Assembly (NCBI RefSeq): GCF_900142445.1 | Contig: NZ_FRAV01000008.1 | Coordinates: forward strand, 107,489-171,488 | DNA length: 64,000 nt | Source: Chryseobacterium polytrichastri | GTDB taxonomy: Bacteria > Bacteroidota > Bacteroidia > Flavobacteriales > Weeksellaceae | Direction: 5' to 3' | In this document: piece by piece, positions 1-64,000 of the stretch | Layout of the letters: the number at the start of each line of letters is the position of its first letter | Position numbering within the stretch: position 1 is the first letter of the stretch | Notes under the pieces: generated by a model | Database searches by the model: none | Told to the model about the DNA's origin: nothing | What the model saw: the letters and a program-made list of their open reading frames with translations, nothing else | Translations under genes and position numbers: made by a program

Positions 1-66
1 TTCTTCACACGTTATGTGAAAAAATTGCTCGGTGTAACTCCGAAAGAATATAGAGAGCGGATATGA
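1..66 (+). CDS. C-terminal end of an AraC-family transcriptional regulator (partial)
   Basis: The window opens inside a reading frame that ends FFTRYVKKLLGVTPKEYRER followed by Ile and a TGA stop. This is the typical last helix of an AraC/XylS DNA-binding domain, where F-x-R-x-F-K-K-x-x-G-x-T-P-x-x-Y-R is the family signature. Only about 21 residues are visible, so the ligand-binding part, the start and the regulatory target lie outside the window. The next gene is on the other strand after nearly 700 bp, so no operon partner is visible. The family call is firm and the function unknown. Confidence 0.8.
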   Translation, partial: FFTRYVKKLLGVTPKEYRERI

Positions 67-398
67 AATAATTTTATTTGCGGTGTTTTTTGTCGAGCTC
101 TTGTCAGTTCAAATCTTATAGTGTCGGTTTTAGTGGTTGCATTACCATAACTTATAATGTCCAAATTTAAACAATGCGCCAATATGCACTATACACAATT
201 GCGCTAATGTTGTTTTAATTTCAATTAACTATTTACTAATCATTAATTTAAAATTTATCATATTTGGATAAACGCATAAATTTAAAAAATGAAAGAATGA
301 CGTTGAAGATTTTGCTAAAATATTTTATACTGTAGTGTAAACAAAAACAGCTTTAAACTTCTATTAGAATATCTAATTTAATTCTATGAATTATTTCA

Positions 399-413
399 AT
401 CGTTTTTTGAGAT
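399..413 (-). repeat. Array repeat copy 1 (left boundary)
   Basis: Exact ATCGTTTTTTGAGAT. It lies 335 bp beyond the stop of the 661-residue gene and forms the left end of the array. No further copy is seen to its left. Confidence 0.85.
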
Positions 414-701
414 TTATTTTGATTTAACGAATTTGTATTTCAATCCGAATATAGGTATAATTATTTATAAGTTTATTCTGCTTGTAATAATGAGCAAAAA
501 TATAATGATGCATCAAATAAGAAATGAATATACTTGTTTTAGTATCATTTTCATTTCAAATAATATTCTTAAAATAAATTAATAGACTTGACTTTAATAA
601 ATCTTAATTTGTCATTCTGTAGATTTAGTTTCTTCCTCACTGCAAACTCATTTTTAATGTAATTAATATATGATCTTATCTATACGAAACACATTAAAAA
701 A

Positions 702-721
702 GACTGTTTTTTTTAACAGCC
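702..721 (-). terminator. Rho-independent terminator of the 661-residue gene
   Basis: Read on the minus strand, GGCTGTT and AACAGTC form a seven-pair stem with one G-U pair and an A-rich loop, followed at once by TTTTTT. It sits 28 bp after the stop codon of the minus-strand gene. Confidence 0.7.
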
Positions 722-748
722 TTCTTTAATTTTAGAGAGATCAATGCA

Positions 749-2734
749 TTATTTTTTAATAAAAGTCTTTTTGAAAAATTGTCCATCTATGGTCTCAGCT
801 TTTAAAACATATACTCCTGGGGATAGAGTTGAAACATCAATAGTTTTAAAGTCTTTTATAATAAACATTTTCTTTCCTGATAAGTCATAAACTTCTGCCA
901 TAAGAATTTTTGAAACGGACGTTAGTGAAATACTAGTTTCAGCGGGGTTTGGAAAAATCTTTGTTTTTTGATCAAGATTTACTTCGTTTACATTTAAATT
1001 TCCGTAAATCAGATTTGCTGTGGCAACGTTTGAAACTAACCCATTGCCATTCTCAACGGTGTAGCTGAAGCTATCGTTCATCCAATTTAATCCTGTAGGT
1101 GTATACGTTACTGTTCCATTATTGTTAACCGTCAAAGTTCCGTAGAGAGGATACGATACAATTCTAATCAAAGTTGTTCCAGCTAAAGTTTGATCATTTG
1201 CAAGAATATTGAAAGTGTTTGCACCGCTACCGTTTTGAGTAAAGGTATCCGACACAGCCGTGGGTGGCATATTAATAGGTTGTTGTACAACTGCATTTCC
1301 AAGTTTTATTAAGAAACCGTCACTGTTACCTGCAGATGGATAATTAAAAATCGTCATGTCTTTAAGGTGTGTGTAGAATTGCCCGACTGTATAAATATTT
1401 CCGGATTTGTCTACTGAAATATCATATCCACGGTCGCCACTACCTGGTCCTATATAATCTTCGAGGTCAATCTGATTCCCTGATGGATCTAGAGCCCATG
1501 TGAAAACTTCTTCTCCATATCTGCCACTATAATCATTTACAATGATACCTTCAAAATATCCTGTTGCAAGCACATTATTGTTTTGATCAATTGCAAGTCC
1601 ATCGGCTCCATCAGCAAATTGTACTCCAAGGCTCTTCGCCCATAAATAATTTAAATTATTATCAACCTTTAATACGTAAGCATCAGTCATTCCATATAAT
1701 CCAAAAGATATAAGGGAATTTTGTGCGTTGGCAAAGTTAAAATCCACAGTACCACCAAAACTGCCAGTTATTAAAACATTGTTATTACTATCAATTTTCA
1801 CTCTTTGTGACCTTGCTAAATTACTTTGATTGGAGGCTGTAGTTACCCCTGCATTAACAAAATTTCCGTTACTGTCAAGCTTTAGAAGGTACGCTTGTCC
1901 TGTAGATGAACTAAGATTAAAAACACCTGTAGGGCTTGGATCAAAATCAGTTACTCCTTTATTATTTCCTGTAACAAAGACATTGAAATTAGAGTCAACA
2001 GCAATGGAAGTTCCTACATCACTTCCCATTCCCTGCGTCATCTTCGCCCAGATGAATTGTGCATCTTTGTCTATTTTCAAAATGAAGGAAGTGTCAATAT
2101 ATTCGCTTGTCATACTAAATATACCGGGAGTAATATCAAAATCAGCTGTTTTTCTGAAGCTACCAGTTACATACACTTTATCCAGACTGTCTACAGTAAT
2201 TCCAAACCCTCTGTCATACTCTATACCTCCTATACTGCCCGCCCAAACAAGCACTCCGTTTCTGTCCAATTTTGCTATAAAAATATCAGCATCTCCATTT
2301 GAAGTAAGCATTTTTATTCCTGTTGGGCTGGGGTCAAAATCGACACTCCCGTTAAAATGCCCAGTTAAGTAAATATTACCAGATGAATCAGTTGCCATTG
2401 AATTAACATAAGGAGTACCATCTGACGTAGCATTGGATGCAAAAGCTTTCATCCATTTAAGTGAACCATTTCCGGAATATTTTGCCACAAAGGCATCTGA
2501 TGATCCAGTGCTCACATAACTATTGGCAGAGGATGAAATATCAAAGTCTGAATTGCCTGAAAATTTTCCTGATACTACAACATCGCCATAAATATCTGTT
2601 GTAACATGATCGGCAATGTCGTATCCAGTCCCTCCAATATTTCCACCCCAACTGTAAGACGGAAGATAGGCTAATTGAGAGTAAGACATCATTGATGTCA
2701 TTATGCTAAAAAAGAGTAAAGATTGTTTTATCAT
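749..2734 (-). CDS. Secreted SBBP-type beta-propeller protein with T9SS sorting domain
   Basis: 661 residues, predicted to be secreted or surface-attached. The first ~19 residues (MIKQSLLFFSIMTSMMSYSQ) form a signal peptide. Residues ~30-480 hold about seven repeats of the pattern W-(x)-GG-x-x-x-D-x-(G/A), I-A-D-S-x-x-N-x-x-V-T-G-x-F-x-G-x-x-D-F-D, typical of SBBP beta-propeller proteins. Residues ~490-575 resemble a cadherin-like Ig domain (NDSFSYTVENGNG). Residues ~583-661 are a type A T9SS sorting domain (KIFPNPAETSISL, VYDLSGKK, LSPGVYVLKAE). It is followed by a terminator and is the leftmost member of the repeat-bounded array, with a repeat 130 bp upstream of its start. The domain call is solid; an adhesion or scaffold role is inference. 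Confidence 0.85.
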   Translation of the reverse strand: MIKQSLLFFSIMTSMMSYSQLAYLPSYSWGGNIGGTGYDIADHVTTDIYGDVVVSGKFSGNSDFDISSSANSYVSTGSSDAFVAKYSGNGSLKWMKAFASNATSDGTPYVNSMATDSSGNIYLTGHFNGSVDFDPSPTGIKMLTSNGDADIFIAKLDRNGVLVWAGSIGGIEYDRGFGITVDSLDKVYVTGSFRKTADFDITPGIFSMTSEYIDTSFILKIDKDAQFIWAKMTQGMGSDVGTSIAVDSNFNVFVTGNNKGVTDFDPSPTGVFNLSSSTGQAYLLKLDSNGNFVNAGVTTASNQSNLARSQRVKIDSNNNVLITGSFGGTVDFNFANAQNSLISFGLYGMTDAYVLKVDNNLNYLWAKSLGVQFADGADGLAIDQNNNVLATGYFEGIIVNDYSGRYGEEVFTWALDPSGNQIDLEDYIGPGSGDRGYDISVDKSGNIYTVGQFYTHLKDMTIFNYPSAGNSDGFLIKLGNAVVQQPINMPPTAVSDTFTQNGSGANTFNILANDQTLAGTTLIRIVSYPLYGTLTVNNNGTVTYTPTGLNWMNDSFSYTVENGNGLVSNVATANLIYGNLNVNEVNLDQKTKIFPNPAETSISLTSVSKILMAEVYDLSGKKMFIIKDFKTIDVSTLSPGVYVLKAETIDGQFFKKTFIKK

Positions 2735-2863
2735 ATAGTTAATTTTTTATTTAATTTGCAAATATATCAGTTGTTAAGAATTTACATTAGTCAAAGTAAA
2801 AACTAAACAAGAAAATTTTCTGCCCTGATTTTAAGTATTTTTCTGGTAACTCAAATCGATTCC

Positions 2864-2878
2864 ATCGTTTTTTGAGAT
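2864..2878 (-). repeat. Array repeat copy 2
   Basis: Exact ATCGTTTTTTGAGAT in the gap between the 661-residue and 154-residue genes. Confidence 0.9.
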
Positions 2879-2994
2879 ATTTACTATTACTTGTTGATTC
2901 TTGACTCAAATTAATCATCATTTTTTTTCACTAAACATTTCTTGTTTACAATGTAGTAAAAGGACTTATTATCGTACTACCAATCAATTTTAGA

Positions 2995-3459
2995 TCAATT
3001 AGCTTTTCGCTCATAAATATAATATATTAATTCACTTCCCATAAAAGGATTATCTTCAAGAAGATGCAGCCTATTACCTTCAATTTTTAATTTATAGCTT
3101 CTAATGATCTTACTTCCATCAGAAGCTCCTCCAATTAAATCGATCTTTAATTTATCATTTTTAGAATATAAAATTCCATTGTACCCCTCACGGTTAGGTT
3201 TAACAGTATTAGATTCTATATATCCGTTTCCTTTAAACTTTAAAATTCTAGATGTTTCATTCCTAAGCTCTGTAATTATTTTATAGTTTTTATCTGAAAA
3301 ATAAATTCCTATACATTGATAATATCCTATAGTGTCAATAGTTTTTAAAATATCTTTATTAAAATATTTTATATTTCTTAATGTTTGAGCACTACTCATA
3401 CAGTTCCCATAAAATAATATCAAAAAAAATACTAATATTTTAGTTGCTTTTTTTACCAT
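2995..3459 (-). CDS. Small secreted or lipid-anchored protein of unknown function (array gene 2)
   Basis: 154 residues. The N-terminus (two Lys, then ILVFFLILFYGNCMSSAQ) is a signal peptide; Cys20 could be a lipobox cysteine although GNC is not an ideal site. The mature part is rich in Lys, Asn and Tyr, with alternating strands such as YKIITELRN and NRLHLLEDNPFMG suggesting a beta-rich fold, perhaps lipocalin-like. No family was recognised. It is the only gene between repeat copies 2 and 3. Small secreted or periplasmic proteins of this kind are common among polymorphic-toxin immunity proteins, but nothing in the sequence proves that role. Confidence 0.6.
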   Translation of the reverse strand: MVKKATKILVFFLILFYGNCMSSAQTLRNIKYFNKDILKTIDTIGYYQCIGIYFSDKNYKIITELRNETSRILKFKGNGYIESNTVKPNREGYNGILYSKNDKLKIDLIGGASDGSKIIRSYKLKIEGNRLHLLEDNPFMGSELIYYIYERKAN

Positions 3460-3544
3460 GATGTAAAAGGATTTATTGTTTAATATTTGAAATAAGATTT
3501 TATTTCACCAAATAACACTTCAAACCTGGTTGAAGAGATATTTG

Positions 3545-3559
3545 ATCGTTTTTTGAGAT
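3545..3559 (-). repeat. Array repeat copy 3
   Basis: Exact ATCGTTTTTTGAGAT, 85 bp upstream of the 154-residue gene and about 170 bp after the stop of the 153-residue gene. Confidence 0.9.
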
Positions 3560-3728
3560 GCATTTTTTGTCTATGATACGTTTTTCAGCTACAAGAAGTT
3601 GACTATTTATAATTTATCTATTGGATAAATGTAGCGATTAAGGCATCACATTTCTAATCACTACATATAATTAAGCCATTTATTCTCTCGTCCAGGTTAC
3701 AATAATATAAAATGAGGTTTCTCGTTAC

Positions 3729-4190
3729 TCATGTTATACCTTTAGGCAATGCAATTATCTCAAGGAATCTCAATGCATTTTCAATAATGTATGGCCTTGT
3801 ACTTTCTTTTGGTTTCCAATCTTTATGAAGAAAATATCGAATTAGCTCGGCTATAACAGCCGGCCGATTCAAATTGATATCAACAGTTTGTTGCTCATTA
3901 ACAGGGTATGGTTTATTATTAGGTAAAGGAGATTCATACTTATACAACCAAATTACTCCATCATCGGGATAACCAACGCGCCATTTCTCTTTTTCTATAT
4001 CTGATTTAAGCGTTAAATTATCCTCTTCTCGAAACGAAAGTTGAAGTGGAGATTTTTTATGTCCTTCAAGGTAAATCACAACCTTTTCAACGCATTTTGA
4101 GTATTCATAATTTGTTAAATGAAGATGCAACCTTTTCCATAAATAAGTCTCATTGTCTATTTTAATTTTCCGTAATATATTTTTTTTCAT
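3729..4190 (-). CDS. Hypothetical cytosolic protein (array gene 3)
   Basis: 153 residues, with no signal peptide or membrane segment. It begins with a basic stretch (MKKNILRKIKIDNETYLWKR), continues with a probable beta region (VVIYLEGHKKSPLQLSF, GVIWLYKYESPLP) and ends in two helices (RPAVIAELIRYFL, YIIENALRFLEII). No family was recognised. It is alone between repeat copies 3 and 4. Size, solubility and position in an array of unrelated small genes fit an immunity-type protein; that is inference only. Confidence 0.6.
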   Translation of the reverse strand: MKKNILRKIKIDNETYLWKRLHLHLTNYEYSKCVEKVVIYLEGHKKSPLQLSFREEDNLTLKSDIEKEKWRVGYPDDGVIWLYKYESPLPNNKPYPVNEQQTVDINLNRPAVIAELIRYFLHKDWKPKESTRPYIIENALRFLEIIALPKGIT

Positions 4191-4290
4191 TAACTGTCTT
4201 TTTAAAATGTATTATGACTTTCAAATTTACAAATTGCGTCAATCTGATTTATATAAGTTATTTATGCGACTAATATAAAAATTTAATTTG

Positions 4291-4305
4291 ATCGTTTTTT
4301 GAGAT
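4291..4305 (-). repeat. Array repeat copy 4
   Basis: Exact ATCGTTTTTTGAGAT. Its last base is the first base of the complement of the stop codon of the minus-strand frame ending at 4305, so the repeat starts exactly where that frame ends. Confidence 0.9.
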
Positions 4306-4499
4306 TATAAAGTTTCAAATAATATTTTAATAACACAACTTAGTATACCTAAAACAAGTATCGTTTTTAATGTCCAATATTCAAATAGGTTAACGTCTTT
4401 ATTAATTCTAAATATTGTAGAATTTAGCCCATTATCAGGTTCTACATCAAGTAAATTTTTGACACTTTTTTTCTCTTCATTACTTAAATCTTCATTCAA
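4305..4499 (-). CDS. Short C-terminal membrane-anchored frame, possibly start-less gene fragment
   Basis: Frame of 64 codons from a TTG, extendable to ~76 codons back to a stop at 4533-4535, without any ATG. It contains an acidic helix (NEDLSNEEKKSVKNLLDVEP) and ends in one hydrophobic segment (TLKTILVLGILSCVIKILFE), so it looks like the tail of a C-terminally anchored membrane protein. The absence of an ATG suggests a 5'-truncated gene left in the array, though a TTG start is possible. It shares the block between repeat copies 4 and 5 with two other frames. Confidence 0.4.
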   Translation of the reverse strand: MNEDLSNEEKKSVKNLLDVEPDNGLNSTIFRINKDVNLFEYWTLKTILVLGILSCVIKILFETL

Positions 4500-4657
4500 A
4501 AATGATTTAAGCTTCTTTTCTAAATAATTTTTTCAATGATAATATGGTACAACGTTTATAGGTTTATATTTTGTCCGATTAAAAGCACTTCATTGTCGCC
4601 CGAGCACTAAGCAATTAAAAGGCAGAAACTTTCAAGAACCACGTCACCCGGCATAAT

Positions 4658-5080
4658 TCAAACCTGATGTTGTGTGCTGTGACTTTTTCTGTACTTGGTA
4701 TACAGTCGTAAAATTATTGGAGTCGTTGATAATATATAAATTCCAAAGATTATTTGTAAAACTATTTTATAATCATCAGAATTTCCAAATCTTTCAAATG
4801 TCAACCAATTTGTATTTATTAGTATATCTGAAACAATGATTAAATTAGAAATTATTAAAGCTGGCACAATACTTCTTAAAATTAAGATAATAGCTAAAAA
4901 ATCTAAGAAAGTTAACGATACCCAATATATGTTTTTCCACGTAGGCACATTTTTATTAAGTATTAAGCCATGATTTAACAAGTCCAATACATGAGTGGTT
5001 GTCCCAATGGCAAAACCTAAAACATAAATTGCTAGCAATATTTTTATTGTCTTAGGATATTCTAAAAAGTCTATTTTCAA
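4658..5080 (-). CDS. Four-helix integral membrane protein of unknown function (array gene)
   Basis: 140 residues with four hydrophobic segments: ~10-28 (IKILLAIYVLGFAIGTTTHV), ~50-66 (WVSLTFLDFLAIILIL), ~68-88 (IVPALIISNLIIVSDILI) and ~108-126 (IVLQIIFGIYILSTTPIIL). Loops are short and the C-terminus is basic. Starts at ATG 5080. No family was recognised; small four-helix proteins occur both as immunity proteins to pore-forming toxins and as unrelated membrane proteins. It lies between two frames that lack a good start. Confidence 0.6.
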   Translation of the reverse strand: MKIDFLEYPKTIKILLAIYVLGFAIGTTTHVLDLLNHGLILNKNVPTWKNIYWVSLTFLDFLAIILILRSIVPALIISNLIIVSDILINTNWLTFERFGNSDDYKIVLQIIFGIYILSTTPIILRLYTKYRKSHSTQHQV

Positions 5081-5115
5081 TTATTTTCGTTTTTTTTTGT
5101 CAAAAGTCTTAATGT

Positions 5116-5337
5116 CTAGTCGGTAACAGATTGTATTTCTGCTTTAAGATCATAGGCTTCTGTTATATAATTAGGGTTTAAGTTGATTGACTCTAACATT
5201 TTAGTAAGCCTTAAATCATCTAATCTTTTCAAAGATGCTACGAACCGTTTTGCCAAATCCTTAAATGAGTATAAATAAGCTGTTTGCATATCCGGGTTAT
5301 CACTTAGTGAACATTTCCCGATTTGAAAACTTTTCAA
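5116..5337 (-). CDS. Small helical frame without a proper start (array gene fragment)
   Basis: 73 codons from a TTG; the open frame reaches back to a stop at 5380-5382 with no ATG, adding helical residues (SKLLDRINTLSEELKSF). The visible product is all-helical (LAKRFVASLKRLDDLRLTKM) and ends AYDLKAEIQSVTD. It may be a 5'-truncated gene or use a rare start. The nearest repeat, copy 5, lies 47 bp above that upstream stop. No family was recognised. Confidence 0.4.
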   Translation of the reverse strand: MKSFQIGKCSLSDNPDMQTAYLYSFKDLAKRFVASLKRLDDLRLTKMLESINLNPNYITEAYDLKAEIQSVTD

Positions 5338-5428
5338 TTCCTCTGAAAGCGTATTTATTCTATCTAAAAGTTTTGAAATTTATTGGTAGCTTTAAGTTTA
5401 ATGAGTTTAATTACGATAAACCTTTTGT

Positions 5429-5443
5429 ATCGTTTTTTGAGAT
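5429..5443 (-). repeat. Array repeat copy 5
   Basis: Exact ATCGTTTTTTGAGAT between the start-less 73-codon frame and the 318-residue gene, whose stop lies 63 bp further. Confidence 0.9.
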
Positions 5444-5505
5444 TATTCTTAAATAATTTTTTTTGTTATGAAAATATTGTTGACAACCAAATCTAAACCT
5501 AAATA

Positions 5506-6462
5506 TTAATAATATTCTATTTCATAAAAATGTTCAGTAGTGATTGAATTGATTTCTCCTTCGCTAAGTACGTAAATTTTGTTGTTCCACTTATCGTATT
5601 TATATTGCGAACGACTTTCAGCTTTTGTTCCATTTTTGATGTCACCAGCGAAACGAAAACGGTGCATAGTGAGATCTCCCATTTCATTATATTCAAAAGT
5701 CTCAATACAGTACATATTTTTGTTACTGAAAGCGACACTCTTAATTTTTTGGTTTTTATCATTGTAACTGTTAAAAACTGTTCGATCTCTATAATTCTCT
5801 TTGATTAAATTATTATTTTCAGAATAAGAAAATTCTCTGAATCCCAATATCCGATCACCTTCACGCTCTTCAATCCTCACTTTGTTTTTATTATATAGTA
5901 AAAGTGTTTTGTAGGGTGAATTAGGAGCTTTACTGTTTTTATAATGAATCGGTCTATCTTGATGATCATATTCAACAGCTGTTTCAGATAATGCTAAAAG
6001 TTGATTCTTTTGATTAAACTGATATTTGTTATGATAAACGGTATCGTTTCTTACGACTCTGATTTTTTCTTTCAAACGTTTATTTTCATCATAATGATAG
6101 TAGGTATTAATATATCCTCGTTCATTAGTCAAGTATTTTTTTCCTTCCTGATCAAATAGATCATAAGAAAACAAATTCTTATCCCCATTGTGTGCATACT
6201 TAATATATGTTGAAATTTTTTTTATTTGTTTTACCCCTTTTTTAGGTAAAAATTCAAAAGGCTTTACCTGAAAGATGTACACCCCATAATCAAGATTTAA
6301 TGTAGGATTTACAAACTTAAAATTCTCAATTTCAACATCCTTAATGTTATCAAATTTAAGATCTTCAACATTAAAATAAATTCGGTCTGAAGAAGTGGAT
6401 GTGTTCTGAGAGTACATAACAACATTCAGTAAAATAAAGAATGAAAAGAAGATTGTTTTCAT
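5506..6462 (-). CDS. Secreted protein with RHS/MORN-like YD-type repeats (array gene)
   Basis: 318 residues. The first ~18 residues (MKTIFFSFFILLNVVMYSQ) form a signal peptide. From about residue 95 the protein is a run of short antiparallel-strand repeats with Tyr, Asp and Asn at turns (YYHYDENKRLKEKI, YQFNQKNQLLALSE, FREFSYSENNNLIKENY, TFEYNEMGDLTMHRF, SQYKYDKWNNKIYV), like the YD/RHS-like repeats of secreted Bacteroidota proteins. No enzyme motif is visible. It is alone between repeat copies 5 and 6. Role unknown. Confidence 0.65.
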   Translation of the reverse strand: MKTIFFSFFILLNVVMYSQNTSTSSDRIYFNVEDLKFDNIKDVEIENFKFVNPTLNLDYGVYIFQVKPFEFLPKKGVKQIKKISTYIKYAHNGDKNLFSYDLFDQEGKKYLTNERGYINTYYHYDENKRLKEKIRVVRNDTVYHNKYQFNQKNQLLALSETAVEYDHQDRPIHYKNSKAPNSPYKTLLLYNKNKVRIEEREGDRILGFREFSYSENNNLIKENYRDRTVFNSYNDKNQKIKSVAFSNKNMYCIETFEYNEMGDLTMHRFRFAGDIKNGTKAESRSQYKYDKWNNKIYVLSEGEINSITTEHFYEIEYY

Positions 6463-6553
6463 AAAATCGTTTCACAAAAATAACGAAACTATACAACATT
6501 TGGTAAAGATTTATCTACGATACAATTTTTTTTATTTTGTTATTTGTGTTGTC

Positions 6554-6568
6554 ATCGTTTTTTGAGAT
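6554..6568 (-). repeat. Array repeat copy 6
   Basis: Exact ATCGTTTTTTGAGAT between the 318-residue gene and the DUF2971 gene. Confidence 0.9.
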
Positions 6569-6681
6569 TTCATATTTATTTTTGTATTCAGTAATTAAAT
6601 TTTGATTTCTTTATATTAGTTATCTTTCAATTAAAATAAAAACTTCAATTTATATTTCATGTAGGTTGACTTAAGCCTATA

Positions 6682-7461
6682 CTATCTTTTATTTTTTAAT
6701 AACAGTTCAAACTTATTTTTACCAATTATAGCGTAAGTTATATTTGGTTTATAATTATTTATTTTAAGCAAATCAATATATTTTTTCACATCTTCATCCT
6801 TACAATTTGCGCCAAATGTTATTTCAACTAATGATTTTTTATCAAAATCGTATGTTCCAGTTTTTGGTTTAATTACTCGATATTCTTCTTCGTAACTCCA
6901 ATGCTCTGATTTTGTCTGAAACATAAATTCTAAAAGATCTTCCTGATTTTTAAGATAATTAAATTTTGGGTAATCTGCTTTGTATAATACTTTAATAGGA
7001 ACAGTGAATGTTTCTAATGATCTTAATAAATCAAATTTTAAGCATATTCCTTGATGCTTGTTAGTATAGTGTGACCACATTAGAATATTTAAATTTGTTG
7101 TAGTAAAACACGTAATTCCAGTTTTATTTGAAGAATCACTAACTTTATCCTGAACTGTTTTATTAAAAGAAGTAGGATTACGTTTTATTTGATCTAAAAT
7201 TATCTTTCTTTCAGTGCTGGTTGTACCATTAGAATTAACAAATTTTAAAATATCATTTTCTTCATAATTACTTAAACAAACTAATTGACAATCAAATGGA
7301 TCATTGAAATCTTTTGCACTACCAAACCAAATTGAATTTTCATTAATTACCTTTTCAGTATTTTCATTAAGTGCATAATACTTATATAAATATTTAGGAA
7401 GACTTCCTTGATTAATCATTTGTTCTACCAGTTGTATCTTATCTTTAGAAATTGTAAACAT
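6682..7461 (-). CDS. DUF2971 domain protein (array gene)
   Basis: 259 residues. The N-terminal half carries the hallmark of DUF2971: LYKYYALNENTEKVI, then IWFGSAKDFNDPFDC (residues ~23-56), a cytosolic family with the pattern (Y/K)Y...N...L.(F/A)S....FNDPFD. The centre has CFTTTNLNILMWSHYTNKHQG and the C-terminal part WSYEEEYRVIKP, both typical. The biochemical role is unproven; members are frequent in mobile and defence-associated loci. It has no membrane segment. The repeat lies only 5 bp upstream of its start codon, where a ribosome-binding region would be, so the repeat is part of its 5' leader. Confidence 0.8.
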   Translation of the reverse strand: MFTISKDKIQLVEQMINQGSLPKYLYKYYALNENTEKVINENSIWFGSAKDFNDPFDCQLVCLSNYEENDILKFVNSNGTTSTERKIILDQIKRNPTSFNKTVQDKVSDSSNKTGITCFTTTNLNILMWSHYTNKHQGICLKFDLLRSLETFTVPIKVLYKADYPKFNYLKNQEDLLEFMFQTKSEHWSYEEEYRVIKPKTGTYDFDKKSLVEITFGANCKDEDVKKYIDLLKINNYKPNITYAIIGKNKFELLLKNKR

Positions 7462-7466
7462 TTTTT

Positions 7467-7480
7467 ATCGTTTTTTGAGA
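7467..7480 (-). repeat. Array repeat copy 7
   Basis: ATCGTTTTTTGAGA followed by C instead of T, so 14 of 15 positions match. It immediately precedes the start codon of the DUF2971 gene. Confidence 0.85.
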
Positions 7481-7528
7481 CAGTTTCTGTTAATAATGTT
7501 AAAAATTTAAATCTTATTACAGAATTAT

Positions 7529-8164
7529 TTATTTCCGAATTTTTAATATTGCTTTTTCTAATTTATCTAATTTTTCAGAAATATTACCATTTTTTATATA
7601 AAAGTCTTCTAAATCCGAATCAGGTGATGTTGTCCTTCTGTAATGTTCAATAGAAATTGTTTTCTGCTTCTTTATTAATTTTCCATTTTCAGTTTGCGAA
7701 AATGAATACTCCACCGTATAATTTTTGGGTCTTTCATTACTTAAATTTTGAGCAAACATATCTGCAGTAGTAGATACATTGTATTGTATTTTTTCTTTTT
7801 TCTCAATAAAATTTAGATTTCGGTCTTTTATTATTTCATTATTAACCACTTTCAATTCTGGTGTAATAACAAAGTTCACTTTATAAGCTCTACTACCGCC
7901 AGTATTTTGAATTACTAACAATACTTTTCTACTAATTGTCTTTAGATCAAAATTAATATCAATATCGGCTTCATACTCATCTTCCTGTTTCCAGGAAATA
8001 CGTTGAGAATTGAAATTTGCAATAATTGCAGCAACTACCGCTAAGGCAGCAGCTGTAACTTCCCAATTAGAATTTATAATAGAATATACAATCAAAATTA
8101 TGGAACCAAGTAAAGCTGAATATTCTATACTTAGTATTAAAGTTCTTGAAATTTTTTTACTCAT
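7529..8164 (-). CDS. Membrane-anchored protein with cytosolic beta domain, unknown function (array gene)
   Basis: 211 residues. Two adjacent membrane segments at ~8-28 (LILSIEYSALLGSIILIVY) and ~33-50 (WEVTAAALAVVAAIIANF) are followed by a soluble domain, ~60-190, of probable beta-sandwich type (DINFDLKTISRKVLLVIQNT, YKVNFVITPELKVV) and a C-terminal helix (SEKLDKLEKAILKIRK). The tail resembles the generic two-helix-plus-beta hypothetical proteins common in accessory regions. No family was recognised. Confidence 0.6.
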   Translation of the reverse strand: MSKKISRTLILSIEYSALLGSIILIVYSIINSNWEVTAAALAVVAAIIANFNSQRISWKQEDEYEADIDINFDLKTISRKVLLVIQNTGGSRAYKVNFVITPELKVVNNEIIKDRNLNFIEKKEKIQYNVSTTADMFAQNLSNERPKNYTVEYSFSQTENGKLIKKQKTISIEHYRRTTSPDSDLEDFYIKNGNISEKLDKLEKAILKIRK

Positions 8165-8203
8165 ATTGCTTTTTAATTTGTATACAGAAACTTTAAGAGT
8201 TTA

Positions 8204-8218
8204 ATCGTTTTTTGAGAT
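8204..8218 (-). repeat. Array repeat copy 8
   Basis: Exact ATCGTTTTTTGAGAT. It begins just after the stop codon of the 101-residue gene (stop complement at 8222-8224) and 40 bp before the start of the 211-residue gene. Confidence 0.9.
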
Positions 8219-8221
8219 TAT

Positions 8222-8527
8222 TTATAATTCAAAACCAAATTCTCTCAAACATTTACAAACTGCTTTTAAATCAAATGCAGTTCCTCCAATTCCTGTTCCC
8301 ACTATATGACCACAGCGAAAATATAAGTTCTCGTGAATTTCTATTTGAACCTTATCAGACCTAATAGTCCAAAGGTTTCCTTCCCATTCATAATTTAGTT
8401 TTTGTTCGCAGAATTTATCAAATTTTTCTACAGAATATTCATCAGTAGTAGATAATTGGCTGTGCCAACCCATAGCAGAACAAAAAAGCAAATTTAATTG
8501 TGACTTAGTTAAATCTTTAAGATGCAT
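8222..8527 (-). CDS. Small hypothetical protein (array gene)
   Basis: 101 residues, soluble. Sequence features include a helical start (KDLTKSQLNLLFCSAMGW), an acidic centre, paired strands (EGNLWTIRSDKVQIEIHENL), a Cys-Gly-His turn (YFRCGHIVGTGIGGTAF) and a C-terminal helix ending CKCLREFGFEL. The GxGxGG segment is not placed like a nucleotide-binding loop. No family was recognised. It is flanked on both sides by the array repeat at a few bases, which makes it the clearest minimal single-gene cassette. Confidence 0.6.
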   Translation of the reverse strand: MHLKDLTKSQLNLLFCSAMGWHSQLSTTDEYSVEKFDKFCEQKLNYEWEGNLWTIRSDKVQIEIHENLYFRCGHIVGTGIGGTAFDLKAVCKCLREFGFEL

Positions 8528-8538
8528 TGTATTTATTT

Positions 8539-8551
8539 ATCGTTTTTAGAT
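8539..8551 (-). repeat. Array repeat copy 9 (degenerate)
   Basis: ATCGTTTTTAGAT, i.e. the core with two bases (TG) missing. It fills the 23-bp gap between the 74-residue and 101-residue genes, and its last T is part of the complement of the upstream gene's stop codon. Confidence 0.7.
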
Positions 8552-8775
8552 TATTTATTATTGTAATTTTCACTATAGTACGACTCTGCTTTTAATTCTT
8601 TTTGAGCATCGTTTAGACCACTATCTTTTAAAGCATCTTTGTATATTTGTTTAATAAAATTCTTTTCTTCTTCAAGAAAATTTAAAGCATTGTCCATAAG
8701 AAATGGTAATAACATTTCTCTGTTTGGATTAAAGTTTTTTGATCTTAAAAGTAATTTTCTAATTGGAGTATCCAT
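8551..8775 (-). CDS. Small helical hypothetical protein (array gene)
   Basis: 74 residues, predicted all-helical and charged (NALNFLEEEKNFIKQIYKDA, LNDAQKELKAESYY). No signal peptide and no family recognised. It is the most upstream gene of the array; the rightmost repeat lies 41 bp upstream of its ATG. Small size and composition would suit an antitoxin-like or immunity-like protein, but there is no direct evidence. Confidence 0.5.
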   Translation of the reverse strand: MDTPIRKLLLRSKNFNPNREMLLPFLMDNALNFLEEEKNFIKQIYKDALKDSGLNDAQKELKAESYYSENYNNK

Positions 8776-8816
8776 AAATATTGTTTTTTATTAATTATTT
8801 TTTTATTCTCCTATTT

Positions 8817-8831
8817 ATCATTTTTTGAGAT
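8817..8831 (-). repeat. Array repeat copy 10 (right boundary)
   Basis: ATCATTTTTTGAGAT, one substitution from the core. It is the last copy; 13 bp later the unrelated attC-like element begins, so the two cassette types abut here. Confidence 0.8.
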
Positions 8832-8844
8832 TTTAATAGCAATT

Positions 8845-8980
8845 ACAACGGTTTGCAGCTTGGCGAAGTGGCGGCTTTCGAAGTAAAAATACTGAGTTTT
8901 GCCCAAAAGTTTAATCTAAGAACTGCCGTTGAATTTAGCACTGAAACCGCCATTTCGCCAAACTGCTGTTATGCGTTCGT
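8845..8980 (-). repeat. attC-like imperfect palindrome A
   Basis: An inverted repeat of ~24 bp arms: 8855-8879 (GCAGCTTGGCGAAGTGGCGG...) and 8943-8966 (...CCATTTCGCCAAACTGC), separated by a 63-bp loop. On the minus strand it is bounded by GCATAAC on one side and GTTGTAA on the other, laid out like the inverse core and core of an integron attC site. It directly follows the stop of the GHKL-ATPase gene, as attC follows its cassette gene. Its first ~39 bp are nearly identical to element B. Confidence 0.65.
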
Positions 8981-8999
8981 GCTTCTGCTTGGTCTATCG

Positions 9000-11699
9000 T
9001 CAAATTATTTGTGTCTTAATGTTTACGATTAAGTTATTAAAAAGGAGGTGATTGTCGGTTAGAATGTTTTTTGAAACCATAACTCTAACGTCTTCCCTTA
9101 AATTCACAAACAACTTCACTTCATTTGGATTAAATCTAATTTTGTCGAAAGTTGCATTGTCGTTAAGTGCAATTTTTAAATGGTCGGTAATGTTTTCCTT
9201 ATACATCAGGTTTTGTCTAATAAAGTCGGGTGTAATTTCACCATCTGAAACAGGTCGTTCAATCATGCAGATTGCAAAACGACTTGGTTTTTTAACGGCT
9301 TTTTCTGCCTGACTAACAGCAAACTTGAAAGGTTCGGTAGAACCATTGGCAAATGATTTTAGTTCTACAAACATTGACTGTCCATTTTTTGTATTCCTAA
9401 TTTCAAAATCATGTGAGCCCCAACCTTGGTGTATTATTTCCGCTTCAATACCTTCTTGTAAAAGAGCTTCTTTAAAAACCAGTTCCACGTTTTCGCCAAT
9501 TCGCTTTAAATAGTCAAAGTGTAATTTGTCTTCAAGTAGTTCTCTTGCATGTTCCATAATTCCTTCCATAGAACCAATTTGACCTACTATTTGAACCAGT
9601 TCCTTGATGGAATTTACATTATTTGAAATTGCATTGATTTCTGAATCGGAAAGATTTGATTCTGCAAGTTTGGCAAGAGATTGCAACTTTCCGCTTTGAA
9701 CAATTACAAAAGCCTGGTCTCGTTTTTCATCGTCAAAAGTTTCTAAAAATAGTTGCGGTCTATGGCTTGCAAACCATTTAAACATTTCCTTTAATTCTTC
9801 TATTTCCAAACCTGAATCATTGAACCATTTGAACGTAAGTCGTAATGCAGTTAAATATGATTTTGATTCTCTGTCGCCACTAAATTCACTAAAGCCATCA
9901 TCAATTACTTTTGCGATGCTCTTGTTGCCTTTACTTTTTTCTCTTTTTAGTAGCGTTGTGTTTATTTCAAAATCTTTATGAAGTAGGATTTCTTTATAGT
10001 CATTGCCTGTAATTAGTAAATGAATTTTAAAAAGACCATCTTCACTATCATCAATTCCTTCGTCCCAATTAATTTCATCTTTCCTATGAAGGAATTTATC
10101 AAGTTGATTTGGAATGATGCTGTATTTGTCAAGGAAATTATCATCGTATTTCAAAGTAAACTCAATGAGTTCATTAAGCCATTTTGTAGAGTCACTAAGC
10201 TTTGTTGAAAGAGTTGGCAAATCTCCAAGTTTGCTCACTTCATCAAGTAAAAAGTCAACAGTAAATTTATTTTTTGTGAAAATGCTGAAATCAATTGCAT
10301 TATACCAGTTCAAAAAATTAATTTCTTCTGGAGTTTTATTTGGTTTAAAGCCTGTAACTGATTTATAGAAACTAAGCAAAAATTGCAAATGAGTTTCTTT
10401 TTGCATCTCGTCCGCTGGAATGTATGGGAAAAGGGTGTCTTTTAAAAGAATTCTTTCCGAATAACTGTCCACAATTTTAGCGTTAAGTAATAAGTCTTTT
10501 ATTTTATCAAGGATATTAGTTTTGTACCATGTTTTATCTGTTTCATTTTTCAAATGTATTGTTGGGCAATTCAATAGGTAAAAGCAATCTTTTACAGACT
10601 CATTTGAAACATGGGTAATTAGTTTGGAAAAAGCGACAACTGCATTTTTGATAATATTTCTATTCGGAACGTCATTATTGCTAAGGTTTATCCCATCTCG
10701 TTCATTTTTTGGAATAAATGACTTTGAATTAATTACAACAGGAAAACTAAAGTCTTCCGTTCCAATCATTGGCAAAGAGCAAAATAGTTTAGTTATACTT
10801 TTAGGATAAGGTAAAATCTTTCCTTGTTGAATATTCACTATTATTTCAGTTCCTTGTTCATTGAATATTTTAAGATTTATTTCTTCGGGTTCTTCATTTT
10901 CTTTTAGCCCAATTGTTACAACGCTTACATCAACTGCATCAGTTGTTCTATTTTTTATTGAAAACCGTTTTGATTTTGATTGAAAAAAATCATTGCTCTG
11001 GTTGTCTATTGTTACAGATTGAACCTTGGGCATGAAAGCAAGAGTGTAGGGAAGTACATCGGTAACATATTCTAACCCTTTATTGACTATTTCTATTGGG
11101 TTTATATTGTCAAGATGAATAGTTAAATCGTATGTGAAAACTGTATTGAATTCTTTGGGATTATAATCTATGGTTTGGACATTTTGGTTAAGTTCTTTAG
11201 ATGAATCTTGTATTGATTTTTTAAGAGCTTCTTTATCATTGTATTGAAGTCTATTTAAATCAAACTTAAACTTTGAATATGAATCTTGTATTCTTTCAGA
11301 TTTAATTACACCTTCTACTGTGATTTTTGCTGAAAGAATATGTGTTGATATGAAGCCCGTTCCAAACTGTCCTATCATATCCTTATCTTTTAATTCTTCG
11401 CTGTCTTTTCCTGAATCAGGGGCAATTAAATTTTCTGTATCAATTGGTCTAAATGGGTTGCCGTTGTGCTTGAATATAATTTTGTTTTCTTGCAATTCTA
11501 AAATTATGTCAACTGTGTCATTGTAGTCACTTGCATTTTGTAGAAGTTCCCAAAACCACCTCCTTTGTAAATCTAAAACGTTGCTGGGAATCGGCACTAA
11601 CTTTTCAAGTAGTCTTTTAGCTGGTATATTTAATCTTTGTTGCTCTCTTGCTTCTTCTAATTCAGAATGAATGTTTTGTTGTTGGAGATTCTCGTTCAT
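9000..11699 (-). CDS. GHKL-ATPase protein with C-terminal PD-(D/E)XK/NOV-like nuclease domain
   Basis: 899 residues, cytosolic. The N-terminal ~250 residues are an Hsp90/sacsin-like GHKL ATPase: N-box ELLQNASD (E51, N55), HNGNPF (78-83) in place of the DNGxG box, and GQFGTGFIS (110-118) as the ATP lid. The middle is a large helical region without recognised motifs. The C-terminal domain has GSHDFEI (D764) followed by VELKSF (E779, K781), the spacing of a PD-(D/E)XK nuclease as in Protein NO VEIN-type domains. Such ATPase-nuclease fusions are often found with phage-defence genes. It is followed by attC-like element A and preceded by element B, so it has the form of a mobile cassette. Nuclease activity and defence role are inferred. 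Confidence 0.75.
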   Translation of the reverse strand: MNENLQQQNIHSELEEAREQQRLNIPAKRLLEKLVPIPSNVLDLQRRWFWELLQNASDYNDTVDIILELQENKIIFKHNGNPFRPIDTENLIAPDSGKDSEELKDKDMIGQFGTGFISTHILSAKITVEGVIKSERIQDSYSKFKFDLNRLQYNDKEALKKSIQDSSKELNQNVQTIDYNPKEFNTVFTYDLTIHLDNINPIEIVNKGLEYVTDVLPYTLAFMPKVQSVTIDNQSNDFFQSKSKRFSIKNRTTDAVDVSVVTIGLKENEEPEEINLKIFNEQGTEIIVNIQQGKILPYPKSITKLFCSLPMIGTEDFSFPVVINSKSFIPKNERDGINLSNNDVPNRNIIKNAVVAFSKLITHVSNESVKDCFYLLNCPTIHLKNETDKTWYKTNILDKIKDLLLNAKIVDSYSERILLKDTLFPYIPADEMQKETHLQFLLSFYKSVTGFKPNKTPEEINFLNWYNAIDFSIFTKNKFTVDFLLDEVSKLGDLPTLSTKLSDSTKWLNELIEFTLKYDDNFLDKYSIIPNQLDKFLHRKDEINWDEGIDDSEDGLFKIHLLITGNDYKEILLHKDFEINTTLLKREKSKGNKSIAKVIDDGFSEFSGDRESKSYLTALRLTFKWFNDSGLEIEELKEMFKWFASHRPQLFLETFDDEKRDQAFVIVQSGKLQSLAKLAESNLSDSEINAISNNVNSIKELVQIVGQIGSMEGIMEHARELLEDKLHFDYLKRIGENVELVFKEALLQEGIEAEIIHQGWGSHDFEIRNTKNGQSMFVELKSFANGSTEPFKFAVSQAEKAVKKPSRFAICMIERPVSDGEITPDFIRQNLMYKENITDHLKIALNDNATFDKIRFNPNEVKLFVNLREDVRVMVSKNILTDNHLLFNNLIVNIKTQII

Positions 11700-11772
11700 T
11701 AGCTTGCTTTTAGAATAAGTGTTTTGTTGGTTAATTTATTGTTATCGGGTTTAATACTGTCGTGCATGACGC

Positions 11773-11908
11773 ACAACGGTTTGGCGCTTGGCGAAGAAGA
11801 GGATTTCGAAGCGCTAAACTGTCAACCCAGCTCAAATGTTGATACGAGGCAGAAAGTTCAATTAACCACTGAACCAACTTTTTTGGCAAACGCCTGTTAG
11901 CGGTTCGG
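11773..11908 (-). repeat. attC-like imperfect palindrome B
   Basis: A second member of the family: arms 11783-11802 (GGCGCTTGGCGAAGAAGAGG) and 11874-11894 (CCAACTTTTTTGGCAAACGC...). On the minus strand it begins CCGCTAACAGGCG and ends CAAACCGTTGTGCG, again inverse core and core. It directly follows the stop of the 402-residue gene. GTTGTGC differs from the integron core GTTRRRY at one position. Confidence 0.65.
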
Positions 11909-11933
11909 TGTTTTTTTATTTCAGTTATAGTTG

Positions 11934-13142
11934 TCAAATTGTCGGAAAGTGAAAAAGCATTACTTCAACTTGAATCTTTTTTTTGCTGTCGTCTGGCAGA
12001 ATAAATTCATAGTTAATAGAATGTTCGTATGTGTCATTTATATGGCTAAAGTAATTTTTGTGTTGAGTAATTTCGGTTTTTATTGTGCTTACAATATTTG
12101 TCAATTCTTTTTGATTAACAAAAAATATTAACGCTGTCTTAGAGTCTCTGTGTGTTAAATAGCCCAAAAGTTGGTCAATAGCCTTTAAAAATTCCTTTTG
12201 ACCTTTCCAAAATTTACATTCTGCTACAAAAAGATTTGTTCCGTCTTTAGCATATTTCAAGAGAATGTCTGTCTTACCTTTTTTGTTGAATGCTTCACCA
12301 ACACCTGTAGTTGCTTCATATCTTGTTTCAAGGAATAGCAAAAAAACATCTCTTAAATCTTCTTCGTGTTTATCTTTGTAAATTGAAGGCTTTCGCTCTA
12401 TTGCTTTTCCAACATTATACAATACCTCCCTAATGTCTGCATAAACTTCTTGTTGAAGAATTGGAACTTTTTCTTTCGCTACAGTTTTGCTTGTTTCTGT
12501 CGCTGGTGTTGGAATTGCTTTTTTTACAATAGTTGGAGGAAGTAAATATTCTGTTGATTTTGGATTTACTTTCAATCCAATTTTTTCCATAAAGTCAAAC
12601 TTTTTTGAAACAACTTCTTTTCTACTTTCTATGGATTGTTGAATTAAAGTTTCAAGTCGGTCATTCCAAGGTTTAATTTCAGCGTGTATCGTTGGTAAGT
12701 TTGTACTCACCGTCCCAATGATTTTGTTTATTTCTGAAAAATATGCATTCTCATCAAATTGAGTCAATGTGATAATTGCTTTAATATTTGATTTACCAAT
12801 GACTACGTTTTTATCGAGATAAACAACTGTTGAATGGGAAGGCATACAATAGAATAAGTTGTAGTCACCTTCAAACGGAATAGTTACTGTAATCTCAACA
12901 ACGTTTCGATTATACATTTCTCCCCAATCATTCCTGATTTGTCTTGTTGTTTCTCTTGGCTGTGACGGCTCAGGTTGACCGATTATGATTGGATATATTG
13001 TGAATTCATTTTTTATTTTTTCGACAAGTTCTATAATATCCGTGTTGTCAGTTACTTCTAATTTGTCAATATGTTGTAAAAAGGATTTTCTTTGATTAGA
13101 TAACACTTCACTCAAATAATATTTTTGAAATAAGTCACTCAT
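11934..13142 (-). CDS. PD-(D/E)XK nuclease-like protein
   Basis: 402 residues. The N-terminal ~190 residues are an unrecognised alpha/beta region; a Pro/Thr/Lys-rich linker (~200-230) follows. The C-terminal domain (~235-402) is a restriction-endonuclease-like fold: RDVFLLFLETRYEATTGVGE, then GKTDIL (D292) and VAECKFW (E308, K310), the D...ExK catalytic triad, then a Q-helix-like IDQLLGYLTHRDSKTALIFF. Whole-protein homologues are generally annotated only as hypothetical. It lies upstream of the GHKL-nuclease gene on the same strand, separated by attC-like element B, so it reads as a separate cassette. DNA targeting is inferred from the fold. Confidence 0.7.
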   Translation of the reverse strand: MSDLFQKYYLSEVLSNQRKSFLQHIDKLEVTDNTDIIELVEKIKNEFTIYPIIIGQPEPSQPRETTRQIRNDWGEMYNRNVVEITVTIPFEGDYNLFYCMPSHSTVVYLDKNVVIGKSNIKAIITLTQFDENAYFSEINKIIGTVSTNLPTIHAEIKPWNDRLETLIQQSIESRKEVVSKKFDFMEKIGLKVNPKSTEYLLPPTIVKKAIPTPATETSKTVAKEKVPILQQEVYADIREVLYNVGKAIERKPSIYKDKHEEDLRDVFLLFLETRYEATTGVGEAFNKKGKTDILLKYAKDGTNLFVAECKFWKGQKEFLKAIDQLLGYLTHRDSKTALIFFVNQKELTNIVSTIKTEITQHKNYFSHINDTYEHSINYEFILPDDSKKKIQVEVMLFHFPTI

Positions 13143-13181
13143 ATTTTGTTTTCTGTTTGTTATTTACACTGACCGCTAACT

Positions 13182-13210
13182 TTTGTCTTTACGCATTGCG
13201 TAAAGACAAA
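13182..13210. repeat. Perfect 29-bp palindrome next to an attC-like core
   Basis: Arms TTTGTCTTTACGCA and TGCGTAAAGACAAA with a single centre base. It abuts GACCGCTAAC at 13171-13180, whose complement GTTAGCGGTC matches the core end of the attC-like elements (CCGTTGTGCGTCA). It may be a truncated third element or the upstream boundary of the 402-residue cassette. Confidence 0.6.
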
Positions 13211-13433
13211 CTATATGATATTGGCAAAGCCATTTATGCTACTATTTTTTGACAGCCTATTCATTTTTTTAAGGCTTTCAAAGCATAAATCTAAAAATAT
13301 AAATTTTTATCACTTAAAAGTGATTTTTTATTTTTATAGTTAAAATTTGATTAATTCACTAATGTAATAATAAGAATTATTTGGTGTTTACGGCAATCCG
13401 TATTTATACGGAAATCATATATAAAAACTTGAT

Positions 13434-14039
13434 TTATTTTTTAATTCCCATTTTTTTTATTTCTTCATCAGTATGATGATCAAGAATTTTAGCATACCTG
13501 TAAAATGTTGCCCTGGTCAATCCTAAGGGTTTGTAAATATCTTCCGGACGTAGTGTTGGATCTTTATAAATTGAGCGTAGAAGTAATAGCTTTGAAATTG
13601 TTTCTGTGGTATAACCTTTTGGCCTTCCTCCTGTTCTTCCTCTTGCTCTGGCAGATTGCAATCCTGCATTGGTTCTTTCTCTTATCAACTCCCTTTCGTA
13701 CTCAGCAAGAGAAGCCATTAAATTTAAAAATAGCCTGCCATTAATCGTTGAAGTGTCAACACCATCTACAAGACCTTTTATTATAATTCCTTTGTCACTT
13801 AAACTTAAGACAAGATCAATGATATTTTTTAAACTTCTACCCAATCGATCAAGTCGCCAAACATACAATTCATCACCTTCCCGAAATTGTTCAACCATCT
13901 TGTCAAGCTCAGGTCGATTTTTTGTAGCGCCTGAAATTTTCTCCTGATAAATTTTCTCACAACCAGCTTTTTCTAAAGCTTCAATTTGCAAATCCAAATT
14001 TTGATCTTTGGTTGAAACCCGTGCATATCCTATTTTCAT
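13434..14039 (-). CDS. Serine recombinase (resolvase/invertase family)
   Basis: 201 residues, the usual size of a small resolvase/invertase. The catalytic domain starts MKIGYARVSTKDQ with Ser9 as nucleophile; the arginine cluster is in YVWRLDRLGRS, and the E-helix follows (LMASLAEYERELIRERT). The linker ARARGRTGGRPKG leads to a C-terminal helix-turn-helix (LRPEDIYKPLGLTRATFYRY). It catalyses site-specific recombination at short inverted crossover sites, commonly in transposons or phase switches. It is alone on its strand beside the two cassette blocks. Whether it acts on them is unknown; classical cassette arrays use tyrosine recombinases. Confidence 0.9.
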   Translation of the reverse strand: MKIGYARVSTKDQNLDLQIEALEKAGCEKIYQEKISGATKNRPELDKMVEQFREGDELYVWRLDRLGRSLKNIIDLVLSLSDKGIIIKGLVDGVDTSTINGRLFLNLMASLAEYERELIRERTNAGLQSARARGRTGGRPKGYTTETISKLLLLRSIYKDPTLRPEDIYKPLGLTRATFYRYAKILDHHTDEEIKKMGIKK

Positions 14040-14101
14040 AATTTGTTACATTAAACTCATACGTCATAAATTTATGAAACTGTGTTTAGTGATACGAGAT
14101 T

Positions 14102-14299
14102 TTGAGAAAGTTAATTGAAAAAATAAGATTTCAAAGTGTGCATCTTTTAAAATCTCAAAATACTACCGTTTTCTATATGAGCTTTTATAAATCTAGTTCA
14201 GTGAAAAATAAAAATTTAGAAGATGATTTTATAAAAATATTTAATCTTAAAGAGTTTTCTGATGATCAATGGAATGTTTTTTTTAAGAAATATAATTAA
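14102..14299 (+). CDS. Doubtful small frame
   Basis: 65 codons from a TTG, or 41 from an internal ATG (MSFYKSSSVKNKNLEDDFIK). The C-terminal part (FIKIFNLKEFSDDQWNVFF) has protein-like composition, but there is no family, good start or promoter. It may be the residue of a decayed gene divergent from the recombinase. The rest of the gap to 14458 holds only fragments interrupted by stops. Confidence 0.25.
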   Translation: MRKLIEKIRFQSVHLLKSQNTTVFYMSFYKSSSVKNKNLEDDFIKIFNLKEFSDDQWNVFFKKYN

Positions 14300-14458
14300 G
14301 ATAATCTTTACCACGCCATAGGTCAATATTTACTCTTACATTAATCTGAAGGTAGGGTAGTTAAAGATTTGATATCTAATGATAAAAGAAGCGATGTTTT
14401 TTTTATAGTATAGAAATTAATTGCTGATTTTGAAAGTAAAAGGTGCAGATGAAAAATA

Positions 14459-14821
14459 TTAACTAAGCTGATAATTAGAAATCACTAATCCCAACATAAA
14501 ATGAACATAATCCTGGTCAGCAGTTTTTCTGTTAATCAGTTTGTTTTTGTAATCATAAGAATTGATAACATTAATTAATTTTTGATAGGTATCAAATTCA
14601 TCGTTTTTAATCTTTATCCTTAAATGTCCATTTCTTGTGGTTATGATATCATTATTCAGTGTTCTAACCTTAAATAAAATGTGACTAAGTTTTTGATTAA
14701 ATCGCATTTTTCCTGTATATCTTTCAACAATATTCACTTTGAATGCATCAAAAATGATAGTATTAAAAACAATATTAGAGCCTTGTTTCTGGGTATTGAG
14801 TTCAAGGGTATAATTCATCAA
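14459..14821 (-). CDS. Hypothetical protein
   Basis: 120 residues, soluble, mixed alpha/beta, Asn- and Lys-rich. It begins MMNYTLELNTQKQGSNIVF, has strand-like segments (HILFKVRTLNNDIITTRNGH, LRIKIKNDEFDTYQKL) and ends with a hydrophobic helix (FMLGLVISNYQLS). No signal peptide or known motif. It stands alone between a decayed stretch and an intergenic region on the opposite side of the GNAT gene. Probably a real gene because the composition is protein-like and the start is clean, but unplaced. Confidence 0.5.
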   Translation of the reverse strand: MMNYTLELNTQKQGSNIVFNTIIFDAFKVNIVERYTGKMRFNQKLSHILFKVRTLNNDIITTRNGHLRIKIKNDEFDTYQKLINVINSYDYKNKLINRKTADQDYVHFMLGLVISNYQLS

Positions 14822-15155
14822 TTTATTTTTTGCAAATTTAGGCAGAAGCTAAAAGAATTCAAAATAAATAAAGCCCAGATTTATCACATGAGTGTGTACC
14901 GATGGAGTTAATATGAGCTTTAATTTTTTATTCGTTCGAACCCTCATTATATACCTTGCGTTCCTAAAAATATTATCTTTGCTTACTAGAATAACTATGG
15001 ATGAATAAGTCTGGGCTGAGTTGCTTCAATTTGAGGTTCTATGTGATCATAGTACCAAATCAGGGTGTTCTGGCGATAATGAATTATCGTTGAAAAGATA
15101 GACTTTGTAAGCTTTATAATTAATTATAATATATTTTATCGTTTAAACAAATATC
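14822..15155. other. Intergenic stretch with a possible promoter box
   Basis: No gene longer than ~30 codons is seen. TATCTTTG at 14974-14981 fits the Bacteroidota -7 box TAnnTTTG on the plus strand, with a TTG about 17 bp upstream. It lies ~175 bp before the GNAT gene and could drive it with a long leader. Confidence 0.35.
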
Positions 15156-15677
15156 ATGCAGATGGAAGAGCGAAACCTTAGTGTGAAATCTGGTATATAC
15201 GTCATTAGGCAACTCGAAGAATCGGAATTTTTATTATATAAAGATATGCGGTTGGAGGCTTTAAAAGTTGAACCCGCCATGTTTAGAGTAACGGTTCCTC
15301 CAGAAACAGAGATTACTGATAATGAGTGGCAAGAAAGAATAAAAGAACCTAGAGCTGTTTTTGGACTTTATGCAGAGGATGTGCTGATAGGAATTACGAG
15401 TATTATACTTCTTGATCATGAAGAAGCTTATTTGGGACAATCTTATATTAAAAAAGTACATAGAGGAAAGGGATTATCATCACTTTTTTATAAAATTAGG
15501 ATGGATTGGGCGTTAGCAAAACGTTTGAAAAGAATTAGAGTAAGTCATAGAGAAAGTAATCTCGCATCAAAGGCTGCCAATCAAAAATTTGGCTTTAGGT
15601 ATACCCATACTGAGCCTTGTAAATGGCAGGATGGACACTCGGAGGATGTTTTGTATTATGTTTTAGATCTGATCTAA
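15156..15677 (+). CDS. GNAT-family N-acetyltransferase
   Basis: 173 residues. After ~20 residues the GNAT fold begins (YVIRQLEESEFLLYKDMRLE), with motif A at ~95-120: AYLGQSYIKKVHRGKGLSS, where (Q/R)-x-x-G-x-(G/A) is RGKGLS, the acetyl-CoA pyrophosphate loop. The C-terminal part (RVSHRESNLASKAANQKFGF) carries the Asn/Phe residues of motif B. It transfers an acetyl group from acetyl-CoA to an amine; the substrate cannot be read. The shape resembles the RimJ/RimL and small-molecule GNATs. ATG 15156 or 15162 are both possible starts. It stands alone, with no antibiotic-resistance signature. Confidence 0.85.
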   Translation: MQMEERNLSVKSGIYVIRQLEESEFLLYKDMRLEALKVEPAMFRVTVPPETEITDNEWQERIKEPRAVFGLYAEDVLIGITSIILLDHEEAYLGQSYIKKVHRGKGLSSLFYKIRMDWALAKRLKRIRVSHRESNLASKAANQKFGFRYTHTEPCKWQDGHSEDVLYYVLDLI

Positions 15678-15922
15678 CTTCATATTTTTAAGGTTGTATT
15701 TATCCGAAACTTTACAAAAATTGTTAAGTCTGTTCTTATCATTATAGAATCTTGATATAATGTTAAGCCTACGCATGTACTACATATTTGTATAATAGAG
15801 GGGATGACTTCTCCTGTTTTCTACATTAACCGTGACATTCACTGTCAAGTAGAGCCATAGCCTGCTATCTGTTTTCAATAAGTACTATTGGTCTATAAAT
15901 TATAGCCTCATTATATGAAGCT
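15678..15922. other. Intergenic, no feature recognised
   Basis: Nothing gene-like is seen upstream of the DUF3945 pseudogene. This stretch is unlike the region preceding its intact paralogue at 47256. Confidence 0.4.
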
Positions 15923-17220
15923 ATGGAAAAAAAGAAAACTCATGACACAGAAGCCATACAGAAAGTAGGGGATACTTTGCTCGTATTACATCATAAGAAT
16001 AATACGATTCGACTTGTTAATGGCGTAAATCCTCAAGGTCAGCTAAAGGAAGTATTACCTCAACATAAAGGTTCTGATGAAGTTCTTCATATTGAGGCTA
16101 ATGATGAGTCGTTTGCTCAATTCTTTTCGGATTTCTACAATCAGCTGAAAAACCCTTCTGATTTTTCATTTTTTAAGGTAACGGAATATGACGCTGTTGA
16201 AACTGCTAAGGAGCTACAGGCTTATGTTACGAATGCATCAAAGGATGAAAAGGAAGGACTTAAAGAATATGAGATATCAATAGATGCGGTAAAGGACCGA
16301 ACTGTTCAGTCTGTTGCTCAATCTTTTGATTCTAATAAAGTAGGACCTCCTTATCGGTATCAGATTGAGCAGATTAATTGGGGGATAATGGAAAAGTTTG
16401 GACTGAATCAGGAAAAGCTTGAAAAACTGAATGTAATGGAGCCTTTACTCAAAGGATATAAAACACCTCATCTGATTCCTGTTAAGATTAATTTGGGTAA
16501 AGCGATTACTATAATGGATGCAAGACTTTCGCTTCAATGTAATGATGTTGGAGAAGTGGAACCCTGCATTCATGGAATCCGTAAAGAGCCTGATCTTAAT
16601 AATGCATTCTTTGGACATATTTTTACGGTAGAAGATAAAAGGAAGCTTCTCGAAACAGGAAATATGGGGAGGATTGTTAATCTGGTTAATCCTAAGACGG
16701 ATGAGGTGATTCCTTCGGTGATTAGCAGAGATCGGCTAACTAATGAACTGGTGGCTTGGAGATCGGGATCTATTAGAGTTCCGTTGGTGATTTGTGGGGT
16801 GACTTTGAATGAAGTACATAAAAAACGCTTAAAGAAGGGAAAGTTTTGTTTATTGAAAATATGTTGTCTAAGAAAGGAACTTTGTTTAATTCGAATGTAC
16901 AGTTTAATGCAGATAAAGGCTATGTGGAGTTTTTATTTAAGAAGAATATTAAGAGTCTTAGGTTGGGAGATTTGGGGAGTAGAGGTAAAGGTGAGGTTCC
17001 GACTGTATTTAGAGGGAAGACGCTTCGTTTATGGCAGATGGATAGATTAAAGGCAGGGGAGACGGCTTATGTTGATGGATTGGTTGATGGGAACGGGAAG
17101 AAGTATCAGGGGTATTTGAGGTTTGATAAGGTGAAGGGGAGGTTGGAGTTTTCGTTTAGGAATGAGAAGAAGGAAAAGATAAATAAGAATGGTATTATCT
17201 CGAAAGGAAGGAAACTTTGA
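15923..17220 (+). pseudogene. DUF4099/DUF3945 conjugative-element protein, frameshifted
   Basis: Two overlapping frames together match, end to end, the intact 477-residue protein encoded at 47256-48689: shared segments include GLNQEKLEKL, MEPLLKGYKT, MDARLSLQ, HGIRKEPDL and TGNMGRIV. The first frame stays open to 17050 but loses similarity after KKGK at about 16843; the similarity resumes in another frame with LFIENMLSKKG and ends at 17220. A single-base loss in the AAAG run at about 16838-16846 explains the shift, since restoring one base gives G-K-V-L-F-I-E. The family is found in Bacteroidota conjugative transposons next to topoisomerase III; its function is unknown. This copy has no ICE genes around it and is a relic. 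Confidence 0.85.
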
Positions 17221-17350
17221 TGCTATATAGACCTTGTGGTTTTTGTATGTTTTTTCTTAGATGTATTTTTCTTATAAATAAAAAAATGGAGATGAGATTG
17301 CTACAGCTTTGAAAAGGTTTTAATATCTGTGTGGGTGATTTTTTTCATGC

Positions 17351-17530
17351 ATGGAATCCATAACACAAATAAAAAAAAGTCAAAACCTATCACCAGAATC
17401 ATTAGCAAGCTTTATCTCACGTGTTCCCGATAATTTTAAATCATGGCTCTCAGAAAATCTTGAGAGTTTGCAGAAGAGAAAAAGTAAGCCTTATTTCTTA
17501 AAGGAAAATAAAAATCTAATTAAGTTTTAA
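17351..17530 (+). CDS. Small ORF of 59 residues
   Basis: ATG 17351 to TAA 17530. The product starts MESITQIKKSQNLSPESLAS and continues with FISRVPDNFKSWLSENLESL, so it is helical and amphipathic, and ends in a basic Lys/Asn-rich tail. The composition is protein-like, and it follows the DUF3945 relic by 130 bp. Its last 15 bp overlap the end of the convergent minus-strand gene. It could be a complete small protein or the N-terminus of a truncated gene; no family was recognised. Confidence 0.35.
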   Translation: MESITQIKKSQNLSPESLASFISRVPDNFKSWLSENLESLQKRKSKPYFLKENKNLIKF

Positions 17531-17926
17531 CATTTTACTTTTGTCGGATCCTAGGAAATGCAATTCTAAATAAAATTTCACATCTTGTTTAAACCTTATT
17601 CCATACTCTTCGCCAACATTAATACGATAGGATTCGTAATGATTTAGCTTTTTGTATATAAATGTATCAAGACTTCCGAAATCAGTGTCTTCCTTTTCAT
17701 TATTATTAGTGAGTCTGGTTTTGGAAATTGAATATCCGTCTATAACTATTGGTTTTTGAGATATGGAAGTAATAACAATACCTTCAAGTCTATCTGACTG
17801 AAAATCATAATCAATTGATACAGCAACTTTCTTTTGGCGATAAACTATGAAAACTATTACGTCTTTAATAATAATTCCCACAGAAAGTAATAAAGCCAAG
17901 CCTGCAATTAGATCGCTGTTTTCCAT
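17516..17926 (-). CDS. Membrane-anchored hypothetical protein
   Basis: 136 residues. One N-terminal membrane segment (~5-27, LIAGLALLLSVGIIIKDVIVFI) is followed by a soluble beta-rich domain (KKVAVSIDYDFQSDRLEGIV, KPIVIDGYSISKTRL, VKFYLELHFLG). The arrangement of a single helix plus a beta-sandwich recalls small membrane-anchored proteins of unknown role common in accessory regions. It precedes no clear partner; the next gene upstream on the same strand begins 50 bp away and may be cotranscribed. Confidence 0.55.
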   Translation of the reverse strand: MENSDLIAGLALLLSVGIIIKDVIVFIVYRQKKVAVSIDYDFQSDRLEGIVITSISQKPIVIDGYSISKTRLTNNNEKEDTDFGSLDTFIYKKLNHYESYRINVGEEYGIRFKQDVKFYLELHFLGSDKSKMLKLN

Positions 17927-17978
17927 AAAATGTTTTTGTAAATATATTAAAAATCCCCGACCTTAGCCGAGGATAAAA

Positions 17979-18377
17979 CTAATAACCATGTAAGCAGTAT
18001 AGTTTACTCAGACTTAATTTAATCAGCTCTACATCTGATTGCCAGTAGAAATTAATTCCATTTAGCCTTTCTTGAATTTTTTCTGCCATTTCTGTGAAGT
18101 CAAGTTCCATAATAGCTTCGTAAACGTCATCGGTATCACAACCCGTATCACCTGCATGATTATCAGATATTGTATCAGCCAAATGAACTTTTAATTCTTC
18201 TGCATCCATTCCTGAAGGGTGAGAAGCGTCTTTATTACAAAGAGTTGGTTTTTTATTCCAATTAACATCATCTTCACTGTTATGCTCTAAATCCATTAGT
18301 GCTTGATAGCCATCTTCTGGATACACGAAATATTTATAACCTTGTTCAATTGCTTGTTTTAGTGTAAGTTTTTCCAT
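17979..18377 (-). CDS. Conserved acidic hypothetical protein
   Basis: 132 residues, soluble, acidic (LEHNSEDDVNW, DNHAGDTGCDTDDVYEAIME). It starts MEKLTLKQAIEQGYKYFVYP and ends in a Trp/Leu-rich helix region (NFYWQSDVELIKLSLSKLY). The acidic centre and size suggest a small regulatory or partner protein, but no family was recognised. It is transcribed away from the 70-residue gene at 18477, and both share a 100-bp promoter region with a duplicated palindromic motif. Confidence 0.55.
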   Translation of the reverse strand: MEKLTLKQAIEQGYKYFVYPEDGYQALMDLEHNSEDDVNWNKKPTLCNKDASHPSGMDAEELKVHLADTISDNHAGDTGCDTDDVYEAIMELDFTEMAEKIQERLNGINFYWQSDVELIKLSLSKLYCLHGY

Positions 18378-18410
18378 TATTGCAGTATTTGTTGATTCAG
18401 ATTACAAAAG

Positions 18411-18447
18411 TACATAAAAACATGTACAAATACATAAAATCATGTAC
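18411..18447. promoter_or_regulatory. Tandem operator-like repeat in a divergent promoter
   Basis: TACATAAAAACATGTAC (18411-18427) and TACATAAAATCATGTAC (18431-18447) are near-identical direct repeats spaced 20 bp apart, each a partial inverted repeat (GTACAT...ATGTAC). They lie between divergent starts at 18377 and 18477. Two equally spaced copies on one DNA face are typical of a repressor operator. Confidence 0.6.
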
Positions 18448-18464
18448 TTATTTAAAATTTATTT

Positions 18465-18472
18465 TATCTTTG
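18465..18472 (+). promoter_or_regulatory. -7 promoter box
   Basis: TATCTTTG fits the Bacteroidota TAnnTTTG box, 4 bp before the ATG at 18477, implying a nearly leaderless transcript. The tandem operator-like repeats sit immediately upstream. Confidence 0.5.
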
Positions 18473-18476
18473 CCTT

Positions 18477-18689
18477 ATGACAGTAGAGGAATACTTGAAA
18501 ACAAATAAAGCAGTTAACATTTCAGAGGTGGCAAAATTGATGTTCCCAAACAATAAGACTGCGCCTCTATATCTTACAAATAAGCTCAATAAAACAGCAA
18601 ATCGAACATTCACCAAGAAAGATTCTGTTGATGCGTTAAAAGCTCTTAAAACGCTTTACGGAAGTATTAATGATTTGACTATTGAGTGA
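18477..18689 (+). CDS. Small HTH-like protein
   Basis: 70 residues, basic. MTVEEYLKTNKAVNISEVAK resembles the first helices of a helix-turn-helix, with SEVAKLMFPNNKTAPLYLTN and KLNKTANRTFTKKDSVDALK continuing as a small winged or ribbon DNA-binding fold. Its promoter carries tandem operator-like repeats, so it may bind them and autoregulate, also repressing the divergent 132-residue gene. It ends 41 bp before the TIR-protein start. The DNA-binding call is inferred from pattern only. Confidence 0.45.
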   Translation: MTVEEYLKTNKAVNISEVAKLMFPNNKTAPLYLTNKLNKTANRTFTKKDSVDALKALKTLYGSINDLTIE

Positions 18690-18730
18690 TTAATCTTTTG
18701 TATATTCGGCATTCGAAAAAATTAATAAAC

Positions 18731-19672
18731 ATGGAGGTTAGAAAAGATTTTATTTCAGTTGAAGCAGAAATCTATAAAGCTATATTATTATCAAAAAGTC
18801 TTCAGGAATTAGATAGTAATTGGTCTCATGACAAGAATAATGAAGATATGCATCTTATATATGGATATGACCCTAATGAATATAGAAAAATTGAAGTATT
18901 ATATTCCTATGGTAGATCCATGGCAAGATCTCTAGCATATGACTTATATTCTGTAAATTATGCAGATAAACATGGTACCTTGTACTCTTGGGTGCAAAAA
19001 ATAGAAAATGATTGGGTTGATCAGGTACAATCGTATGAAAAAATTATTAGTAATGCTTTAGATGCTCAATCAAAGACTCGTAGATTTAATTGTGTAATTC
19101 AGATGGTTCAAACATTGCAAGACCAAATAAAAATTCTTGAAAGCGTGTTGATATTGATAGCGATACTTAAAACTAAAGATTTATATTTGTTAGAGGAAAG
19201 AGTAATTAATAAAACAATGTCTGCTGTGAGTAAAAATAGTAATACAATAGAAAGTGATGAATATGATGTTTTTATAAGTCACGCATCAGAAGATAAAGGT
19301 ACGTTTGTAGAGACTTTTTGTGAACATTTATCAGCTGAGAATATAAAATTCTGGTATGATTCAAATGAAATAGGCTGGGGAGAAAGTCTAGTAAGAAAAA
19401 TTAATCAAGGTTTATCAAAGTCAAAGTATTCAATAATTGTTTTGTCTAAAAGTTTTGTTGATAAAAAATGGACAAATAAAGAACTTGAGGCGGTTTTAAA
19501 TATTGAAACAAATACAGGGGATGTCAGAGTCTTACCTTTGATGCTAGGTAATTCAGATGAGATTAAATCAATACTCGACCAATATCCACTTCTATCGACA
19601 AAAAGATATTTGAAAGTGAGCGATGGTATTTCGGCTATCGTCGAAAACTTAAAGAAAGTTCTTTCTAAATAA
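18731..19672 (+). CDS. TIR-domain protein
   Basis: 313 residues from ATG 18731. An upstream in-frame ATG at 18686 adds 15 residues but overlaps the previous gene, so the shorter start is preferred. Residues ~5-170 are a helical N-terminal region without recognised motifs (VRKDFISVEAEIYKAILLSK, RFNCVIQMVQTLQDQIKIL). Residues 178-313 are a TIR domain: YDVFISHASEDK (178-189), IKFWYDSNEIGWGESL, YSIIVLSKSFVDKKW and KEL with Glu251 at the catalytic position. TIR domains of this type often cleave NAD+ and act as effectors in anti-phage systems. NADase activity and the activator are inferred; no sensor gene is obvious. Confidence 0.8.
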   Translation: MEVRKDFISVEAEIYKAILLSKSLQELDSNWSHDKNNEDMHLIYGYDPNEYRKIEVLYSYGRSMARSLAYDLYSVNYADKHGTLYSWVQKIENDWVDQVQSYEKIISNALDAQSKTRRFNCVIQMVQTLQDQIKILESVLILIAILKTKDLYLLEERVINKTMSAVSKNSNTIESDEYDVFISHASEDKGTFVETFCEHLSAENIKFWYDSNEIGWGESLVRKINQGLSKSKYSIIVLSKSFVDKKWTNKELEAVLNIETNTGDVRVLPLMLGNSDEIKSILDQYPLLSTKRYLKVSDGISAIVENLKKVLSK

Positions 19673-19678
19673 AAACCC

Positions 19679-20089
19679 GTGACCTCAAAAGAATACACCG
19701 AATACGACCGCCTCACCCACGAAATGGAGCTACACTTTATAGCTTTCACACCTCAATTTATGGGATATTGTGAAGATGTTATTTTCAGTGAGGAAATTGC
19801 GGAACTTTCGTATTTCTGTTTTCACTTCTACAATGACAACTACCTTTCCCATCTTTATCAGAAACTATCTCATAGAATAGAACGATTGTACAAGAAAATA
19901 GATTCGGAACAATTTCCGGATCTCTCAAATGGTTTTGCTAATCTCCTTATTTACCTAAAAGAACCTATTGCCAGGGAAAATGACCTGGAATACAAAGCTG
20001 AGAATTTTGCCTATTGGAGAAATCAGATAGTACAAGACACTTCTTTAGCTCATAATGGAGGTTTTAGGAAGTATTTAGTTACATTGTAG
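19679..20089 (+). CDS. Hypothetical protein downstream of the TIR gene
   Basis: 136 residues from GTG 19679, 6 bp after the TIR stop, so probably cotranscribed. The sequence is soluble and rich in aromatic residues (FIAFTPQFMGYCEDVIFSEE, LSYFCFHFYNDNYLSHLYQK), then YKKIDSEQFPDLSNGFANLL and a C-terminal GGFRKYLVTL. No motif or family was recognised. The tight spacing suggests a partner, for example a regulator or sensor of the TIR effector, but this is inference from position. Confidence 0.5.
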   Translation: MTSKEYTEYDRLTHEMELHFIAFTPQFMGYCEDVIFSEEIAELSYFCFHFYNDNYLSHLYQKLSHRIERLYKKIDSEQFPDLSNGFANLLIYLKEPIARENDLEYKAENFAYWRNQIVQDTSLAHNGGFRKYLVTL

Positions 20090-20141
20090 TTATTGTTTTT
20101 TTGAGAGGGCTTTTTGTTATATTTGTAGAAAACTAATAATT

Positions 20142-20873
20142 ATGATGGAATACACACCAAAATTAAAAAAATTAGATCTAAAACAAGCAAAATCATACTT
20201 AAGTGAGCAGAGCATTTCATTTAGTAATAAGACAGTTTTAACCTCTTCTGCGATTATTTTAATGTCATTAAATTTTTTGGTTGTTAATGAAATAGATATA
20301 CAAGGTGTTAAGGTCACGATTAATGGAAGAATTCTGATCTTCGTATTACTGCTTATAAACTTATATTACTTCTTGCAGTTCAAATTGTCTTCAGAAGTAG
20401 ATAATAATCCAGCAGAACTACTACCAGAAGATTATCTAAATATGCAAAATGAGATATCAAAAATAATCAGTAATGGGAAGGAAGTATTAAATAAACAACT
20501 TAGTAGGCAGGAAGAAATAAATGAAGAAATAAAAAAGTACGGTATAGATTCAAATGAAGCAACTATACTAATCAGAGAGCTAAAATCAATAAAAGATGAT
20601 ATGGTTGTTAATGTTGAGTCAATAAAGATAAATCAAAAATTACTTGAAGAGGATATAAAAAAAGAATTGAAATTTAGTTCCATCGTTAAGAAGTACATGA
20701 GATTAAATATTGCTGCTCCAAATATAATTTACTTTTTGGGTCTTGGAAGCGTATTTTTAAGATTAATTATAATAATTAGTCAAGCTTTCAACACTCAAGA
20801 TGAACCATTAAAATATTTATGGAATAAAGAAAAAGAAAATATAAATATTATATTTGATAATAGTGAAAAATAA
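20142..20873 (+). CDS. Membrane protein with cytosolic coiled coil, unknown function
   Basis: 243 residues. The N-terminal part is helical and basic; membrane segments lie at ~32-48 (SSAIILMSLNFLVVNEI), ~62-78 (ILIFVLLLINLYYFLQF) and ~202-222 (NIIYFLGLGSVFLRLIIIIS). Between them is a long charged helical stretch, ~100-185, of coiled-coil type (MQNEISKIISNGKEVLNKQL, EILNEEIKK-like heptads). The general layout recalls small membrane effectors in defence loci. It is 53 bp after the previous gene on the same strand and ends at a strong terminator. The defence link is inference from the TIR neighbour. Confidence 0.55.
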   Translation: MMEYTPKLKKLDLKQAKSYLSEQSISFSNKTVLTSSAIILMSLNFLVVNEIDIQGVKVTINGRILIFVLLLINLYYFLQFKLSSEVDNNPAELLPEDYLNMQNEISKIISNGKEVLNKQLSRQEEINEEIKKYGIDSNEATILIRELKSIKDDMVVNVESIKINQKLLEEDIKKELKFSSIVKKYMRLNIAAPNIIYFLGLGSVFLRLIIIISQAFNTQDEPLKYLWNKEKENINIIFDNSEK

Positions 20874-20877
20874 ATAA

Positions 20878-20895
20878 AGCCCCTTAATTGGGGCT
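20878..20895. terminator. Bidirectional Rho-independent terminator
   Basis: AGCCCC, loop TTAATT, GGGGCT: a perfect 6-bp GC-rich stem between convergent genes, followed by T-rich sequence on the minus strand and AT-rich sequence on the plus strand. Confidence 0.75.
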
Positions 20896-20914
20896 ATACA
20901 TTAAAATTTAGCTG

Positions 20915-21277
20915 TTAACTATCCTTCAAAGATAGCATCACTTTTAATCTATGGAAACAAAGAAATTGTAGCATATGAACATCCTGAATTTCTTCATCAA
21001 ACTGAGAATATCCTTCGTCTTTTAAATTAAAATGAATTTTGTTAACCCTGTCATTCGAAATAAAGATTTCTACATTTTCTGAATCAGAAGAATCATATCT
21101 CCAGTAGCCTGGTCCTTGTGTAAATCCGAAATCATTAAGCCAACCGCCGTTTAATTTTATTGGTTCAATTTCAAAAATGTCTCCATTGTTAATACTTTCT
21201 AATAATTGTTCGTCAATCTTTGTACGAACTTCGCTAACGTTGACATAACTGCCAACTAAAATTTGTTCTGTTATCAT
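20915..21277 (-). CDS. Hypothetical protein, paralogue of the next gene
   Basis: 120 residues, soluble. It shares with the 113-residue protein (21377-21718) the order: short N-terminal helix, NxxVxxxR, (P)I.LN..W, (K/N)(D/Y)GFT, an aromatic strand (YWRYDSSD versus YTLYTYEL), a short F/E-rich strand, then HQLQ/HMLQ-F near the end. The pair therefore descend from one gene. No function is known, though such small proteins are common in Bacteroidota accessory and phage regions. Confidence 0.55.
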   Translation of the reverse strand: MITEQILVGSYVNVSEVRTKIDEQLLESINNGDIFEIEPIKLNGGWLNDFGFTQGPGYWRYDSSDSENVEIFISNDRVNKIHFNLKDEGYSQFDEEIQDVHMLQFLCFHRLKVMLSLKDS

Positions 21278-21376
21278 AATACAAAAATAACAATGGTTGT
21301 CCAGAATAGCAAAAGCATTAATTCTCAGATTAATGCTTTACTGTAAACGCTTATTGTGTCGGAGTTTAGACCGAGT

Positions 21377-21718
21377 TTAAAAATTGCTGTATTCTATATC
21401 TTTTCCTTTAAGTGCGAAGAAAAGGTTTTGTAATTGGTGAACGTATTTTACTAGTATTGACTCACGATTTGTAAGATACTCTATTTCTGAAAATTCACCG
21501 TTCTTATTCCATAATTGAAATCCATCAAGCTCATAGGTGTAAAGAGTATATTCATTTTCAGGCATTAGAGTAAATCCATACTTTAATATCCACTCTTCAT
21601 TTAATGCAATTGGTGTTAAATATGCATTTTCACTATTTATAGCTAATCTAAAATCATCAACATTTACTCCTCTAGGTTCTTTACTTCCCTTTATATTAAT
21701 TAATTCTTTTATATCCAT
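21377..21718 (-). CDS. Hypothetical protein, paralogue of the previous gene
   Basis: 113 residues, homologous in layout to the 120-residue neighbour: LAINSENAYLTPIALNEEWI, then LKYGFTLMPENEYTLYTYEL, and LVKYVHQLQNLFFALKGKD. Starts at ATG 21718. The two genes are transcribed in the same direction and separated by ~100 bp, consistent with tandem duplication. No catalytic motif is seen. Function unknown. Confidence 0.55.
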   Translation of the reverse strand: MDIKELINIKGSKEPRGVNVDDFRLAINSENAYLTPIALNEEWILKYGFTLMPENEYTLYTYELDGFQLWNKNGEFSEIEYLTNRESILVKYVHQLQNLFFALKGKDIEYSNF

Positions 21719-22074
21719 AATTCAAATTTAAGCTATATGAAGTTAAAAATCTTCAATTGTTTTAGGTTGAGGAATCTTTTTAAATACTATTCCGTTCTTT
21801 GGTGATTTAGACGAAATTCAAAAATTGGTTGGGGTCAAAAGAGGAAAATTATGAAAAACAGATGGTTTTTCATAAAACTAAAAATAGGATATCTTTCATT
21901 GAATACCTTAGGGTTTCTATTCTGGAAGATTATTTATTTACAATGTCATTTTTACGGTATTTTCACGATAAGCATTCAAGTAAGTAGCCTAAAATCGACG
22001 GCTGTATTTGTTATATATCATCAATTGTCTTTATCAGTATTGTAAAGTAAAAATAAAATCCTAAGTATATTCAC
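21719..22074. other. Intergenic, possibly decayed gene remnant
   Basis: A short plus-strand frame near 21781-21850 reads like protein (NTIPFFGDLDEIQKLVGVKR) but is cut off by a stop. No start, domain or promoter was recognised, so nothing is claimed. Confidence 0.3.
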
Positions 22075-22338
22075 TTAAGATTTTTCTATATTATTTAAAT
22101 CAATTTTCTTATTATGATCATATTTCAAAAGTATTTCTGGTTCTTCAAGTAGACCTCTAGCTAAATCTAGTAATGTAGTGAAAGCTAAATTTCTCTTTCC
22201 ATTCTCTACATCACTTACTGTTGATTTGGTTAATTTATTACTATTATTTACCACGTCATCTTGACTCAGATCTTTATCAATTCTGAGTTTGCGAATGTGT
22301 AGGCCAAACCTTATAAGTTCCAGTTCCTTTTCGTCCAT
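22075..22338 (-). CDS. XRE-family (Cro/CI-like) HTH regulator
   Basis: 87 residues. A complete Cro/CI helix-turn-helix spans ~10-65: FGLHIRKLRIDKDLSQDDVV, then NNSNKLTKSTVSDVENGKRN and LAFTTLLDLARGL. The recognition-helix turn S-x-V-S-D-V-E-N-G-K-R is typical of small plasmid- or prophage-type repressors. A perfect 18-bp palindrome lies 43 bp upstream of the start (22381-22398), likely its operator, which would give autoregulation. No toxin gene is next to it; it could be a stand-alone repressor or the remaining part of a toxin-antitoxin pair. Confidence 0.85.
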   Translation of the reverse strand: MDEKELELIRFGLHIRKLRIDKDLSQDDVVNNSNKLTKSTVSDVENGKRNLAFTTLLDLARGLLEEPEILLKYDHNKKIDLNNIEKS

Positions 22339-22380
22339 AACATTATTTTTACAAAAGGCGGAATTTTTTACAAAACAAAT

Positions 22381-22398
22381 GTTATAAGATCTTATAAC
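22381..22398. promoter_or_regulatory. Perfect 18-bp palindromic operator candidate
   Basis: GTTATAAGATCTTATAAC is fully self-complementary and lies 43 bp before the XRE gene, as expected for an autoregulatory Cro/CI-type site. Confidence 0.65.
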
Positions 22399-22551
22399 AA
22401 ATGAAAATATTTTAGTATATTTGATGAATAAATTATAGAAATTGTAATTTTGCGATACTTCAACGAAAATTAGAAGCTATTGCTTAGAATCTTGTAATAG
22501 AAAACTGGTAATTTTTAAAGCAACAAGAGGATAAGTAAGTAAGCTCACGAC

Positions 22552-22866
22552 CTAGGCGTGGGCTCTCTTATCTGTTGCACGGTATACCAGTACCTCTATT
22601 ACAGATATTGTAGAGTTCCACGCCGTTTTTTTATTCCAATGCAGTCCGCTATCTCTACTTCCTAAGCCTGCTTTACAAAATATAGTATCAAATGACACGA
22701 TACAATGGGCCTGTACAATCCATTGCGGCTTTACAGCTTTCACGGGAACACAAATTTCATTCATATTAATTAGGCTTTCCGGTGCCTTTTGGTCACTGTT
22801 TAAAGATTTTATATGTCTTTTTTCAGGACAAAGGGTACCAAAGGAAACTATTGTTTTCAAATACAT
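22552..22866 (-). CDS. Doubtful hypothetical frame
   Basis: 104 codons starting MYLKTIVSFGTLCPEKRHIK and ending LVYRATDKRAHA. Its Trp/Cys-rich composition is unlike its neighbours, and it lies between two hairpins in an otherwise gene-free region, so it may be a chance open frame. No domain or membrane segment was seen. Confidence 0.25.
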   Translation of the reverse strand: MYLKTIVSFGTLCPEKRHIKSLNSDQKAPESLINMNEICVPVKAVKPQWIVQAHCIVSFDTIFCKAGLGSRDSGLHWNKKTAWNSTISVIEVLVYRATDKRAHA

Positions 22867-22923
22867 GAATTCTGGAGTGATAATATAAAAAATGGAATAG
22901 AATCAAAAGTATTTAATAAAAAA

Positions 22924-22958
22924 GCCCCTTCCATATAGTTTGAGACCTAGGAAGGAGC
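22924..22958 (-). terminator. Hairpin with minus-strand T-tract
   Basis: GCCCCTTCC and GGAAGGAGC form a 9-bp stem that pairs best in minus-strand RNA (one G-U), followed there by TTTTTT. It lies 41 bp before the SusC start and may insulate that gene or be a relic. Confidence 0.4.
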
Positions 22959-22998
22959 CGTAATTATTGAATCGTTTAATTAAAAACATAACAAAACT

Positions 22999-25900
22999 AT
23001 GAAAAAATCCTATAATACTATAGGAAGCATTGGCTTTGCTTTTATGTTGACCCTTGTTTGCGGTCACATAAAAGCTCAGACCAAGATTGTTACGGGGAAA
23101 GTTACTGCAGGAAATCTGCCTCTTTCGGGAGTTAGCATCTCACAGGAGGGGAGTGATCAGGTCACAGTTACCACTATTCAAGGTATTTACCAGTTGCAAA
23201 TCAAAGGGGGAAATCCTGTTCTGATCTTTCGGCATCCTGATTATCCGCAGCAAAGGGTTGAGGTGGAGGAAAGAACGTTTATCAATGTCTCTTTGTTGGA
23301 GAGGATGGCGGGGATTGAGGAAGTGGTTGTGAATGCAGGCTATTATAAGGTTAAGGATAAGGAACGGACGGGGAGTATTGCGAAGGTTTCCGCAAAGGAT
23401 ATCGAGAATCAGCCTGTAACAAATGTGCTTTCTGCGGCGCAGGGAAGAATGGCAGGGGTGAGTATTACGCAGAATTCGGGCGTTCCGGGAGGAGGTTATG
23501 ATATTCAGATCAGGGGAAGGAACAGTCTTCGAAATAAAAGTAATAGTGACATTGATGGAAATCAACCCCTGTATGTCGTAGACGGTATGCCGATCGGGGG
23601 TGAAATGAACTCCCTGTATTCAACACAGATCCTGCCCGGACACAGCATGAACCCGCTCAACAGTATTAATCCACAGGATATTGAAAGCATTGAAATTTTG
23701 AAAGATGCAGATGCTACTGCCATTTATGGTTCAAGAGGAGCCAATGGAGTGGTATTGGTAACAACTAAAAAAGGTAAATCAGGAAAAGTAGGACTTAGTT
23801 TTAATACGACCTATGGGCTGAGTCAGGTGTTATCGAAAATGAAAATGCTGAGTACTTCGCAATATCTGGATATGCGGAGACAGGGATATGCGAATGATGG
23901 AATAACAAATTATCCTGCTACGGCTTATGATGTTAATGGCGTATGGAATCAGAAAAGAGAGACGGATTGGCAAAAGGAACTGATCGGAAATACCGCCAGT
24001 TCTTCTTCCACGCAGCTCTCCTTAACAGGAGGAAATGACACCACCACTTTCTTACTGAGTGTAGGACATCAGGAGCAGTCTACCGTTTTTGCCAAAGATT
24101 TTAAGTATCTCAGCAATACGCTATCCAATACAATTTCACACCGATCTAAAGACAATGCTTTTCAGCTGAAAATATCGAACCTTTTTTCCATGCAGAAAAA
24201 CAATGTGATTAATGAGGATGTCACCAAGAAATCATTATTTCTATCCCCCAATGCGCCTGCATTATATCATGAGGATGGCAGTTTGAACTGGGAGCATAAC
24301 ACCTTCATGAATCCCATTGCTGCCTATAACGGCACATATTCAAACGAAAACAAGCAGTTTTTAACCAATATCAATACCCAATACCAGATCGTAAAAAATA
24401 TTATTATCAAGCTCAATGGCGGAATCAATTATCAGACACTGGAAGAAAGGGCTCTTCAGCCTAATACTATTTATAATCCATCTTTTGCAACAGGGCAATC
24501 CAGTGCCTATTCAAGCGCTTCAAAAAATAATCAGGAACGTTTTTCTTTAATACTGGAGCCACAACTGGGTTGGCAGTATGCGTATAATAAGCATAAAATA
24601 GATGTGCTGGTAGGGGGAACTTTTCAGAGAGAGGTTAATAAGCAGGGTTCTATGGTAGGAATTGGCTTTGAAAGCAATGTTTTTATTGAGAATATTGGTG
24701 CGGCGCAAACGAAGATCATCTCTGATCAGTTTCGGACTGAATACAGGTATGCTGCTGTTTTTGGAAGAATTAACTATCAGTTCGATCATCGGTATATCCT
24801 GAACATTACAGGTCGTAGAGATGGCAGCAGCCGTTTTGGACCCAATAACCGTTTTGCTAATTTCGGAGCGGTGGGAGCAGCGTGGATATTCTCTAAAGAA
24901 AAATTCTTGGAAAAAGCAAAATGGCTGAGCTTTGGAAAACTGCGGGGTAGTATAGGAACGGCAGGAAGTGATAACATTGGAGACTACCAATATTTAGATA
25001 CCTATACGGTTTCTTCATTGATCTACAATTCTGTTACCGGACTTACGCCCTCCCGTCTCTATAATCCTGATTACAGTTGGGAGAAAACGACAAAACTTGA
25101 AGCTGCATTGGAATTAGGTTTTCTTAAAAATAGGATCAACGTTACGGGCTCATGGTACAGAAACCGTTCGAGCAATCAGCTCATAGGGGTACAGCTGCCA
25201 TCCATGACCGGTTTTGGTTCTGTCCTTGCCAATCTACCTGCCACTGTAGAAAATTCAGGAATAGAGTTTGAACTGAGCGCTTCTCCAATTAAAACGGAGC
25301 ACTTTAAATGGGAAACCTCTTTTAATCTCAGTTTTCCTAAAAACAAACTCTTGTCTTTTCCTGATCTCGAAGGCTCTACCTATGCCAATCAATATCTGAT
25401 AGGATATCCTACCACTATTGTAAAATTATATCGGCTGGAAGGAATTGATCCGAAGACGGGACTGTATGTATTTACCGATTTTAATGGGGATGGAAAGATC
25501 TCTTCGCCCGATGATAATAAGGTCATTGAAAATATAGGGGTGAAATATTTTGGAGGCTGGAGTCATACGTTGACCTATAAAAACTGGGATCTTTCTGTAC
25601 TGTTTCAGTTTGTCAGCCAGAGAAACAGAAATTACAACAGCCTGATGCCCACTCCCGGAGGAATGAATAATCAACCTGTTGAGGTATTGGATGTATGGTC
25701 CCCTGATCATCCTGGTGGATTCTATATGCCGTACAGCGGAGGTTCTAACGGTTCTAAAAACACAGCACAAAACTATTTTAGAAATAGTACGGGTTCTGTG
25801 TCAGATGCCTCATTCATCCGTCTTAAAAATGTACAGCTGAGCTATCGTATTCCTTTACAGAATTCTGCTTTCCGAAATGTGAAGGTCTATTTTCAGGGAC

Positions 25901-26010
25901 AAAACCTTATGACATGGACCCGTTATTTTGGAATGGATCCCGAATTCCTTTCGCTGGGGTATCTGCCCCCTTTAAGAACCTATGCGCTTGGGGTACAGTT
26001 TACCCTGTAA
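22999..26010 (+). CDS. SusC/RagA-type TonB-dependent outer-membrane receptor
   Basis: 1003 residues, normal family length. Signal peptide ~1-26 (FAFMLTLVCGHIKAQ). Residues ~30-110 are a CarboxypepD_reg-like domain (VTAGNLPLSGVSISQEGSDQ). The plug follows at ~125-255, with the SusC hallmarks NVLSAAQGRMAGVSITQNSG, PLYVVDGMPIGG, IEILKDADATAIYGSRGANG and VVLVTTKKGK. The C-terminal ~700 residues are the beta-barrel, ending in the aromatic strand YALGVQFTL. It imports glycans or peptides through the outer membrane using TonB energy. It is followed by SusD (61 bp) and an S9 peptidase, which suggests peptide- or glycopeptide-derived substrates; no specific substrate can be read. Confidence 0.95.
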   Translation: MKKSYNTIGSIGFAFMLTLVCGHIKAQTKIVTGKVTAGNLPLSGVSISQEGSDQVTVTTIQGIYQLQIKGGNPVLIFRHPDYPQQRVEVEERTFINVSLLERMAGIEEVVVNAGYYKVKDKERTGSIAKVSAKDIENQPVTNVLSAAQGRMAGVSITQNSGVPGGGYDIQIRGRNSLRNKSNSDIDGNQPLYVVDGMPIGGEMNSLYSTQILPGHSMNPLNSINPQDIESIEILKDADATAIYGSRGANGVVLVTTKKGKSGKVGLSFNTTYGLSQVLSKMKMLSTSQYLDMRRQGYANDGITNYPATAYDVNGVWNQKRETDWQKELIGNTASSSSTQLSLTGGNDTTTFLLSVGHQEQSTVFAKDFKYLSNTLSNTISHRSKDNAFQLKISNLFSMQKNNVINEDVTKKSLFLSPNAPALYHEDGSLNWEHNTFMNPIAAYNGTYSNENKQFLTNINTQYQIVKNIIIKLNGGINYQTLEERALQPNTIYNPSFATGQSSAYSSASKNNQERFSLILEPQLGWQYAYNKHKIDVLVGGTFQREVNKQGSMVGIGFESNVFIENIGAAQTKIISDQFRTEYRYAAVFGRINYQFDHRYILNITGRRDGSSRFGPNNRFANFGAVGAAWIFSKEKFLEKAKWLSFGKLRGSIGTAGSDNIGDYQYLDTYTVSSLIYNSVTGLTPSRLYNPDYSWEKTTKLEAALELGFLKNRINVTGSWYRNRSSNQLIGVQLPSMTGFGSVLANLPATVENSGIEFELSASPIKTEHFKWETSFNLSFPKNKLLSFPDLEGSTYANQYLIGYPTTIVKLYRLEGIDPKTGLYVFTDFNGDGKISSPDDNKVIENIGVKYFGGWSHTLTYKNWDLSVLFQFVSQRNRNYNSLMPTPGGMNNQPVEVLDVWSPDHPGGFYMPYSGGSNGSKNTAQNYFRNSTGSVSDASFIRLKNVQLSYRIPLQNSAFRNVKVYFQGQNLMTWTRYFGMDPEFLSLGYLPPLRTYALGVQFTL

Positions 26011-26071
26011 GACCATCACAAAAAAGTAAAACAAAACAGTTGTTCTTAACAACGAAATAAAATCTTTAAAA

Positions 26072-27442
26072 ATGAAAACATCCATTATACGATATATTTT
26101 CTTTTTCATGGCGGTGCAGTTCTTCTGTACCTCTTGTGAAAAACTCATAGAAGTTCAGATGCCGGATAATCAAATTAACACCAAACAGGTATTTGAAGAT
26201 GTACAGACTGCGAATGCAGCTTTAGCCGGATTATATGCCGGATTGTGGGATAATTCTCCTTTATCAGGAGATCAGTCAGGAAAATTATTGGGAAGCTATA
26301 CCGATGATCTGAACTGTTATGCCGTTACGGCAACCAATGGCGCTTATGATATCTATATTAACCAGCAGGTGGATACCAATACCGCAGTGTATTCGTATTG
26401 GTCTTCAGCCTACGAAAAGATCTATGCTGCCAATTCGATTATAGAGGGAGTGGAACATTCTTCTTTGCCTTCGGTAGAAAAAAATAGAGTTAAAGGAGAG
26501 GCTTTATTGGTAAGAAGCATGCTGTATTTCTATCTGCAACAGATGTTTGGAGATATTCCGTATGTTGTCAGCACCGATTATCAGCTTAACCGAATACTGT
26601 CAAAAACATCGGCTTCAGACATATCGGCAAGGTTAGAAATCGACCTGAGTCAGGCCATCAGTTGGTTGGTGGATGATTACCGCAATGCAGAACGTATTTT
26701 TCCTAACCGTAAAGTAGCCCAGTTACTGCTTGCCAAAGTATATATGACGGAGGGTAAATGGAGTGATGCGGAAACCCTATTAAAAGGGATTGTACAAAGT
26801 TCTTTGTATCAGTTTGAAAACGATATCACCAAAGTCTTTACGAAGTCGGAAAAACATATCCTATGGCAGCTCAAACCCAAGAACTCGGGGGATCCTACGA
26901 AGGAAGTGATCTTATATTATTTCTCCAATGCCCTTCCTAATAATTATGCTGTTTCTGAAGATCTGATGAATAGTTTTTCGAATAATGATCTAAGAAAATT
27001 GAACTGGATCACTCCTGTTACTGTAAACGGAAATACCTGGTATCGGGTGGATAAGTATAAGAATAGAACCGTTAATAATACAGAGTATTCCGTTATTATT
27101 AGATTGGAAGAAGTTTATTTTCTATTGGCAGAATCCTTAGTCCAGCAGAATATGCTACAGGAAGCAGTGTCTTATATCAATCCTACCAGAGTACGTGCAG
27201 GCCTTACCGCTTTATCCAATCAATTGCCTAAAGCACAGCTAATAGATGAAATCCTGTCAGAACGGAGAAAAGAATTTTTTGCAGAGATGGGACACCGCTT
27301 TTTAGACTTAAAAAGACTGGGCCGTCTGCATACACTCCTTACGGTAAAACAGAACTGGAAAGACACTCACCAACGTTGGCCCATTCCACAAAACGAACTG
27401 CTTTTAAATCAACATTTAAATCCACAAAATGCAGGGTATTAA
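26072..27442 (+). CDS. SusD/RagB-family surface lipoprotein
   Basis: 456 residues. A lipoprotein signal ends in FCTSC with Cys22 as the lipidated residue, so the protein sits on the outer membrane. SusD landmarks include FEDVQTANAALAGLYAGLWD, a helical TPR-like core (NRVKGEALLVRSMLYFYLQQ), and the C-terminal ILSERRKEFFAEMGHRFLDL and KRLGRL, ending in WPIPQNELLLNQHLNPQNAG. It captures the ligand and forms a lid over SusC. The neighbouring receptor and peptidase form one operon; the peptidase frame starts within the last bases of this gene. Confidence 0.95.
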   Translation: MKTSIIRYIFFFMAVQFFCTSCEKLIEVQMPDNQINTKQVFEDVQTANAALAGLYAGLWDNSPLSGDQSGKLLGSYTDDLNCYAVTATNGAYDIYINQQVDTNTAVYSYWSSAYEKIYAANSIIEGVEHSSLPSVEKNRVKGEALLVRSMLYFYLQQMFGDIPYVVSTDYQLNRILSKTSASDISARLEIDLSQAISWLVDDYRNAERIFPNRKVAQLLLAKVYMTEGKWSDAETLLKGIVQSSLYQFENDITKVFTKSEKHILWQLKPKNSGDPTKEVILYYFSNALPNNYAVSEDLMNSFSNNDLRKLNWITPVTVNGNTWYRVDKYKNRTVNNTEYSVIIRLEEVYFLLAESLVQQNMLQEAVSYINPTRVRAGLTALSNQLPKAQLIDEILSERRKEFFAEMGHRFLDLKRLGRLHTLLTVKQNWKDTHQRWPIPQNELLLNQHLNPQNAGY

Positions 27443-27458
27443 ACTACAAAAGGCTAAG

Positions 27459-30083
27459 ATGATGTTTAGTATAAATTACCTGATGCTTCTGTTAGGGCTG
27501 CTTTGTTATACTTCTGTTCTTGGGCAAACAGATTCTTCTTTTAAGGATAATCTGATTAAAAAGAATCAGACAACAACCCATCAGGATACGATGCAAATCT
27601 GGAAGTCAAAATTCTTCAAAGTGAATATCACCGACTATTCCCCGGATGGAAGATGGATAGCAGTAAAGAAATGGTATGATTATAACGCAGATACGATGAT
27701 GATAATGGATGCCAACAGATCAAATGCTGTAGAAGGCTATCTGGTCAAAAAGAACCAGCTTACATTTTTGAAAGCAAATGTTCTTTTAGCGAGTGGGAAT
27801 TCACAGACAGACTTATGGAATTTGATCACCCATCAAAGAAAGATATTTGAAAATATCAGTAAGACAGATGCATTACAGACCGTCAATCAGTTTGCAATGC
27901 TGAGCAAGGATAAAGGTTTAACGGTGTACGACTATCACGGAACTTTATTACAGTCTGTTCCTAACGTAACCAATTATATCACGGATGGACGCCAAAAAGT
28001 GTATGCAGAAAGAAGAGTAGGAGAGTGGAGTGAAATAATATTGATTGAAAATGCAAAACCCCAGCAAGGAGAAAAGAATTTCAATTATAGAAACAACAAC
28101 AACAACAACAACAACAACACGAATGAAAAGAGTAAAGAACCTACCGTTTTATTTTCCACAAAGAATAAAATAGAGCGTTTTGAACTAGGTCCTTCCGGTA
28201 AACAGGTGATGATTACCGAAAAAGAGGAGACAACAGCTAAACGGAATCTTATTTTTATTAGTACTTCCGCTATTGCCGATCAAACACCATTGTATCCATT
28301 GGGGAGGGATACTCAGGACGCCGATTTTTTTAAAGTAACAGAAATTCAGGATGGAGAAATGTATTGTATTGAATCTCAAAAATATGTAAAACATAAAAAT
28401 AATGTAGAGATATGGTATGGAAACGATGGAGCCTTGAAGGATATGGAGTATGGAACTGTTAAACGGGACTATGTAGTATGGTATCCCAAAGGCAATTCAA
28501 TAACAAGAATTCCTACTGACCAATTTGAATCTATAGCTAGTTTCAATAATACCCTTTATTTTCTGGCTTTTAATAAAGCAGAACTGCAAAATTATGTCAG
28601 CTGGATTCCTGATATAAATATGAATCTCTTTGACATTAAAACAGGAACTTTTCAACAGTTAGATGCCATAAAACCTTCGCTTTATAGTTCTAAAAGTGGA
28701 AACTGGTTCATTTATCCGGACTTGAAAAATAACTGGGTGTTGTATAACCCGAATACCCAAATAAAGAAGCGGATAGGGGATTTCCATCTTAAAACTCCTG
28801 TATTCAGCTTTGATGAGAAAATGATTTACTTTGAAAGTGAAAATGATCTGTGGGAATATCATATTGAGAGTGAATCTTTGCACTCTTTACACATGGGCAA
28901 GAACAAAAAGACTGAAATCCTCAATAAAAAAGAAACGAGCTTGATCGATGGATTTAATTTTTTTCAGCATAGGATTGACAATGCAGATTTTCTCCTTGTT
29001 AAAGTGAGTGATCTGGTCAATAATGAAGTATCCGTAGTGCAATGGGATGGTCATACCATAAGAACGGTAGTAAGCCCAAGAATTGCTAACATTAAAAATA
29101 TTAAATATGATGCAGATAGGAAGAAATTTTGTTTTGTAGAAGAATCTTTTAATATGCCTTCACAGGTTGTAGAATATAATATAAGAAAGGGTAATGAACA
29201 TCCGGTATTTGAAGATAGAAGAGATCAGGAGTCAATAGGAATGAGGCAGGAAATGATTCATTATAAAAATACAGAGGGAACGCCTTTAAAAGGAATTTTA
29301 TATTATCCTATAGGGTTTAACCACCAAAAGAAATACCCGATGGTGGTCCGTGTTTATCAGGTGCAGAGTGATGAAGCAACGCAGTATCTGACCCCGGGAT
29401 ATAATAACCCTATTTGTTTTGATCTTCGGGCACTCCTCAAAAGAGGTTATTTTGTTCTTATGCCAGATATTGTTTTTACGAAAACAGGAACAGGATTATC
29501 GGCGTTAGACTGCGTGAATAAGGCTCTCGATGAAGTGAGTAAAAATCAAAATATAGATATGGATAAAACGGCTTTGATTGGGCATTCTCATGGAGGATAT
29601 GAAACCAACTTTATCGCCACACATTCTGATCGTTTTGCGGCTTATATTTCGGGGGCAGGAAACAGTGATATCATAAGGTCGTATTTTTCGTACAACTATA
29701 ATTTCAGCAGTCCTTTTTACTGGCAGTTTGAAAACGGACAATACGAAATGAACATTCCTTTTGCTGAAAATAAGGAATTGTATGTCAGAAATAATCCCAT
29801 CTATAATGTTGAGAAAGTTAATGCACCGATACTATTATGGGCAGGGAAGAAAGATGAGAATATAGCCTGGGATCAGGGTATGGAATTTTATGTTGGCCTG
29901 AGAAGAAATAAAAAAGAGGTCATTGCTTTATTCTATCCTGAGAAAGGTCATGATCTTGAGCCCAACACTGAAGAAAGAAGAGATCTGCACCGAAGAGTAT
30001 TGGAATGGCTGGATTATTTTTTGAAAGATAAAAAGGAAATCACGTGGATTAATAAACAAATAAAGAGGGGATCTCATGAATAA
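27459..30083 (+). CDS. S9-family prolyl-oligopeptidase-like serine peptidase
   Basis: About 874 residues. The open frame begins at ATG 27429 inside the SusD gene, but the Met codons at 27459/27462 start a clean signal peptide (MMFSINYLMLLLGLLCYTSV), so they are preferred. Residues to ~600 resemble the beta-propeller of S9 peptidases. The alpha/beta-hydrolase domain has the nucleophile in GHSHGGYE (Ser encoded at 29586), Asp in AGKKDENIAWDQ and His in PEKGHDLEPN. A poly-Asn linker is encoded by an AAC tract at 28092-28118. It likely degrades peptides for the SusCD pair. Two decayed copies of its 3' end lie further right. Confidence 0.85.
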   Translation: MMFSINYLMLLLGLLCYTSVLGQTDSSFKDNLIKKNQTTTHQDTMQIWKSKFFKVNITDYSPDGRWIAVKKWYDYNADTMMIMDANRSNAVEGYLVKKNQLTFLKANVLLASGNSQTDLWNLITHQRKIFENISKTDALQTVNQFAMLSKDKGLTVYDYHGTLLQSVPNVTNYITDGRQKVYAERRVGEWSEIILIENAKPQQGEKNFNYRNNNNNNNNNTNEKSKEPTVLFSTKNKIERFELGPSGKQVMITEKEETTAKRNLIFISTSAIADQTPLYPLGRDTQDADFFKVTEIQDGEMYCIESQKYVKHKNNVEIWYGNDGALKDMEYGTVKRDYVVWYPKGNSITRIPTDQFESIASFNNTLYFLAFNKAELQNYVSWIPDINMNLFDIKTGTFQQLDAIKPSLYSSKSGNWFIYPDLKNNWVLYNPNTQIKKRIGDFHLKTPVFSFDEKMIYFESENDLWEYHIESESLHSLHMGKNKKTEILNKKETSLIDGFNFFQHRIDNADFLLVKVSDLVNNEVSVVQWDGHTIRTVVSPRIANIKNIKYDADRKKFCFVEESFNMPSQVVEYNIRKGNEHPVFEDRRDQESIGMRQEMIHYKNTEGTPLKGILYYPIGFNHQKKYPMVVRVYQVQSDEATQYLTPGYNNPICFDLRALLKRGYFVLMPDIVFTKTGTGLSALDCVNKALDEVSKNQNIDMDKTALIGHSHGGYETNFIATHSDRFAAYISGAGNSDIIRSYFSYNYNFSSPFYWQFENGQYEMNIPFAENKELYVRNNPIYNVEKVNAPILLWAGKKDENIAWDQGMEFYVGLRRNKKEVIALFYPEKGHDLEPNTEERRDLHRRVLEWLDYFLKDKKEITWINKQIKRGSHE
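28092..28118 (+). repeat. AAC microsatellite (poly-Asn)
   Basis: Nine consecutive AAC triplets inside the S9 peptidase gene, encoding an Asn run. Length changes would keep the frame, so this alters linker length and not expression. Confidence 0.8.
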
Positions 30084-30128
30084 AAACAAATGGTAACGTT
30101 GTGTAGCATATTTATCTACATTTATTGT

Positions 30129-30155
30129 AAAGAATGGCAGAATCTGTCATTCTTT
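30129..30155 (+). terminator. Rho-independent terminator of the SusCD-peptidase operon
   Basis: AAAGAATGGCAG, loop AAT, CTGTCATTCTTT: a 12-bp stem with one G-U, followed by T-rich sequence, 46 bp after the peptidase stop. Confidence 0.8.
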
Positions 30156-30183
30156 TTCTTTTGATCTAAAAATAATGTAAGTA

Positions 30184-30435
30184 TTACTGGTTAATTAGCT
30201 CAGCATCCTCCAACTCTTTCTCAAGGTAATGGATTTGTTCTTGTGTTAATTTCAAATTTCGTTTCCCTGAGAAACTCCCTTTTCCAAATTCCTCATATTC
30301 TTTTCGCCATTTGTAAAGCAACGTAACTTTAATGCTAAATTCTCTAGCTAGTTCCGAGATATTACTTCTTTCATTGCTTAATTCAACCGCTTTGGTCTGA
30401 AAAGCTGGATCATAATTTTTTCTTTCTTGTTTCAT
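30184..30435 (-). pseudogene. Truncated IS3-type transposase OrfA
   Basis: 83 codons: an HTH_Tnp_1 domain (KNYDPAFQTKAVELSNERSN, ISELAREFSIKVTLLYKWRK) and the start of the leucine-zipper region (EQIHYLEKELEDAELINQ). Complete OrfA proteins continue with a segment like ERDILKKAIxIFSK before the -1 frameshift into OrfB; here the frame stops just before it and no OrfB is present. It is a remnant lying between the peptidase operon and the foreign GH2 segment, at the breakpoint of the rearranged region. Confidence 0.75.
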
Positions 30436-30556
30436 ATATTTGTTAAAATTAATTTTTTTTAAGCTTCTGAATTAACCGTAGAAGTTTAGAAACAGCAGAT
30501 GGGAAAAAACTTTTCAGTGTTTCCTGTAGCTAAAAATATTACCTATAAAATATAAC

Positions 30557-33208
30557 ATGAAGAAATCATCCGTACGAACGAAATCACTCTTAATATTATT
30601 CCTTATAACGTTTTTTGTAACCAATAGCTTTGCGCAAGATAGCGGACGCAAATTAATTAGCTTAAACGACCAGTGGGAATTTAAAAAAGAAAACGGGGTA
30701 ACAGAAAAAGTAAACCTTCCGCACACTTGGAACGATAAAGATGTAATGGATGATGAGCCAGGTTATTACCGTGGTTTAGGTATTTATAAGCGTAAATTGA
30801 AGTTGGATGATTCTGCAAAAGGGAAAGATATTTATTTGGTTTTTAATGGCGTTGCACAAGAAGCTGAAGTTTTAATTAATGGTAAAACTGCTGGTAAACA
30901 CATTGGCAGTTATACTCGTTTTACAGTAGCCATTACGCCATTTTTAAATTATAAGGATGATGTAATTGAAGTTAGGGTTACTAACAGATTTAATGAAGAT
31001 ATTCCACCTTTAACAGCCGATTTTACCTTTTTTGGTGGTATATACCGCAATGTAAATCTGTTAATTACCAATCCTGTTCATTTTTCGCAAAAAGAAAATG
31101 GCAGTTCTGGTGTTTTTATTACAACGCCACAAGTTTCTGCTGCTACGGCAAAAGTGCAGGTTAAAAGTATAATCGAAAACTTATCATTAGCTAAAAAAGT
31201 TCAGATACAAACTACAATATTTAATGCGCAGGGAAAGGAAATATTGTCCCAAATTTCCACCCTGAATATGCTTTCCGGAGGAAATGATACCGTGGTTCAG
31301 GAGTTAAATAACATTAAACAACCTGAACTGTGGTCGCCAGAAAGCCCTTATTTATACCGCATAGTGACTAAAATTATCGATATGAAAACCAAAACTGTAT
31401 TAGATCAGGTTTCTAATCCACTTGGTTTTCGATGGTTTAAATTTGATGCAAATCAGGGTTTTTTCTTAAACGATAAGCCCTTAAAATTAATAGGAGCAAG
31501 TCGTCATCAGGATTATGAATATTTAGGTAATGCTACGCCAGATGCTTTGCAAATAAGAGATGTAGAGTTATTGAAAAAAATGGGTGGTAACTTTTTAAGA
31601 GTTGCACATTATCCGCAGGATCCATTGGTACTCGAAGCTTGTGACCGTTTAGGGATTTTAGCTTCAGTAGAAATTCCGGTGATAAACACCATTACAGAAT
31701 CAGAAACGTTTACCAAAAACTGCCTTGATATGCAGGTGGAAATGATTAGGCAGAACTTTAACCATCCAAGCATTATTATTTGGGCATACATGAACGAGAT
31801 TTTGCTTCGCACAAAGTTTGAGAACGATAAACCTCGTCAGCAAATTTATTTTGATCATGTTCGGGAATTGGCTCAAAAATTAGAAGATTTAACAAGAAAA
31901 GAAGATCCATCACGTTATACTTTGCTTGTTAATCATGGTGCATGGGATATTTATAATAAAGTTGGTCTAACAAAAATTCCAATGATTATTGGCTGGAATT
32001 TATATAATGGTTGGTATTCAGGCAGTCCGGCAGATTTTGCTAAATTCCTTGATCAGCATCATAAAGAGCTGGCTGATAAGCCAATGTTGGTTACGGAGTA
32101 TGGTGCTGATGCCGATCCGCGTATCCGTTCATTTTCGCCGGTGCGTTTTGATAAAAGTGTAGAGTATTGCATTTACTTTAATCAAATTTACTTAAACGAA
32201 ATGCTTAAACGCCCATTTGTAAGTGGCGGGATGGCTTGGAATTTGGCCGATTTTAATTCGGAAACCCGCGAAGAAACCATGCCGCATATCAATAATAAAG
32301 GGCTTTTAACCATTGGACGCAAACCAAAAGATACCTATTTTCTATATCAGGCGTATCTGGCAGATCAGCCTTATTTGAAAATTACTTCCGCACAATGGCA
32401 AGATAGAACGGGAGTGGCAGATTCTGCTTCCTTGTTTTGTACCCAACCTTTACAGGTGGCCACTAATTTAAAATCGGCCGAACTATTCTTAAACGGCAAA
32501 AGTTTAGGTATAAAAGAAGCTGTAGATCATGTTTGTAGCTGGCAGGTTCCATTTGTTGATGGTTTAAATCAATTGCGTGTGGTGGCTGGCAATAAAAGCG
32601 ATGAGACTGATATTAACTTTCAATTGCAACCTTATCGCTTTACGGATCAGTTGGTTTCCTTTAAAAATATGAATGTTTTGTTGGGTTCTAAACGCTTTTA
32701 TATCGATGAGAACCAGCACCAATTGTGGATGCCCGATCAGCCATACAGAAAAGGTTCTTGGGGTTGGATTGGTGGCGAACCATATAAGGGCACAAATAAT
32801 CGAATTACTTATGGCAGCGACAAAAATATTTTAGATACCAACGATGATCCAATTTATCAAACTCAGCAAGTAGGTATTCAGCAATTTAAAATGGATGTAC
32901 CTGATGGCGAGTATGAATTGTCGTTATACTTTGCCGAGCTGGTTGGTGGAATTTCTAAAGAGGCTTTAGTTTACAACTTAGATAATACTCATAAAAAAGA
33001 AGTAGAAGAGAATCGGATTTTCTCGGTACTCATAAATGGAGCAACTTTTTTAAACAATATTAACCTGGCTAAAGATTTTGGTTATACCACTGCAATCATT
33101 AAAAAGACCAGAGTAACTGTTCAAAATGGAAAGGGAATCACCATAGATTTTACACCTGTTGAGGGCAAGGCTGTTTTAAATGCATTACAATTAAGAAAAG
33201 TTTATTAA
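30557..33208 (+). CDS. Secreted GH2 glycoside hydrolase (beta-galactosidase-like) with malectin domain
   Basis: 883 residues. Signal peptide ~1-27 (LILFLITFFVTNSFAQ). GH2 sugar-binding domain ~28-185 (LNDQWEFKKENGVTEKVNLP; HTWNDKD), immunoglobulin-like domain ~190-300, and TIM barrel ~300-600 with catalytic acid/base Glu414 in IIIWAYMNEI and nucleophile Glu514 in PMLVTEYGAD. A C-terminal malectin-like domain spans ~690-883 (GKRFYIDENQ-type start, GSWGWIGGEPYKG, YELSLYFAEL). It hydrolyses beta-linked sugars, specificity unread. It is flanked by an IS3 remnant, a DUF5009 relic and a decayed peptidase tail, so the segment looks transferred. Confidence 0.9.
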   Translation: MKKSSVRTKSLLILFLITFFVTNSFAQDSGRKLISLNDQWEFKKENGVTEKVNLPHTWNDKDVMDDEPGYYRGLGIYKRKLKLDDSAKGKDIYLVFNGVAQEAEVLINGKTAGKHIGSYTRFTVAITPFLNYKDDVIEVRVTNRFNEDIPPLTADFTFFGGIYRNVNLLITNPVHFSQKENGSSGVFITTPQVSAATAKVQVKSIIENLSLAKKVQIQTTIFNAQGKEILSQISTLNMLSGGNDTVVQELNNIKQPELWSPESPYLYRIVTKIIDMKTKTVLDQVSNPLGFRWFKFDANQGFFLNDKPLKLIGASRHQDYEYLGNATPDALQIRDVELLKKMGGNFLRVAHYPQDPLVLEACDRLGILASVEIPVINTITESETFTKNCLDMQVEMIRQNFNHPSIIIWAYMNEILLRTKFENDKPRQQIYFDHVRELAQKLEDLTRKEDPSRYTLLVNHGAWDIYNKVGLTKIPMIIGWNLYNGWYSGSPADFAKFLDQHHKELADKPMLVTEYGADADPRIRSFSPVRFDKSVEYCIYFNQIYLNEMLKRPFVSGGMAWNLADFNSETREETMPHINNKGLLTIGRKPKDTYFLYQAYLADQPYLKITSAQWQDRTGVADSASLFCTQPLQVATNLKSAELFLNGKSLGIKEAVDHVCSWQVPFVDGLNQLRVVAGNKSDETDINFQLQPYRFTDQLVSFKNMNVLLGSKRFYIDENQHQLWMPDQPYRKGSWGWIGGEPYKGTNNRITYGSDKNILDTNDDPIYQTQQVGIQQFKMDVPDGEYELSLYFAELVGGISKEALVYNLDNTHKKEVEENRIFSVLINGATFLNNINLAKDFGYTTAIIKKTRVTVQNGKGITIDFTPVEGKAVLNALQLRKVY

Positions 33209-33292
33209 GCGGATAATCAACTATCTGCATGTATTTTATCAATTGATGTATTAAGAGCATTAACTATGTTTTTGATGATCTTTGTTAATTGC
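33209..33292 (+). pseudogene. Relic of a DUF5009-type membrane acyltransferase gene
   Basis: Directly after the GH2 stop the frame reads LSIDVLRALTMFLMIFVN, the characteristic N-terminal motif of DUF5009/heparan-alpha-glucosaminide N-acetyltransferase-like proteins. There is no upstream ATG in frame, and similarity stops at about 33292, where sequence matching the S9 peptidase begins. It is a beheaded, truncated gene marking the right end of the transferred GH2 segment. Confidence 0.65.
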
Positions 33293-33534
33293 GGGCAGGG
33301 AATAAAGATGAAAATATTGCTTGGAATCAGGGTATGGAATTTTATGTTGACCTGAGAAGAAATAAAAAAGTGGTCATTGCTTTATTCTATCCCGAGAAAG
33401 GGCATGACCTTGAGCCCAACACTGCAGAAAGAAGAGATTTGGATCGTAGAGTGTTTGAATGGCTGGATTATTTTCTGAAAGACAAAAAGGACTTCTCGTG
33501 GATTAGCAAACAAATAAAGGAGGATGCTATATAG
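33293..33534 (+). pseudogene. Truncated copy 2 of the S9 peptidase 3' end
   Basis: Matches 29841-30083 nearly base for base at the start (GGGCAGGGAA.AAAGATGA.AATAT) and in protein: NKDENIAWNQGMEFYVDLRR, EKGHDLEPNTAERRDLDRRV, EWLDYFLKDKKDFSWISKQI. The frame is open to a TAG at 33534, but the propeller and nucleophile are absent, so it cannot be active. It lies immediately upstream of the CRISPR-Cas locus. Confidence 0.85.
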
Positions 33535-33721
33535 ATCTCTTTCCTGTTTATTAAGTGAACTGCAAAGAGAACTAGAGCTCTGCCTTTTATGTCAAATCAG
33601 ATTCTATTCCTCTTATTAAAGGCATGGTAAAAATAATCAGATTTTGTTGTGGTCGCAAAGCACATATTGATAACTCTTTTTAGTTTTTATAATCTTGAAA
33701 CAATTAAGGTGACTTTTATAT

Positions 33722-33804
33722 AAAAGAAATGCCCCGAAGATAGTCGAGGCGCTAAATGTTTTCACAACGGAATAATCCTTATTGTGAATTGCTTTTCAAA
33801 ATTA
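33722..33804 (-). ncRNA. tracrRNA of the type II-C system
   Basis: On the minus strand the RNA begins ~33804 with an anti-repeat complementary to the 5' part of the CRISPR repeat (plus-strand text 33781-33809, TTGTGAATTGCTTTTC then AAAATTATT, against repeat TTGTGAATTGCTTTCA). It continues AAGGATTATTCCGTTGTGAA, a conserved nexus-like segment, and ends in the hairpin 33731-33750 (GCCTCG...CGGGGC) followed by ATTTCTTTT as terminator. Orientation is opposite to cas9, 106 bp upstream of it. About 83 nt long. Confidence 0.85.
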
Positions 33805-33810
33805 TTGAGA

Positions 33811-33818
33811 CAAATATA
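33811..33818 (-). promoter_or_regulatory. tracrRNA -7 promoter box
   Basis: TATATTTG on the minus strand matches TAnnTTTG and places the start of transcription at about 33804, just before the anti-repeat. Confidence 0.6.
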
Positions 33819-33909
33819 AGCCAAAAATATGTTTATTGTTTTACGGAAAACCATAATTTAATTATTTTTTTTATTTCTATTTTTATACAATATCATAAAA
33901 TTAATAGCT

Positions 33910-36900
33910 ATGGCTAAAAAAATATTGGGTTTGGATTTGGGTGTTTCTTCAATCGGATGGGCGATTGTTGAAGAAGATGCTAAAAATTCAATGAATAATA
34001 AAATTATAAAGTTAGGAGTGCGGGTTAATCCACTGACTGTTGACGAGCAAATAAATTTTGAAAAGGGAAAACCAATAACAACGAATGCAGGGAGAACTTT
34101 AGCAAGAGGAGCGAGAAGAAATTTACAGAGATTTAAATTAAGAAGACTCCATCTCATTGATATTTTACAAAAAAATAAGATATTGAAACAAACTGACCTG
34201 CTTGCTGAAAGCGGGGGAGATTCAACATTTCAAACTCAAGAAATACGTGCAAAGTCGGCTAAGAAAAAAGTAGAATTATCTGAATTTGCACGAGTCTTAC
34301 TTTTAATTAATAAAAAAAGAGGATATAAAAGTAGCCGTAAAGCCAAAAATGAAGATGAAGGGCAGATTATTGACGGAATGGCTGTTGCTAAAGAATTATA
34401 TGAAGAAAATACAACTCCCGGAGAATATTCTTATGAACTTTTAAAATCAGGTAAAAAACAATTACCCGATTTTTATCGTTCTGATTTACAAGCTGAGTTT
34501 GATCGAGTATGGAATTTCCAAAAACAGTTTTATCCGGAAATTTTTAGTGATAATCTTTACAAAGAATTACAAGGGAAAAATAAAAATGCCACCTGGAAGA
34601 TTTTAGAAATACCTTTTTCATTAGTTGGAATAAAGCAAGTTGGAACACAACAAGATAAAAAGATAGAAAAATGTTTTTGGAGAAGTGAAGCTGTTAAAAA
34701 GCATCTTGATTTTGAAAGTTTGGCTGTTGTTTTTCAGGAGATAAATAGCAATCTTAATAACTCCAGTGGTTATTTGGGAGCTATTAGTGATAGAAGTAAA
34801 GAACTTTATTTCAATAATCAAACGGTTGGAGAATATTTACATTGTCAACTAAAAGAGAATCCTCATAGTAAGCTTAAAAATCAGGTTTTTTATAGACAGG
34901 ATTATCTGGATGAATTTGAAAAAATATGGGAGACCCAATCCAAATATCATGTGCTATTAACGAAAGAACTGAAAAATGAAATCCGTGATGTTGTTATTTT
35001 CTATCAAAGAAAATTAAAGTCTCAGAAAGGATTAATCAGTATTTGTGAGTTTGAAAATCGAGAGATTGAAATTACAGAGAATGGAAAAATTAAAAAGAAA
35101 GAAGTTGGTCTAAAAGTAGCTCCGAAATCTTCACTATTATTTCAAGAGTTTAAAATCTGGCAGGTTCTTAATAATTTACAGTTTCAAAATATTGAATCTA
35201 AAGAAATATTTCCGATTGATTTAGAGTTTAAAGAATCTATTTTTAATGAAGTAAATATAAAAGGAACGATTTCTGCGAAAGCGGTTTTAGATGTATTGGG
35301 ATATTCAGGTAAAGAGTGGAAAACCAATTTTAAAGATATTGAAGGAAATAATACTAACGAAAATTTATATACTGCTTATTTAAAGATTATTGCTAATGAG
35401 GGAATTGAGTTTCCAAAAGAATTTAAATATAATCTTGATGATGATATTAAGGTTTCTAAGATAAGTTGTTCTGCTGGAAAAATAATAGAATTTGTTAGAG
35501 AAAAGTTTTCTGAACTAGGAATAAATACGTCTATTTTAGATTTTAATTCTGAACTGGAAGGAACAAATTTTGAAAAACAAGATTCCTACCAATTATGGCA
35601 TTTACTCTATTCTTACGAAGGGGATGTATCTCCGTCTGGAAACGAAAAATTATATGAACTTTTAGAGAAGAAATTTGGTTTCAGAAAAGAACATTCCATA
35701 ATATTGGCTGATATTGGTTTTCCACAAGATTATGGAAGTTTGAGCACGAAAGCGATGCGAAAGATTATACCACATTTAAAAGCTGGATTACCTTTTGCGA
35801 GGAAATCAGATAATGATACCATACTTTCAGCAACTGCAATGGCTGGTTATAATCATTCAAAGTCATTGACTAAAGAAGAATTAGCAAAAAGAGTTTTGAA
35901 GGAACACTTAGAAATTTTACCTAAAAATTCTCTACGAAATCCTGTGGTTGAAAAAATTCTCAATCAAATGATAAATGTTGTAAATGAAGTCATTAAAGAA
36001 TATGGAAAACCCGATGAAATAAGGATAGAATTAGCAAGAGAGCTTAAAAAGAATGCAGAAGAAAGAGCTAATATGACTTCTGAGATAGGCAAAGCAACCA
36101 TACAGCATCAGAAATATTCAGAAATATTACAAAAGGAATTTGGAATAAAATCGCCTTCAAGAAATGATATTATCCGATATAAATTATATTTGGAATTGTC
36201 AAATAATGGCTTTAAAGATTTATATACAGATGTTCAAATTAAAAGAGAAGAGCTTTTCACAGACAAATATGATATAGACCATATAATTCCGCAATCACGA
36301 TTTTTTGATGACAGTTTTTCGAATAAAGTTTTGGTTCCAAGAGGGGCTAATCTTAAGAAAGGAAATCTAACCGCATTTGATTATCTGGAAAGTGAAGGAA
36401 AAGATACGCTGGGAAAATTCACCAATACCATCACAGAGTTTTATGATAAAGGGATAATCACTAAAGCTAAATATGAAAAACTTCAGAAAAAAGGAACTGA
36501 AATAGGGGATGGGTTTATTGAAAGAGATTTGCGAGATACACAATATATAGCGAAGAAAGCTAAAGAAATTCTTTTTGGAATTACCAATTCTGTGGTTTCT
36601 ACTTCGGGAAGAATTACGGATAAATTGCGTGAAGATTGGAATCTCGTAAACACAATGAAAGAACTGAATTTGGATAAATACAGAAAGCTTGGTTTAACTG
36701 AAACTGTAATTAATTCAAAAGGAGAAGAAAAAGAAAAAATTATAGATTGGAGTAAGAGAAATGACCATCGTCATCATGCGATGGATGCTCTCACTGTTGC
36801 TTTCACTACGCACAATCATATTCAATATCTCAATTATCTAAATGCGAGAAAGAATGAAGCTCATAATCAGCATAAAATGATATCAAATATTGAAAATTTA

Positions 36901-38136
36901 ATTACTAAAGTATTTGAAAAGAAAAATGGATCAAAACAGAGACGGTTTTTAGAGCCAATTCATAATTTCAGAGTTGCTGCTAAAAAGCATTTAGACGAAA
37001 TATTGATTTCACATAAAGCAAAGAATAAAGTTGTTACAAAAAATATAAATAAGATTAAGAAAAAAGGGAGTATTATTTCTAAAATTGAACTTACCCCTAG
37101 GGGGCAACTTCATAAGGAAACTATATATGGGAGTTCTAAATATCTTAAAACCAAAGATGAGAAAGTATCTGGAAAGTTTGATTTAGAAACTATTAATAAA
37201 GTTCAGAATGAAAGGTATAAAAATGCTTTATTAGAAAGATTAAAAGAATTTGGAGATGATTCTAAAAAGGCATTTACAGGTAAAAATATTTTAGCAAAGA
37301 ATCCAATATTTCTGAATATAGAAAAAACGGAACAATTGCCTGAAGTTTTAACTTTAGGTTGGTATGAAATAATTTATACAATAAGAAAATCTATAAATTC
37401 TGATAATTTTAAAGATTATAAAAATATAGATAAAGTTACGGATAAAAAAGTTCGCAATATTTTAACAGATAGATTGAGAGAGTTTAATGGAAATTCCAAA
37501 GATGCATTTTCAGATTTAGAAAAAAATCCTATTTGGTTAAACAAACCCAAAGGAATTGCGATAAAAAAAGTTACGATTACTGGAGTTAATAATGTGGAAG
37601 CTCTGCATTACAAAAAAGATCACTTCGGAAAAGAAATTCTGGATGACAAAGGGCATAAAATGCCTGTTGATTTTGTAAGTACTGGAAATAATCATCACGT
37701 TGCTATTTATGAAGATGCAGTTGGAAATCTACAGGAAAGAGTCTTGAGTTTTTATGAAGCTGTTGAAAGAGTAAACCAAGGATTATCTGTAATTGATAAT
37801 GAATATAACTCTAGTTTAGGTTGGAAATTTTTATTCACGATGAAACAAAATGAAATGTTTTTGTTTCCGTCTGAAGATTTCAATCCTCAAGAAATAGATT
37901 TATATGACGAAAAGAATTTAAGATTAATTTCTAAGAATTTGTTTAGAGTGCAGAAGTTTGGTGAACTTTCGAAATCAGGTTTTTGGTTTAGACATCATTT
38001 AGAAACATCAGTTGATGTAAAAAAGGAATTGAGAAATTTTTCTTATCTAGACTTTTATAGTAAAGATTTTATGAAAACAATAGTTAAAGTTAGACTTAAT
38101 CATTTAGGTAAAATCGTACAGGTAGGAGAATATTAA
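33910..38136 (+). CDS. cas9: CRISPR-associated endonuclease Cas9, type II-C
   Basis: 1408 residues. RuvC-I: KKILGLDLGVSSIGWAIVEE with Asp9. Arginine-rich bridge helix: GRTLARGARRNLQRFKLRRL. RuvC-II: RIELAREL with Glu707. HNH: YDIDHIIPQS (Asp788-His791) with FSNKVLV. RuvC-III: HRHHAMDA (His955-His956, Asp959). All catalytic residues are present. The C-terminal region, ~1060-1400, is the WED/PAM-interacting part and contains an internal duplication (1098-1137 and 1176-1215). Guided by crRNA and tracrRNA it cleaves invading DNA. It heads a cas9-cas1-cas2 operon without csn2 or cas4, which with the length is type II-C. It starts 106 bp from the divergent tracrRNA. Confidence 0.97.
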   Translation: MAKKILGLDLGVSSIGWAIVEEDAKNSMNNKIIKLGVRVNPLTVDEQINFEKGKPITTNAGRTLARGARRNLQRFKLRRLHLIDILQKNKILKQTDLLAESGGDSTFQTQEIRAKSAKKKVELSEFARVLLLINKKRGYKSSRKAKNEDEGQIIDGMAVAKELYEENTTPGEYSYELLKSGKKQLPDFYRSDLQAEFDRVWNFQKQFYPEIFSDNLYKELQGKNKNATWKILEIPFSLVGIKQVGTQQDKKIEKCFWRSEAVKKHLDFESLAVVFQEINSNLNNSSGYLGAISDRSKELYFNNQTVGEYLHCQLKENPHSKLKNQVFYRQDYLDEFEKIWETQSKYHVLLTKELKNEIRDVVIFYQRKLKSQKGLISICEFENREIEITENGKIKKKEVGLKVAPKSSLLFQEFKIWQVLNNLQFQNIESKEIFPIDLEFKESIFNEVNIKGTISAKAVLDVLGYSGKEWKTNFKDIEGNNTNENLYTAYLKIIANEGIEFPKEFKYNLDDDIKVSKISCSAGKIIEFVREKFSELGINTSILDFNSELEGTNFEKQDSYQLWHLLYSYEGDVSPSGNEKLYELLEKKFGFRKEHSIILADIGFPQDYGSLSTKAMRKIIPHLKAGLPFARKSDNDTILSATAMAGYNHSKSLTKEELAKRVLKEHLEILPKNSLRNPVVEKILNQMINVVNEVIKEYGKPDEIRIELARELKKNAEERANMTSEIGKATIQHQKYSEILQKEFGIKSPSRNDIIRYKLYLELSNNGFKDLYTDVQIKREELFTDKYDIDHIIPQSRFFDDSFSNKVLVPRGANLKKGNLTAFDYLESEGKDTLGKFTNTITEFYDKGIITKAKYEKLQKKGTEIGDGFIERDLRDTQYIAKKAKEILFGITNSVVSTSGRITDKLREDWNLVNTMKELNLDKYRKLGLTETVINSKGEEKEKIIDWSKRNDHRHHAMDALTVAFTTHNHIQYLNYLNARKNEAHNQHKMISNIENLITKVFEKKNGSKQRRFLEPIHNFRVAAKKHLDEILISHKAKNKVVTKNINKIKKKGSIISKIELTPRGQLHKETIYGSSKYLKTKDEKVSGKFDLETINKVQNERYKNALLERLKEFGDDSKKAFTGKNILAKNPIFLNIEKTEQLPEVLTLGWYEIIYTIRKSINSDNFKDYKNIDKVTDKKVRNILTDRLREFNGNSKDAFSDLEKNPIWLNKPKGIAIKKVTITGVNNVEALHYKKDHFGKEILDDKGHKMPVDFVSTGNNHHVAIYEDAVGNLQERVLSFYEAVERVNQGLSVIDNEYNSSLGWKFLFTMKQNEMFLFPSEDFNPQEIDLYDEKNLRLISKNLFRVQKFGELSKSGFWFRHHLETSVDVKKELRNFSYLDFYSKDFMKTIVKVRLNHLGKIVQVGEY

Positions 38137-38152
38137 ACTAAAAATGTGAATC

Positions 38153-39381
<1,229 letters not shown>

Positions 39382-39400
39382 ATTTTCAATTCTAAATGTA

Positions 39401-39433
39401 AAAATAACCTACTGATTTATAGTAGGTTATTTT
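39401..39433. terminator. Bidirectional terminator between cas2 and the CRISPR array
   Basis: A 13-bp stem (AAAATAACCTACT and AGTAGGTTATTTT, loop GATTTAT) followed by T-runs on both strands. It ends cas-operon transcripts and would also end array transcripts coming from the right. Confidence 0.85.
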
Positions 39434-39438
39434 TTGAG

Positions 39439-40475
39439 GCTGTGATTAATCACGAAGATAATAATTTTTGAAAGCAATTCACAACTTAGAAATGGTAAGT
39501 CATAATGTTGTTTGAGCTGTGATTAATCACGAAGATAATAATTTTTGAAAGCAATTCACAACATGGAACCAATCAGGCATTTAGAGAATGAGGCTGTGAT
39601 TAATCACGAAGATAATAATTTTTGAAAGCAATTCACAACAAGCTTGTCTTTCTCTTAACAAACGATTGAGCTGTGATTAATCACGAAGATAATAATTTTT
39701 GAAAGCAATTCACAACTAACTGACTTTGCAAAAAGGATGGCAGGTTGCTGTGATTAATCACGAAGATAATAATTTTTGAAAGCAATTCACAACAGTGTTA
39801 AAATACAAGCATTTGCTTCAACAGCTGTGATTAATCACGAAGATAATAATTTTTGAAAGCAATTCACAACACCTCCATAGACGTAACGCCATCAGCTAAT
39901 GCTGTGATTAATCACGAAGATAATAATTTTTGAAAGCAATTCACAACAATCAACACCTCCGCCAATCGAATTAATTTGCTGTGATTAATCACGAAGATAA
40001 TAATTTTTGAAAGCAATTCACAACATAATATGTTTGTTGAGGTTAAAAAGAGTAGCTGTGATTAATCACGAAGATAATAATTTTTGAAAGCAATTCACAA
40101 CCGTACAATCTTCCGGCATGTGATGGTTCCAGCTGTGATTAATCACGAAGATAATAATTTTTGAAAGCAATTCACAACATTAATTCTTTTGGGGAAATAG
40201 ATTCAGTAGCTGTGATTAATCACGAAGATAATAATTTTTGAAAGCAATTCACAACTAACACCCGTAACAACATAGTGATTTTTCGGCTGTGATTAATCAC
40301 GAAGATAATAATTTTTGAAAGCAATTCACAACGCTATAGTAGATGATGAAACAGTCGTTACAGCTGTGATTAATCACGAAGATAATAATTTTTGAAAGCA
40401 ATTCACAATTTGCTGATATGTACAGTTCTGATGGTGTAAGCTGTGATTAATCGCGAAGATAGCAATTTTTTAAAA
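39439..40475 (-). CRISPR. Type II-C CRISPR array, 13 full repeats plus one degenerate
   Basis: Repeats of 47 bp start every 77 bp at 39439, 39516, 39593 and so on to 40363, separated by 30-bp spacers. In type II convention the repeat reads GTTGTGAATTGCTTTCAAAA at its 5' end on the minus strand and ends TTAATCACAGC. Repeats 1-12 look identical; repeat 13 has its last base changed, and a fourteenth at 40440 has diverged after ~35 bp. So there are 13 spacers, all different. The spacer sequences were not recognised. The minus-strand orientation agrees with the anti-repeat in the tracrRNA and a TATCTTCG box within each repeat. Confidence 0.97.
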
Positions 40476-40476
40476 T

Positions 40477-40685
40477 AAGGTATTGAATTTTATGTTGGCC
40501 TTAGAAGAAATAAAAAAAGAGCACACTACTTTATTCTATCCTGATAAAGGTTATTATATTGAACCCAATATTCTAGAAAGAAGATAAATCTGCATCGTAG
40601 AGTTTTAGAATAGCTGGATTATTTTTTGAAAAATAAAAAGAATACTTCATGAATCAGTAAACAAAAAAAGAAGGATGCTGTATAA
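40477..40685 (+). pseudogene. Decayed copy 3 of the S9 peptidase 3' end
   Basis: Begins directly after the degenerate last CRISPR repeat with GGTATTGAATTTTATGTTGG, matching GGTATGGAATTTTATGTTGG at 29878, and follows the peptidase gene to AAGGATGCTGTATAA, similar to the end of copy 2 (GGAGGATGCTATATAG). It contains stops and indels, so it is a dead remnant. It marks the right border of the CRISPR-Cas locus. Confidence 0.8.
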
Positions 40686-40694
40686 GCATCCTTC
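40670..40694. terminator. Strong bidirectional terminator
   Basis: GAAGGATGCT, loop GTATA, AGCATCCTTC: a perfect 10-bp stem, followed by CTTTTT on the plus strand and TTTTTTTG on the minus strand. It ends the minus-strand DUF6520 operon, 8 bp after its last stop. Confidence 0.85.
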
Positions 40695-40701
40695 CTTTTT
40701 A

Positions 40702-40965
40702 TTACTCTACTTTAAATAGAGGAGTTCCACACATCGTTGGACTGATGGGTTGATTCCTTAACTGGGTAGACCCATCTTCCGACCAAAAACATAAATCGAC
40801 TCCGACAGTGTTACATTTCTGATCCGTGATTTCACATAAACCAGTTTGTTGGTTGATATGATAACCGGATACCAATACGGCCTTCTTGTTGTCTGCTGTT
40901 TTAGTGGCCAAAGCAGATCCTGTTCCTATGATTAAAAGGATAGCAGGAATAATTAGATTTTTCAT
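40702..40965 (-). CDS. DUF6520-family small secreted protein
   Basis: 87 residues. Signal peptide MKNLIIPAILLIIGTGSALA, then a short Cys-containing mature part (GYHINQQTGLCEITDQKCNT, CFWSEDGSTQL). Four cysteines suggest disulfides in the periplasm. This matches DUF6520, small Bacteroidota proteins usually encoded beside MauE-like genes, function unknown. It is the last gene of a four-gene minus-strand operon, 34 bp after the MauE gene, and is followed by the strong terminator. Confidence 0.75.
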   Translation of the reverse strand: MKNLIIPAILLIIGTGSALATKTADNKKAVLVSGYHINQQTGLCEITDQKCNTVGVDLCFWSEDGSTQLRNQPISPTMCGTPLFKVE

Positions 40966-40999
40966 AATAAAAGAATTTGGAATAAGTGCCTACTCTTTT

Positions 41000-42511
41000 T
41001 TACAGGTTTTCGGCTTTTCCTGTACTGTAGCTATCAGTTATTTTTTTGTTTAGTTTATATTTAATTAATTCATTTCCAATAATTAGATATAAGGAGCTAC
41101 CATTGACCATCATATTTGAAATGCTGACGTCATTTCTGTTGTAGATATAAAAACTACCCAGATATTCTTGCTTGTCTGTACGATAAATGTCAATAATGGA
41201 AGCTCTTTTCCATGTCTGTGGAGATTCATGTTTGCCAATTAAATTGGATTGATTAAATAAAATACCTCCGTACACCGTGGAACTTTTATTTACTTTTAAT
41301 GGAGGAGCTACCATTTTATAACTTCCGTTTGTAAGTTTCCGGATTTTAACCCGAGCAATGGTGGTTGTATCTATTGTATGAAGTTGGTGCTGTACTTTGA
41401 AATCATTGTTCATAACTATAATTTGATTTCGGTAGCTGTGAATATAGATAAGATTGGATTTTTTTCGGTCGTAAAGCAATTTTCCATCTGAATCAAAAAT
41501 ACCGTCTTTCTGTTTCTTTAGGATATTGGCATATAGATTGACGACTGCTCGACGACTCTTTTCAAGTTTCAGACCTGCCAGTATGAATTGTTTATTTTTA
41601 GTAGCGATGGTTCTAAAAGCAAATTGGGTTGAGTCTAAAGGTATAAATTGATTAAAATATACCTCATTATAACTTATTGTTTTAGCTATAGAATCTTTTA
41701 TACGCCCACGATAAATGACGGGAACGGTGCCATCATATAAATAATAGTAGGGTTTCTGAACTTGTAATTGTACATTTCTAAATTGATAATGGGTATTGTC
41801 AAGGGTAAGCTTACGTGCTGAAGCTCTGATTAAGGTTGTATCTACGGTTGTAAGAATGAGAGGGGATTTGGGATCTCCCAAATATATTTTCTCATTTTCA
41901 ATACCTGCAAGATAATAGGAATCAGCACTTAGTGGCAACGCTTTGGATTTCATTACTGCCGTAGGAATAAATCTCCGCGTAAAATTATTCTCCTTTTTTA
42001 TCATATGCTCTGAAGTCAAAAATAAATAAACAACAGTCCCCGAACTTAGAATAAGTAGTAAACTTATGTTGGAAATCAATCTTGAGGTTCTCGTACTTCT
42101 TTTACGCTCCAATAAAATGATTGCCACTATTAATAGTATTGTACAAATAATATTAAAAGTTAGATGCTGTGTCCAGTTCATGTTTTGTAGTATTCCACCA
42201 CAAGAACAGGGGATGAAATCACTGTAATTCAATATTAGATAGATATAAATGGTAAAAGCTGCCATGAGAAAAAGTGAAGCATACAATCCTAGAAGTCTTG
42301 TTCTTAAAAAAGACAACGCTATAACGATGATTAATTCTATAATAATTGTGCTGTAAGATATCAATCCCGCATATGTACTCAGTAATGGGGACTGCGCAAT
42401 CTGGACCTGAAAGTTTTCAAAATCCATTATTTTACTTATGGCTGCATAACAGAATAAGAGGATGAAGAAATAGGATGTGATGTTAGGAATCTTAAGAATT
42501 ACATTTTTCAT
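41000..42511 (-). CDS. MauE/DoxX-like membrane protein with large extracytoplasmic domain
   Basis: 503 residues. Residues ~10-150 form four membrane helices of the MauE/DoxX type (FFILLFCYAAISKIMDFENF, IIIELIIVIALSFL, LYASLFLMAAFTIYIYLIL, FNIICTILLIVAIILL) with the motif PCSCGG (Cys102, Cys104) between helices, as in redox-associated members. A further helix (~145-165) precedes a ~320-residue extracytoplasmic region of probable beta-propeller type. It is likely to act in thiol-redox handling of a secreted partner. The small Cys-rich DUF6520 and lipoprotein neighbours fit such a role, which is not proven. Confidence 0.75.
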   Translation of the reverse strand: MKNVILKIPNITSYFFILLFCYAAISKIMDFENFQVQIAQSPLLSTYAGLISYSTIIIELIIVIALSFLRTRLLGLYASLFLMAAFTIYIYLILNYSDFIPCSCGGILQNMNWTQHLTFNIICTILLIVAIILLERKRSTRTSRLISNISLLLILSSGTVVYLFLTSEHMIKKENNFTRRFIPTAVMKSKALPLSADSYYLAGIENEKIYLGDPKSPLILTTVDTTLIRASARKLTLDNTHYQFRNVQLQVQKPYYYLYDGTVPVIYRGRIKDSIAKTISYNEVYFNQFIPLDSTQFAFRTIATKNKQFILAGLKLEKSRRAVVNLYANILKKQKDGIFDSDGKLLYDRKKSNLIYIHSYRNQIIVMNNDFKVQHQLHTIDTTTIARVKIRKLTNGSYKMVAPPLKVNKSSTVYGGILFNQSNLIGKHESPQTWKRASIIDIYRTDKQEYLGSFYIYNRNDVSISNMMVNGSSLYLIIGNELIKYKLNKKITDSYSTGKAENL

Positions 42512-42532
42512 GATAATATTTTTATACTGTTA

Positions 42533-42724
42533 TCAACCGACCTGTATGAGTTTCCATTGGATTATTTTTCCAAAGTACTTAGGCATTTGACTGCCCTTTG
42601 CAACAGGGCAGGTGGTTCTGAAATTGCCTGTACTTTCCCAAATTCCACTGATAGGGCAGGACGTTCCTGTTGTACGAAGGATTGATTTTGTACAAAGATT
42701 CTGTGGCTCAGTTTTGCTTGTCAT
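42533..42724 (-). CDS. Small Cys-containing protein of the MauE operon
   Basis: 63 residues. Its ATG overlaps the stop of the lipoprotein gene (ATGA at 42724), a sign of coupled translation. It has three cysteines (NLCTKS, TSCPIS, TTCPVA) and a C-terminal KYFGKIIQWKLIQVG, with no clear signal peptide. No family was recognised. Coupling and position between lipoprotein and MauE genes make it likely to be real. Confidence 0.5.
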   Translation of the reverse strand: MTSKTEPQNLCTKSILRTTGTSCPISGIWESTGNFRTTCPVAKGSQMPKYFGKIIQWKLIQVG

Positions 42725-42960
42725 TTGGTTTCTGATTTAAGCTTCCAATCCTGTCCATCTTTTATGGGTGGATCAATTTCGTTACTGTCTGGAATCTTTA
42801 AAGAGTCTCCATTTTTTAGGTTTTCACCTTCGTTTTTTGTTTCCTGTTTGATCGTCAAATTAGGAGTTTCAGAAGCCGTAATTGTTTCATCTGACTCTCT
42901 GCAAGAAGAGAGAGATAATGTGCATAATAAAAGGGTTGTTATTGAGATAAACTTTTTCAT
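42721..42960 (-). CDS. Small lipoprotein of the MauE operon
   Basis: 79 residues. Lipoprotein signal MKKFISITTLLLCTLSLSSC with Cys20 as the lipidation site. The mature part is acidic, Asn/Glu/Lys-rich and probably disordered (ETKNEGENLKNGDSLKIPDS), ending PPIKDGQDWKLKSETK. Short lipoproteins of this type occur upstream of MauE/DUF6520 genes in Chryseobacterium-like genomes. It is the first gene of the operon. Function unknown. Confidence 0.65.
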   Translation of the reverse strand: MKKFISITTLLLCTLSLSSCRESDETITASETPNLTIKQETKNEGENLKNGDSLKIPDSNEIDPPIKDGQDWKLKSETK

Positions 42961-43236
42961 GGTAATTGATTTTTAAGGTTATCTCGGCCGAGTTTTTAGT
43001 GGAATTCCTGAGTCAAAGATATTGGACTAAAAGCCCCTGAAAAAGTGTTTATAGGCATTGTTTAAAAATTCATACGTCATGATTTTTAAATTTTGACAGA
43101 TCCTTACAGTAATAAATGTTTATTAATAGGAATCTATAGGGATATATCTTGATTTAATGAATAACTTATTGTTATTCAATGTTTTTTATTCTAATTTGTT
43201 TAATTTTGGAATGATCCATTTCCCAAAAATACCATT

Positions 43237-44946
43237 ATGACTATCGTCAAAAGTATCCTCGTAGCCAGCTTTATTTTATTATCATCTTATTATTTGTACG
43301 CAGGTGAAAAAAATGAATATGCAGATATCAGAAAAAACTATGAAAATTTAATAAGAAATGATATTCGGGCGATTCCGTATATCAATGAGTATATTAAAAA
43401 AGCAAAAAAAGAGTTGGATTATCCTAAACTGGTACAGGGATATAGAGATGCGGTTCTTTACAATCCGTCGGAATATAAGAAATTGGCCTATGCAGACAGT
43501 ACCATTTATGCTGCTTTACGTTCTAAGGATGATGATTTAATAACGTATGCTTATTTAGGGAAGGGTATTGTGTATTATTTCAGTTTTAAAAAATTTAAAC
43601 CTGCCTTAGACCAATATGTAAAAGCTTATCGATATTCAAAAAATACAAAGAATGAATATCTTAAATATAAGGTGATTTACCATTTGGGAGTAGTGAAAAG
43701 TTACTTGGGGTATTATGAAGAAGCAATAGATCATTTTAATGAATGTATTGCATTTTTTGAACGGAAGACAAAAGATAAGCTACATCCTAATATACTGTAT
43801 GATCATCAGAGAGGATATCTGAATAGTTTACACCAGATTACCATATGCTATGGAAACTTACAGCAATATAGCAAGGCAGATAGCATCGTTACTGTAGCCC
43901 TCTCAAATATCGCAGACAATAAAGATTTTTTGCTTGAGAAAAGTTATTTTTTTAAGTCGAAAGGGATATTAAAGTTTTATCAGGATAATTATGAAGGTGC
44001 TATTGTAGATTTTCATCAGTCATTACCTGAGATCATTAAGACGGGTGATTTTGAATGGGTGTCTATTATCTACTTTTACCTGGGGAAATGTTACCTGAAA
44101 TATGATACGGAAAAATCAATCCGTAGTTTTCAGAAAGTAGATTCTATTTTTAACAGACATCATTTTGTAGTGCCTAGAATCAGAAGTAATTATGAATATT
44201 TAATCAATTACTATAAGAAAGAAAAGGATATTGGTCAACAGCTTTATTATACCAATCAGCTGTTAAAAGCTGATAGTTTGATCTCTAAAGACTTTACCTA
44301 TCTGTCTTCTAAAATTCATAAAGAATATGATCGACAGTCTTTGTTGGATGATAAAAAATATTTATTACAGACGAATCATAACAGAACACTTTTAACGATT
44401 ACCTTCTTCGTATTAACTTTTATTTTTTTACTTCTTTTTATACTGCATTATCGTAAAGAGCGGAATAGTACAATCAAATACAAATTGCTTCAGGAAAAAT
44501 TTAACGCTGCCAATAGCGTTGAAAAGGGTAAGGGAAAATCTCTTATTCCTGTTTCCGTATCCAAGAAAATGATTTTAAGTGTTGAGATTATAAAAGAGCT
44601 CACTGAGAAATTACATGCTTTTGAAAAAAATAATGAATTCATTCAGAAAGGACTGACTCAGAGAAAGCTGGCATTGAAACTAAAAACAAATACCTATTAT
44701 CTTTCTACGTTTATCAATGAAACGAAAGGCATTAATTTTAACCGATACATTGGAGAAATGAGAATCCATTATATTACCGTACTTATATATTCACATAAGA
44801 AATATCTAAATTATACTATTGAAGCATTAGCTGAAGAATGTGGCATCTCGACCCGACAAAGTTTTTCTGATCTGTTTTTCGAGTTTAATGGAATGCGGCC
44901 GAAAGATTTTATTCGCAAAAGGAAAGAAGAAGTAGATAATAGCTGA
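43237..44946 (+). CDS. TPR-containing membrane-bound AraC-type regulator
   Basis: 569 residues. Signal peptide ~1-22 (LVASFILLSSYYLYAG); TPR-like repeats ~100-350 (YKVIYHLGVVKSYLGYYEEA, YFYLGKCYLKYDTEKS); one membrane helix ~383-405 (LLTITFFVLTFIFLLLFILH); coiled region, then an AraC-type double HTH at ~465-565 (LALKLKTNTYYLSTFINETK, LAEECGISTRQSFSDLFFEF, GMRPKDFIRKRKEE). The layout is a periplasmic TPR sensor linked to a cytosolic DNA-binding domain. It is 16 bp upstream of rteC on the same strand and probably controls element genes or the adjacent operon. The ligand is unknown. Confidence 0.85.
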   Translation: MTIVKSILVASFILLSSYYLYAGEKNEYADIRKNYENLIRNDIRAIPYINEYIKKAKKELDYPKLVQGYRDAVLYNPSEYKKLAYADSTIYAALRSKDDDLITYAYLGKGIVYYFSFKKFKPALDQYVKAYRYSKNTKNEYLKYKVIYHLGVVKSYLGYYEEAIDHFNECIAFFERKTKDKLHPNILYDHQRGYLNSLHQITICYGNLQQYSKADSIVTVALSNIADNKDFLLEKSYFFKSKGILKFYQDNYEGAIVDFHQSLPEIIKTGDFEWVSIIYFYLGKCYLKYDTEKSIRSFQKVDSIFNRHHFVVPRIRSNYEYLINYYKKEKDIGQQLYYTNQLLKADSLISKDFTYLSSKIHKEYDRQSLLDDKKYLLQTNHNRTLLTITFFVLTFIFLLLFILHYRKERNSTIKYKLLQEKFNAANSVEKGKGKSLIPVSVSKKMILSVEIIKELTEKLHAFEKNNEFIQKGLTQRKLALKLKTNTYYLSTFINETKGINFNRYIGEMRIHYITVLIYSHKKYLNYTIEALAEECGISTRQSFSDLFFEFNGMRPKDFIRKRKEEVDNS

Positions 44947-44962
44947 AATTCAGTCGGTTAAT

Positions 44963-45838
44963 ATGGTTTTTGTAAATTTTCCTAAAAAAGGTATGGTTAC
45001 AAAAACATTTTTTAGAAAAATTGAAAAGCTTTGGGAAGAGTTAAATAAAGAATTGGCTCTTATTTCAGAAGAAACAGAACATATGATTCATGTTTCTGAA
45101 AAAGCACTGATCAAAATTGATGAAACAATTCGGGAAATAAAATCTGTTGTTACAGATCTTATCTTTGAAAGTATAGCAGAAGAAGTTTATTTTTTCAAAA
45201 GTATAAAGCCTTTATTTCTTTCAAAATTTATCTATTATTCAAAAATACTCAGTATTGAGACCTCACAACCCTCTGCAGGAAAGAAAGAACTTCGAAAGTA
45301 TTATGAAAACGAACTTTTAAAACTGAAACGGTATCACTCAGAACATAAGGATTTTTATATTTATTACCATCGCAATGCCACCTATCTGGATCACAAATAT
45401 TTTGTCCGCGGATCCTATGACCTGACTATGGAATTATCTTCCAATCTTTATAATTTTGATGAATATTTTACCACTTCTCATGATGGGATGATCTCCCAGA
45501 TTATGGCTAACGAAATGCTTGAAGTATATCTATTGGACAAGATCAATGCTATTGGACAGCTTCCGCTCAATACAATTGCTCAATTTCCTTTGTCATGGTC
45601 GGCGTCTAAAGTTTCATTAGTGGAACTCTTGTATGCTCTTCACCAGACCAATTGTTTTAATGGAGGAAATATTGAATTTAGTGAGGTTATAAAAGCGACT
45701 GAAAAATTGTTTAAAGTGAATTTAGGCAATCCTTATAAAACAATAGGGGAAATTAAGAGCCGAAAAAATAACCGGACTAAATTTCTAACGATGCTTAATG
45801 ATCATCTCAATCAGCTGTTTCTGAGCAGTGATGAATAG
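44963..45838 (+). CDS. rteC: RteC-family regulator of conjugative transposon excision
   Basis: 291 residues matching RteC length. It has the helical N-terminus (FFRKIEKLWEELNKELALIS), the characteristic EVYFFKSIKPLFLSKFIYYS and LEVYLLDKINAIGQLP, and the C-terminal winged-helix region (FSLSWSASKVSLVELLYALHQ-like start, IGEIKSRKNNRTKFLTML). In CTnDOT, RteC activates the operon for excision (xis2c, xis2d, orf3, exc). Here the downstream genes have the same arrangement: HTH excisionase-like genes, a winged-helix gene and topoisomerase III. This supports the same role. Confidence 0.85.
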   Translation: MVFVNFPKKGMVTKTFFRKIEKLWEELNKELALISEETEHMIHVSEKALIKIDETIREIKSVVTDLIFESIAEEVYFFKSIKPLFLSKFIYYSKILSIETSQPSAGKKELRKYYENELLKLKRYHSEHKDFYIYYHRNATYLDHKYFVRGSYDLTMELSSNLYNFDEYFTTSHDGMISQIMANEMLEVYLLDKINAIGQLPLNTIAQFPLSWSASKVSLVELLYALHQTNCFNGGNIEFSEVIKATEKLFKVNLGNPYKTIGEIKSRKNNRTKFLTMLNDHLNQLFLSSDE

Positions 45839-45932
45839 AATGACATGTTATGTTTTCTTCCTAAAAAGCAATACGAACGAATAAGTATTTATTATAGACG
45901 TCTTTATCCATAGGCTGTATCAGACAATCGTA

Positions 45933-45943
45933 CGGTAGTACCG
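45933..45943 (+). promoter_or_regulatory. Short perfect palindrome in the rteC-excision gap
   Basis: CGGTAGTACCG is an 11-bp palindrome in the 169-bp gap before the first excisionase-like gene. RteC is expected to act in this gap, but the assignment is inference. Confidence 0.35.
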
Positions 45944-46007
45944 AAAAGCTACCAAAAGAAATTCTGTGGGATAATCAAAATTTGTCATATCAAACAATTT
46001 TGAAATT

Positions 46008-46307
46008 ATGGCAATATCTATTATCACAAAAGAAGACCTTCAGGAGTTTAAAACTGAATTGCTGGAAAGCATTGAAAAGTTACTTCAGGGTAACACATCA
46101 GAACAAAAATTATGGCTTCGGACCTCAGAGGTCAAAGAACTGCTTCATGTCTCTTCCGGAACTTTACAGAATATGAGGATCAACGGAACTTTATCCTACA
46201 GTAAAGTAGGAGGGATGCTGTATTATAATTATAAAGACATCCAGAAATTAATGATGGATTTCAAACGTTCACCGATAATCAATACTCATGGAAAAGACGA
46301 AAGATAA
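46008..46307 (+). CDS. Excisionase-like helix-turn-helix protein
   Basis: 99 residues. N-terminal helix (EDLQEFKTELLESIEKLL) followed by a MerR/excisionase HTH_17 domain: WLRTSEVKELLHVSSGTLQN and MRINGTLSYSKVGGMLYY. The pattern matches Xis2c/Xis2d-type DNA-bending recombination directionality factors of CTnDOT-family elements. It overlaps the next gene by 20 bp. It probably helps excision of the original element; without an integrase nearby it may be inert. Confidence 0.75.
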   Translation: MAISIITKEDLQEFKTELLESIEKLLQGNTSEQKLWLRTSEVKELLHVSSGTLQNMRINGTLSYSKVGGMLYYNYKDIQKLMMDFKRSPIINTHGKDER

Positions 46308-46869
46308 AAATATCATTCTTTTTTTTGAAAGAATTATTGAAGATGATCGGCTACATCCTGCGCATATCAGCATGTATGTTTCTCTGTTTCAATTCTGGAC
46401 CTGGAATAGATTTGAGAATCCTATTTCTATTTCAAGAAAAAAAATAATGAAGGAGAGTAAAATCAGCTCTATTGCAACGTATCATAAATGCATCAAAGAG
46501 TTGAATCAATACGGGTATATCATGTACGAACCAAGCTATAATTCCTGTAAAGGTAGCTTGGTTACTATGGTAGATCCTAATCATTTCGGTATTCGGAAAG
46601 AGGGTGTTGAAACTAAAGTTTATCACGAGAATATCTTTTTGATTCCTCAAGTTTCAGAGGTTACGCTCTTTTTTTTAGAAAGGGATTTGAAGGTGGAGGA
46701 GGCTGAAGTATTTTATGCTCACTATCAATCTCAGGACTGGAAATTGGATCATCATGCAGGGAAAATGAAAAGCTGGCGGGCTGCTGCCAGATGTTGGATT
46801 ATGAAATTAAAAGATGAGGATCAACAGGTTGTCCTTGTACACACTACTCCTAAAAATGACTTCTCATGA
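46288..46869 (+). CDS. Winged-helix regulator/replication-like protein of the ICE excision region
   Basis: 193 residues. The N-terminal half is a probable winged-helix DNA-binding region (HISMYVSLFQFWTWNRFENP, ISRKKIMKESKISSIATYHK, CIKELNQYGYIMYEPSYNS). The C-terminal half (EEAEVFYAHYQSQDWKLDHH, MKSWRAAARCWIMKLKDE) resembles a helicase-loader-like tail, as in DnaD/transcriptional-regulator genes of Bacteroidota ICEs. It occupies the place of orf3 in the CTnDOT excision operon. The next gene overlaps by 4 bp (ATGA). Confidence 0.65.
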   Translation: MEKTKDKNIILFFERIIEDDRLHPAHISMYVSLFQFWTWNRFENPISISRKKIMKESKISSIATYHKCIKELNQYGYIMYEPSYNSCKGSLVTMVDPNHFGIRKEGVETKVYHENIFLIPQVSEVTLFFLERDLKVEEAEVFYAHYQSQDWKLDHHAGKMKSWRAAARCWIMKLKDEDQQVVLVHTTPKNDFS

Positions 46870-47177
46870 ACATAGACAGAGTGGAGTTTTTAGGATGGAT
46901 GGAACGTATTATGAAACGTTTTGATATTCTTGGAGAGGATATCAAGGGTTTTAAAGATCCGCATCATACGATTGATGGTGAAGAACTTTTGGATAATCAG
47001 GATGTATTGCAACTGTTGAAAATTAGCAGCCGTTCTCTTCAGCGTTATCGCTCTTCAGGTAAACTTCCATATTATACGATCAGTGGTAAATTATATTACA
47101 AATTATCTGATGTTCATCAGTTTATCAGACAGGGGTTTTCCAGATCAGTGCAAAGAGCCGGGACAAAGACAGACTAA
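46866..47177 (+). CDS. Second excisionase-like helix-turn-helix protein
   Basis: 103 residues with an HTH_17 domain: DVLQLLKISSRSLQRYRSSG, KLPYYTISGKLYYKLSDVHQ. N-terminal helix carries charged residues (VEFLGWMERIMKRFDILGED). It is related to the 99-residue protein two genes upstream, matching the two paralogous Xis factors in CTnDOT. Translationally coupled to the preceding gene. Confidence 0.75.
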   Translation: MNIDRVEFLGWMERIMKRFDILGEDIKGFKDPHHTIDGEELLDNQDVLQLLKISSRSLQRYRSSGKLPYYTISGKLYYKLSDVHQFIRQGFSRSVQRAGTKTD

Positions 47178-47255
47178 TTGTTCCAGGCAAAGACGAGTCT
47201 ATGTGGTAAGGTTCTCTGGGTATTAGCTTAGGACCAAATTATAAAATCATCTGTT

Positions 47256-48689
47256 ATGAATGAATTAGAATCATCTGCACCTGAAATCGCTGACCAGCTT
47301 TCTGATATTGTATTGGTTTTCAATAAGGAGAAAATGAAAATTGAAGCAGTTAAAGGGATAGGGCAAAATGGAGAACTGGAAACTGTCTCGCCAGATAAAA
47401 ACCATCAGAATCAGTTTATGAAAATTGATAAAACCGGAGATTTTTTCTCCAATTTCTTTTCTAATTTTCTAAGCCAGCTTAAAAATCCCACCCAATTTTC
47501 ATTCTTTAAAGTTCCTGCTCCTATCGCCATTGAGGTGGCTGATGAACTACAGAAAGCAGCTTTAGATTCCTCTGAAGAAAGTAAGGAAGTCTTTGCGAAG
47601 TATGAGATTAACACAAAACAAGAAATTAACAAACAACAAAAACAAAATAAAATGGAAAATTCACCCAACACACCAGAGGCCAATGAATATCGTTACAAAG
47701 CAGAAGATATTGATTGGAAAACCATGAATAATCTTGGATTGAATCAGGAAAAACTTGAGAAGCTGAAAATATTGGAACCTTTACTCAAGGGCTACAAAAC
47801 CAATGATCTTGTTTCAATAAGCCTTAATCTGGGCAGTGCTATTACACGAATGGATGCCCGACTTTCTCTTCAGCACAATAATGAAGGACAAGTAGTGGTT
47901 GCCATTCATGGTATTCGCAAGGAGCCTAGCCTCCAGTATCCCTTTTTTGGTCATGAATTTACGCAGGAAGATAAAGATAATCTGCTGAAAACAGGAAATA
48001 TGGGCCGGATTGTAGAGCTTGAAAATCTTAAAAGTGGCGAGAAAATTCCTTCTATTATCAGTATTGACCGATTAACCAATGAGCTGATTGCTCTTAGAGC
48101 AGAGAAAATTAAAATTCCTCAGGAGATCAAAGGGATTAAACTGACGGATGAGCAGCAGCAGAATCTTATGGAAGGGAAGTCGCTGTATCTTGAAGGAATG
48201 ATCTCTACGAAAGGGAAACCTTTTAATGCGGAGGTACAGTTTAGTGCGGATAAAAGGTATGTGGAATTTTTATTTGATAATAACCTTCAGCATAAAGTGC
48301 AACAGACTCAAAATGATAAAGCTCCTAAGGTATTTAGAGGAAAAGAGCTTGATGATAAGCAGTATGATAAGTTTAAAGCAGGAGAGACTGTGTATGTTGA
48401 TGGGCTTATTGATAAAAAAGATCAGGAGTATAAAGGATATATAACTTTTAACAAAGATACCGGGAAAACTGAGTTTTCTTTTAGCAACCCTGCAGTATTA
48501 AAGGAAAATGCTAAGCCTTCTGAAGAGCATAAAACGCAGGTTGTAGTAAATTCGGAAGGTAAAGCAAATGAAGCAACAAAAAATACGAAACAGTCTTTGA
48601 AGTCTGGACAGAAAGATTCTGATGCTCCACAAAAGGCTGAAACTCAAAAACCGGTGAAAGCCAGATCAACCCAAAAGAAAATACGATGA
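47256..48689 (+). CDS. DUF4099/DUF3945 protein of conjugative elements
   Basis: 477 residues. An N-terminal ~110-residue part (IADQLSDIVLVFNKEKMKIE) is followed by a DUF4099 segment (~145-200: YKAEDIDWKTMNNLGLNQEK, LEPLLKGYKTNDLVSISLNL) and tandem DUF3945 repeats (MDARLSLQ, HGIRKEPSL, TGNMGRIV; then GKSLYLEGMISTKGKPFNAE and GETVYVDGLIDKKDQEYKGY). The C-terminus is basic and disordered. The family occurs next to TopB in Bacteroidota conjugative transposons; function unknown. It overlaps topB by 4 bp. The frameshifted copy at 15923 is its paralogue. Confidence 0.85.
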   Translation: MNELESSAPEIADQLSDIVLVFNKEKMKIEAVKGIGQNGELETVSPDKNHQNQFMKIDKTGDFFSNFFSNFLSQLKNPTQFSFFKVPAPIAIEVADELQKAALDSSEESKEVFAKYEINTKQEINKQQKQNKMENSPNTPEANEYRYKAEDIDWKTMNNLGLNQEKLEKLKILEPLLKGYKTNDLVSISLNLGSAITRMDARLSLQHNNEGQVVVAIHGIRKEPSLQYPFFGHEFTQEDKDNLLKTGNMGRIVELENLKSGEKIPSIISIDRLTNELIALRAEKIKIPQEIKGIKLTDEQQQNLMEGKSLYLEGMISTKGKPFNAEVQFSADKRYVEFLFDNNLQHKVQQTQNDKAPKVFRGKELDDKQYDKFKAGETVYVDGLIDKKDQEYKGYITFNKDTGKTEFSFSNPAVLKENAKPSEEHKTQVVVNSEGKANEATKNTKQSLKSGQKDSDAPQKAETQKPVKARSTQKKIR

Positions 48690-50752
48690 AATTAGTTATT
48701 GCGGAAAAACCTAGTGTCGGTAGAGAAATCGCTGCATTATTAGGAGCACATGAAAAGAAAGAGGGATATTTTTACGGGAATGGGTATAGTGTGACGTGGG
48801 CGTTCGGTCATTTGATCAGCTTGGCTATGCCTGAAGAGTACGGGGTGAGTGGGTTTACCAGAGAAAGACTTCCCATCCTGCCTGACCCTTTTATATTAAT
48901 AGTAAAAAAAATCAGGAAAGCTCAATTGTATGTTGTGGATCAGGGAGCAGCAAAACAGTTGAAAATTATTGATGGGTTAATGAAACAGTGTGAAAGTATC
49001 ATTGTGGCAACTGATGCAGGGAGAGAAGGAGAACTGATCTTTAGGTATATCTATGACTATCTGAATGGGAATAAACCTTTTGAAAGATTATGGATCAGTT
49101 CTTTGACAGAAAAAGCGATTCGTAAAGGATTTGAGAACGTAAGACCTGGACATGATTTTGACTCTCTTTATCAGGCAGGTTTAGGACGAAGCCGTGCGGA
49201 CTGGCTGGTGGGAATCAATGCTTCTCAAGCATTAAGTATCGCTGCCGGTTCCGGTATTTATTCTTTGGGGAGAGTGCAGACTCCAACATTGGCTTTGATC
49301 TGTAAAAGATATCTTGAGAATAGGAATTTTGCCATTCAACCATACTGGCAAATTCGAATAGAGCATAGAAAAGAGTATATTGATTTTACCTGTCTTTCAA
49401 AGGAGCAATGGAAGGATAAAAAGTCGGCTGATGATGTACTGAAATCTATTCAAAGAAAAGGGGTAGCCACTGTTATCACCGCCAAAACCAAAAGTATATC
49501 AGAACAGTCCCCCTTGTTATTTGACCTGACGGGCCTGCAAAAGGAATGCAATAAAAAGTTTAATTTTTCGGCAGAAGAAACATTGAATATTGCACAAAGC
49601 CTTTATGAAAAAAGGTTTATTACCTATCCGCGTACAGGAAGCTGTTGTATTCCTGAAGATGTATGGCCTGAAATTCCTCATTTGATCAGATGCATGCGTG
49701 AGAAAGAATCTTTAGCACAAGCTGTTGCAAAGATTATGTTAGGGCAATTGGCAAAGCGTATTGTGAATCCTCTTAAAGTAACGGATCATCACGGGTTATT
49801 GATCACCGATAAAATGCCTTCTGCACTTTCGGTGAAAGAATCAACTGTATATGATGTGATTGCTCTGCGTCTGTTAGAAGCAGTATCGCCTCCATGTCAG
49901 AAAGAGATTACTCATATTTTGACAGAAGTCAATCATTATGAGTTTTCTTGTAAAGGGGTCAGAATAAGGGAAGCAGGGTGGCGTAATATTCAGGGAGGTT
50001 TTGGTGAGGAGAATGAGGATCCAATACAGGAACTTCCTAGTCTTATTACTGGAGACGAACTTAAAATAAAAGTTGCAGGAGTATTGGAAAAAAAGACCCG
50101 ACCTCCTGTTTTATTTACAGAAGCAGGGTTGTTATCGGCAATGGAAAATTGTGGAAAAGGAATACAAATAGAGGAGGAGCGGAAAGTCCTTCAGGCTGCT
50201 GGTATCGGTACTCCAGCAACCAGGGCAGCTATTATTGAAACCTTATTTAAACGGGATTATATGATCCGTAAAAATAAAGCGTTGGTTCCTACTGAAAAGG
50301 GTCTCAAGGTTTATGATTTGATTAAAGACAAGAAAATTGCAGATGCTTCGATGACGGCTCAATGGGAACTTGCCTTACAACATATTGAAAATGGAGAATC
50401 GGATGTTGCTACTTTTCAGAAGGGTATAGAAGAGTATGTATCGGTTATAATAAGAGAACTTTTAGCTTGTTCTATTGCCCATGAACAGATTCCTGAACTT
50501 CTTTGTCCACGATGTAAAAAGCATCCCCTTTTACTAAGAGAAAAAGTGGTTAAGTGCTCCGATGAAAGTTGTGGTTGGTTGCAGTTTAGAATGATTTGTG
50601 GTAAGCAGTTGAAGGTAAAAGATATTAAGGATCTCATTGATCATAAAAAGACTTCTTTGATCAAAGGAATGAAAAGTAAAGCGGGGAAGAAGTTCGATGC
50701 ATTTATAGTAATGAATGATCAAGGGGAAACTTCTTTTATGTTTGAAAAATAA
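48686..50752 (+). CDS. topB: DNA topoisomerase III (type IA)
   Basis: 688 residues, full length. Toprim: MKLVIAEKPSVGREIAALLG and IIVATDAGREGELIFRYIYD. Active-site Tyr314 in KRFITYPRTGS. SRADWLVGINASQALSIA and GRVQTPTLALI are typical. The C-terminal end has a Cys4-type zinc ribbon (LLCPRCKKHPLL ... VKCSDESCGW). It relaxes and decatenates single-stranded DNA by cutting one strand. In CTnDOT the homologous exc gene lies in the excision region; in this element it is the last gene, and the mobilisation genes that would normally follow are missing. Confidence 0.95.
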   Translation: MKLVIAEKPSVGREIAALLGAHEKKEGYFYGNGYSVTWAFGHLISLAMPEEYGVSGFTRERLPILPDPFILIVKKIRKAQLYVVDQGAAKQLKIIDGLMKQCESIIVATDAGREGELIFRYIYDYLNGNKPFERLWISSLTEKAIRKGFENVRPGHDFDSLYQAGLGRSRADWLVGINASQALSIAAGSGIYSLGRVQTPTLALICKRYLENRNFAIQPYWQIRIEHRKEYIDFTCLSKEQWKDKKSADDVLKSIQRKGVATVITAKTKSISEQSPLLFDLTGLQKECNKKFNFSAEETLNIAQSLYEKRFITYPRTGSCCIPEDVWPEIPHLIRCMREKESLAQAVAKIMLGQLAKRIVNPLKVTDHHGLLITDKMPSALSVKESTVYDVIALRLLEAVSPPCQKEITHILTEVNHYEFSCKGVRIREAGWRNIQGGFGEENEDPIQELPSLITGDELKIKVAGVLEKKTRPPVLFTEAGLLSAMENCGKGIQIEEERKVLQAAGIGTPATRAAIIETLFKRDYMIRKNKALVPTEKGLKVYDLIKDKKIADASMTAQWELALQHIENGESDVATFQKGIEEYVSVIIRELLACSIAHEQIPELLCPRCKKHPLLLREKVVKCSDESCGWLQFRMICGKQLKVKDIKDLIDHKKTSLIKGMKSKAGKKFDAFIVMNDQGETSFMFEK

Positions 50753-51061
50753 AAAAAAATAAAAGTAATTTTATGAGCAATCATTTGTTTAAACTAATCG
50801 TTTGTTATAATTGAGCTGCGTACAATACATTGAATAATCAATTTTTATTTTGTATTTCTATGTTAATATTTTTAATCTATTTAATCTATTTAGATATTTT
50901 TCGTCATATAATTCTTTTTATTATATTTATATCGATTCTCATCGTAATAATTAGTTTTCGCTTAATAGTTTTTATCCTCGGCTGTTGTCGGGGATTTTGA
51001 TTTTATAATACTTTATACCTGTTTTTATCGTTTTGAATTGTATTTTTTAAATGTAAAACTT
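50753..51061. other. Intergenic, right end of the ICE remnant
   Basis: AT-rich, with no frame or repeat recognised. The conjugative-transposon segment stops here without mobilisation genes or a visible attachment site. The possible terminator of the minus-strand TetR gene was not resolved. Confidence 0.4.
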
Positions 51062-51697
51062 TTATACATTATTTTTTTCTACGTATGCAAAGTTGATCAA
51101 TTCAACAACTGCTTTTTCGATCTCTGCTCTGCCTTTATCTGTTTTCATATCAATACCGCAAAACTTGTTGGCATTGTATCCTGTATAAAGATTTAAGTAG
51201 TAAGCTCCAGAAATAATTAAAGCCATAATTGCTCGGTATCTAGTAGCATTCTCACCAAAATGAGGATCGGTAATATGTTGAAATAATACATCTCCTACTT
51301 CTTCTCGCTGTTCTACTAATTTTCTAAGAATAGGTTTGCTTTCTGAAAGTTCCCAAAGAATAATCTTTTGAAGTTCCTTGTTCTTCTTCAGATTTTCGAA
51401 CTGGTTAAGTACTGCAATTTTAGAAAGCTCTTTACCGCCGTCAGAAAGATCTACTTCCTCCGTCTGATTAAACTTCGTCCAATAATCCTGAGACTTGATA
51501 TATTCGTCAATTAATTTATCAGTACTTCCAAAATATTCATAAATAAGTTTTTTATCAAAACCTGCAACATCTGCAATCTTACTTACTTTTAAACCTGAGT
51601 AACCTCTTACTTTTAAAATTTTACCAACTGCGGCAAGTAATTTTTGTTTAGTTTTTTCTTTATCTCTGATAGGACCTTGCACTACTTTTCTGGGCAT
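51062..51697 (-). CDS. TetR/AcrR-family regulator
   Basis: 211 residues. N-terminal HTH ~12-60: KEKTKQKLLAAVGKILKVRG, YSGLKVSKIADVAGFDKKLI and YEYFGSTDKLIDEY. The C-terminal ligand-binding part is helical (AIMALIISGAYYLNLYTGYN). It may sense a small molecule. It is transcribed leftwards with no gene in its operon. A perfect 43-bp palindrome at 51861-51903 and a 19-bp inverted repeat at 51934-51952 lie upstream and may be operators for it or for the adjacent S74 gene. Confidence 0.85.
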   Translation of the reverse strand: MPRKVVQGPIRDKEKTKQKLLAAVGKILKVRGYSGLKVSKIADVAGFDKKLIYEYFGSTDKLIDEYIKSQDYWTKFNQTEEVDLSDGGKELSKIAVLNQFENLKKNKELQKIILWELSESKPILRKLVEQREEVGDVLFQHITDPHFGENATRYRAIMALIISGAYYLNLYTGYNANKFCGIDMKTDKGRAEIEKAVVELINFAYVEKNNV

Positions 51698-51860
51698 ACT
51701 ATTGGTATTATTTTAATTTTTTTTGCAATATGCAATTTTTTGTTAATATCTTCAAACGTATTCAGCTTTTTATCATGATGTTTTTTCTCATGTATAGTCA
51801 TTAGGCTTATTTTATTATGTACAGCTTTTCCGGCAACAGAAGGGTAGTAAGCATGATTGG

Positions 51861-51903
51861 TTTAATAAAAGTAATTGAATATTATTCAATTACTTTTATT
51901 AAA
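51861..51903. repeat. Perfect 43-bp AT-rich palindrome
   Basis: Two 21-bp arms (TTTAATAAAAGTAATTGAAT... and its complement) around a single centre base, with no mismatch. It is far longer than a typical operator and not GC-rich like a terminator. Confidence 0.85.
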
Positions 51904-51933
51904 GAATAAGCACTAATCTTTATAGGAATTATA

Positions 51934-51952
51934 ACAATAGGTATACTATTGT
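51934..51952. promoter_or_regulatory. 19-bp inverted repeat
   Basis: ACAATAG and CTATTGT arms around GTATA, between the TetR gene and the S74 protein gene. Length and symmetry fit a TetR-type operator. Confidence 0.45.
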
Positions 51953-52218
51953 ACCTGGTCGCAAATCATCCATCCTTTTTTTGAGTGTAATAGTACTTTT
52001 TTTAGATTTATTTATTCGAGACCAAGATGCTTTTGGATACTAAATTTCGAAGACTTTTTAATTATAATGAATTTTTTTATGGCTGATTATGAGTTATTTG
52101 TGTGTTTTTATTTTTTTTTCAATATTTGGTGATTTATAATTTAATTAGTTAACTTTGATAGATAAGGAGTATGCAGAAAATCCTAAAGAGTACGCAAAAT
52201 CACTAATACCAAATTTTT

Positions 52219-53514
52219 ATGAAAACATCAAACAAACTCCCAAAAATCTTGAGGAAGACCAAAAAATTGCAACTTGTTGCAGGCATTGTGTTATCACTTA
52301 CATTTTCGAATTCGTTACATGCTCAGAATGCTTCTTATTCCGTAAATAGTATCCCAATCGGAGGATCACTTAATGCTGCTTTTGGGGTAGGTGCATTACC
52401 AAGTGTTTCAGGACTGGCTAACGTAGCGAATGGTTATCTTTCAATGAATGCCAATACTTCAGGAAGTTATAATACAGCAGCAGGTGCCTATTCACTGAAT
52501 CGTAATGTCTCTGGAAATTATAATGCTGCCTTTGGTTATCAGGCATTATTAGGGACTATGTCTGTAAACAATACAGCAATTGGATTTAGATCATTGTACC
52601 TAAATACCACGGGTACTGATAATTCTGCAAATGGTTTCGCAGCACTTTATACCAATGCTACAGGTACTTTTAATACGGGACTAGGCAGTGGAGCAGATGT
52701 AGCATCCAATGCTTTGACCAATGCCACAGCTATCGGTGCCGGAGCCATAGTAAATACGAGTAATAAAGTAAGAATTGGGAATGCTACAGTAACTGTAGTG
52801 GAAGGACCTGTTGCCTATACATTTTCTGATGGTCGTTTTAAGAATAATGTAAAAGAAGAAGATGTAAAAGGATTGTCATTTATCAGTCAGTTAAGACCCG
52901 TGGTGTATAATTTAGATACCAATAAAATAACAGAATTTTGGTCCAAAAATCTTTCTGAAGAAGCACGTGCAGTATCTATGAATCAGAATTTTACCAATGC
53001 TAATAATATTCGCCATAGTGGCTTTATAGCACAGGAAGTGGTAGAAGCGGCTAAAAAAGCTAATTATAATTTTAATGGGATTCATACCCCTGAAAATGAA
53101 AATGATAATTATAGTCTAGCATACAGTGAGTTTGTTGTACCCTTGGTAAAAGGGATGCAAGAGCAGCAAAAAATGATTGAAAATTTGCAACAGCAGGTCA
53201 ATGATCTTCAAAAAAAGCTGGAATCAAAATTTACAAATAATCAATCTGTGCTAGTTTCATCGATGGAACAAAATGTACCCAATCCTTTTTCTCGGGAAAC
53301 GGAAATTAAATATAATATAGTTGGACAGTTTAGAAGCGCTCATATTGTTATCTACGATTTGTCAGGTAAACAGATTAAAACTGTACCGATTAAACAGGCT
53401 GGTGCTTCTTCTGTCATAATAACTTCCGATCAGTTGGTAGCAGGTCTATATATGTATTCTATATGGGTAGATGGTAAGCTGATTGACTCAAAACGAATGG
53501 TTGTTACAAATTAA
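52219..53514 (+). CDS. Secreted protein with S74 intramolecular-chaperone domain and T9SS sorting domain
   Basis: 431 residues. Signal peptide to ~36 (LVAGIVLSLTFSNSLHAQ). Residues ~40-195 are Asn/Thr/Gly/Ala-rich repeats (SGSYNTAAGAYSLNRN, GTDNSANGFAALYTN), like trimeric beta-helix surface fibres. A peptidase S74-type chaperone domain follows, starting FSDGRFKNNV with Ser203 at the self-cleavage site and continuing RHSGFIAQEVVEAAKK and AYSEFVVPLVKGMQEQQKMI. A coiled coil then leads to a C-terminal T9SS sorting domain (NVPNPFSRETEIKYNI, YDLSGKQIKT, LVAGLYMYSI). It probably makes surface fibres. Confidence 0.85.
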   Translation: MKTSNKLPKILRKTKKLQLVAGIVLSLTFSNSLHAQNASYSVNSIPIGGSLNAAFGVGALPSVSGLANVANGYLSMNANTSGSYNTAAGAYSLNRNVSGNYNAAFGYQALLGTMSVNNTAIGFRSLYLNTTGTDNSANGFAALYTNATGTFNTGLGSGADVASNALTNATAIGAGAIVNTSNKVRIGNATVTVVEGPVAYTFSDGRFKNNVKEEDVKGLSFISQLRPVVYNLDTNKITEFWSKNLSEEARAVSMNQNFTNANNIRHSGFIAQEVVEAAKKANYNFNGIHTPENENDNYSLAYSEFVVPLVKGMQEQQKMIENLQQQVNDLQKKLESKFTNNQSVLVSSMEQNVPNPFSRETEIKYNIVGQFRSAHIVIYDLSGKQIKTVPIKQAGASSVIITSDQLVAGLYMYSIWVDGKLIDSKRMVVTN

Positions 53515-53535
53515 TAGTGTCTTAATGATGATATG

Positions 53536-53560
53536 GGCTGTTTATAATTTTTAAACAGCC
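53536..53560 (+). terminator. Rho-independent terminator of the S74 gene
   Basis: GGCTGTTT and AAACAGCC form an 8-bp stem, then TTTTAAATTT. It lies 21 bp after the stop codon. Confidence 0.8.
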
Positions 53561-53988
53561 TTTTAAATTTCTAATTATACCTGAACATAACTGATTTTAC
53601 GTTAAGGAATATATTCCGTAAGAAATTTTAGGTATCTCATATCAGAATTGGGTAATAGGAGTTACCTGGACTTTTGATGGAGTAATGTGGGCAGGGCAGA
53701 AATTAGGTTAATAAATAATTTACCTATTACTCTAATATTGATTTTTAAAATTAATGCTAGAATATTTTTCTTAAAACATTGGTACTTTATTTTTCGTTTT
53801 GCTTAGATTAAAGATAGTTTCATTAGGATAATGCCCTTTAGCTCATTCTATGTAAAAAAATAAGTTTCAATATTTCTTTTACATAGAATGTTATTTGTAT
53901 TTTAAATATTCCTTTATCAGTCATTATATTTTATTATTGAATTTTAAGTTCTTCTTTTTCATATATTTACATGAAATATTAATGATTT
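53561..53988. other. Intergenic with a short remnant
   Basis: A 26-codon fragment near 53631-53710 (GISYQNWVIGVTWTFDGVMW, then a stop) reads like a small peptide tail but lacks a start. Nothing else was recognised. Confidence 0.3.
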
Positions 53989-54345
53989 ATGAAGAAAAAA
54001 GTTGTTCTTGTTCAGGATAATGAAGATATCCTGGATATAATGGATCAGGTTTTGACGGAGGAAGGTTTTGATGTAATTCCATCATTAACAACAGAGTCTA
54101 TCGAAAAAATTGACGAGATTGAGCCTGATATAGTGATTGTAGATGATCATATCAAAGGAAACAAGAAAGGCTCAGAGGTTATTGAAGATCTGAAATCTGA
54201 GCCAGAAACAGAAGATCTATCGGCTGTTCTGACTTCCACTTCTCATAACTTACCTAAGGAAGCAAGGGATTGCAAAGCAGATGACTATATTAGAAAACCA
54301 TTTGATATTGATGATATGATAGAGGTGGTGAAAAAAAATTCGTAA
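53989..54345 (+). CDS. Stand-alone response-regulator receiver protein
   Basis: 118 residues, a single receiver domain. VVLVQDNED gives the acidic pair (Asp10), DIVIVDDHIKG the phospho-acceptor (Asp52/53), AVLTSTSHN the Ser/Thr switch and YIRKPFDIDDM the conserved Lys. There is no output domain, so it acts by protein-protein contact, like CheY-type or hybrid-kinase-fed regulators. No histidine kinase is nearby. It is monocistronic. Confidence 0.88.
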   Translation: MKKKVVLVQDNEDILDIMDQVLTEEGFDVIPSLTTESIEKIDEIEPDIVIVDDHIKGNKKGSEVIEDLKSEPETEDLSAVLTSTSHNLPKEARDCKADDYIRKPFDIDDMIEVVKKNS

Positions 54346-54754
54346 TTCTTAGGTCATGTTTATAATATGATTCTTTTCACTCAAAAGTAAATTGACACTG
54401 AATGAGGTTAATAAGTTATTTCGTTATATTTAAACAGCCTTGTAATGAATAAAGTCTATTTTAATCCTAATTCATCATCAGTTCATTTTTAGGTGATTAA
54501 TTTTGGTACTAACCATTTTAATGTATTTGGGTCATCAAATTATTATTTCAATTGAAAATAAATTCATAATTTTTTTAGTAATCGATATTTCATTGGATAT
54601 TCTTGGAGAAAGTGATTGTTGTTTTTTTCTTATATATTATATTTCCTGCTCTTCATTCTTCAACTTAAGAGCAGAATCATAAATTTTTCTTTAATCCTTT
54701 CACATATTAAAATAATGATTTTAACTTATAGATGTAAATAGGAGCGCTTTGTCA
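54346..54754. other. Intergenic, nothing recognised
   Basis: AT-rich, without frame, repeat or hairpin that can be supported. It lies between convergent genes and may hold their weak terminators. Confidence 0.4.
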
Positions 54755-55402
54755 TTAATTAATAAATTCCAAAATTTTAGGAATATCAGAATTTTTATAT
54801 TCGGAGTATAGGTGAGTGTGAAATTCATTGAGTTTTTTTAGTATTCTCAGAAGTTCATTCTTTTCTTTTTCGGTTAATTTTCCGGATAAGATCTTAGAAG
54901 TCTTGTTGACATTGGCTACTGATTCATGAAATGTTTTCTCCCCTTTTTCTGTAAGATTAAGTCGTTTACTTCTTTTATCTTCTACGTCGTTTTTTTCTTC
55001 TAAAAGCCCGGCTTCTAGTAACCTTTTAATAATCTGGGTTCCTGTTTGTTTTTCGTGACCATTTCTTTCTATCAGTTGAATTTTTGTAAGATCAGGCTCA
55101 TCTTTAAGTCGGTATAAATAAGTGAATTCTTCATTGGCTAAATCTGGGAAATCACTTAAGCCTTTTCTTATCAGAAGCTTAGAGTATCTTCCTAATAACA
55201 ATATTTGTTTGCAGATTTCGTTTTCGGTAAATGATACTTGATGATTTTCATTTTTAAAAAGCTTGGTCGGGCTCTCTTCTGCATATTTTTTATCATTCAT
55301 CCAAACACGGAAATCTTCCACATTACAATTGGGTTTGTAGGAGTCAGAATTTTCAAAATCTTTTACTTCGAGCAGAAGATTGATAAAAAAATCAGTTTGC
55401 AT
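54755..55402 (-). CDS. MarR-family regulator
   Basis: 215 residues, longer than most MarR proteins because of a ~70-residue N-terminal extension. The winged-helix core, ~75-180, includes LANEEFTYLYRLKDEPDLTK, IQLIERNGHEKQTGTQIIKR and LLEAGLLEEKNDVEDKRSKR LN-type wing with NLTEKG. MarR proteins repress and respond to small ligands. It is the last gene of the minus-strand photolyase cluster, 41 bp after the SDR stop, so it may belong to the operon or be separately promoted. Confidence 0.8.
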   Translation of the reverse strand: MQTDFFINLLLEVKDFENSDSYKPNCNVEDFRVWMNDKKYAEESPTKLFKNENHQVSFTENEICKQILLLGRYSKLLIRKGLSDFPDLANEEFTYLYRLKDEPDLTKIQLIERNGHEKQTGTQIIKRLLEAGLLEEKNDVEDKRSKRLNLTEKGEKTFHESVANVNKTSKILSGKLTEKEKNELLRILKKLNEFHTHLYSEYKNSDIPKILEFIN

Positions 55403-55443
55403 AGTTTAAATTTAAGGTAAAGATATTTGTTTTTTTCAGTTCA

Positions 55444-56142
55444 TCAAAGTTTAATATTTCCCATGCCGCCGTCAATTCCTATGATTTGTCCTGTGATCCA
55501 AGATGCTTTGGAGGATAATAAAAATTCAGCCATTTTTGCTATTTCTTCTGCATTTCCGATTCTCTGTAATGGATGTCTTTTGGCAGAAGCTTCCCGTTTT
55601 TCAGGAGTGGAAAGCAGTTGTGAGGCAAGAGAGGTATCTGTTAATGAAGGAGCAATTGCATTAACTCTTATCTTTTGATTAGAAAATTCCGCGGCAAGAC
55701 TTTTTGTTAAACCTTCTACAGCGCTTTTACTTGATGCAATAGAAGAGTGAAAAGGCATTCCTAATTTAGCAGCTACAGAACTGAATAATACAATAGAGGC
55801 ATCTTCGGATTTTTTCAAATTCGGAAGCAATTTTTGGATACATGTAACGGCGCCAAGAACATTAATTTCAAAATCATTTTTAAAGTCATCAGAGGTAAGT
55901 CGGTTAAAAGGTTTCAGATTGATACTTCCTGGTGCATACACTAAGCCGTCAACAATATCCGGGAAATTAATATCGTCAAGATTTCCATTAACAATATTCA
56001 TTTGATGAAATTCAATACTAAGATTTTGAACTTCAGGATTAGAACTTCTTGAAATGCCAATAATGTGATTGCTTTCTGATAATAACTTTGCAGTGGCAAA
56101 TCCAATTCCCTGACCGCAGCCAATGATCACTATATTTTTCAT
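55444..56142 (-). CDS. SDR-family protein lacking the catalytic tyrosine
   Basis: 232 residues, Rossmann fold. Start: MKNIVIIGCGQGIGFATAKL with the nucleotide-binding GxxxGIG-type loop; NVLGAVTCIQKLLPNLKKSE and SIVLFSSVAAKLG carry the expected Ser121/122. In classical SDR enzymes the Tyr of YxxxK precedes Lys by four; here Lys139 in SSIASSKSAVEGLTK is preceded by Ile135, so the Tyr is missing. C-terminal NAIAPSLTDTSLAS and ITGQIIGIDGGMG are typical. An NAD(P)-binding role is likely but normal reductase chemistry is doubtful. It sits in the photolyase cluster. Confidence 0.8.
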   Translation of the reverse strand: MKNIVIIGCGQGIGFATAKLLSESNHIIGISRSSNPEVQNLSIEFHQMNIVNGNLDDINFPDIVDGLVYAPGSINLKPFNRLTSDDFKNDFEINVLGAVTCIQKLLPNLKKSEDASIVLFSSVAAKLGMPFHSSIASSKSAVEGLTKSLAAEFSNQKIRVNAIAPSLTDTSLASQLLSTPEKREASAKRHPLQRIGNAEEIAKMAEFLLSSKASWITGQIIGIDGGMGNIKL

Positions 56143-56191
56143 TTGGTTATATTTAATTTTACAATTAGTTTAATGTATTCTAGATCAAATT

Positions 56192-56473
56192 TTATCGTTT
56201 TGAAATTTTATTATGGCTTATTGTTCGTTGTCTGCTGCATTTAAATCGGTCCATTTCCAGGCTTCTTTTCTTTGCATGTTTATGACTGATTCCTGAGTTG
56301 ACTCTTTTTCTCCAAAGCTTAAAACTTGAAGATTTAAGCTCTGAACGCATCACTTCAATGACTTCCGATTCGCTGATGCCAAATTGAAATTCTATGGCTT
56401 CAAAAGGGGTTCGGTCTTCCCATGCCATTTCAATGATACGGTCTGTTTGTTCTGTAGTAAATTGCTTCAGCAT
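56192..56473 (-). CDS. TIGR03643-family small protein
   Basis: 93 residues. The start LKQFTTEQTDRIIEMAWEDR, then TPFEAIEFQFGISESEVIEV and MRSELKSSSFKLWRKRVNSG are the marks of TIGR03643, short proteins seen next to photolyase/cryptochrome genes. The middle looks like a HTH (SESEVIEVMRSELKS), so DNA binding is possible. It starts 2 bp after the photolyase stop, hence strongly linked to it. Function unknown. Confidence 0.85.
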   Translation of the reverse strand: MLKQFTTEQTDRIIEMAWEDRTPFEAIEFQFGISESEVIEVMRSELKSSSFKLWRKRVNSGISHKHAKKRSLEMDRFKCSRQRTISHNKISKR

Positions 56474-56475
56474 TC

Positions 56476-57951
56476 TTATAAATTTTCCATAAGTTGTATT
56501 GCTTCTTTAAAATGAGCTGACTTCTTTTCTTCAGGCATCTTGTCGAGTGTTCTCAACATCATTCCAAGCCTTGGATTGGTTTTGAAAAATGTACGGTTAT
56601 CATTGATGAAACTCCAAAAAAGGGCATCCCATTGTTCTGTCCATTTTCCATCAGAATAATCACTCATTTTTTTGATATAATTACTTCCGCTGATATAAGG
56701 TTTAGTACTCATTTTCCCACCATCAGAGAAACTACTCATCCCATACACATTCGGAACCATCACCCAATCGTATGAATCAATAAATAATTCCATAAACCAT
56801 TGATAAACCTCATGAGGATTGAATTTGCAGAGATTCATAAAATTGGCGAAAATCATTAGCCTTTCGATATGGTGAGCATATCCCGTTTGCAAGACCTTCA
56901 AAATACTACTGTCAATAGGTTTAATATTTGTTTCGGCGGTGTAAAACGATGTAGGAAGAGGGCGGGTATGCTTCCAGTAATTTTTATTTCTCTGGAAACT
57001 TCCCTGATAGAGATAAACACCCCGCACAAATTCTCTCCAGCCTAAAATCTGTCTCACAAAGCCCTCAAGAGAATTGATCGGAATACTATATTCTTTCGCA
57101 TAATTTATAGATTTTTCTAATACATGTACAGCAGTCAAGAGGCCGATGTTAAGCAAAGGAGAAAGTACACTGTGATGAAGAAAATGCTCATGCTCCACAA
57201 TACTGTCTTCATAAATCCCGAATTCTGAAAAACGCTGTTCCAGAAATTGATTTAACCAGTTTTCAGCTTCATCAAAAGTAACAGGATAAAGTTGATAAGA
57301 AGTCAGATTACCGTAGTTTTCACTGTAATGTTTTTCCGTATATTTTTTTGCTTCTTCATAATATTTGCTGTTTTCCGGGAAATGTAGGGCTGGGGCTTTT
57401 TTATGTTTAGGATATTTCTTTCTGTTCTCTGCATCGAAAGTCCATTTTCCGCCCAAAGGTTTCCCTGCACTCATCAAAATATTCCGGGATATTCTTTGCT
57501 GTTTGTAAAAATCGGTCTGATGATAAAATTCTTTACCTTCGAAATAATCTTTTAGATCATCTCTTGTATTAATGAATAATGGGGTGTCAAGAATATCCAA
57601 TTCCAATTTTGTTTGTCTGATTCTTTTCTCCAGCCAGTTGTCGCAAACATCAGTGATGATGATTTTTTGGTATTTCTCTTTTTCTAAATTGATGATCAGA
57701 TTCTGAATATCAGATAATTCTGATGTACTTTCTATGTAATGAACTCTGAATCCGGATTTAATCAAATAATCTTCATAAAATTTCATGCTGGCTCTATGAA
57801 GAGCAATTTTTTGTTTATGAAAAGCATATTGTTTGAAAAATAGAAATTCCTCCACCAAAAAAACAGGCTGATCTTTATCCAAATAATCAGTGTCTTTAAA
57901 AAGCTGATGGGGAAATATCAATTGTGCAATATATGATTTTATTGTAGGCAT
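56476..57951 (-). CDS. Cryptochrome/photolyase-related protein of the FeS-BCP lineage lacking the Fe-S cysteines
   Basis: 491 residues, close to the usual length. The N-terminal photolyase-related alpha/beta part starts AQLIFPHQLFKDTDYLDKDQ, then EFLFFKQYAFHKQKIALHRA. The FAD domain has FVRQILGWREFVRGVYLYQG, TGYAHHIERLMIFANFMNLC, YDWVMVPNVYGMSSFSDGGK and KPYISGSNYIKKMSDY. Bacterial (6-4) photolyases (FeS-BCP) bind 4Fe-4S through one Cys N-terminal of TGYAHH and three Cys after MSDY; here those positions have no Cys (only two exist elsewhere). It may repair (6-4) lesions or act as photoreceptor; activity without the cluster is unproven. Confidence 0.85.
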   Translation of the reverse strand: MPTIKSYIAQLIFPHQLFKDTDYLDKDQPVFLVEEFLFFKQYAFHKQKIALHRASMKFYEDYLIKSGFRVHYIESTSELSDIQNLIINLEKEKYQKIIITDVCDNWLEKRIRQTKLELDILDTPLFINTRDDLKDYFEGKEFYHQTDFYKQQRISRNILMSAGKPLGGKWTFDAENRKKYPKHKKAPALHFPENSKYYEEAKKYTEKHYSENYGNLTSYQLYPVTFDEAENWLNQFLEQRFSEFGIYEDSIVEHEHFLHHSVLSPLLNIGLLTAVHVLEKSINYAKEYSIPINSLEGFVRQILGWREFVRGVYLYQGSFQRNKNYWKHTRPLPTSFYTAETNIKPIDSSILKVLQTGYAHHIERLMIFANFMNLCKFNPHEVYQWFMELFIDSYDWVMVPNVYGMSSFSDGGKMSTKPYISGSNYIKKMSDYSDGKWTEQWDALFWSFINDNRTFFKTNPRLGMMLRTLDKMPEEKKSAHFKEAIQLMENL

Positions 57952-57966
57952 AATTCAGGATTTTAA

Positions 57967-58122
57967 TTAAATCTTTTGTGCATCTGATGATATTGATTTT
58001 TTATTTTTTCGGCATTTTTCACTGCAGTATTTTACATCATCCCAATTTTTTTTCCACTTTTTTCGCCAGTTAAAAGATAATCCGCAGACTTCACAAATTT
58101 TTGAAGGTAAATTGGCAGGCAT
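57967..58122 (-). CDS. DUF2256-family zinc-ribbon-like small protein
   Basis: 51 residues from ATG 58122, directly abutting the stop of the AarF gene. MPANLPSKICEVCGLSFNWR and KKNWDDVKYCSEKCRKNKKS match DUF2256, with a CxxC...CxxxC pattern for metal binding and the WRKKW motif. These tiny proteins accompany photolyase-like genes in many bacteria and are easily missed because of length. It lies 15 bp before the photolyase gene in the same operon. Role unknown, perhaps cofactor delivery or DNA contact. Confidence 0.9.
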   Translation of the reverse strand: MPANLPSKICEVCGLSFNWRKKWKKNWDDVKYCSEKCRKNKKSISSDAQKI

Positions 58123-59445
58123 TTAGAGGATGAATTTTTTATAATTATTAATCACAATATCTTTTGCTCTCAAATCGTGCATCATATTATATAAGCCAAA
58201 AAAAGTTCTGTTCAGATAAATAAAATGTTTAGAACCTCTATTGGTATTCATTTCTTTTATATCGCTGAGTTTTGCATAACGTTGCCCAATATCTGCAATT
58301 TCCTGAAAGAATTTTTCATCAGAAAAGTCAAATTTTTCACTGTTAAAAGGTCTTGTAAATAATTCAAGCAATTCGTAGAAAAGTTTGGTGAAAAATTCCT
58401 GTTCCCGCTGAGAATCATCATTACGTAAGATTTCAAGCTGATATAATTTTTCTCTGTAAAATTCAGCATTATTCAAATTCTCCGTTTTAGCTAATTCAAA
58501 ATAAGGTTTGTAGAAATCGTTCGGAATTTCCTTTATACATCCAAAATCGATAACGAGTAATTTTATGTCATCAGAGATCAGAAAATTTCCAGGATGAGGA
58601 TCTGCATGAACCTGTTTTAAAATGTGCATTTGGTACATATAAAAATCCCAAAGTGTTTGTCCTATTTTATTTAGATCTTCTTGAGAGTTTTCTAGTTTTG
58701 TAAACTCTGAAAAGTGTTTTCCGCTCAGCCAGTCCATTGTGATTATCTTTTCACAAGAAAACTCAGGATAGTATTGAGGAAATTGAGTGTTTGGCAGATG
58801 ACTGCATTTTTCAACAATGTACTGACTTCTTTTCAGTTCCAGATTATAATCTGTTTCCTCAAACAGTTTGCTTTCAACTTCTTGAAAATAAGATTCTGAA
58901 CCTTCTTTTTTGATGTTGAACATTTTCATGGCGATGGGTTTTACCATTTTCAAATCACTGGAAATACTTTCTCTTACTCCGGGATATTGAATTTTTACAG
59001 CAAAATTTTTATCTCTTTTTTTAGCTTTGTGCACTTGCCCAATACTTGCTGCATTCACAGATTCTGTAGTAAATTCATCAAATATGTCTTCTGGGTTTTT
59101 TCCAAAATATTTTCTAAAAGTTTTCTTTACCAAACCTCCGGAAAGGGGAGGTACTGAAAATTGAGACAATGAAAATTTGTCTACATAAGCTTGAGGCAAA
59201 ATGTTTTTCTCCATACTCAACATCTGTGCTACTTTTAAGGCAGAACCTTTTAGCTCTTTAAGAGAATCGTAGATGTCTGTTGCATTTTCTTCATTGAGGG
59301 TTTTAAGGGCTTCCTCTTCGTTTTTATCTTTTGTTATTTTATTACCGTAGTACTTGATGTAATTGACCCCAACTTTTGCTCCGGCTTTCAACAAACTGCT
59401 TGTTCTTTCTAACTTTCCTGTTGGTATTTTATTGAGTGTTTTCAT
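58123..59445 (-). CDS. ABC1/AarF (UbiB-like) atypical kinase
   Basis: 440 residues. Family hallmarks: KGSALKVAQMLSMEKNILPQ (KxGQ-like), NAASIGQVHKAK, KDRNFAVKIQYPG-type lysine segment (NFAVKIQYPGVRESISSD), QVHADPHPGNFLISDD and LLVIDFGCIKEIP (DFG). AarF/ADCK proteins are atypical kinases/ATPases linked to quinone and lipid metabolism. It starts directly after the TetR stop, so both are translated from one message. In this cluster it may support membrane redox or cofactor traffic; the link to light response is inferred. Confidence 0.9.
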   Translation of the reverse strand: MKTLNKIPTGKLERTSSLLKAGAKVGVNYIKYYGNKITKDKNEEEALKTLNEENATDIYDSLKELKGSALKVAQMLSMEKNILPQAYVDKFSLSQFSVPPLSGGLVKKTFRKYFGKNPEDIFDEFTTESVNAASIGQVHKAKKRDKNFAVKIQYPGVRESISSDLKMVKPIAMKMFNIKKEGSESYFQEVESKLFEETDYNLELKRSQYIVEKCSHLPNTQFPQYYPEFSCEKIITMDWLSGKHFSEFTKLENSQEDLNKIGQTLWDFYMYQMHILKQVHADPHPGNFLISDDIKLLVIDFGCIKEIPNDFYKPYFELAKTENLNNAEFYREKLYQLEILRNDDSQREQEFFTKLFYELLELFTRPFNSEKFDFSDEKFFQEIADIGQRYAKLSDIKEMNTNRGSKHFIYLNRTFFGLYNMMHDLRAKDIVINNYKKFIL

Positions 59446-60105
59446 TTAACTTTTTTTGAATGTTTCTTTGAATAAAAATTTTCCAAGATCAAGTACCTTT
59501 CGCAAAGGTTCATTATCCATTAACTCAAACCCGGTATCAATTGTTTTCTCAATGAATAGATCTGTTTTTTCAAAGGAAGGCGAAGTGTCTTTTTTCCAAA
59601 ACTCAATGACTGAAACCAGGTGCAACCATAATGCTTCTTCTCTAGCTTTTTCGTGTAGGTTTTTTATATCATTTTTGGCTTTCTTCAATATTTCCCAGTC
59701 ATTAAAGTCTAATGTTTTAATATAATTACGGTGTGTTTCTTTGAGGTGATTCGAAATTTTTGCAGCATGCAATTTATCATTTCCCAATATCATAAGAACC
59801 AATGATCTGTTCATTGTTAAATTTTCAAAGAAGATAAAATAAACATTCAATAGTTTTTCTTTTGAAGTGACTGCCTCTGAATCATTCACTTGTGCAGCCA
59901 ATTCTATCGATTTGGTAAAAAGACTAGCGAGCATCTGTTTTTCTATCTGCTCAAAACTTGAAAAGTAATCATAAAAATCTTTTTCTTCGAAATCATTGTC
60001 CTTAGCAAAACGATAAATATTTTTAGGCCGTTCTGCATGATTCAATATATAATCACCATACAATTCAAATAGTTTGTCTTCAGTAATCTGATTTTCCTTT
60101 TCCAT
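59446..60105 (-). CDS. TetR-like regulator of the photolyase cluster
   Basis: 219 residues. N-terminal HTH of TetR type: EDKLFELYGDYILNHAERPK, NIYRFAKDNDFEEKDFYDYF and SSFEQIEKQMLASLFTKS. The C-terminal part (~60-219) is all-helical. It is the first gene of the minus-strand operon and is transcribed away from the ribA-like gene; the shared gap holds symmetric promoter boxes and an inverted repeat (60130-60147) suitable as operator. It most likely represses both directions; the inducer is unknown. Confidence 0.8.
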   Translation of the reverse strand: MEKENQITEDKLFELYGDYILNHAERPKNIYRFAKDNDFEEKDFYDYFSSFEQIEKQMLASLFTKSIELAAQVNDSEAVTSKEKLLNVYFIFFENLTMNRSLVLMILGNDKLHAAKISNHLKETHRNYIKTLDFNDWEILKKAKNDIKNLHEKAREEALWLHLVSVIEFWKKDTSPSFEKTDLFIEKTIDTGFELMDNEPLRKVLDLGKFLFKETFKKS

Positions 60106-60123
60106 TTTAAATTTTATTTAAAA

Positions 60124-60172
60124 CAAATTTAGTAATTTATTTTACTATTTAAATTAATAATGTATAAATTTG
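60124..60172. promoter_or_regulatory. Divergent promoter with inverted -7 boxes and operator candidate
   Basis: TAAATTTG at 60165-60172 (plus) and its complement CAAATTTA at 60124-60131 (minus) both fit TAnnTTTG. Between them TAGTAA, TTTATT, TTACTA (60130-60147) is an inverted repeat suitable for the TetR-like regulator. Confidence 0.55.
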
Positions 60173-60201
60173 TACTATATAAATGATTCAAAATATAACT
60201 A

Positions 60202-60792
60202 ATGTTGAAAATACAGGCTCAATCTAATATACCCACAGATTTTGGAATGTTTACCGTTTATGCATTTTCTGAAAATGAAAATGACTGGAGTCCTCATTTG
60301 GTATGGGTCGCTGAAAAAACAGATTTTAATACTATTGTTAATGTACGCTTCCATTCGGAGTGTATAACTGGAGAAGTTTTTCATTCCAGGAAGTGTGAAT
60401 GTGGACAACAACTGGATGCTACAATGAAATTTTTATCAGAAAACGGAGGTATTTTAATTTATTTAAGACAGGAAGGAAGAAATATTGGGATTATTAACAA
60501 ACTAAAAGCATATGCTCTTCAGGAGCAAGGTCTTGATACGGTAGAGGCCAATTTGAGACTGGGTCTGCCGGCAGATGGTAGAAATTTTGATGTAGGAATT
60601 CAGATACTGAAAATTCTCAATGTCTTTAAAGTTAATTTACTCACCAATAATCCTGAAAAATTAAAGGTATTTAATAATAGCGGGATTTTACTTAATGAAA
60701 GAATTCCTTTGGAAATTGAATCTAATCCAATCAATGAATCTTATCTTACTACAAAGAAAGATTATTTCGGTCATCTTTTGGATAAGCTTTAA
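60202..60792 (+). CDS. ribA: GTP cyclohydrolase II
   Basis: 196 residues, monofunctional (no DHBP synthase). Zinc ligands Cys54, Cys65 and Cys67 in FHSECITGEVFHSRKCECGQ; substrate and catalytic residues in ILIYLRQEGRNIGI, DTVEANLRLGLPADGRNF and LLTNNPEKLKVF. It opens GTP to 2,5-diamino-6-ribosylamino-4-pyrimidinone phosphate, the first step of riboflavin synthesis. Lying divergent from a photolyase operon, it likely boosts flavin for the FAD protein and is not the main ribBA enzyme. It shares a promoter region with the TetR-like gene. Confidence 0.92.
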   Translation: MLKIQAQSNIPTDFGMFTVYAFSENENDWSPHLVWVAEKTDFNTIVNVRFHSECITGEVFHSRKCECGQQLDATMKFLSENGGILIYLRQEGRNIGIINKLKAYALQEQGLDTVEANLRLGLPADGRNFDVGIQILKILNVFKVNLLTNNPEKLKVFNNSGILLNERIPLEIESNPINESYLTTKKDYFGHLLDKL

Positions 60793-60847
60793 TTTTTCTA
60801 TTGGTATCATAAAATGTTTATGTAAATTATTAAAAATAATATTTTAT

Positions 60848-62281
60848 ATGAAAAAAATATTACTCACAGGAGCAACTGGTTACATCGGCAAAAGAATGAT
60901 CAGTGTAATTGCAGAGAATGGCTATAAAGTGGTTTGCTGCAGTCGTGATGTCAGTCGTTTTTCAAAGCCAGATGGAATCAAAGATGATTTGATAGAAGTA
61001 ATTGAGGTTGATTTTCTGAAAGAAGAAACATTGAAGAATATTCCGTATGATATTTCCGGCGCCTATTACTTGATGCATTCTATGAGTACAAGTGATGATT
61101 ATGAAGAATCTGAAAAGACTTGCGCTCAGAATTTTGTTTCTGCTATTGAGAAAACCCAGTGTGAGCATATTATATATTTATCAGGATTGGTGAACCAAAA
61201 AGAATTATCAAAACATCTTAATTCAAGATTTAACGTGGAAAAGTTATTGATTGAATGTGAAATTGCTGTTACTGTTTTGCGGGCTGGAATTATCATCGGT
61301 TCTGGGAGTGCCTCCTTTGAGATAATCCGTGATCTTGTTGAAAAGTTGCCTGTGATGATTACTCCTAGATGGCTTAATACGAAATGCCAACCGATAGGTA
61401 TTGCGAATGTTTTGGATTTTCTCATTTTCACTCTGTTCAAGAAGGAAACGTACCATAAAAGTTTTGATATTGGCTGTGATAATGTTCTTACTTACAAAGA
61501 AATATTGATGGGTTACGCCAATGTGCGCGGTTTAAAACGAAGCATTTTTATTTTACCGGTAATGACACCAAAATTATCATCTTACTGGCTGTATTTTATC
61601 ACTTCAACATCTTATAATCTGGCAAGTTCATTGGTAGGAAGTATGAAAATTGAAGTTGTTTGCAAGGACGAAAGTTTATCTCAGATTAAAAAAATAACCG
61701 GAGTTACCCCTTTTTCATATAGGGAGGCTTTGGAGAGAACGATGGCTAAAATTCAGGCCAACGAAATACTTTCTAGTTGGAAAGACAGCTTTATCAGCAG
61801 CAGAAATGACTCCTCACTCAAAGAATATATCGAAGTGCCTCATTTTGGATGTTTTAAGGATGTTAGGAGCGCAAAATATGATGACAAGGAAAAATGTCTT
61901 GACCGTGTTTTTGGAGTGGGAGGAAACAATGGTTGGTATGGACAAGGTCTTTGGAAGATAAGAGGCTATATGGATGTTTTGGTTGGTGGTCCTGGTCTTA
62001 GAAGAGGAAGAACACACCCTTTACAACTTCACGAAGGCGACGCTTTGGATTTCTGGCGTGTTATTTATGCCAATAGAGAAGAAGGTAAATTAATCCTTTT
62101 TGCTGAAATGAAATTACCCGGAGAAGCTTGGCTTATGTTCAAATTATACAAAGGAAAGCTTTGGCAGAAAGCTGTCTTTCGACCAAGAGGGTTGTGGGGA
62201 AGATTGTATTGGTATTCTGTATTACCGTTTCATGGATTGATTTTCAAAGGGATGGTAAGAAAATTGGCTATTGATCGTTAA
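60848..62281 (+). CDS. NAD(P)-binding SDR-like protein with DUF2867 C-terminal domain
   Basis: 477 residues from ATG 60848; an open frame continues upstream into ribA, but the fold starts here: MKKILLTGATGYIGKRMISV (TGxxGxxG dinucleotide loop). Residues to ~300 are an NmrA/atypical-SDR type (GAYYLMHSMSTSDDYEESEK, EHIIYLSGLVNQKELSKHLN). The C-terminal ~150 residues are DUF2867 (VFGVGGNNGWYGQGLWKIRG, DVLVGGPGLRRGRTHPLQL, LKLYKGKLWQKAVFRPRGLW-like). These two-domain proteins commonly occur in photolyase clusters; the substrate is unknown. It follows ribA by 55 bp, so it probably forms an operon with it. Confidence 0.88.
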   Translation: MKKILLTGATGYIGKRMISVIAENGYKVVCCSRDVSRFSKPDGIKDDLIEVIEVDFLKEETLKNIPYDISGAYYLMHSMSTSDDYEESEKTCAQNFVSAIEKTQCEHIIYLSGLVNQKELSKHLNSRFNVEKLLIECEIAVTVLRAGIIIGSGSASFEIIRDLVEKLPVMITPRWLNTKCQPIGIANVLDFLIFTLFKKETYHKSFDIGCDNVLTYKEILMGYANVRGLKRSIFILPVMTPKLSSYWLYFITSTSYNLASSLVGSMKIEVVCKDESLSQIKKITGVTPFSYREALERTMAKIQANEILSSWKDSFISSRNDSSLKEYIEVPHFGCFKDVRSAKYDDKEKCLDRVFGVGGNNGWYGQGLWKIRGYMDVLVGGPGLRRGRTHPLQLHEGDALDFWRVIYANREEGKLILFAEMKLPGEAWLMFKLYKGKLWQKAVFRPRGLWGRLYWYSVLPFHGLIFKGMVRKLAIDR

Positions 62282-62337
62282 AAATATTAATACAATAGCT
62301 TATATTTGAGTTTTATAGTCAATTTTAAAACGATAAT

Positions 62338-63108
62338 ATGCCCATAATTAGAAGTTCAGACCAAAAGAATAAGAGACTTGAGGAATTCTACAAAGAATTG
62401 ACAAGTGACAATGCAACTATGGTTGAAAATGAAATTGGAAAGGTAATGTTCGATTTTATTTCAATGGTAAACGAAACTTTTATTAAAACGACATTATATG
62501 GATTGACTTCTCATTATTCGCTTTTAATTCAAGCAACAGACAGTTGGGAAGATGGTTGGTTTGTGAGGGTTTATAGTATCGGAGACAAAAAATTCCAATT
62601 TGAATATAAAATGTCTAAAAATCAAAGTCCTTGGAATTATGCCGTCGTTAAAGGACAGGCAAACACAATTTACGAAGCAAAAGACTTTCTTATTATTGCA
62701 ATGACTGAAAGTGAAGGCTGGTCAGACAATAAAGAATTGAGAAAACTCTATAACAAGTTAAAAGATAGAAAAACAGAAAAGACGAAATTTACATTGTGGT
62801 TAGAATTTGAAGAATTTGACTCAACAAATTGGGACAAAGAAAATGAGTTCTGCAATATTCATGTTGACCTGGAAGACGGGCGACACTATGGTCTTAACGT
62901 TTGGACATACAGTTTTTTAGAAACTGCAATTAGTGAAGACGAGAAAACAGGACAAAATTTAAGTGGACTTTATCAAAAGCCACCAGACTTATTTGTAAAA
63001 GAACTAACAAGAGAATGTATTCAACAAACAATTGAAGACTTGCTCAAAATGGGTAATTTAGAAAAAGTATTGAACCCAAGTATATATGATAAACAGCAGG
63101 AAAAATAA
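62338..63108 (+). CDS. Hypothetical protein
   Basis: 256 residues, soluble, acidic. N-terminal helix (KRLEEFYKELTSDNATMVEN), a central beta region (YSLLIQATDSWEDGWFVRVY, DKKFQFEYKMSKNQSPWNYA, TLWLEFEEFDSTNW) and a C-terminal helical part (LFVKELTRECIQQTIEDLLK). No signal peptide, membrane segment or known catalytic motif. It follows the photolyase cluster by 56 bp on the same strand, yet its composition and isolated nature fit an accessory gene. Function unknown. Confidence 0.6.
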   Translation: MPIIRSSDQKNKRLEEFYKELTSDNATMVENEIGKVMFDFISMVNETFIKTTLYGLTSHYSLLIQATDSWEDGWFVRVYSIGDKKFQFEYKMSKNQSPWNYAVVKGQANTIYEAKDFLIIAMTESEGWSDNKELRKLYNKLKDRKTEKTKFTLWLEFEEFDSTNWDKENEFCNIHVDLEDGRHYGLNVWTYSFLETAISEDEKTGQNLSGLYQKPPDLFVKELTRECIQQTIEDLLKMGNLEKVLNPSIYDKQQEK

Positions 63109-63260
63109 AAAACTGGCTATAATAGCTGTTTCAGGTAATTGCAAATTTTGTAGTGAATTCATCTTTACGCTTCGCAAGAAGTTTTATCTTTAATCGGCTA
63201 ATATAAACTTTGGAAGTTCGCAACTGTATGAAGAGGCGGAATGTTGTGTGTAGTTTTCGA
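63109..63260. other. Intergenic, nothing recognised
   Basis: No terminator, promoter or repeat could be supported here. Confidence 0.35.
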
Positions 63261-63500
63261 ATGGCAAAAATAACTAATGAAAATATGGTGGCAATTTGGG
63301 AATTAAATAGTGATGATTATTTAGCTCCTTAAAGACAGATCGAATTGGAAGAATTGATTGGGATTTTAAAACGAACAAAAGCTAATGATAGTTTGTATAA
63401 TGCGTATTTCCAAAATAGTTATAAATTAACAGTTTATGAACGAGAGCAAATTGGTTGTAGATTAGCTAAAAAAGTAAGAATAAAAAAGAGTAAGGGTTAA
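63261..63500 (+). pseudogene. Small gene broken by one in-frame stop
   Basis: ATG 63261 opens MAKITNENMVAIWELNSDDY, stops at TAA 63330-63332, and the same frame continues with protein-like sequence (IELEELIGILKRTKANDSLY, NAYFQNSYKLTVYEREQIGC) to TAA 63500. One substitution would restore a 79-residue product. No family was recognised. Readthrough is unlikely, so it is probably a recent nonsense mutant, or two short unrelated pieces. Confidence 0.5.
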
Positions 63501-63626
63501 AGTCTGTTGGATACATTAATTTTTTGTTTTGCAGCTCTAAATAGATGTTTTTAATCCAATTAATATTCCCTACTCTTTTTTGGTAACATTTTTAAAGAGG
63601 CTTATAAACTTAAATAAAAATATCAT

Positions 63627-63887
63627 ATGGATATGAAGAGTATAGAAGATTTAGTCGATTCACTTCTTAAAGAAACTAAAGATTTGGATTTTCTAATCTG
63701 TGAATTGAATAAAAATAAATTTTCTCAAGGAGAAACTCATTTTATTCTAAATAAAAAATTTAAGAATATTTATTCCTTTCAAGAAATTGGAGAAAAAATA
63801 ATAAATTCTCATTGTTGGAAAAAAATGTTAAATGAGAATTTATTAATTGAAAATAATATAATTGATTTTTTAGAAAAAGAGGATTAA
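63627..63887 (+). CDS. Hypothetical protein
   Basis: 86 residues from ATG 63627 (or 63633). Predicted helical and charged: MKSIEDLVDSLLKETKDLDF, CELNKNKFSQGETHFILNKK, FQEIGEKIINSHCWKKMLNE, and an acidic end LEKED. No signal peptide or known motif. It lies between a broken gene and an IS end, in an accessory border region. Function unknown. Confidence 0.5.
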   Translation: MDMKSIEDLVDSLLKETKDLDFLICELNKNKFSQGETHFILNKKFKNIYSFQEIGEKIINSHCWKKMLNENLLIENNIIDFLEKED

Positions 63888-63914
63888 ATAACTCCTAATT
63901 CTTTTAGAGCCTGT

Positions 63915-64000
63915 TTAAATTTTATTGAGTAATAATTTTATAGCAGATAATTTGACCATGTTTTCAGAGGATTCCATTAGAAGTTCATAGTTTCTGCATA
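63915..64000 (-). mobile_element. C-terminal end of an IS transposase (IS5/DDE-like), cut by the window edge
   Basis: On the minus strand the frame entering from the right end reads RNYELLMESSENMVKLSAIK, LLLNKI and then TAA at 63915-63917. The pattern (D/N)YE.L..S.E.M..L..I.L.L..I is typical of the C-terminus of IS5-family DDE transposases. GAGCCTGTTTAAATTTT just after it may be part of the terminal inverted repeat. The rest lies outside the window. Confidence 0.65.

Follow-up and report, generated by a model that had tools for sequence, protein, structure and literature searches.

Repeats and genes at the locus

The window, the whole 64-kb stretch of Chryseobacterium polytrichastri DNA analyzed here, contains a row of minus-strand genes separated by a 15-bp repeat, ATCGTTTTTTGAGAT, followed by genes for 899-aa and 402-aa proteins and for a small serine recombinase (Table 1). 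Seven exact copies of the repeat were found, all on the plus strand, and no eighth was found in the 64 kb; in 100 dinucleotide shuffles of the window, the chance expectation was a mean of 0.01 copies and a maximum of 1. Three variants share the single orientation and, like the exact copies, lie between minus-strand genes. When up to 3 mismatches were allowed, the motif barely exceeded chance (15 matches against 9.0 expected, with 15 or more in 7 of the 100 shuffles). These ten copies and their coordinates agree with an earlier note on this DNA, as do the contacts with genes that it described: copy 4 (4291-4305) shares bases with the stop codon of an ORF that ends at 4305, copy 9 (8539-8551) touches one that ends at 8551, copy 8 (8204-8218) stops 3 bp short of an ORF end at 8222, and copy 7 (7467) is separated by 5 bp from a start at 7461. 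The limits of 399-8831 given there for the array proved too narrow, as a further exact copy precedes the window start by 3.6 kb. In the same genome, contigs C45 and C51 carry two and three closely spaced copies, respectively.

Table 1. Features of the window, by position (R', repeat as read on the gene strand, ATCTCAAAAAACGAT)
Feature	Position	Strand	Basis or remark
Repeat R'	399..413	-	Exact; closes last window cassette
Cassette, 661-aa secreted protein (SBBP repeats, Por secretion tail; 749-2734)	399..2878	-	End-to-end copy in G093 (L096), 91%, unrelated flanks
Repeat R'	2864..2878	-	Exact
Cassette, 154-aa protein (2995-3459)	2864..3559	-	R'-bounded; no match among other tag-to-tag segments listed
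Repeat R'	3545..3559	-	Exact
Cassette, 153-aa protein (3729-4190)	3545..4305	-	End-to-end copy in G081 (L170), 91%, unrelated flanks
Repeat R'	4291..4305	-	Exact
Cassette, ORFs of 64, 140, and 73 aa	4291..5443	-	Second same-genome copy, L022:9419-10423
Repeat R'	5429..5443	-	Exact
Cassette, 318-aa protein (5506-6462)	5429..6568	-	End-to-end copy in G011 (L086), 84%, unrelated flanks; partial copy in G105 (L076), 82%
Repeat R'	6554..6568	-	Exact
Cassette, DUF2971 protein (6682-7461)	6554..7481	-	PADLOC candidate PDC-S31
Repeat R'	7467..7481	-	One mismatch
Cassette, 211-aa protein (7529-8164)	7467..8218	-	84% copy in G059 (L057), starting at upstream R', ~92% of length
Repeat R'	8204..8218	-	Exact
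Cassette, 101-aa protein (8222-8527)	8204..8551	-	5 homologues among ~5.8 billion proteins (word-based search)
Repeat R'	8539..8551	-	13-bp form, 2 bases missing
Cassette, 74-aa ORF (8551-8775)	8539..8831	-	ORF and bounding repeats
Repeat R'	8817..8831	-	One mismatch; first repeat past recombinase region
GC-rich imperfect palindrome, between first R' and 899-aa gene	8850..8990		Seen by eye; other copies exist
899-aa TmtA-like protein, cargo adjoining recombinase	9000..11699	-	PADLOC, E 5.4e-145
402-aa protein	11934..13142	-	PADLOC candidate PDC-S54, E 4.5e-98
Small serine recombinase (PF00239, Gin-like, 201 aa), proposed cassette recombinase	13434..14039	-	Profile match, structure relatives, alignment, array association
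Second, inverted TTCTCAAAAT arm upstream of recombinase gene	14090..14109	-	Locus alignment
Left-end site LE, AAAACG-GT-AGTATTTTGAGATTTT	14149..14172	-	Conserved; repeat's TTTTGAGAT arm, inverted

Across arrays, the 146 cassette ORFs fell into 116 families, defense-like genes occurred among them, and the longest ORF was co-oriented in 137 of 149 ORF-bearing segments. Overall, cassette contents are diverse and in part phage-defense-like. The orphan-immunity content proposed in the earlier note found no backing: no polymorphic-toxin immunity family was present among the 25 Pfam families listed of the 87 matched by 110 cassette proteins, and models of two window cassette proteins, one of only moderate confidence, matched no PDB fold at E ≤ 0.001. 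Seven of the nine window cassette proteins scanned gave no Pfam match.

Recurrence of the repeat-bounded units

At least 150 exact copies of the repeat were listed in 57 genomes of the genus, 77 of them in 28 clusters and 73 standing alone by exact match. A high frequency of the 15-mer outside arrays, which according to the earlier note would refute its reading, was borne out only in part. Among 18 loci with a single exact copy, picked largely for a nearby recombinase, 15 carried further copies with 1 to 2 mismatches, and in multi-copy loci 171 of 173 repeats shared one direction. One such row, in Epilithonimonas bovis, consists of a recombinase gene and then 14 co-oriented repeats (7 exact), mostly with one small ORF each. 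Pairs of repeat and recombinase reach as far as Dyadobacter; Pedobacter and Sphingobacterium carry the recombinase and few clear repeats.

Comparison of 153 tag-to-tag segments yielded 16 pairs homologous from end to end, six of which stem from one 221-bp cassette. At the downstream border, the last repeat base was identical in 16 of 16 pairs and the following three positions in 11, 9, and 11. Of the nine window cassettes, four have end-to-end copies elsewhere and a fifth is matched over ~92%. The second copy of the 4291..5443 cassette (96% and 93% identity, in two pieces) occupies the rplL-rpoB interval, where its flanks are unrelated and R' stands at both ends. At the same place, the sister genome G106 holds a broken group-2 recombinase gene (see below) and other repeat-bounded genes; an empty rplL-rpoB site was not found, some relatives having other genes there and others diverging. 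In genome G101 (L064), the DNA upstream of the 8817 repeat is 97.5% identical over 198 bp, and from the repeat onward a different first cassette follows. Related genomes hold different units at one place, and repeat-bounded units recur in other arrays beside different neighbors, as the cassette proposal of the earlier note foresaw; strains therefore do not always carry the same genes in the same order. We conclude from these comparisons that the repeat is the border of mobile gene cassettes in Chryseobacterium-group bacteria.

Two readings of the repeat that dispense with site-specific movement fit these data poorly. The window copies are intergenic, co-oriented, and near several start and stop codons, as would suit a promoter, terminator, REP-like sequence, or similar regulatory or structural element that a genomic island has retained by descent. 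We give this almost no credence, as homology between unrelated arrays begins and ends at the repeat, one cassette has different neighbors, some repeats are joined inside recombinase genes, and window positions 1-15000 gave no Rfam match. Movement of cassettes by homologous recombination or illegitimate events in their flanks, with the repeat a mere relic, would accord with the mismatched repeats and broken recombinase genes seen at many loci. It is very improbable, given that 8 of the 16 pairs show no similarity in either 400-bp flank and that 15 bp offers little homology for general recombination.

Some comparisons of insertion sites were less telling. No match to the flank of the main window array was found in G106. 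Three left ends, of insertions in G101, G047, and G012, abut the same terminator, and no clean unoccupied chromosomal site could be aligned for them. A strain comparison in Chryseobacterium balustinum was uninformative, since 20,603 bp of the plasmid region match a contig of strain DSM 16775 at 100% identity.

Recombinases near the repeat

The recombinase gene at 13434-14039 lies outside the 399..8831 range of the earlier note. Its product has a resolvase domain (residues 3-135) followed by an HTH domain (138-182, below the cut-off), and among solved structures it is nearest to the DNA-invertase entries 4m6f and 3uj3, presumably Gin. The motifs YARVS and VWRLDR.GR, which we take to be catalytic, were invariant in 20 aligned homologues; one start-residue difference was seen in the YARVS region, outside the motif.

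Proximity was counted over the repeat places listed (at least 150, in 57 genomes) and the recombinase matches of those genomes, which include several pieces of one broken gene, with one G099 piece left out. Twenty-nine of 66 serine-recombinase matches lay within 10 kb of a listed exact repeat, against 0.74 expected, and 26 of these 29 were upstream of and co-oriented with the repeats; the other 37 had no listed exact repeat within 10 kb. A homologue was present in 33 of 42 genomes with at least two exact repeats versus 29 of 104 others, and among the gene families at 26 array loci, that of the recombinase recurred most often (12 loci). The likely mover of the cassettes is this small Gin/resolvase-type serine recombinase.

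Several observations speak against this, and some of them would also suit real cassettes with another mover (a transposase, or a recombinase supplied in trans by the host), the serine recombinase being a co-travelling resolvase of the same element. At E ≤ 1e-30, a recombinase homologue was absent from 9 of the 42 multi-repeat genomes, and among the repeat places listed, none was within reach of 16 of 28 clusters and 59 of 73 single copies. None lies near the rplL-rpoB copy of the 4291..5443 cassette. Moreover, a second group of recombinases (~46% identity) adjoins the same R', with different arms upstream of its gene (GTCGGTTTC..TGTAC); a repeat type of its own (GTACATGAAACCGAC) was considered for this group and rejected, as the sequence was found, at 0-2 mismatches, only at the group's left ends, without an array. 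We nevertheless consider another mover unlikely, in view of the recurrence of the serine recombinase at array loci, of the lack of association with tyrosine recombinases, and of the junction features below.

Tyrosine recombinases, for which the earlier note advised a search near arrays, were not associated with the repeat. Among the 11 of 15 searched genomes with listed repeat places, only 4 of 96 lay within 10 kb of a listed exact repeat, mixed in position and strand, and none of the nine PF00589 genes of this genome was within 20 kb of an exact repeat; the array-associated recombinase is of the serine type. On contig C30 of this genome, a one-mismatch repeat does have three tyrosine recombinases at a distance of 8-10 kb. 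Six R' regions shared no common hairpin (z-scores -2.2 to 0.95), which disposes of an attC-like structure, as the proximity count among listed repeat places disposes of a tyrosine recombinase as the engine. A tyrosine-recombinase system, be it of the rAID kind or an integron whose attC sites have degenerated, is therefore a remote prospect, the more so as the listed Pfam families lack immunity proteins.

The layout is nonetheless shared. Integrons consist of IntI, attI, and attC cassettes, with the recombinase gene beside a row of co-oriented, mostly single-gene cassettes, and integron arrays without a nearby recombinase also exist. The arrays here likewise combine a recombinase with co-oriented, mostly single-gene cassettes bearing one putative recombination site each, and some of them lack a nearby recombinase. 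They differ in having a serine recombinase, co-oriented and upstream, in place of the tyrosine recombinase IntI, and a 15-bp, unstructured, one-armed site in place of the folding attC. The rAID islands of Bacteroidales, as portrayed in PMC12247911, have a tyrosine recombinase upstream of short, co-oriented orphan T6SS immunity genes with conserved intergenic motifs; compared with that portrayal, the present arrays have the same layout, a serine recombinase, mixed contents, and a Flavobacteriales host. The array works like an integron or an rAID island, yet its recombinase is not of the tyrosine type that defines both.

Junctions, the left-end site, and a proposed mechanism

Junctions were assessed in a strict set of 25 in 15 clusters, from which 2-mismatch repeats, non-AT repeats, and homologues with R'-like upstream sequence had been dropped and in which some homologues may still be decayed repeats. 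Cassettes were joined to R' at AT in 11 of the 15 independent cases with an unjoined homologue, against a mean of ~2 of 15 at 13 other upstream positions; the four remaining junctions were AC, AC, AA, and TG. In a wider set, whose members are not independent and include some weak repeats, 37 of 54 were AT. An AT at the joint would be the trace expected from a serine recombinase with a 2-bp overlap, and it argues against another mover.

So does the presence of the repeat arm at the recombinase's own upstream site. There the TTTTGAGAT arm was exact in 12 of 19 aligned loci and a few bases off in 7, and the dinucleotide was GT in all 19. A separate count put the left ends with TTTTGAGAT at 13 of 19, including L090, where the match lies just outside the arm. 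A pattern search free of the dinucleotide returned AT 106 times, GT 16 times, and four others once each; of the 16 GT matches, 14 were left ends, namely L101 and 13 others that have the second arm. Another left-end search had GT built in, and support for GT comes from the alignment and the dinucleotide-free search. LE fits a two-armed AAAACG-GT-RGTATTTTGAGATT. R' has one conserved arm only, unlike ordinary resolvase and invertase sites, a point in favor of another mover. Four Sphingobacterium loci whose recombinase is closely related (83-86%) showed no left-end arm.

Taken together, these patterns make it probable that the upstream serine recombinase joins, removes, and exchanges the cassettes bounded by the 15-bp repeat. 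Each cassette would end in R' = AATCTCAAAAAACG-AT, whose 14-bp arm would be bound specifically by the recombinase, and cleavage of both strands would leave AT as a 2-bp overlap. Beyond AT, the sequence would be nearly free, which would let a unit enter either at an R' already present or at some other AT, possibly through circular intermediates. The related inverted site AAAACG-GT-RGTATTTTGAGATT before the recombinase gene has GT as its matching dinucleotide, and the GT/AT mismatch would tend to anchor the recombinase while the cassettes behind it shuffle. Because the dinucleotides of LE and R' differ, simple excision of the whole element is left unexplained.

Among known serine recombinases, the Gin/Hin invertases and the Tn3 and gamma-delta resolvases share protein family and domain order with the enzyme here and act on full two-armed sites in inverting or resolving DNA; we know of no cassette capture by them, and gene-cassette arrays are, to our knowledge, known from tyrosine-recombinase systems. 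IS607 TnpA, as described in PMC4058570, has an inverted domain order and a GG overlap. The likeness to that account lies in 2-bp overlap joining, little target specificity, and one specific arm per junction; here the catalytic domain comes first, the dinucleotide is AT (R') or GT (LE), and a cassette array lies alongside.

We see even odds for a broader reading, an independently evolved integron in which the recombinase is a serine enzyme of the resolvase type, the sites are one-armed, and the overlap is a 2-bp AT. Nearly any AT-flanked gene could then become a cassette, recombination of R' with R' would shuffle the array, GT would keep the engine in place, and defense-like and orphan genes would spread through Chryseobacterium and Epilithonimonas. 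If so, cassette capture arose independently with another chemistry, and the repeat would be a searchable tag for many orphan and defense-like genes in Flavobacteriia; the system may also supply a recombinase whose site is very short and one-sided.

Individual left ends varied. A reading of locus L213 as a left-end GT joined to a GT inside a recombinase gene, where recombinase codons follow a flank that terminates in GT, was dropped because the parent base there is not established. At two Dyadobacter loci, the left-end dinucleotide is GA.

A directional repeat and its probable serine recombinase

As the earlier note had described, the repeat ATCGTTTTTTGAGAT occurs in seven exact copies in the window between minus-strand genes, with three variant copies at 7467, 8539, and 8817. 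The seven share a single orientation, and 0.01 exact copies were expected. Read on the gene strand, it is ATCTCAAAAAACGAT (R′). The C. polytrichastri genome holds 10 exact and 9 one-mismatch copies; beyond the window array, closely spaced copies lie on contigs C45 (two) and C51 (three), and solitary one-mismatch copies on C4, C16, C30, and C93. Within the genus, placed as Chryseobacterium by named relatives of the recombinase, the exact repeat was present in 79 of 148 genomes, compared to 7 of 148 for a reversed control pattern. A sample of the family (296 genomes from 33 genera) yielded it in 80 genomes and 3 genera. Alignment of 64 copies revealed strong conservation of the repeat and one following base only, and 171 of 173 copies in multi-copy loci share one direction. 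Among 150 exact copies listed, 77 fall into 28 clusters and 73 are solitary by exact match; of 18 retrieved loci that have a single exact copy, 15 contain extra copies at 1 to 2 mismatches. Two contigs of one genome (G018:C23:1-85 and G018:C99:1-85) both open 70 bases ahead of an exact repeat, perhaps because the assembly broke within some longer repeated sequence.

When ORFs from 26 loci were compared by blastp, the top family was a small serine recombinase, represented in 12 loci. YARVS and VWRLDR.GR are invariant in 20 aligned homologues; a copy in the sister genome G106, outside this alignment, has YARLS. Among 66 recombinase matches (E ≤ 1e-30, in genomes having listed repeat positions), 29 have an exact repeat no more than 10 kb away versus 0.74 expected, and 26 of these 29 are upstream of the repeat and co-oriented. 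Homologues were present in 33 of 42 genomes with at least two exact repeats compared to 29 of the remaining 104 (Fisher p = 2.7e-8, a guide only, because the genomes are related); at E ≤ 1e-30, none was found in 9 of the 42. The recombinase lies within or upstream of 12 of the 28 clusters (at least two copies) and upstream of 14 of the 73 solitary exact repeats; the remaining clusters and solitary copies are without it.

Although the array works similarly to an integron and to a rAID island (a recombinase-associated orphan-immunity island of Bacteroidales), it differs from both with respect to a tyrosine recombinase, the enzyme that the earlier note proposed to look for: of 96 matches in 11 genomes, 4 had an exact repeat at a distance of 10 kb or less. 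No published description of such a system was found in one open-access full-text library, searched largely by listings.

A second recombinase group (group-2, ~46% identity) has other upstream arms yet adjoins the same repeat. The plainest form was seen in Epilithonimonas bovis, where the recombinase is followed by 14 repeats in 6.1 kb (7 exact, 7 with 1 to 2 mismatches), mostly with one small ORF apiece; the AT of the repeat makes an ATG in 6 of 14. A Chryseobacterium shandongense plasmid typed as mobilizable (NZ_CP033916.1) carries two one-mismatch repeats and the recombinase, with genes for a restriction endonuclease and a pair of Abi proteins after it.

Site structure and junctions

In 19 loci, a conserved block upstream of the recombinase gene, the left end, opens with GT-RGTATTTTGAGATT and holds a second, inverted arm; GT is present in all 19 and TTTTGAGAT is exact in 12. 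The block shares its arm with the repeat (ATCGTTTTTTGAGATT in inverted reading); in the repeat itself, AT forms the dinucleotide at 143 of the 154 sites fitting TCTCANAAAAC. AAAACG is favored ahead of the left end, with C at −2 in 17 of 20, and some repeats run straight into recombinase-gene fragments. Of 15 independent junctions for which an unjoined homologue exists, 11 show AT at the corresponding place in that homologue (otherwise AC twice, AA once, and TG once), against a mean of ~2 of 15 over 13 other positions. From this we infer that the junctions may be the work of a serine recombinase with a 2-bp overlap and one specific arm. The junctions resemble those of IS607, for which PMC4058570 proposes such an arrangement, but the array's recombinase has the other domain order.

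At one locus (L213:9999 onward), a left-end flank (AAATCGGT) runs directly into recombinase codons from ~residue 43, as though a deletion had removed the arm along with the start of the gene. Several further sequences recur beside repeats: stretches related to a GC-rich imperfect palindrome (TTGGCGAA.TGGCGG...CCGCCATTTCGCCAA) adjoin repeats in several arrays; a 75-bp sequence (ATTANATTAGATTTTCTTCT...) directly follows a repeat in several genomes, and a similar stretch also occurs without a repeat in some; and AACAATAGATAAAACTAA or the similar GATAAAATTAA immediately precedes the repeat in several genomes.

Features of the arrays and related loci (L, fetched loci; G, genomes; C, contigs)
Feature	Location	Remark
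Small serine recombinase	window 13434-14039	PF00239; nearest solved sequences are DNA invertases
Cassette	window 399-2878	end-to-end copy in G093
Cassette	window 3545-4305	end-to-end copy in G081
Cassette	window 4291-5443	end-to-end copy in same genome
Cassette	window 5429-6568	end-to-end copy in G011
Cassette	window 7467-8218	copy in G059 over ~92%
GC-rich palindrome	window 8850-8990	
Palindrome-related stretches	window 11773-11811, L020:11126-11184, L057:7890-8015	
75-bp post-repeat sequence	L064:9207-9280, L092:6334, L097:9819, G145:C9:482563, G115:C31:8887	
AACAATAGATAAAACTAA-type pre-repeat sequence	L022:11509-11550, L056, L070, L103	
221-bp cassette copies	L065:6787-7007, L069:7239-7459, L098:4566-4786, L104:7560-7780	
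181-aa protein genes	L075:413-958, 5688-6233, 13517-14062, 17418-17963	
Plasmid recombinase, endonuclease, Abi genes	NZ_CP033916.1 (L271):12001-19458	

Recurrence of cassettes in other surroundings

Comparison of 153 tag-to-tag segments (cassettes) taken from the array loci gave 16 end-to-end matching pairs at 80 to 100% identity, six of them supplied by one 221-bp cassette. Per-base identity falls steeply at the cassette borders; both 400-bp flanks lack similarity in 8 pairs, the upstream flank alone in 6, and both are shared in 2. End-to-end copies exist for 4 of the 9 window cassettes. One of these, 4291-5443, is duplicated on another contig between rplL and rpoB in two pieces (96% and 93% identity), and the similarity is bounded at both ends by repeats. 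The C. polytrichastri rplL-rpoB site holds two cassettes without a recombinase; the corresponding site of G106, with a 98% identical flank, carries a left-end site of group 2, a 1042-aa gene, further repeat-bounded genes, and a recombinase, likewise of group 2, that is split across two reading frames. Genome G101 and the window share an anchor comprising the recombinase, 402-aa and 899-aa genes, the palindrome, and the first repeat (97.5% identity across 198 bp where the anchor ends); the first cassettes differ, with divergence starting at the repeat.

The 221-bp cassette encodes a small protein (start MKNKKLLYI) and occurs in four genomes at 93 to 97% identity; the start of the unit after it is common to its copies. 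In locus L075, the repeat-bounded segments of four similar 181-aa secreted-looking proteins match each other.

Cassette contents and other window features

Segments have a median length of 898 bp (n = 165); 149 of 165 contain an ORF of at least 50 aa, the longest being co-oriented in 137 of 149. The 146 co-oriented cassette ORFs form 116 families. Contents were searched with 110 of 111 representative proteins of at least 60 aa, one recombinase fragment being excluded. Among the listed matches (lists limited to 25 families) were putAbiC, AbiTii, Fic, KAP, Mrr, DUF1016/YhcG, PifA, and QatA, as well as a beta-lactamase-fold hydrolase, transposase pieces, and metabolic enzymes. A TmtA-like gene and a PDC-S54 gene adjoin the window recombinase, and the DUF2971 protein of a window cassette matches PDC-S31. 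Homologues found numbered 5 for the 101-aa and 87 for the 153-aa window cassette proteins. The orphan-immunity reading put forward in the earlier note was not supported; defense is in part a theme of the contents.

Elsewhere in the window, large ORFs at 33910-39046 resemble, by eye, Cas9 (1408 aa) and Cas1 (297 aa), and a 328-aa protein (18686-19672) has a C-terminal stretch judged TIR-like (YDVFISHASEDK). Two ORFs (15923-17220, apparently frameshifted, and 47256-50752) also appear related by eye, and a topoisomerase-like gene lies after the latter, an arrangement seen in conjugative elements.
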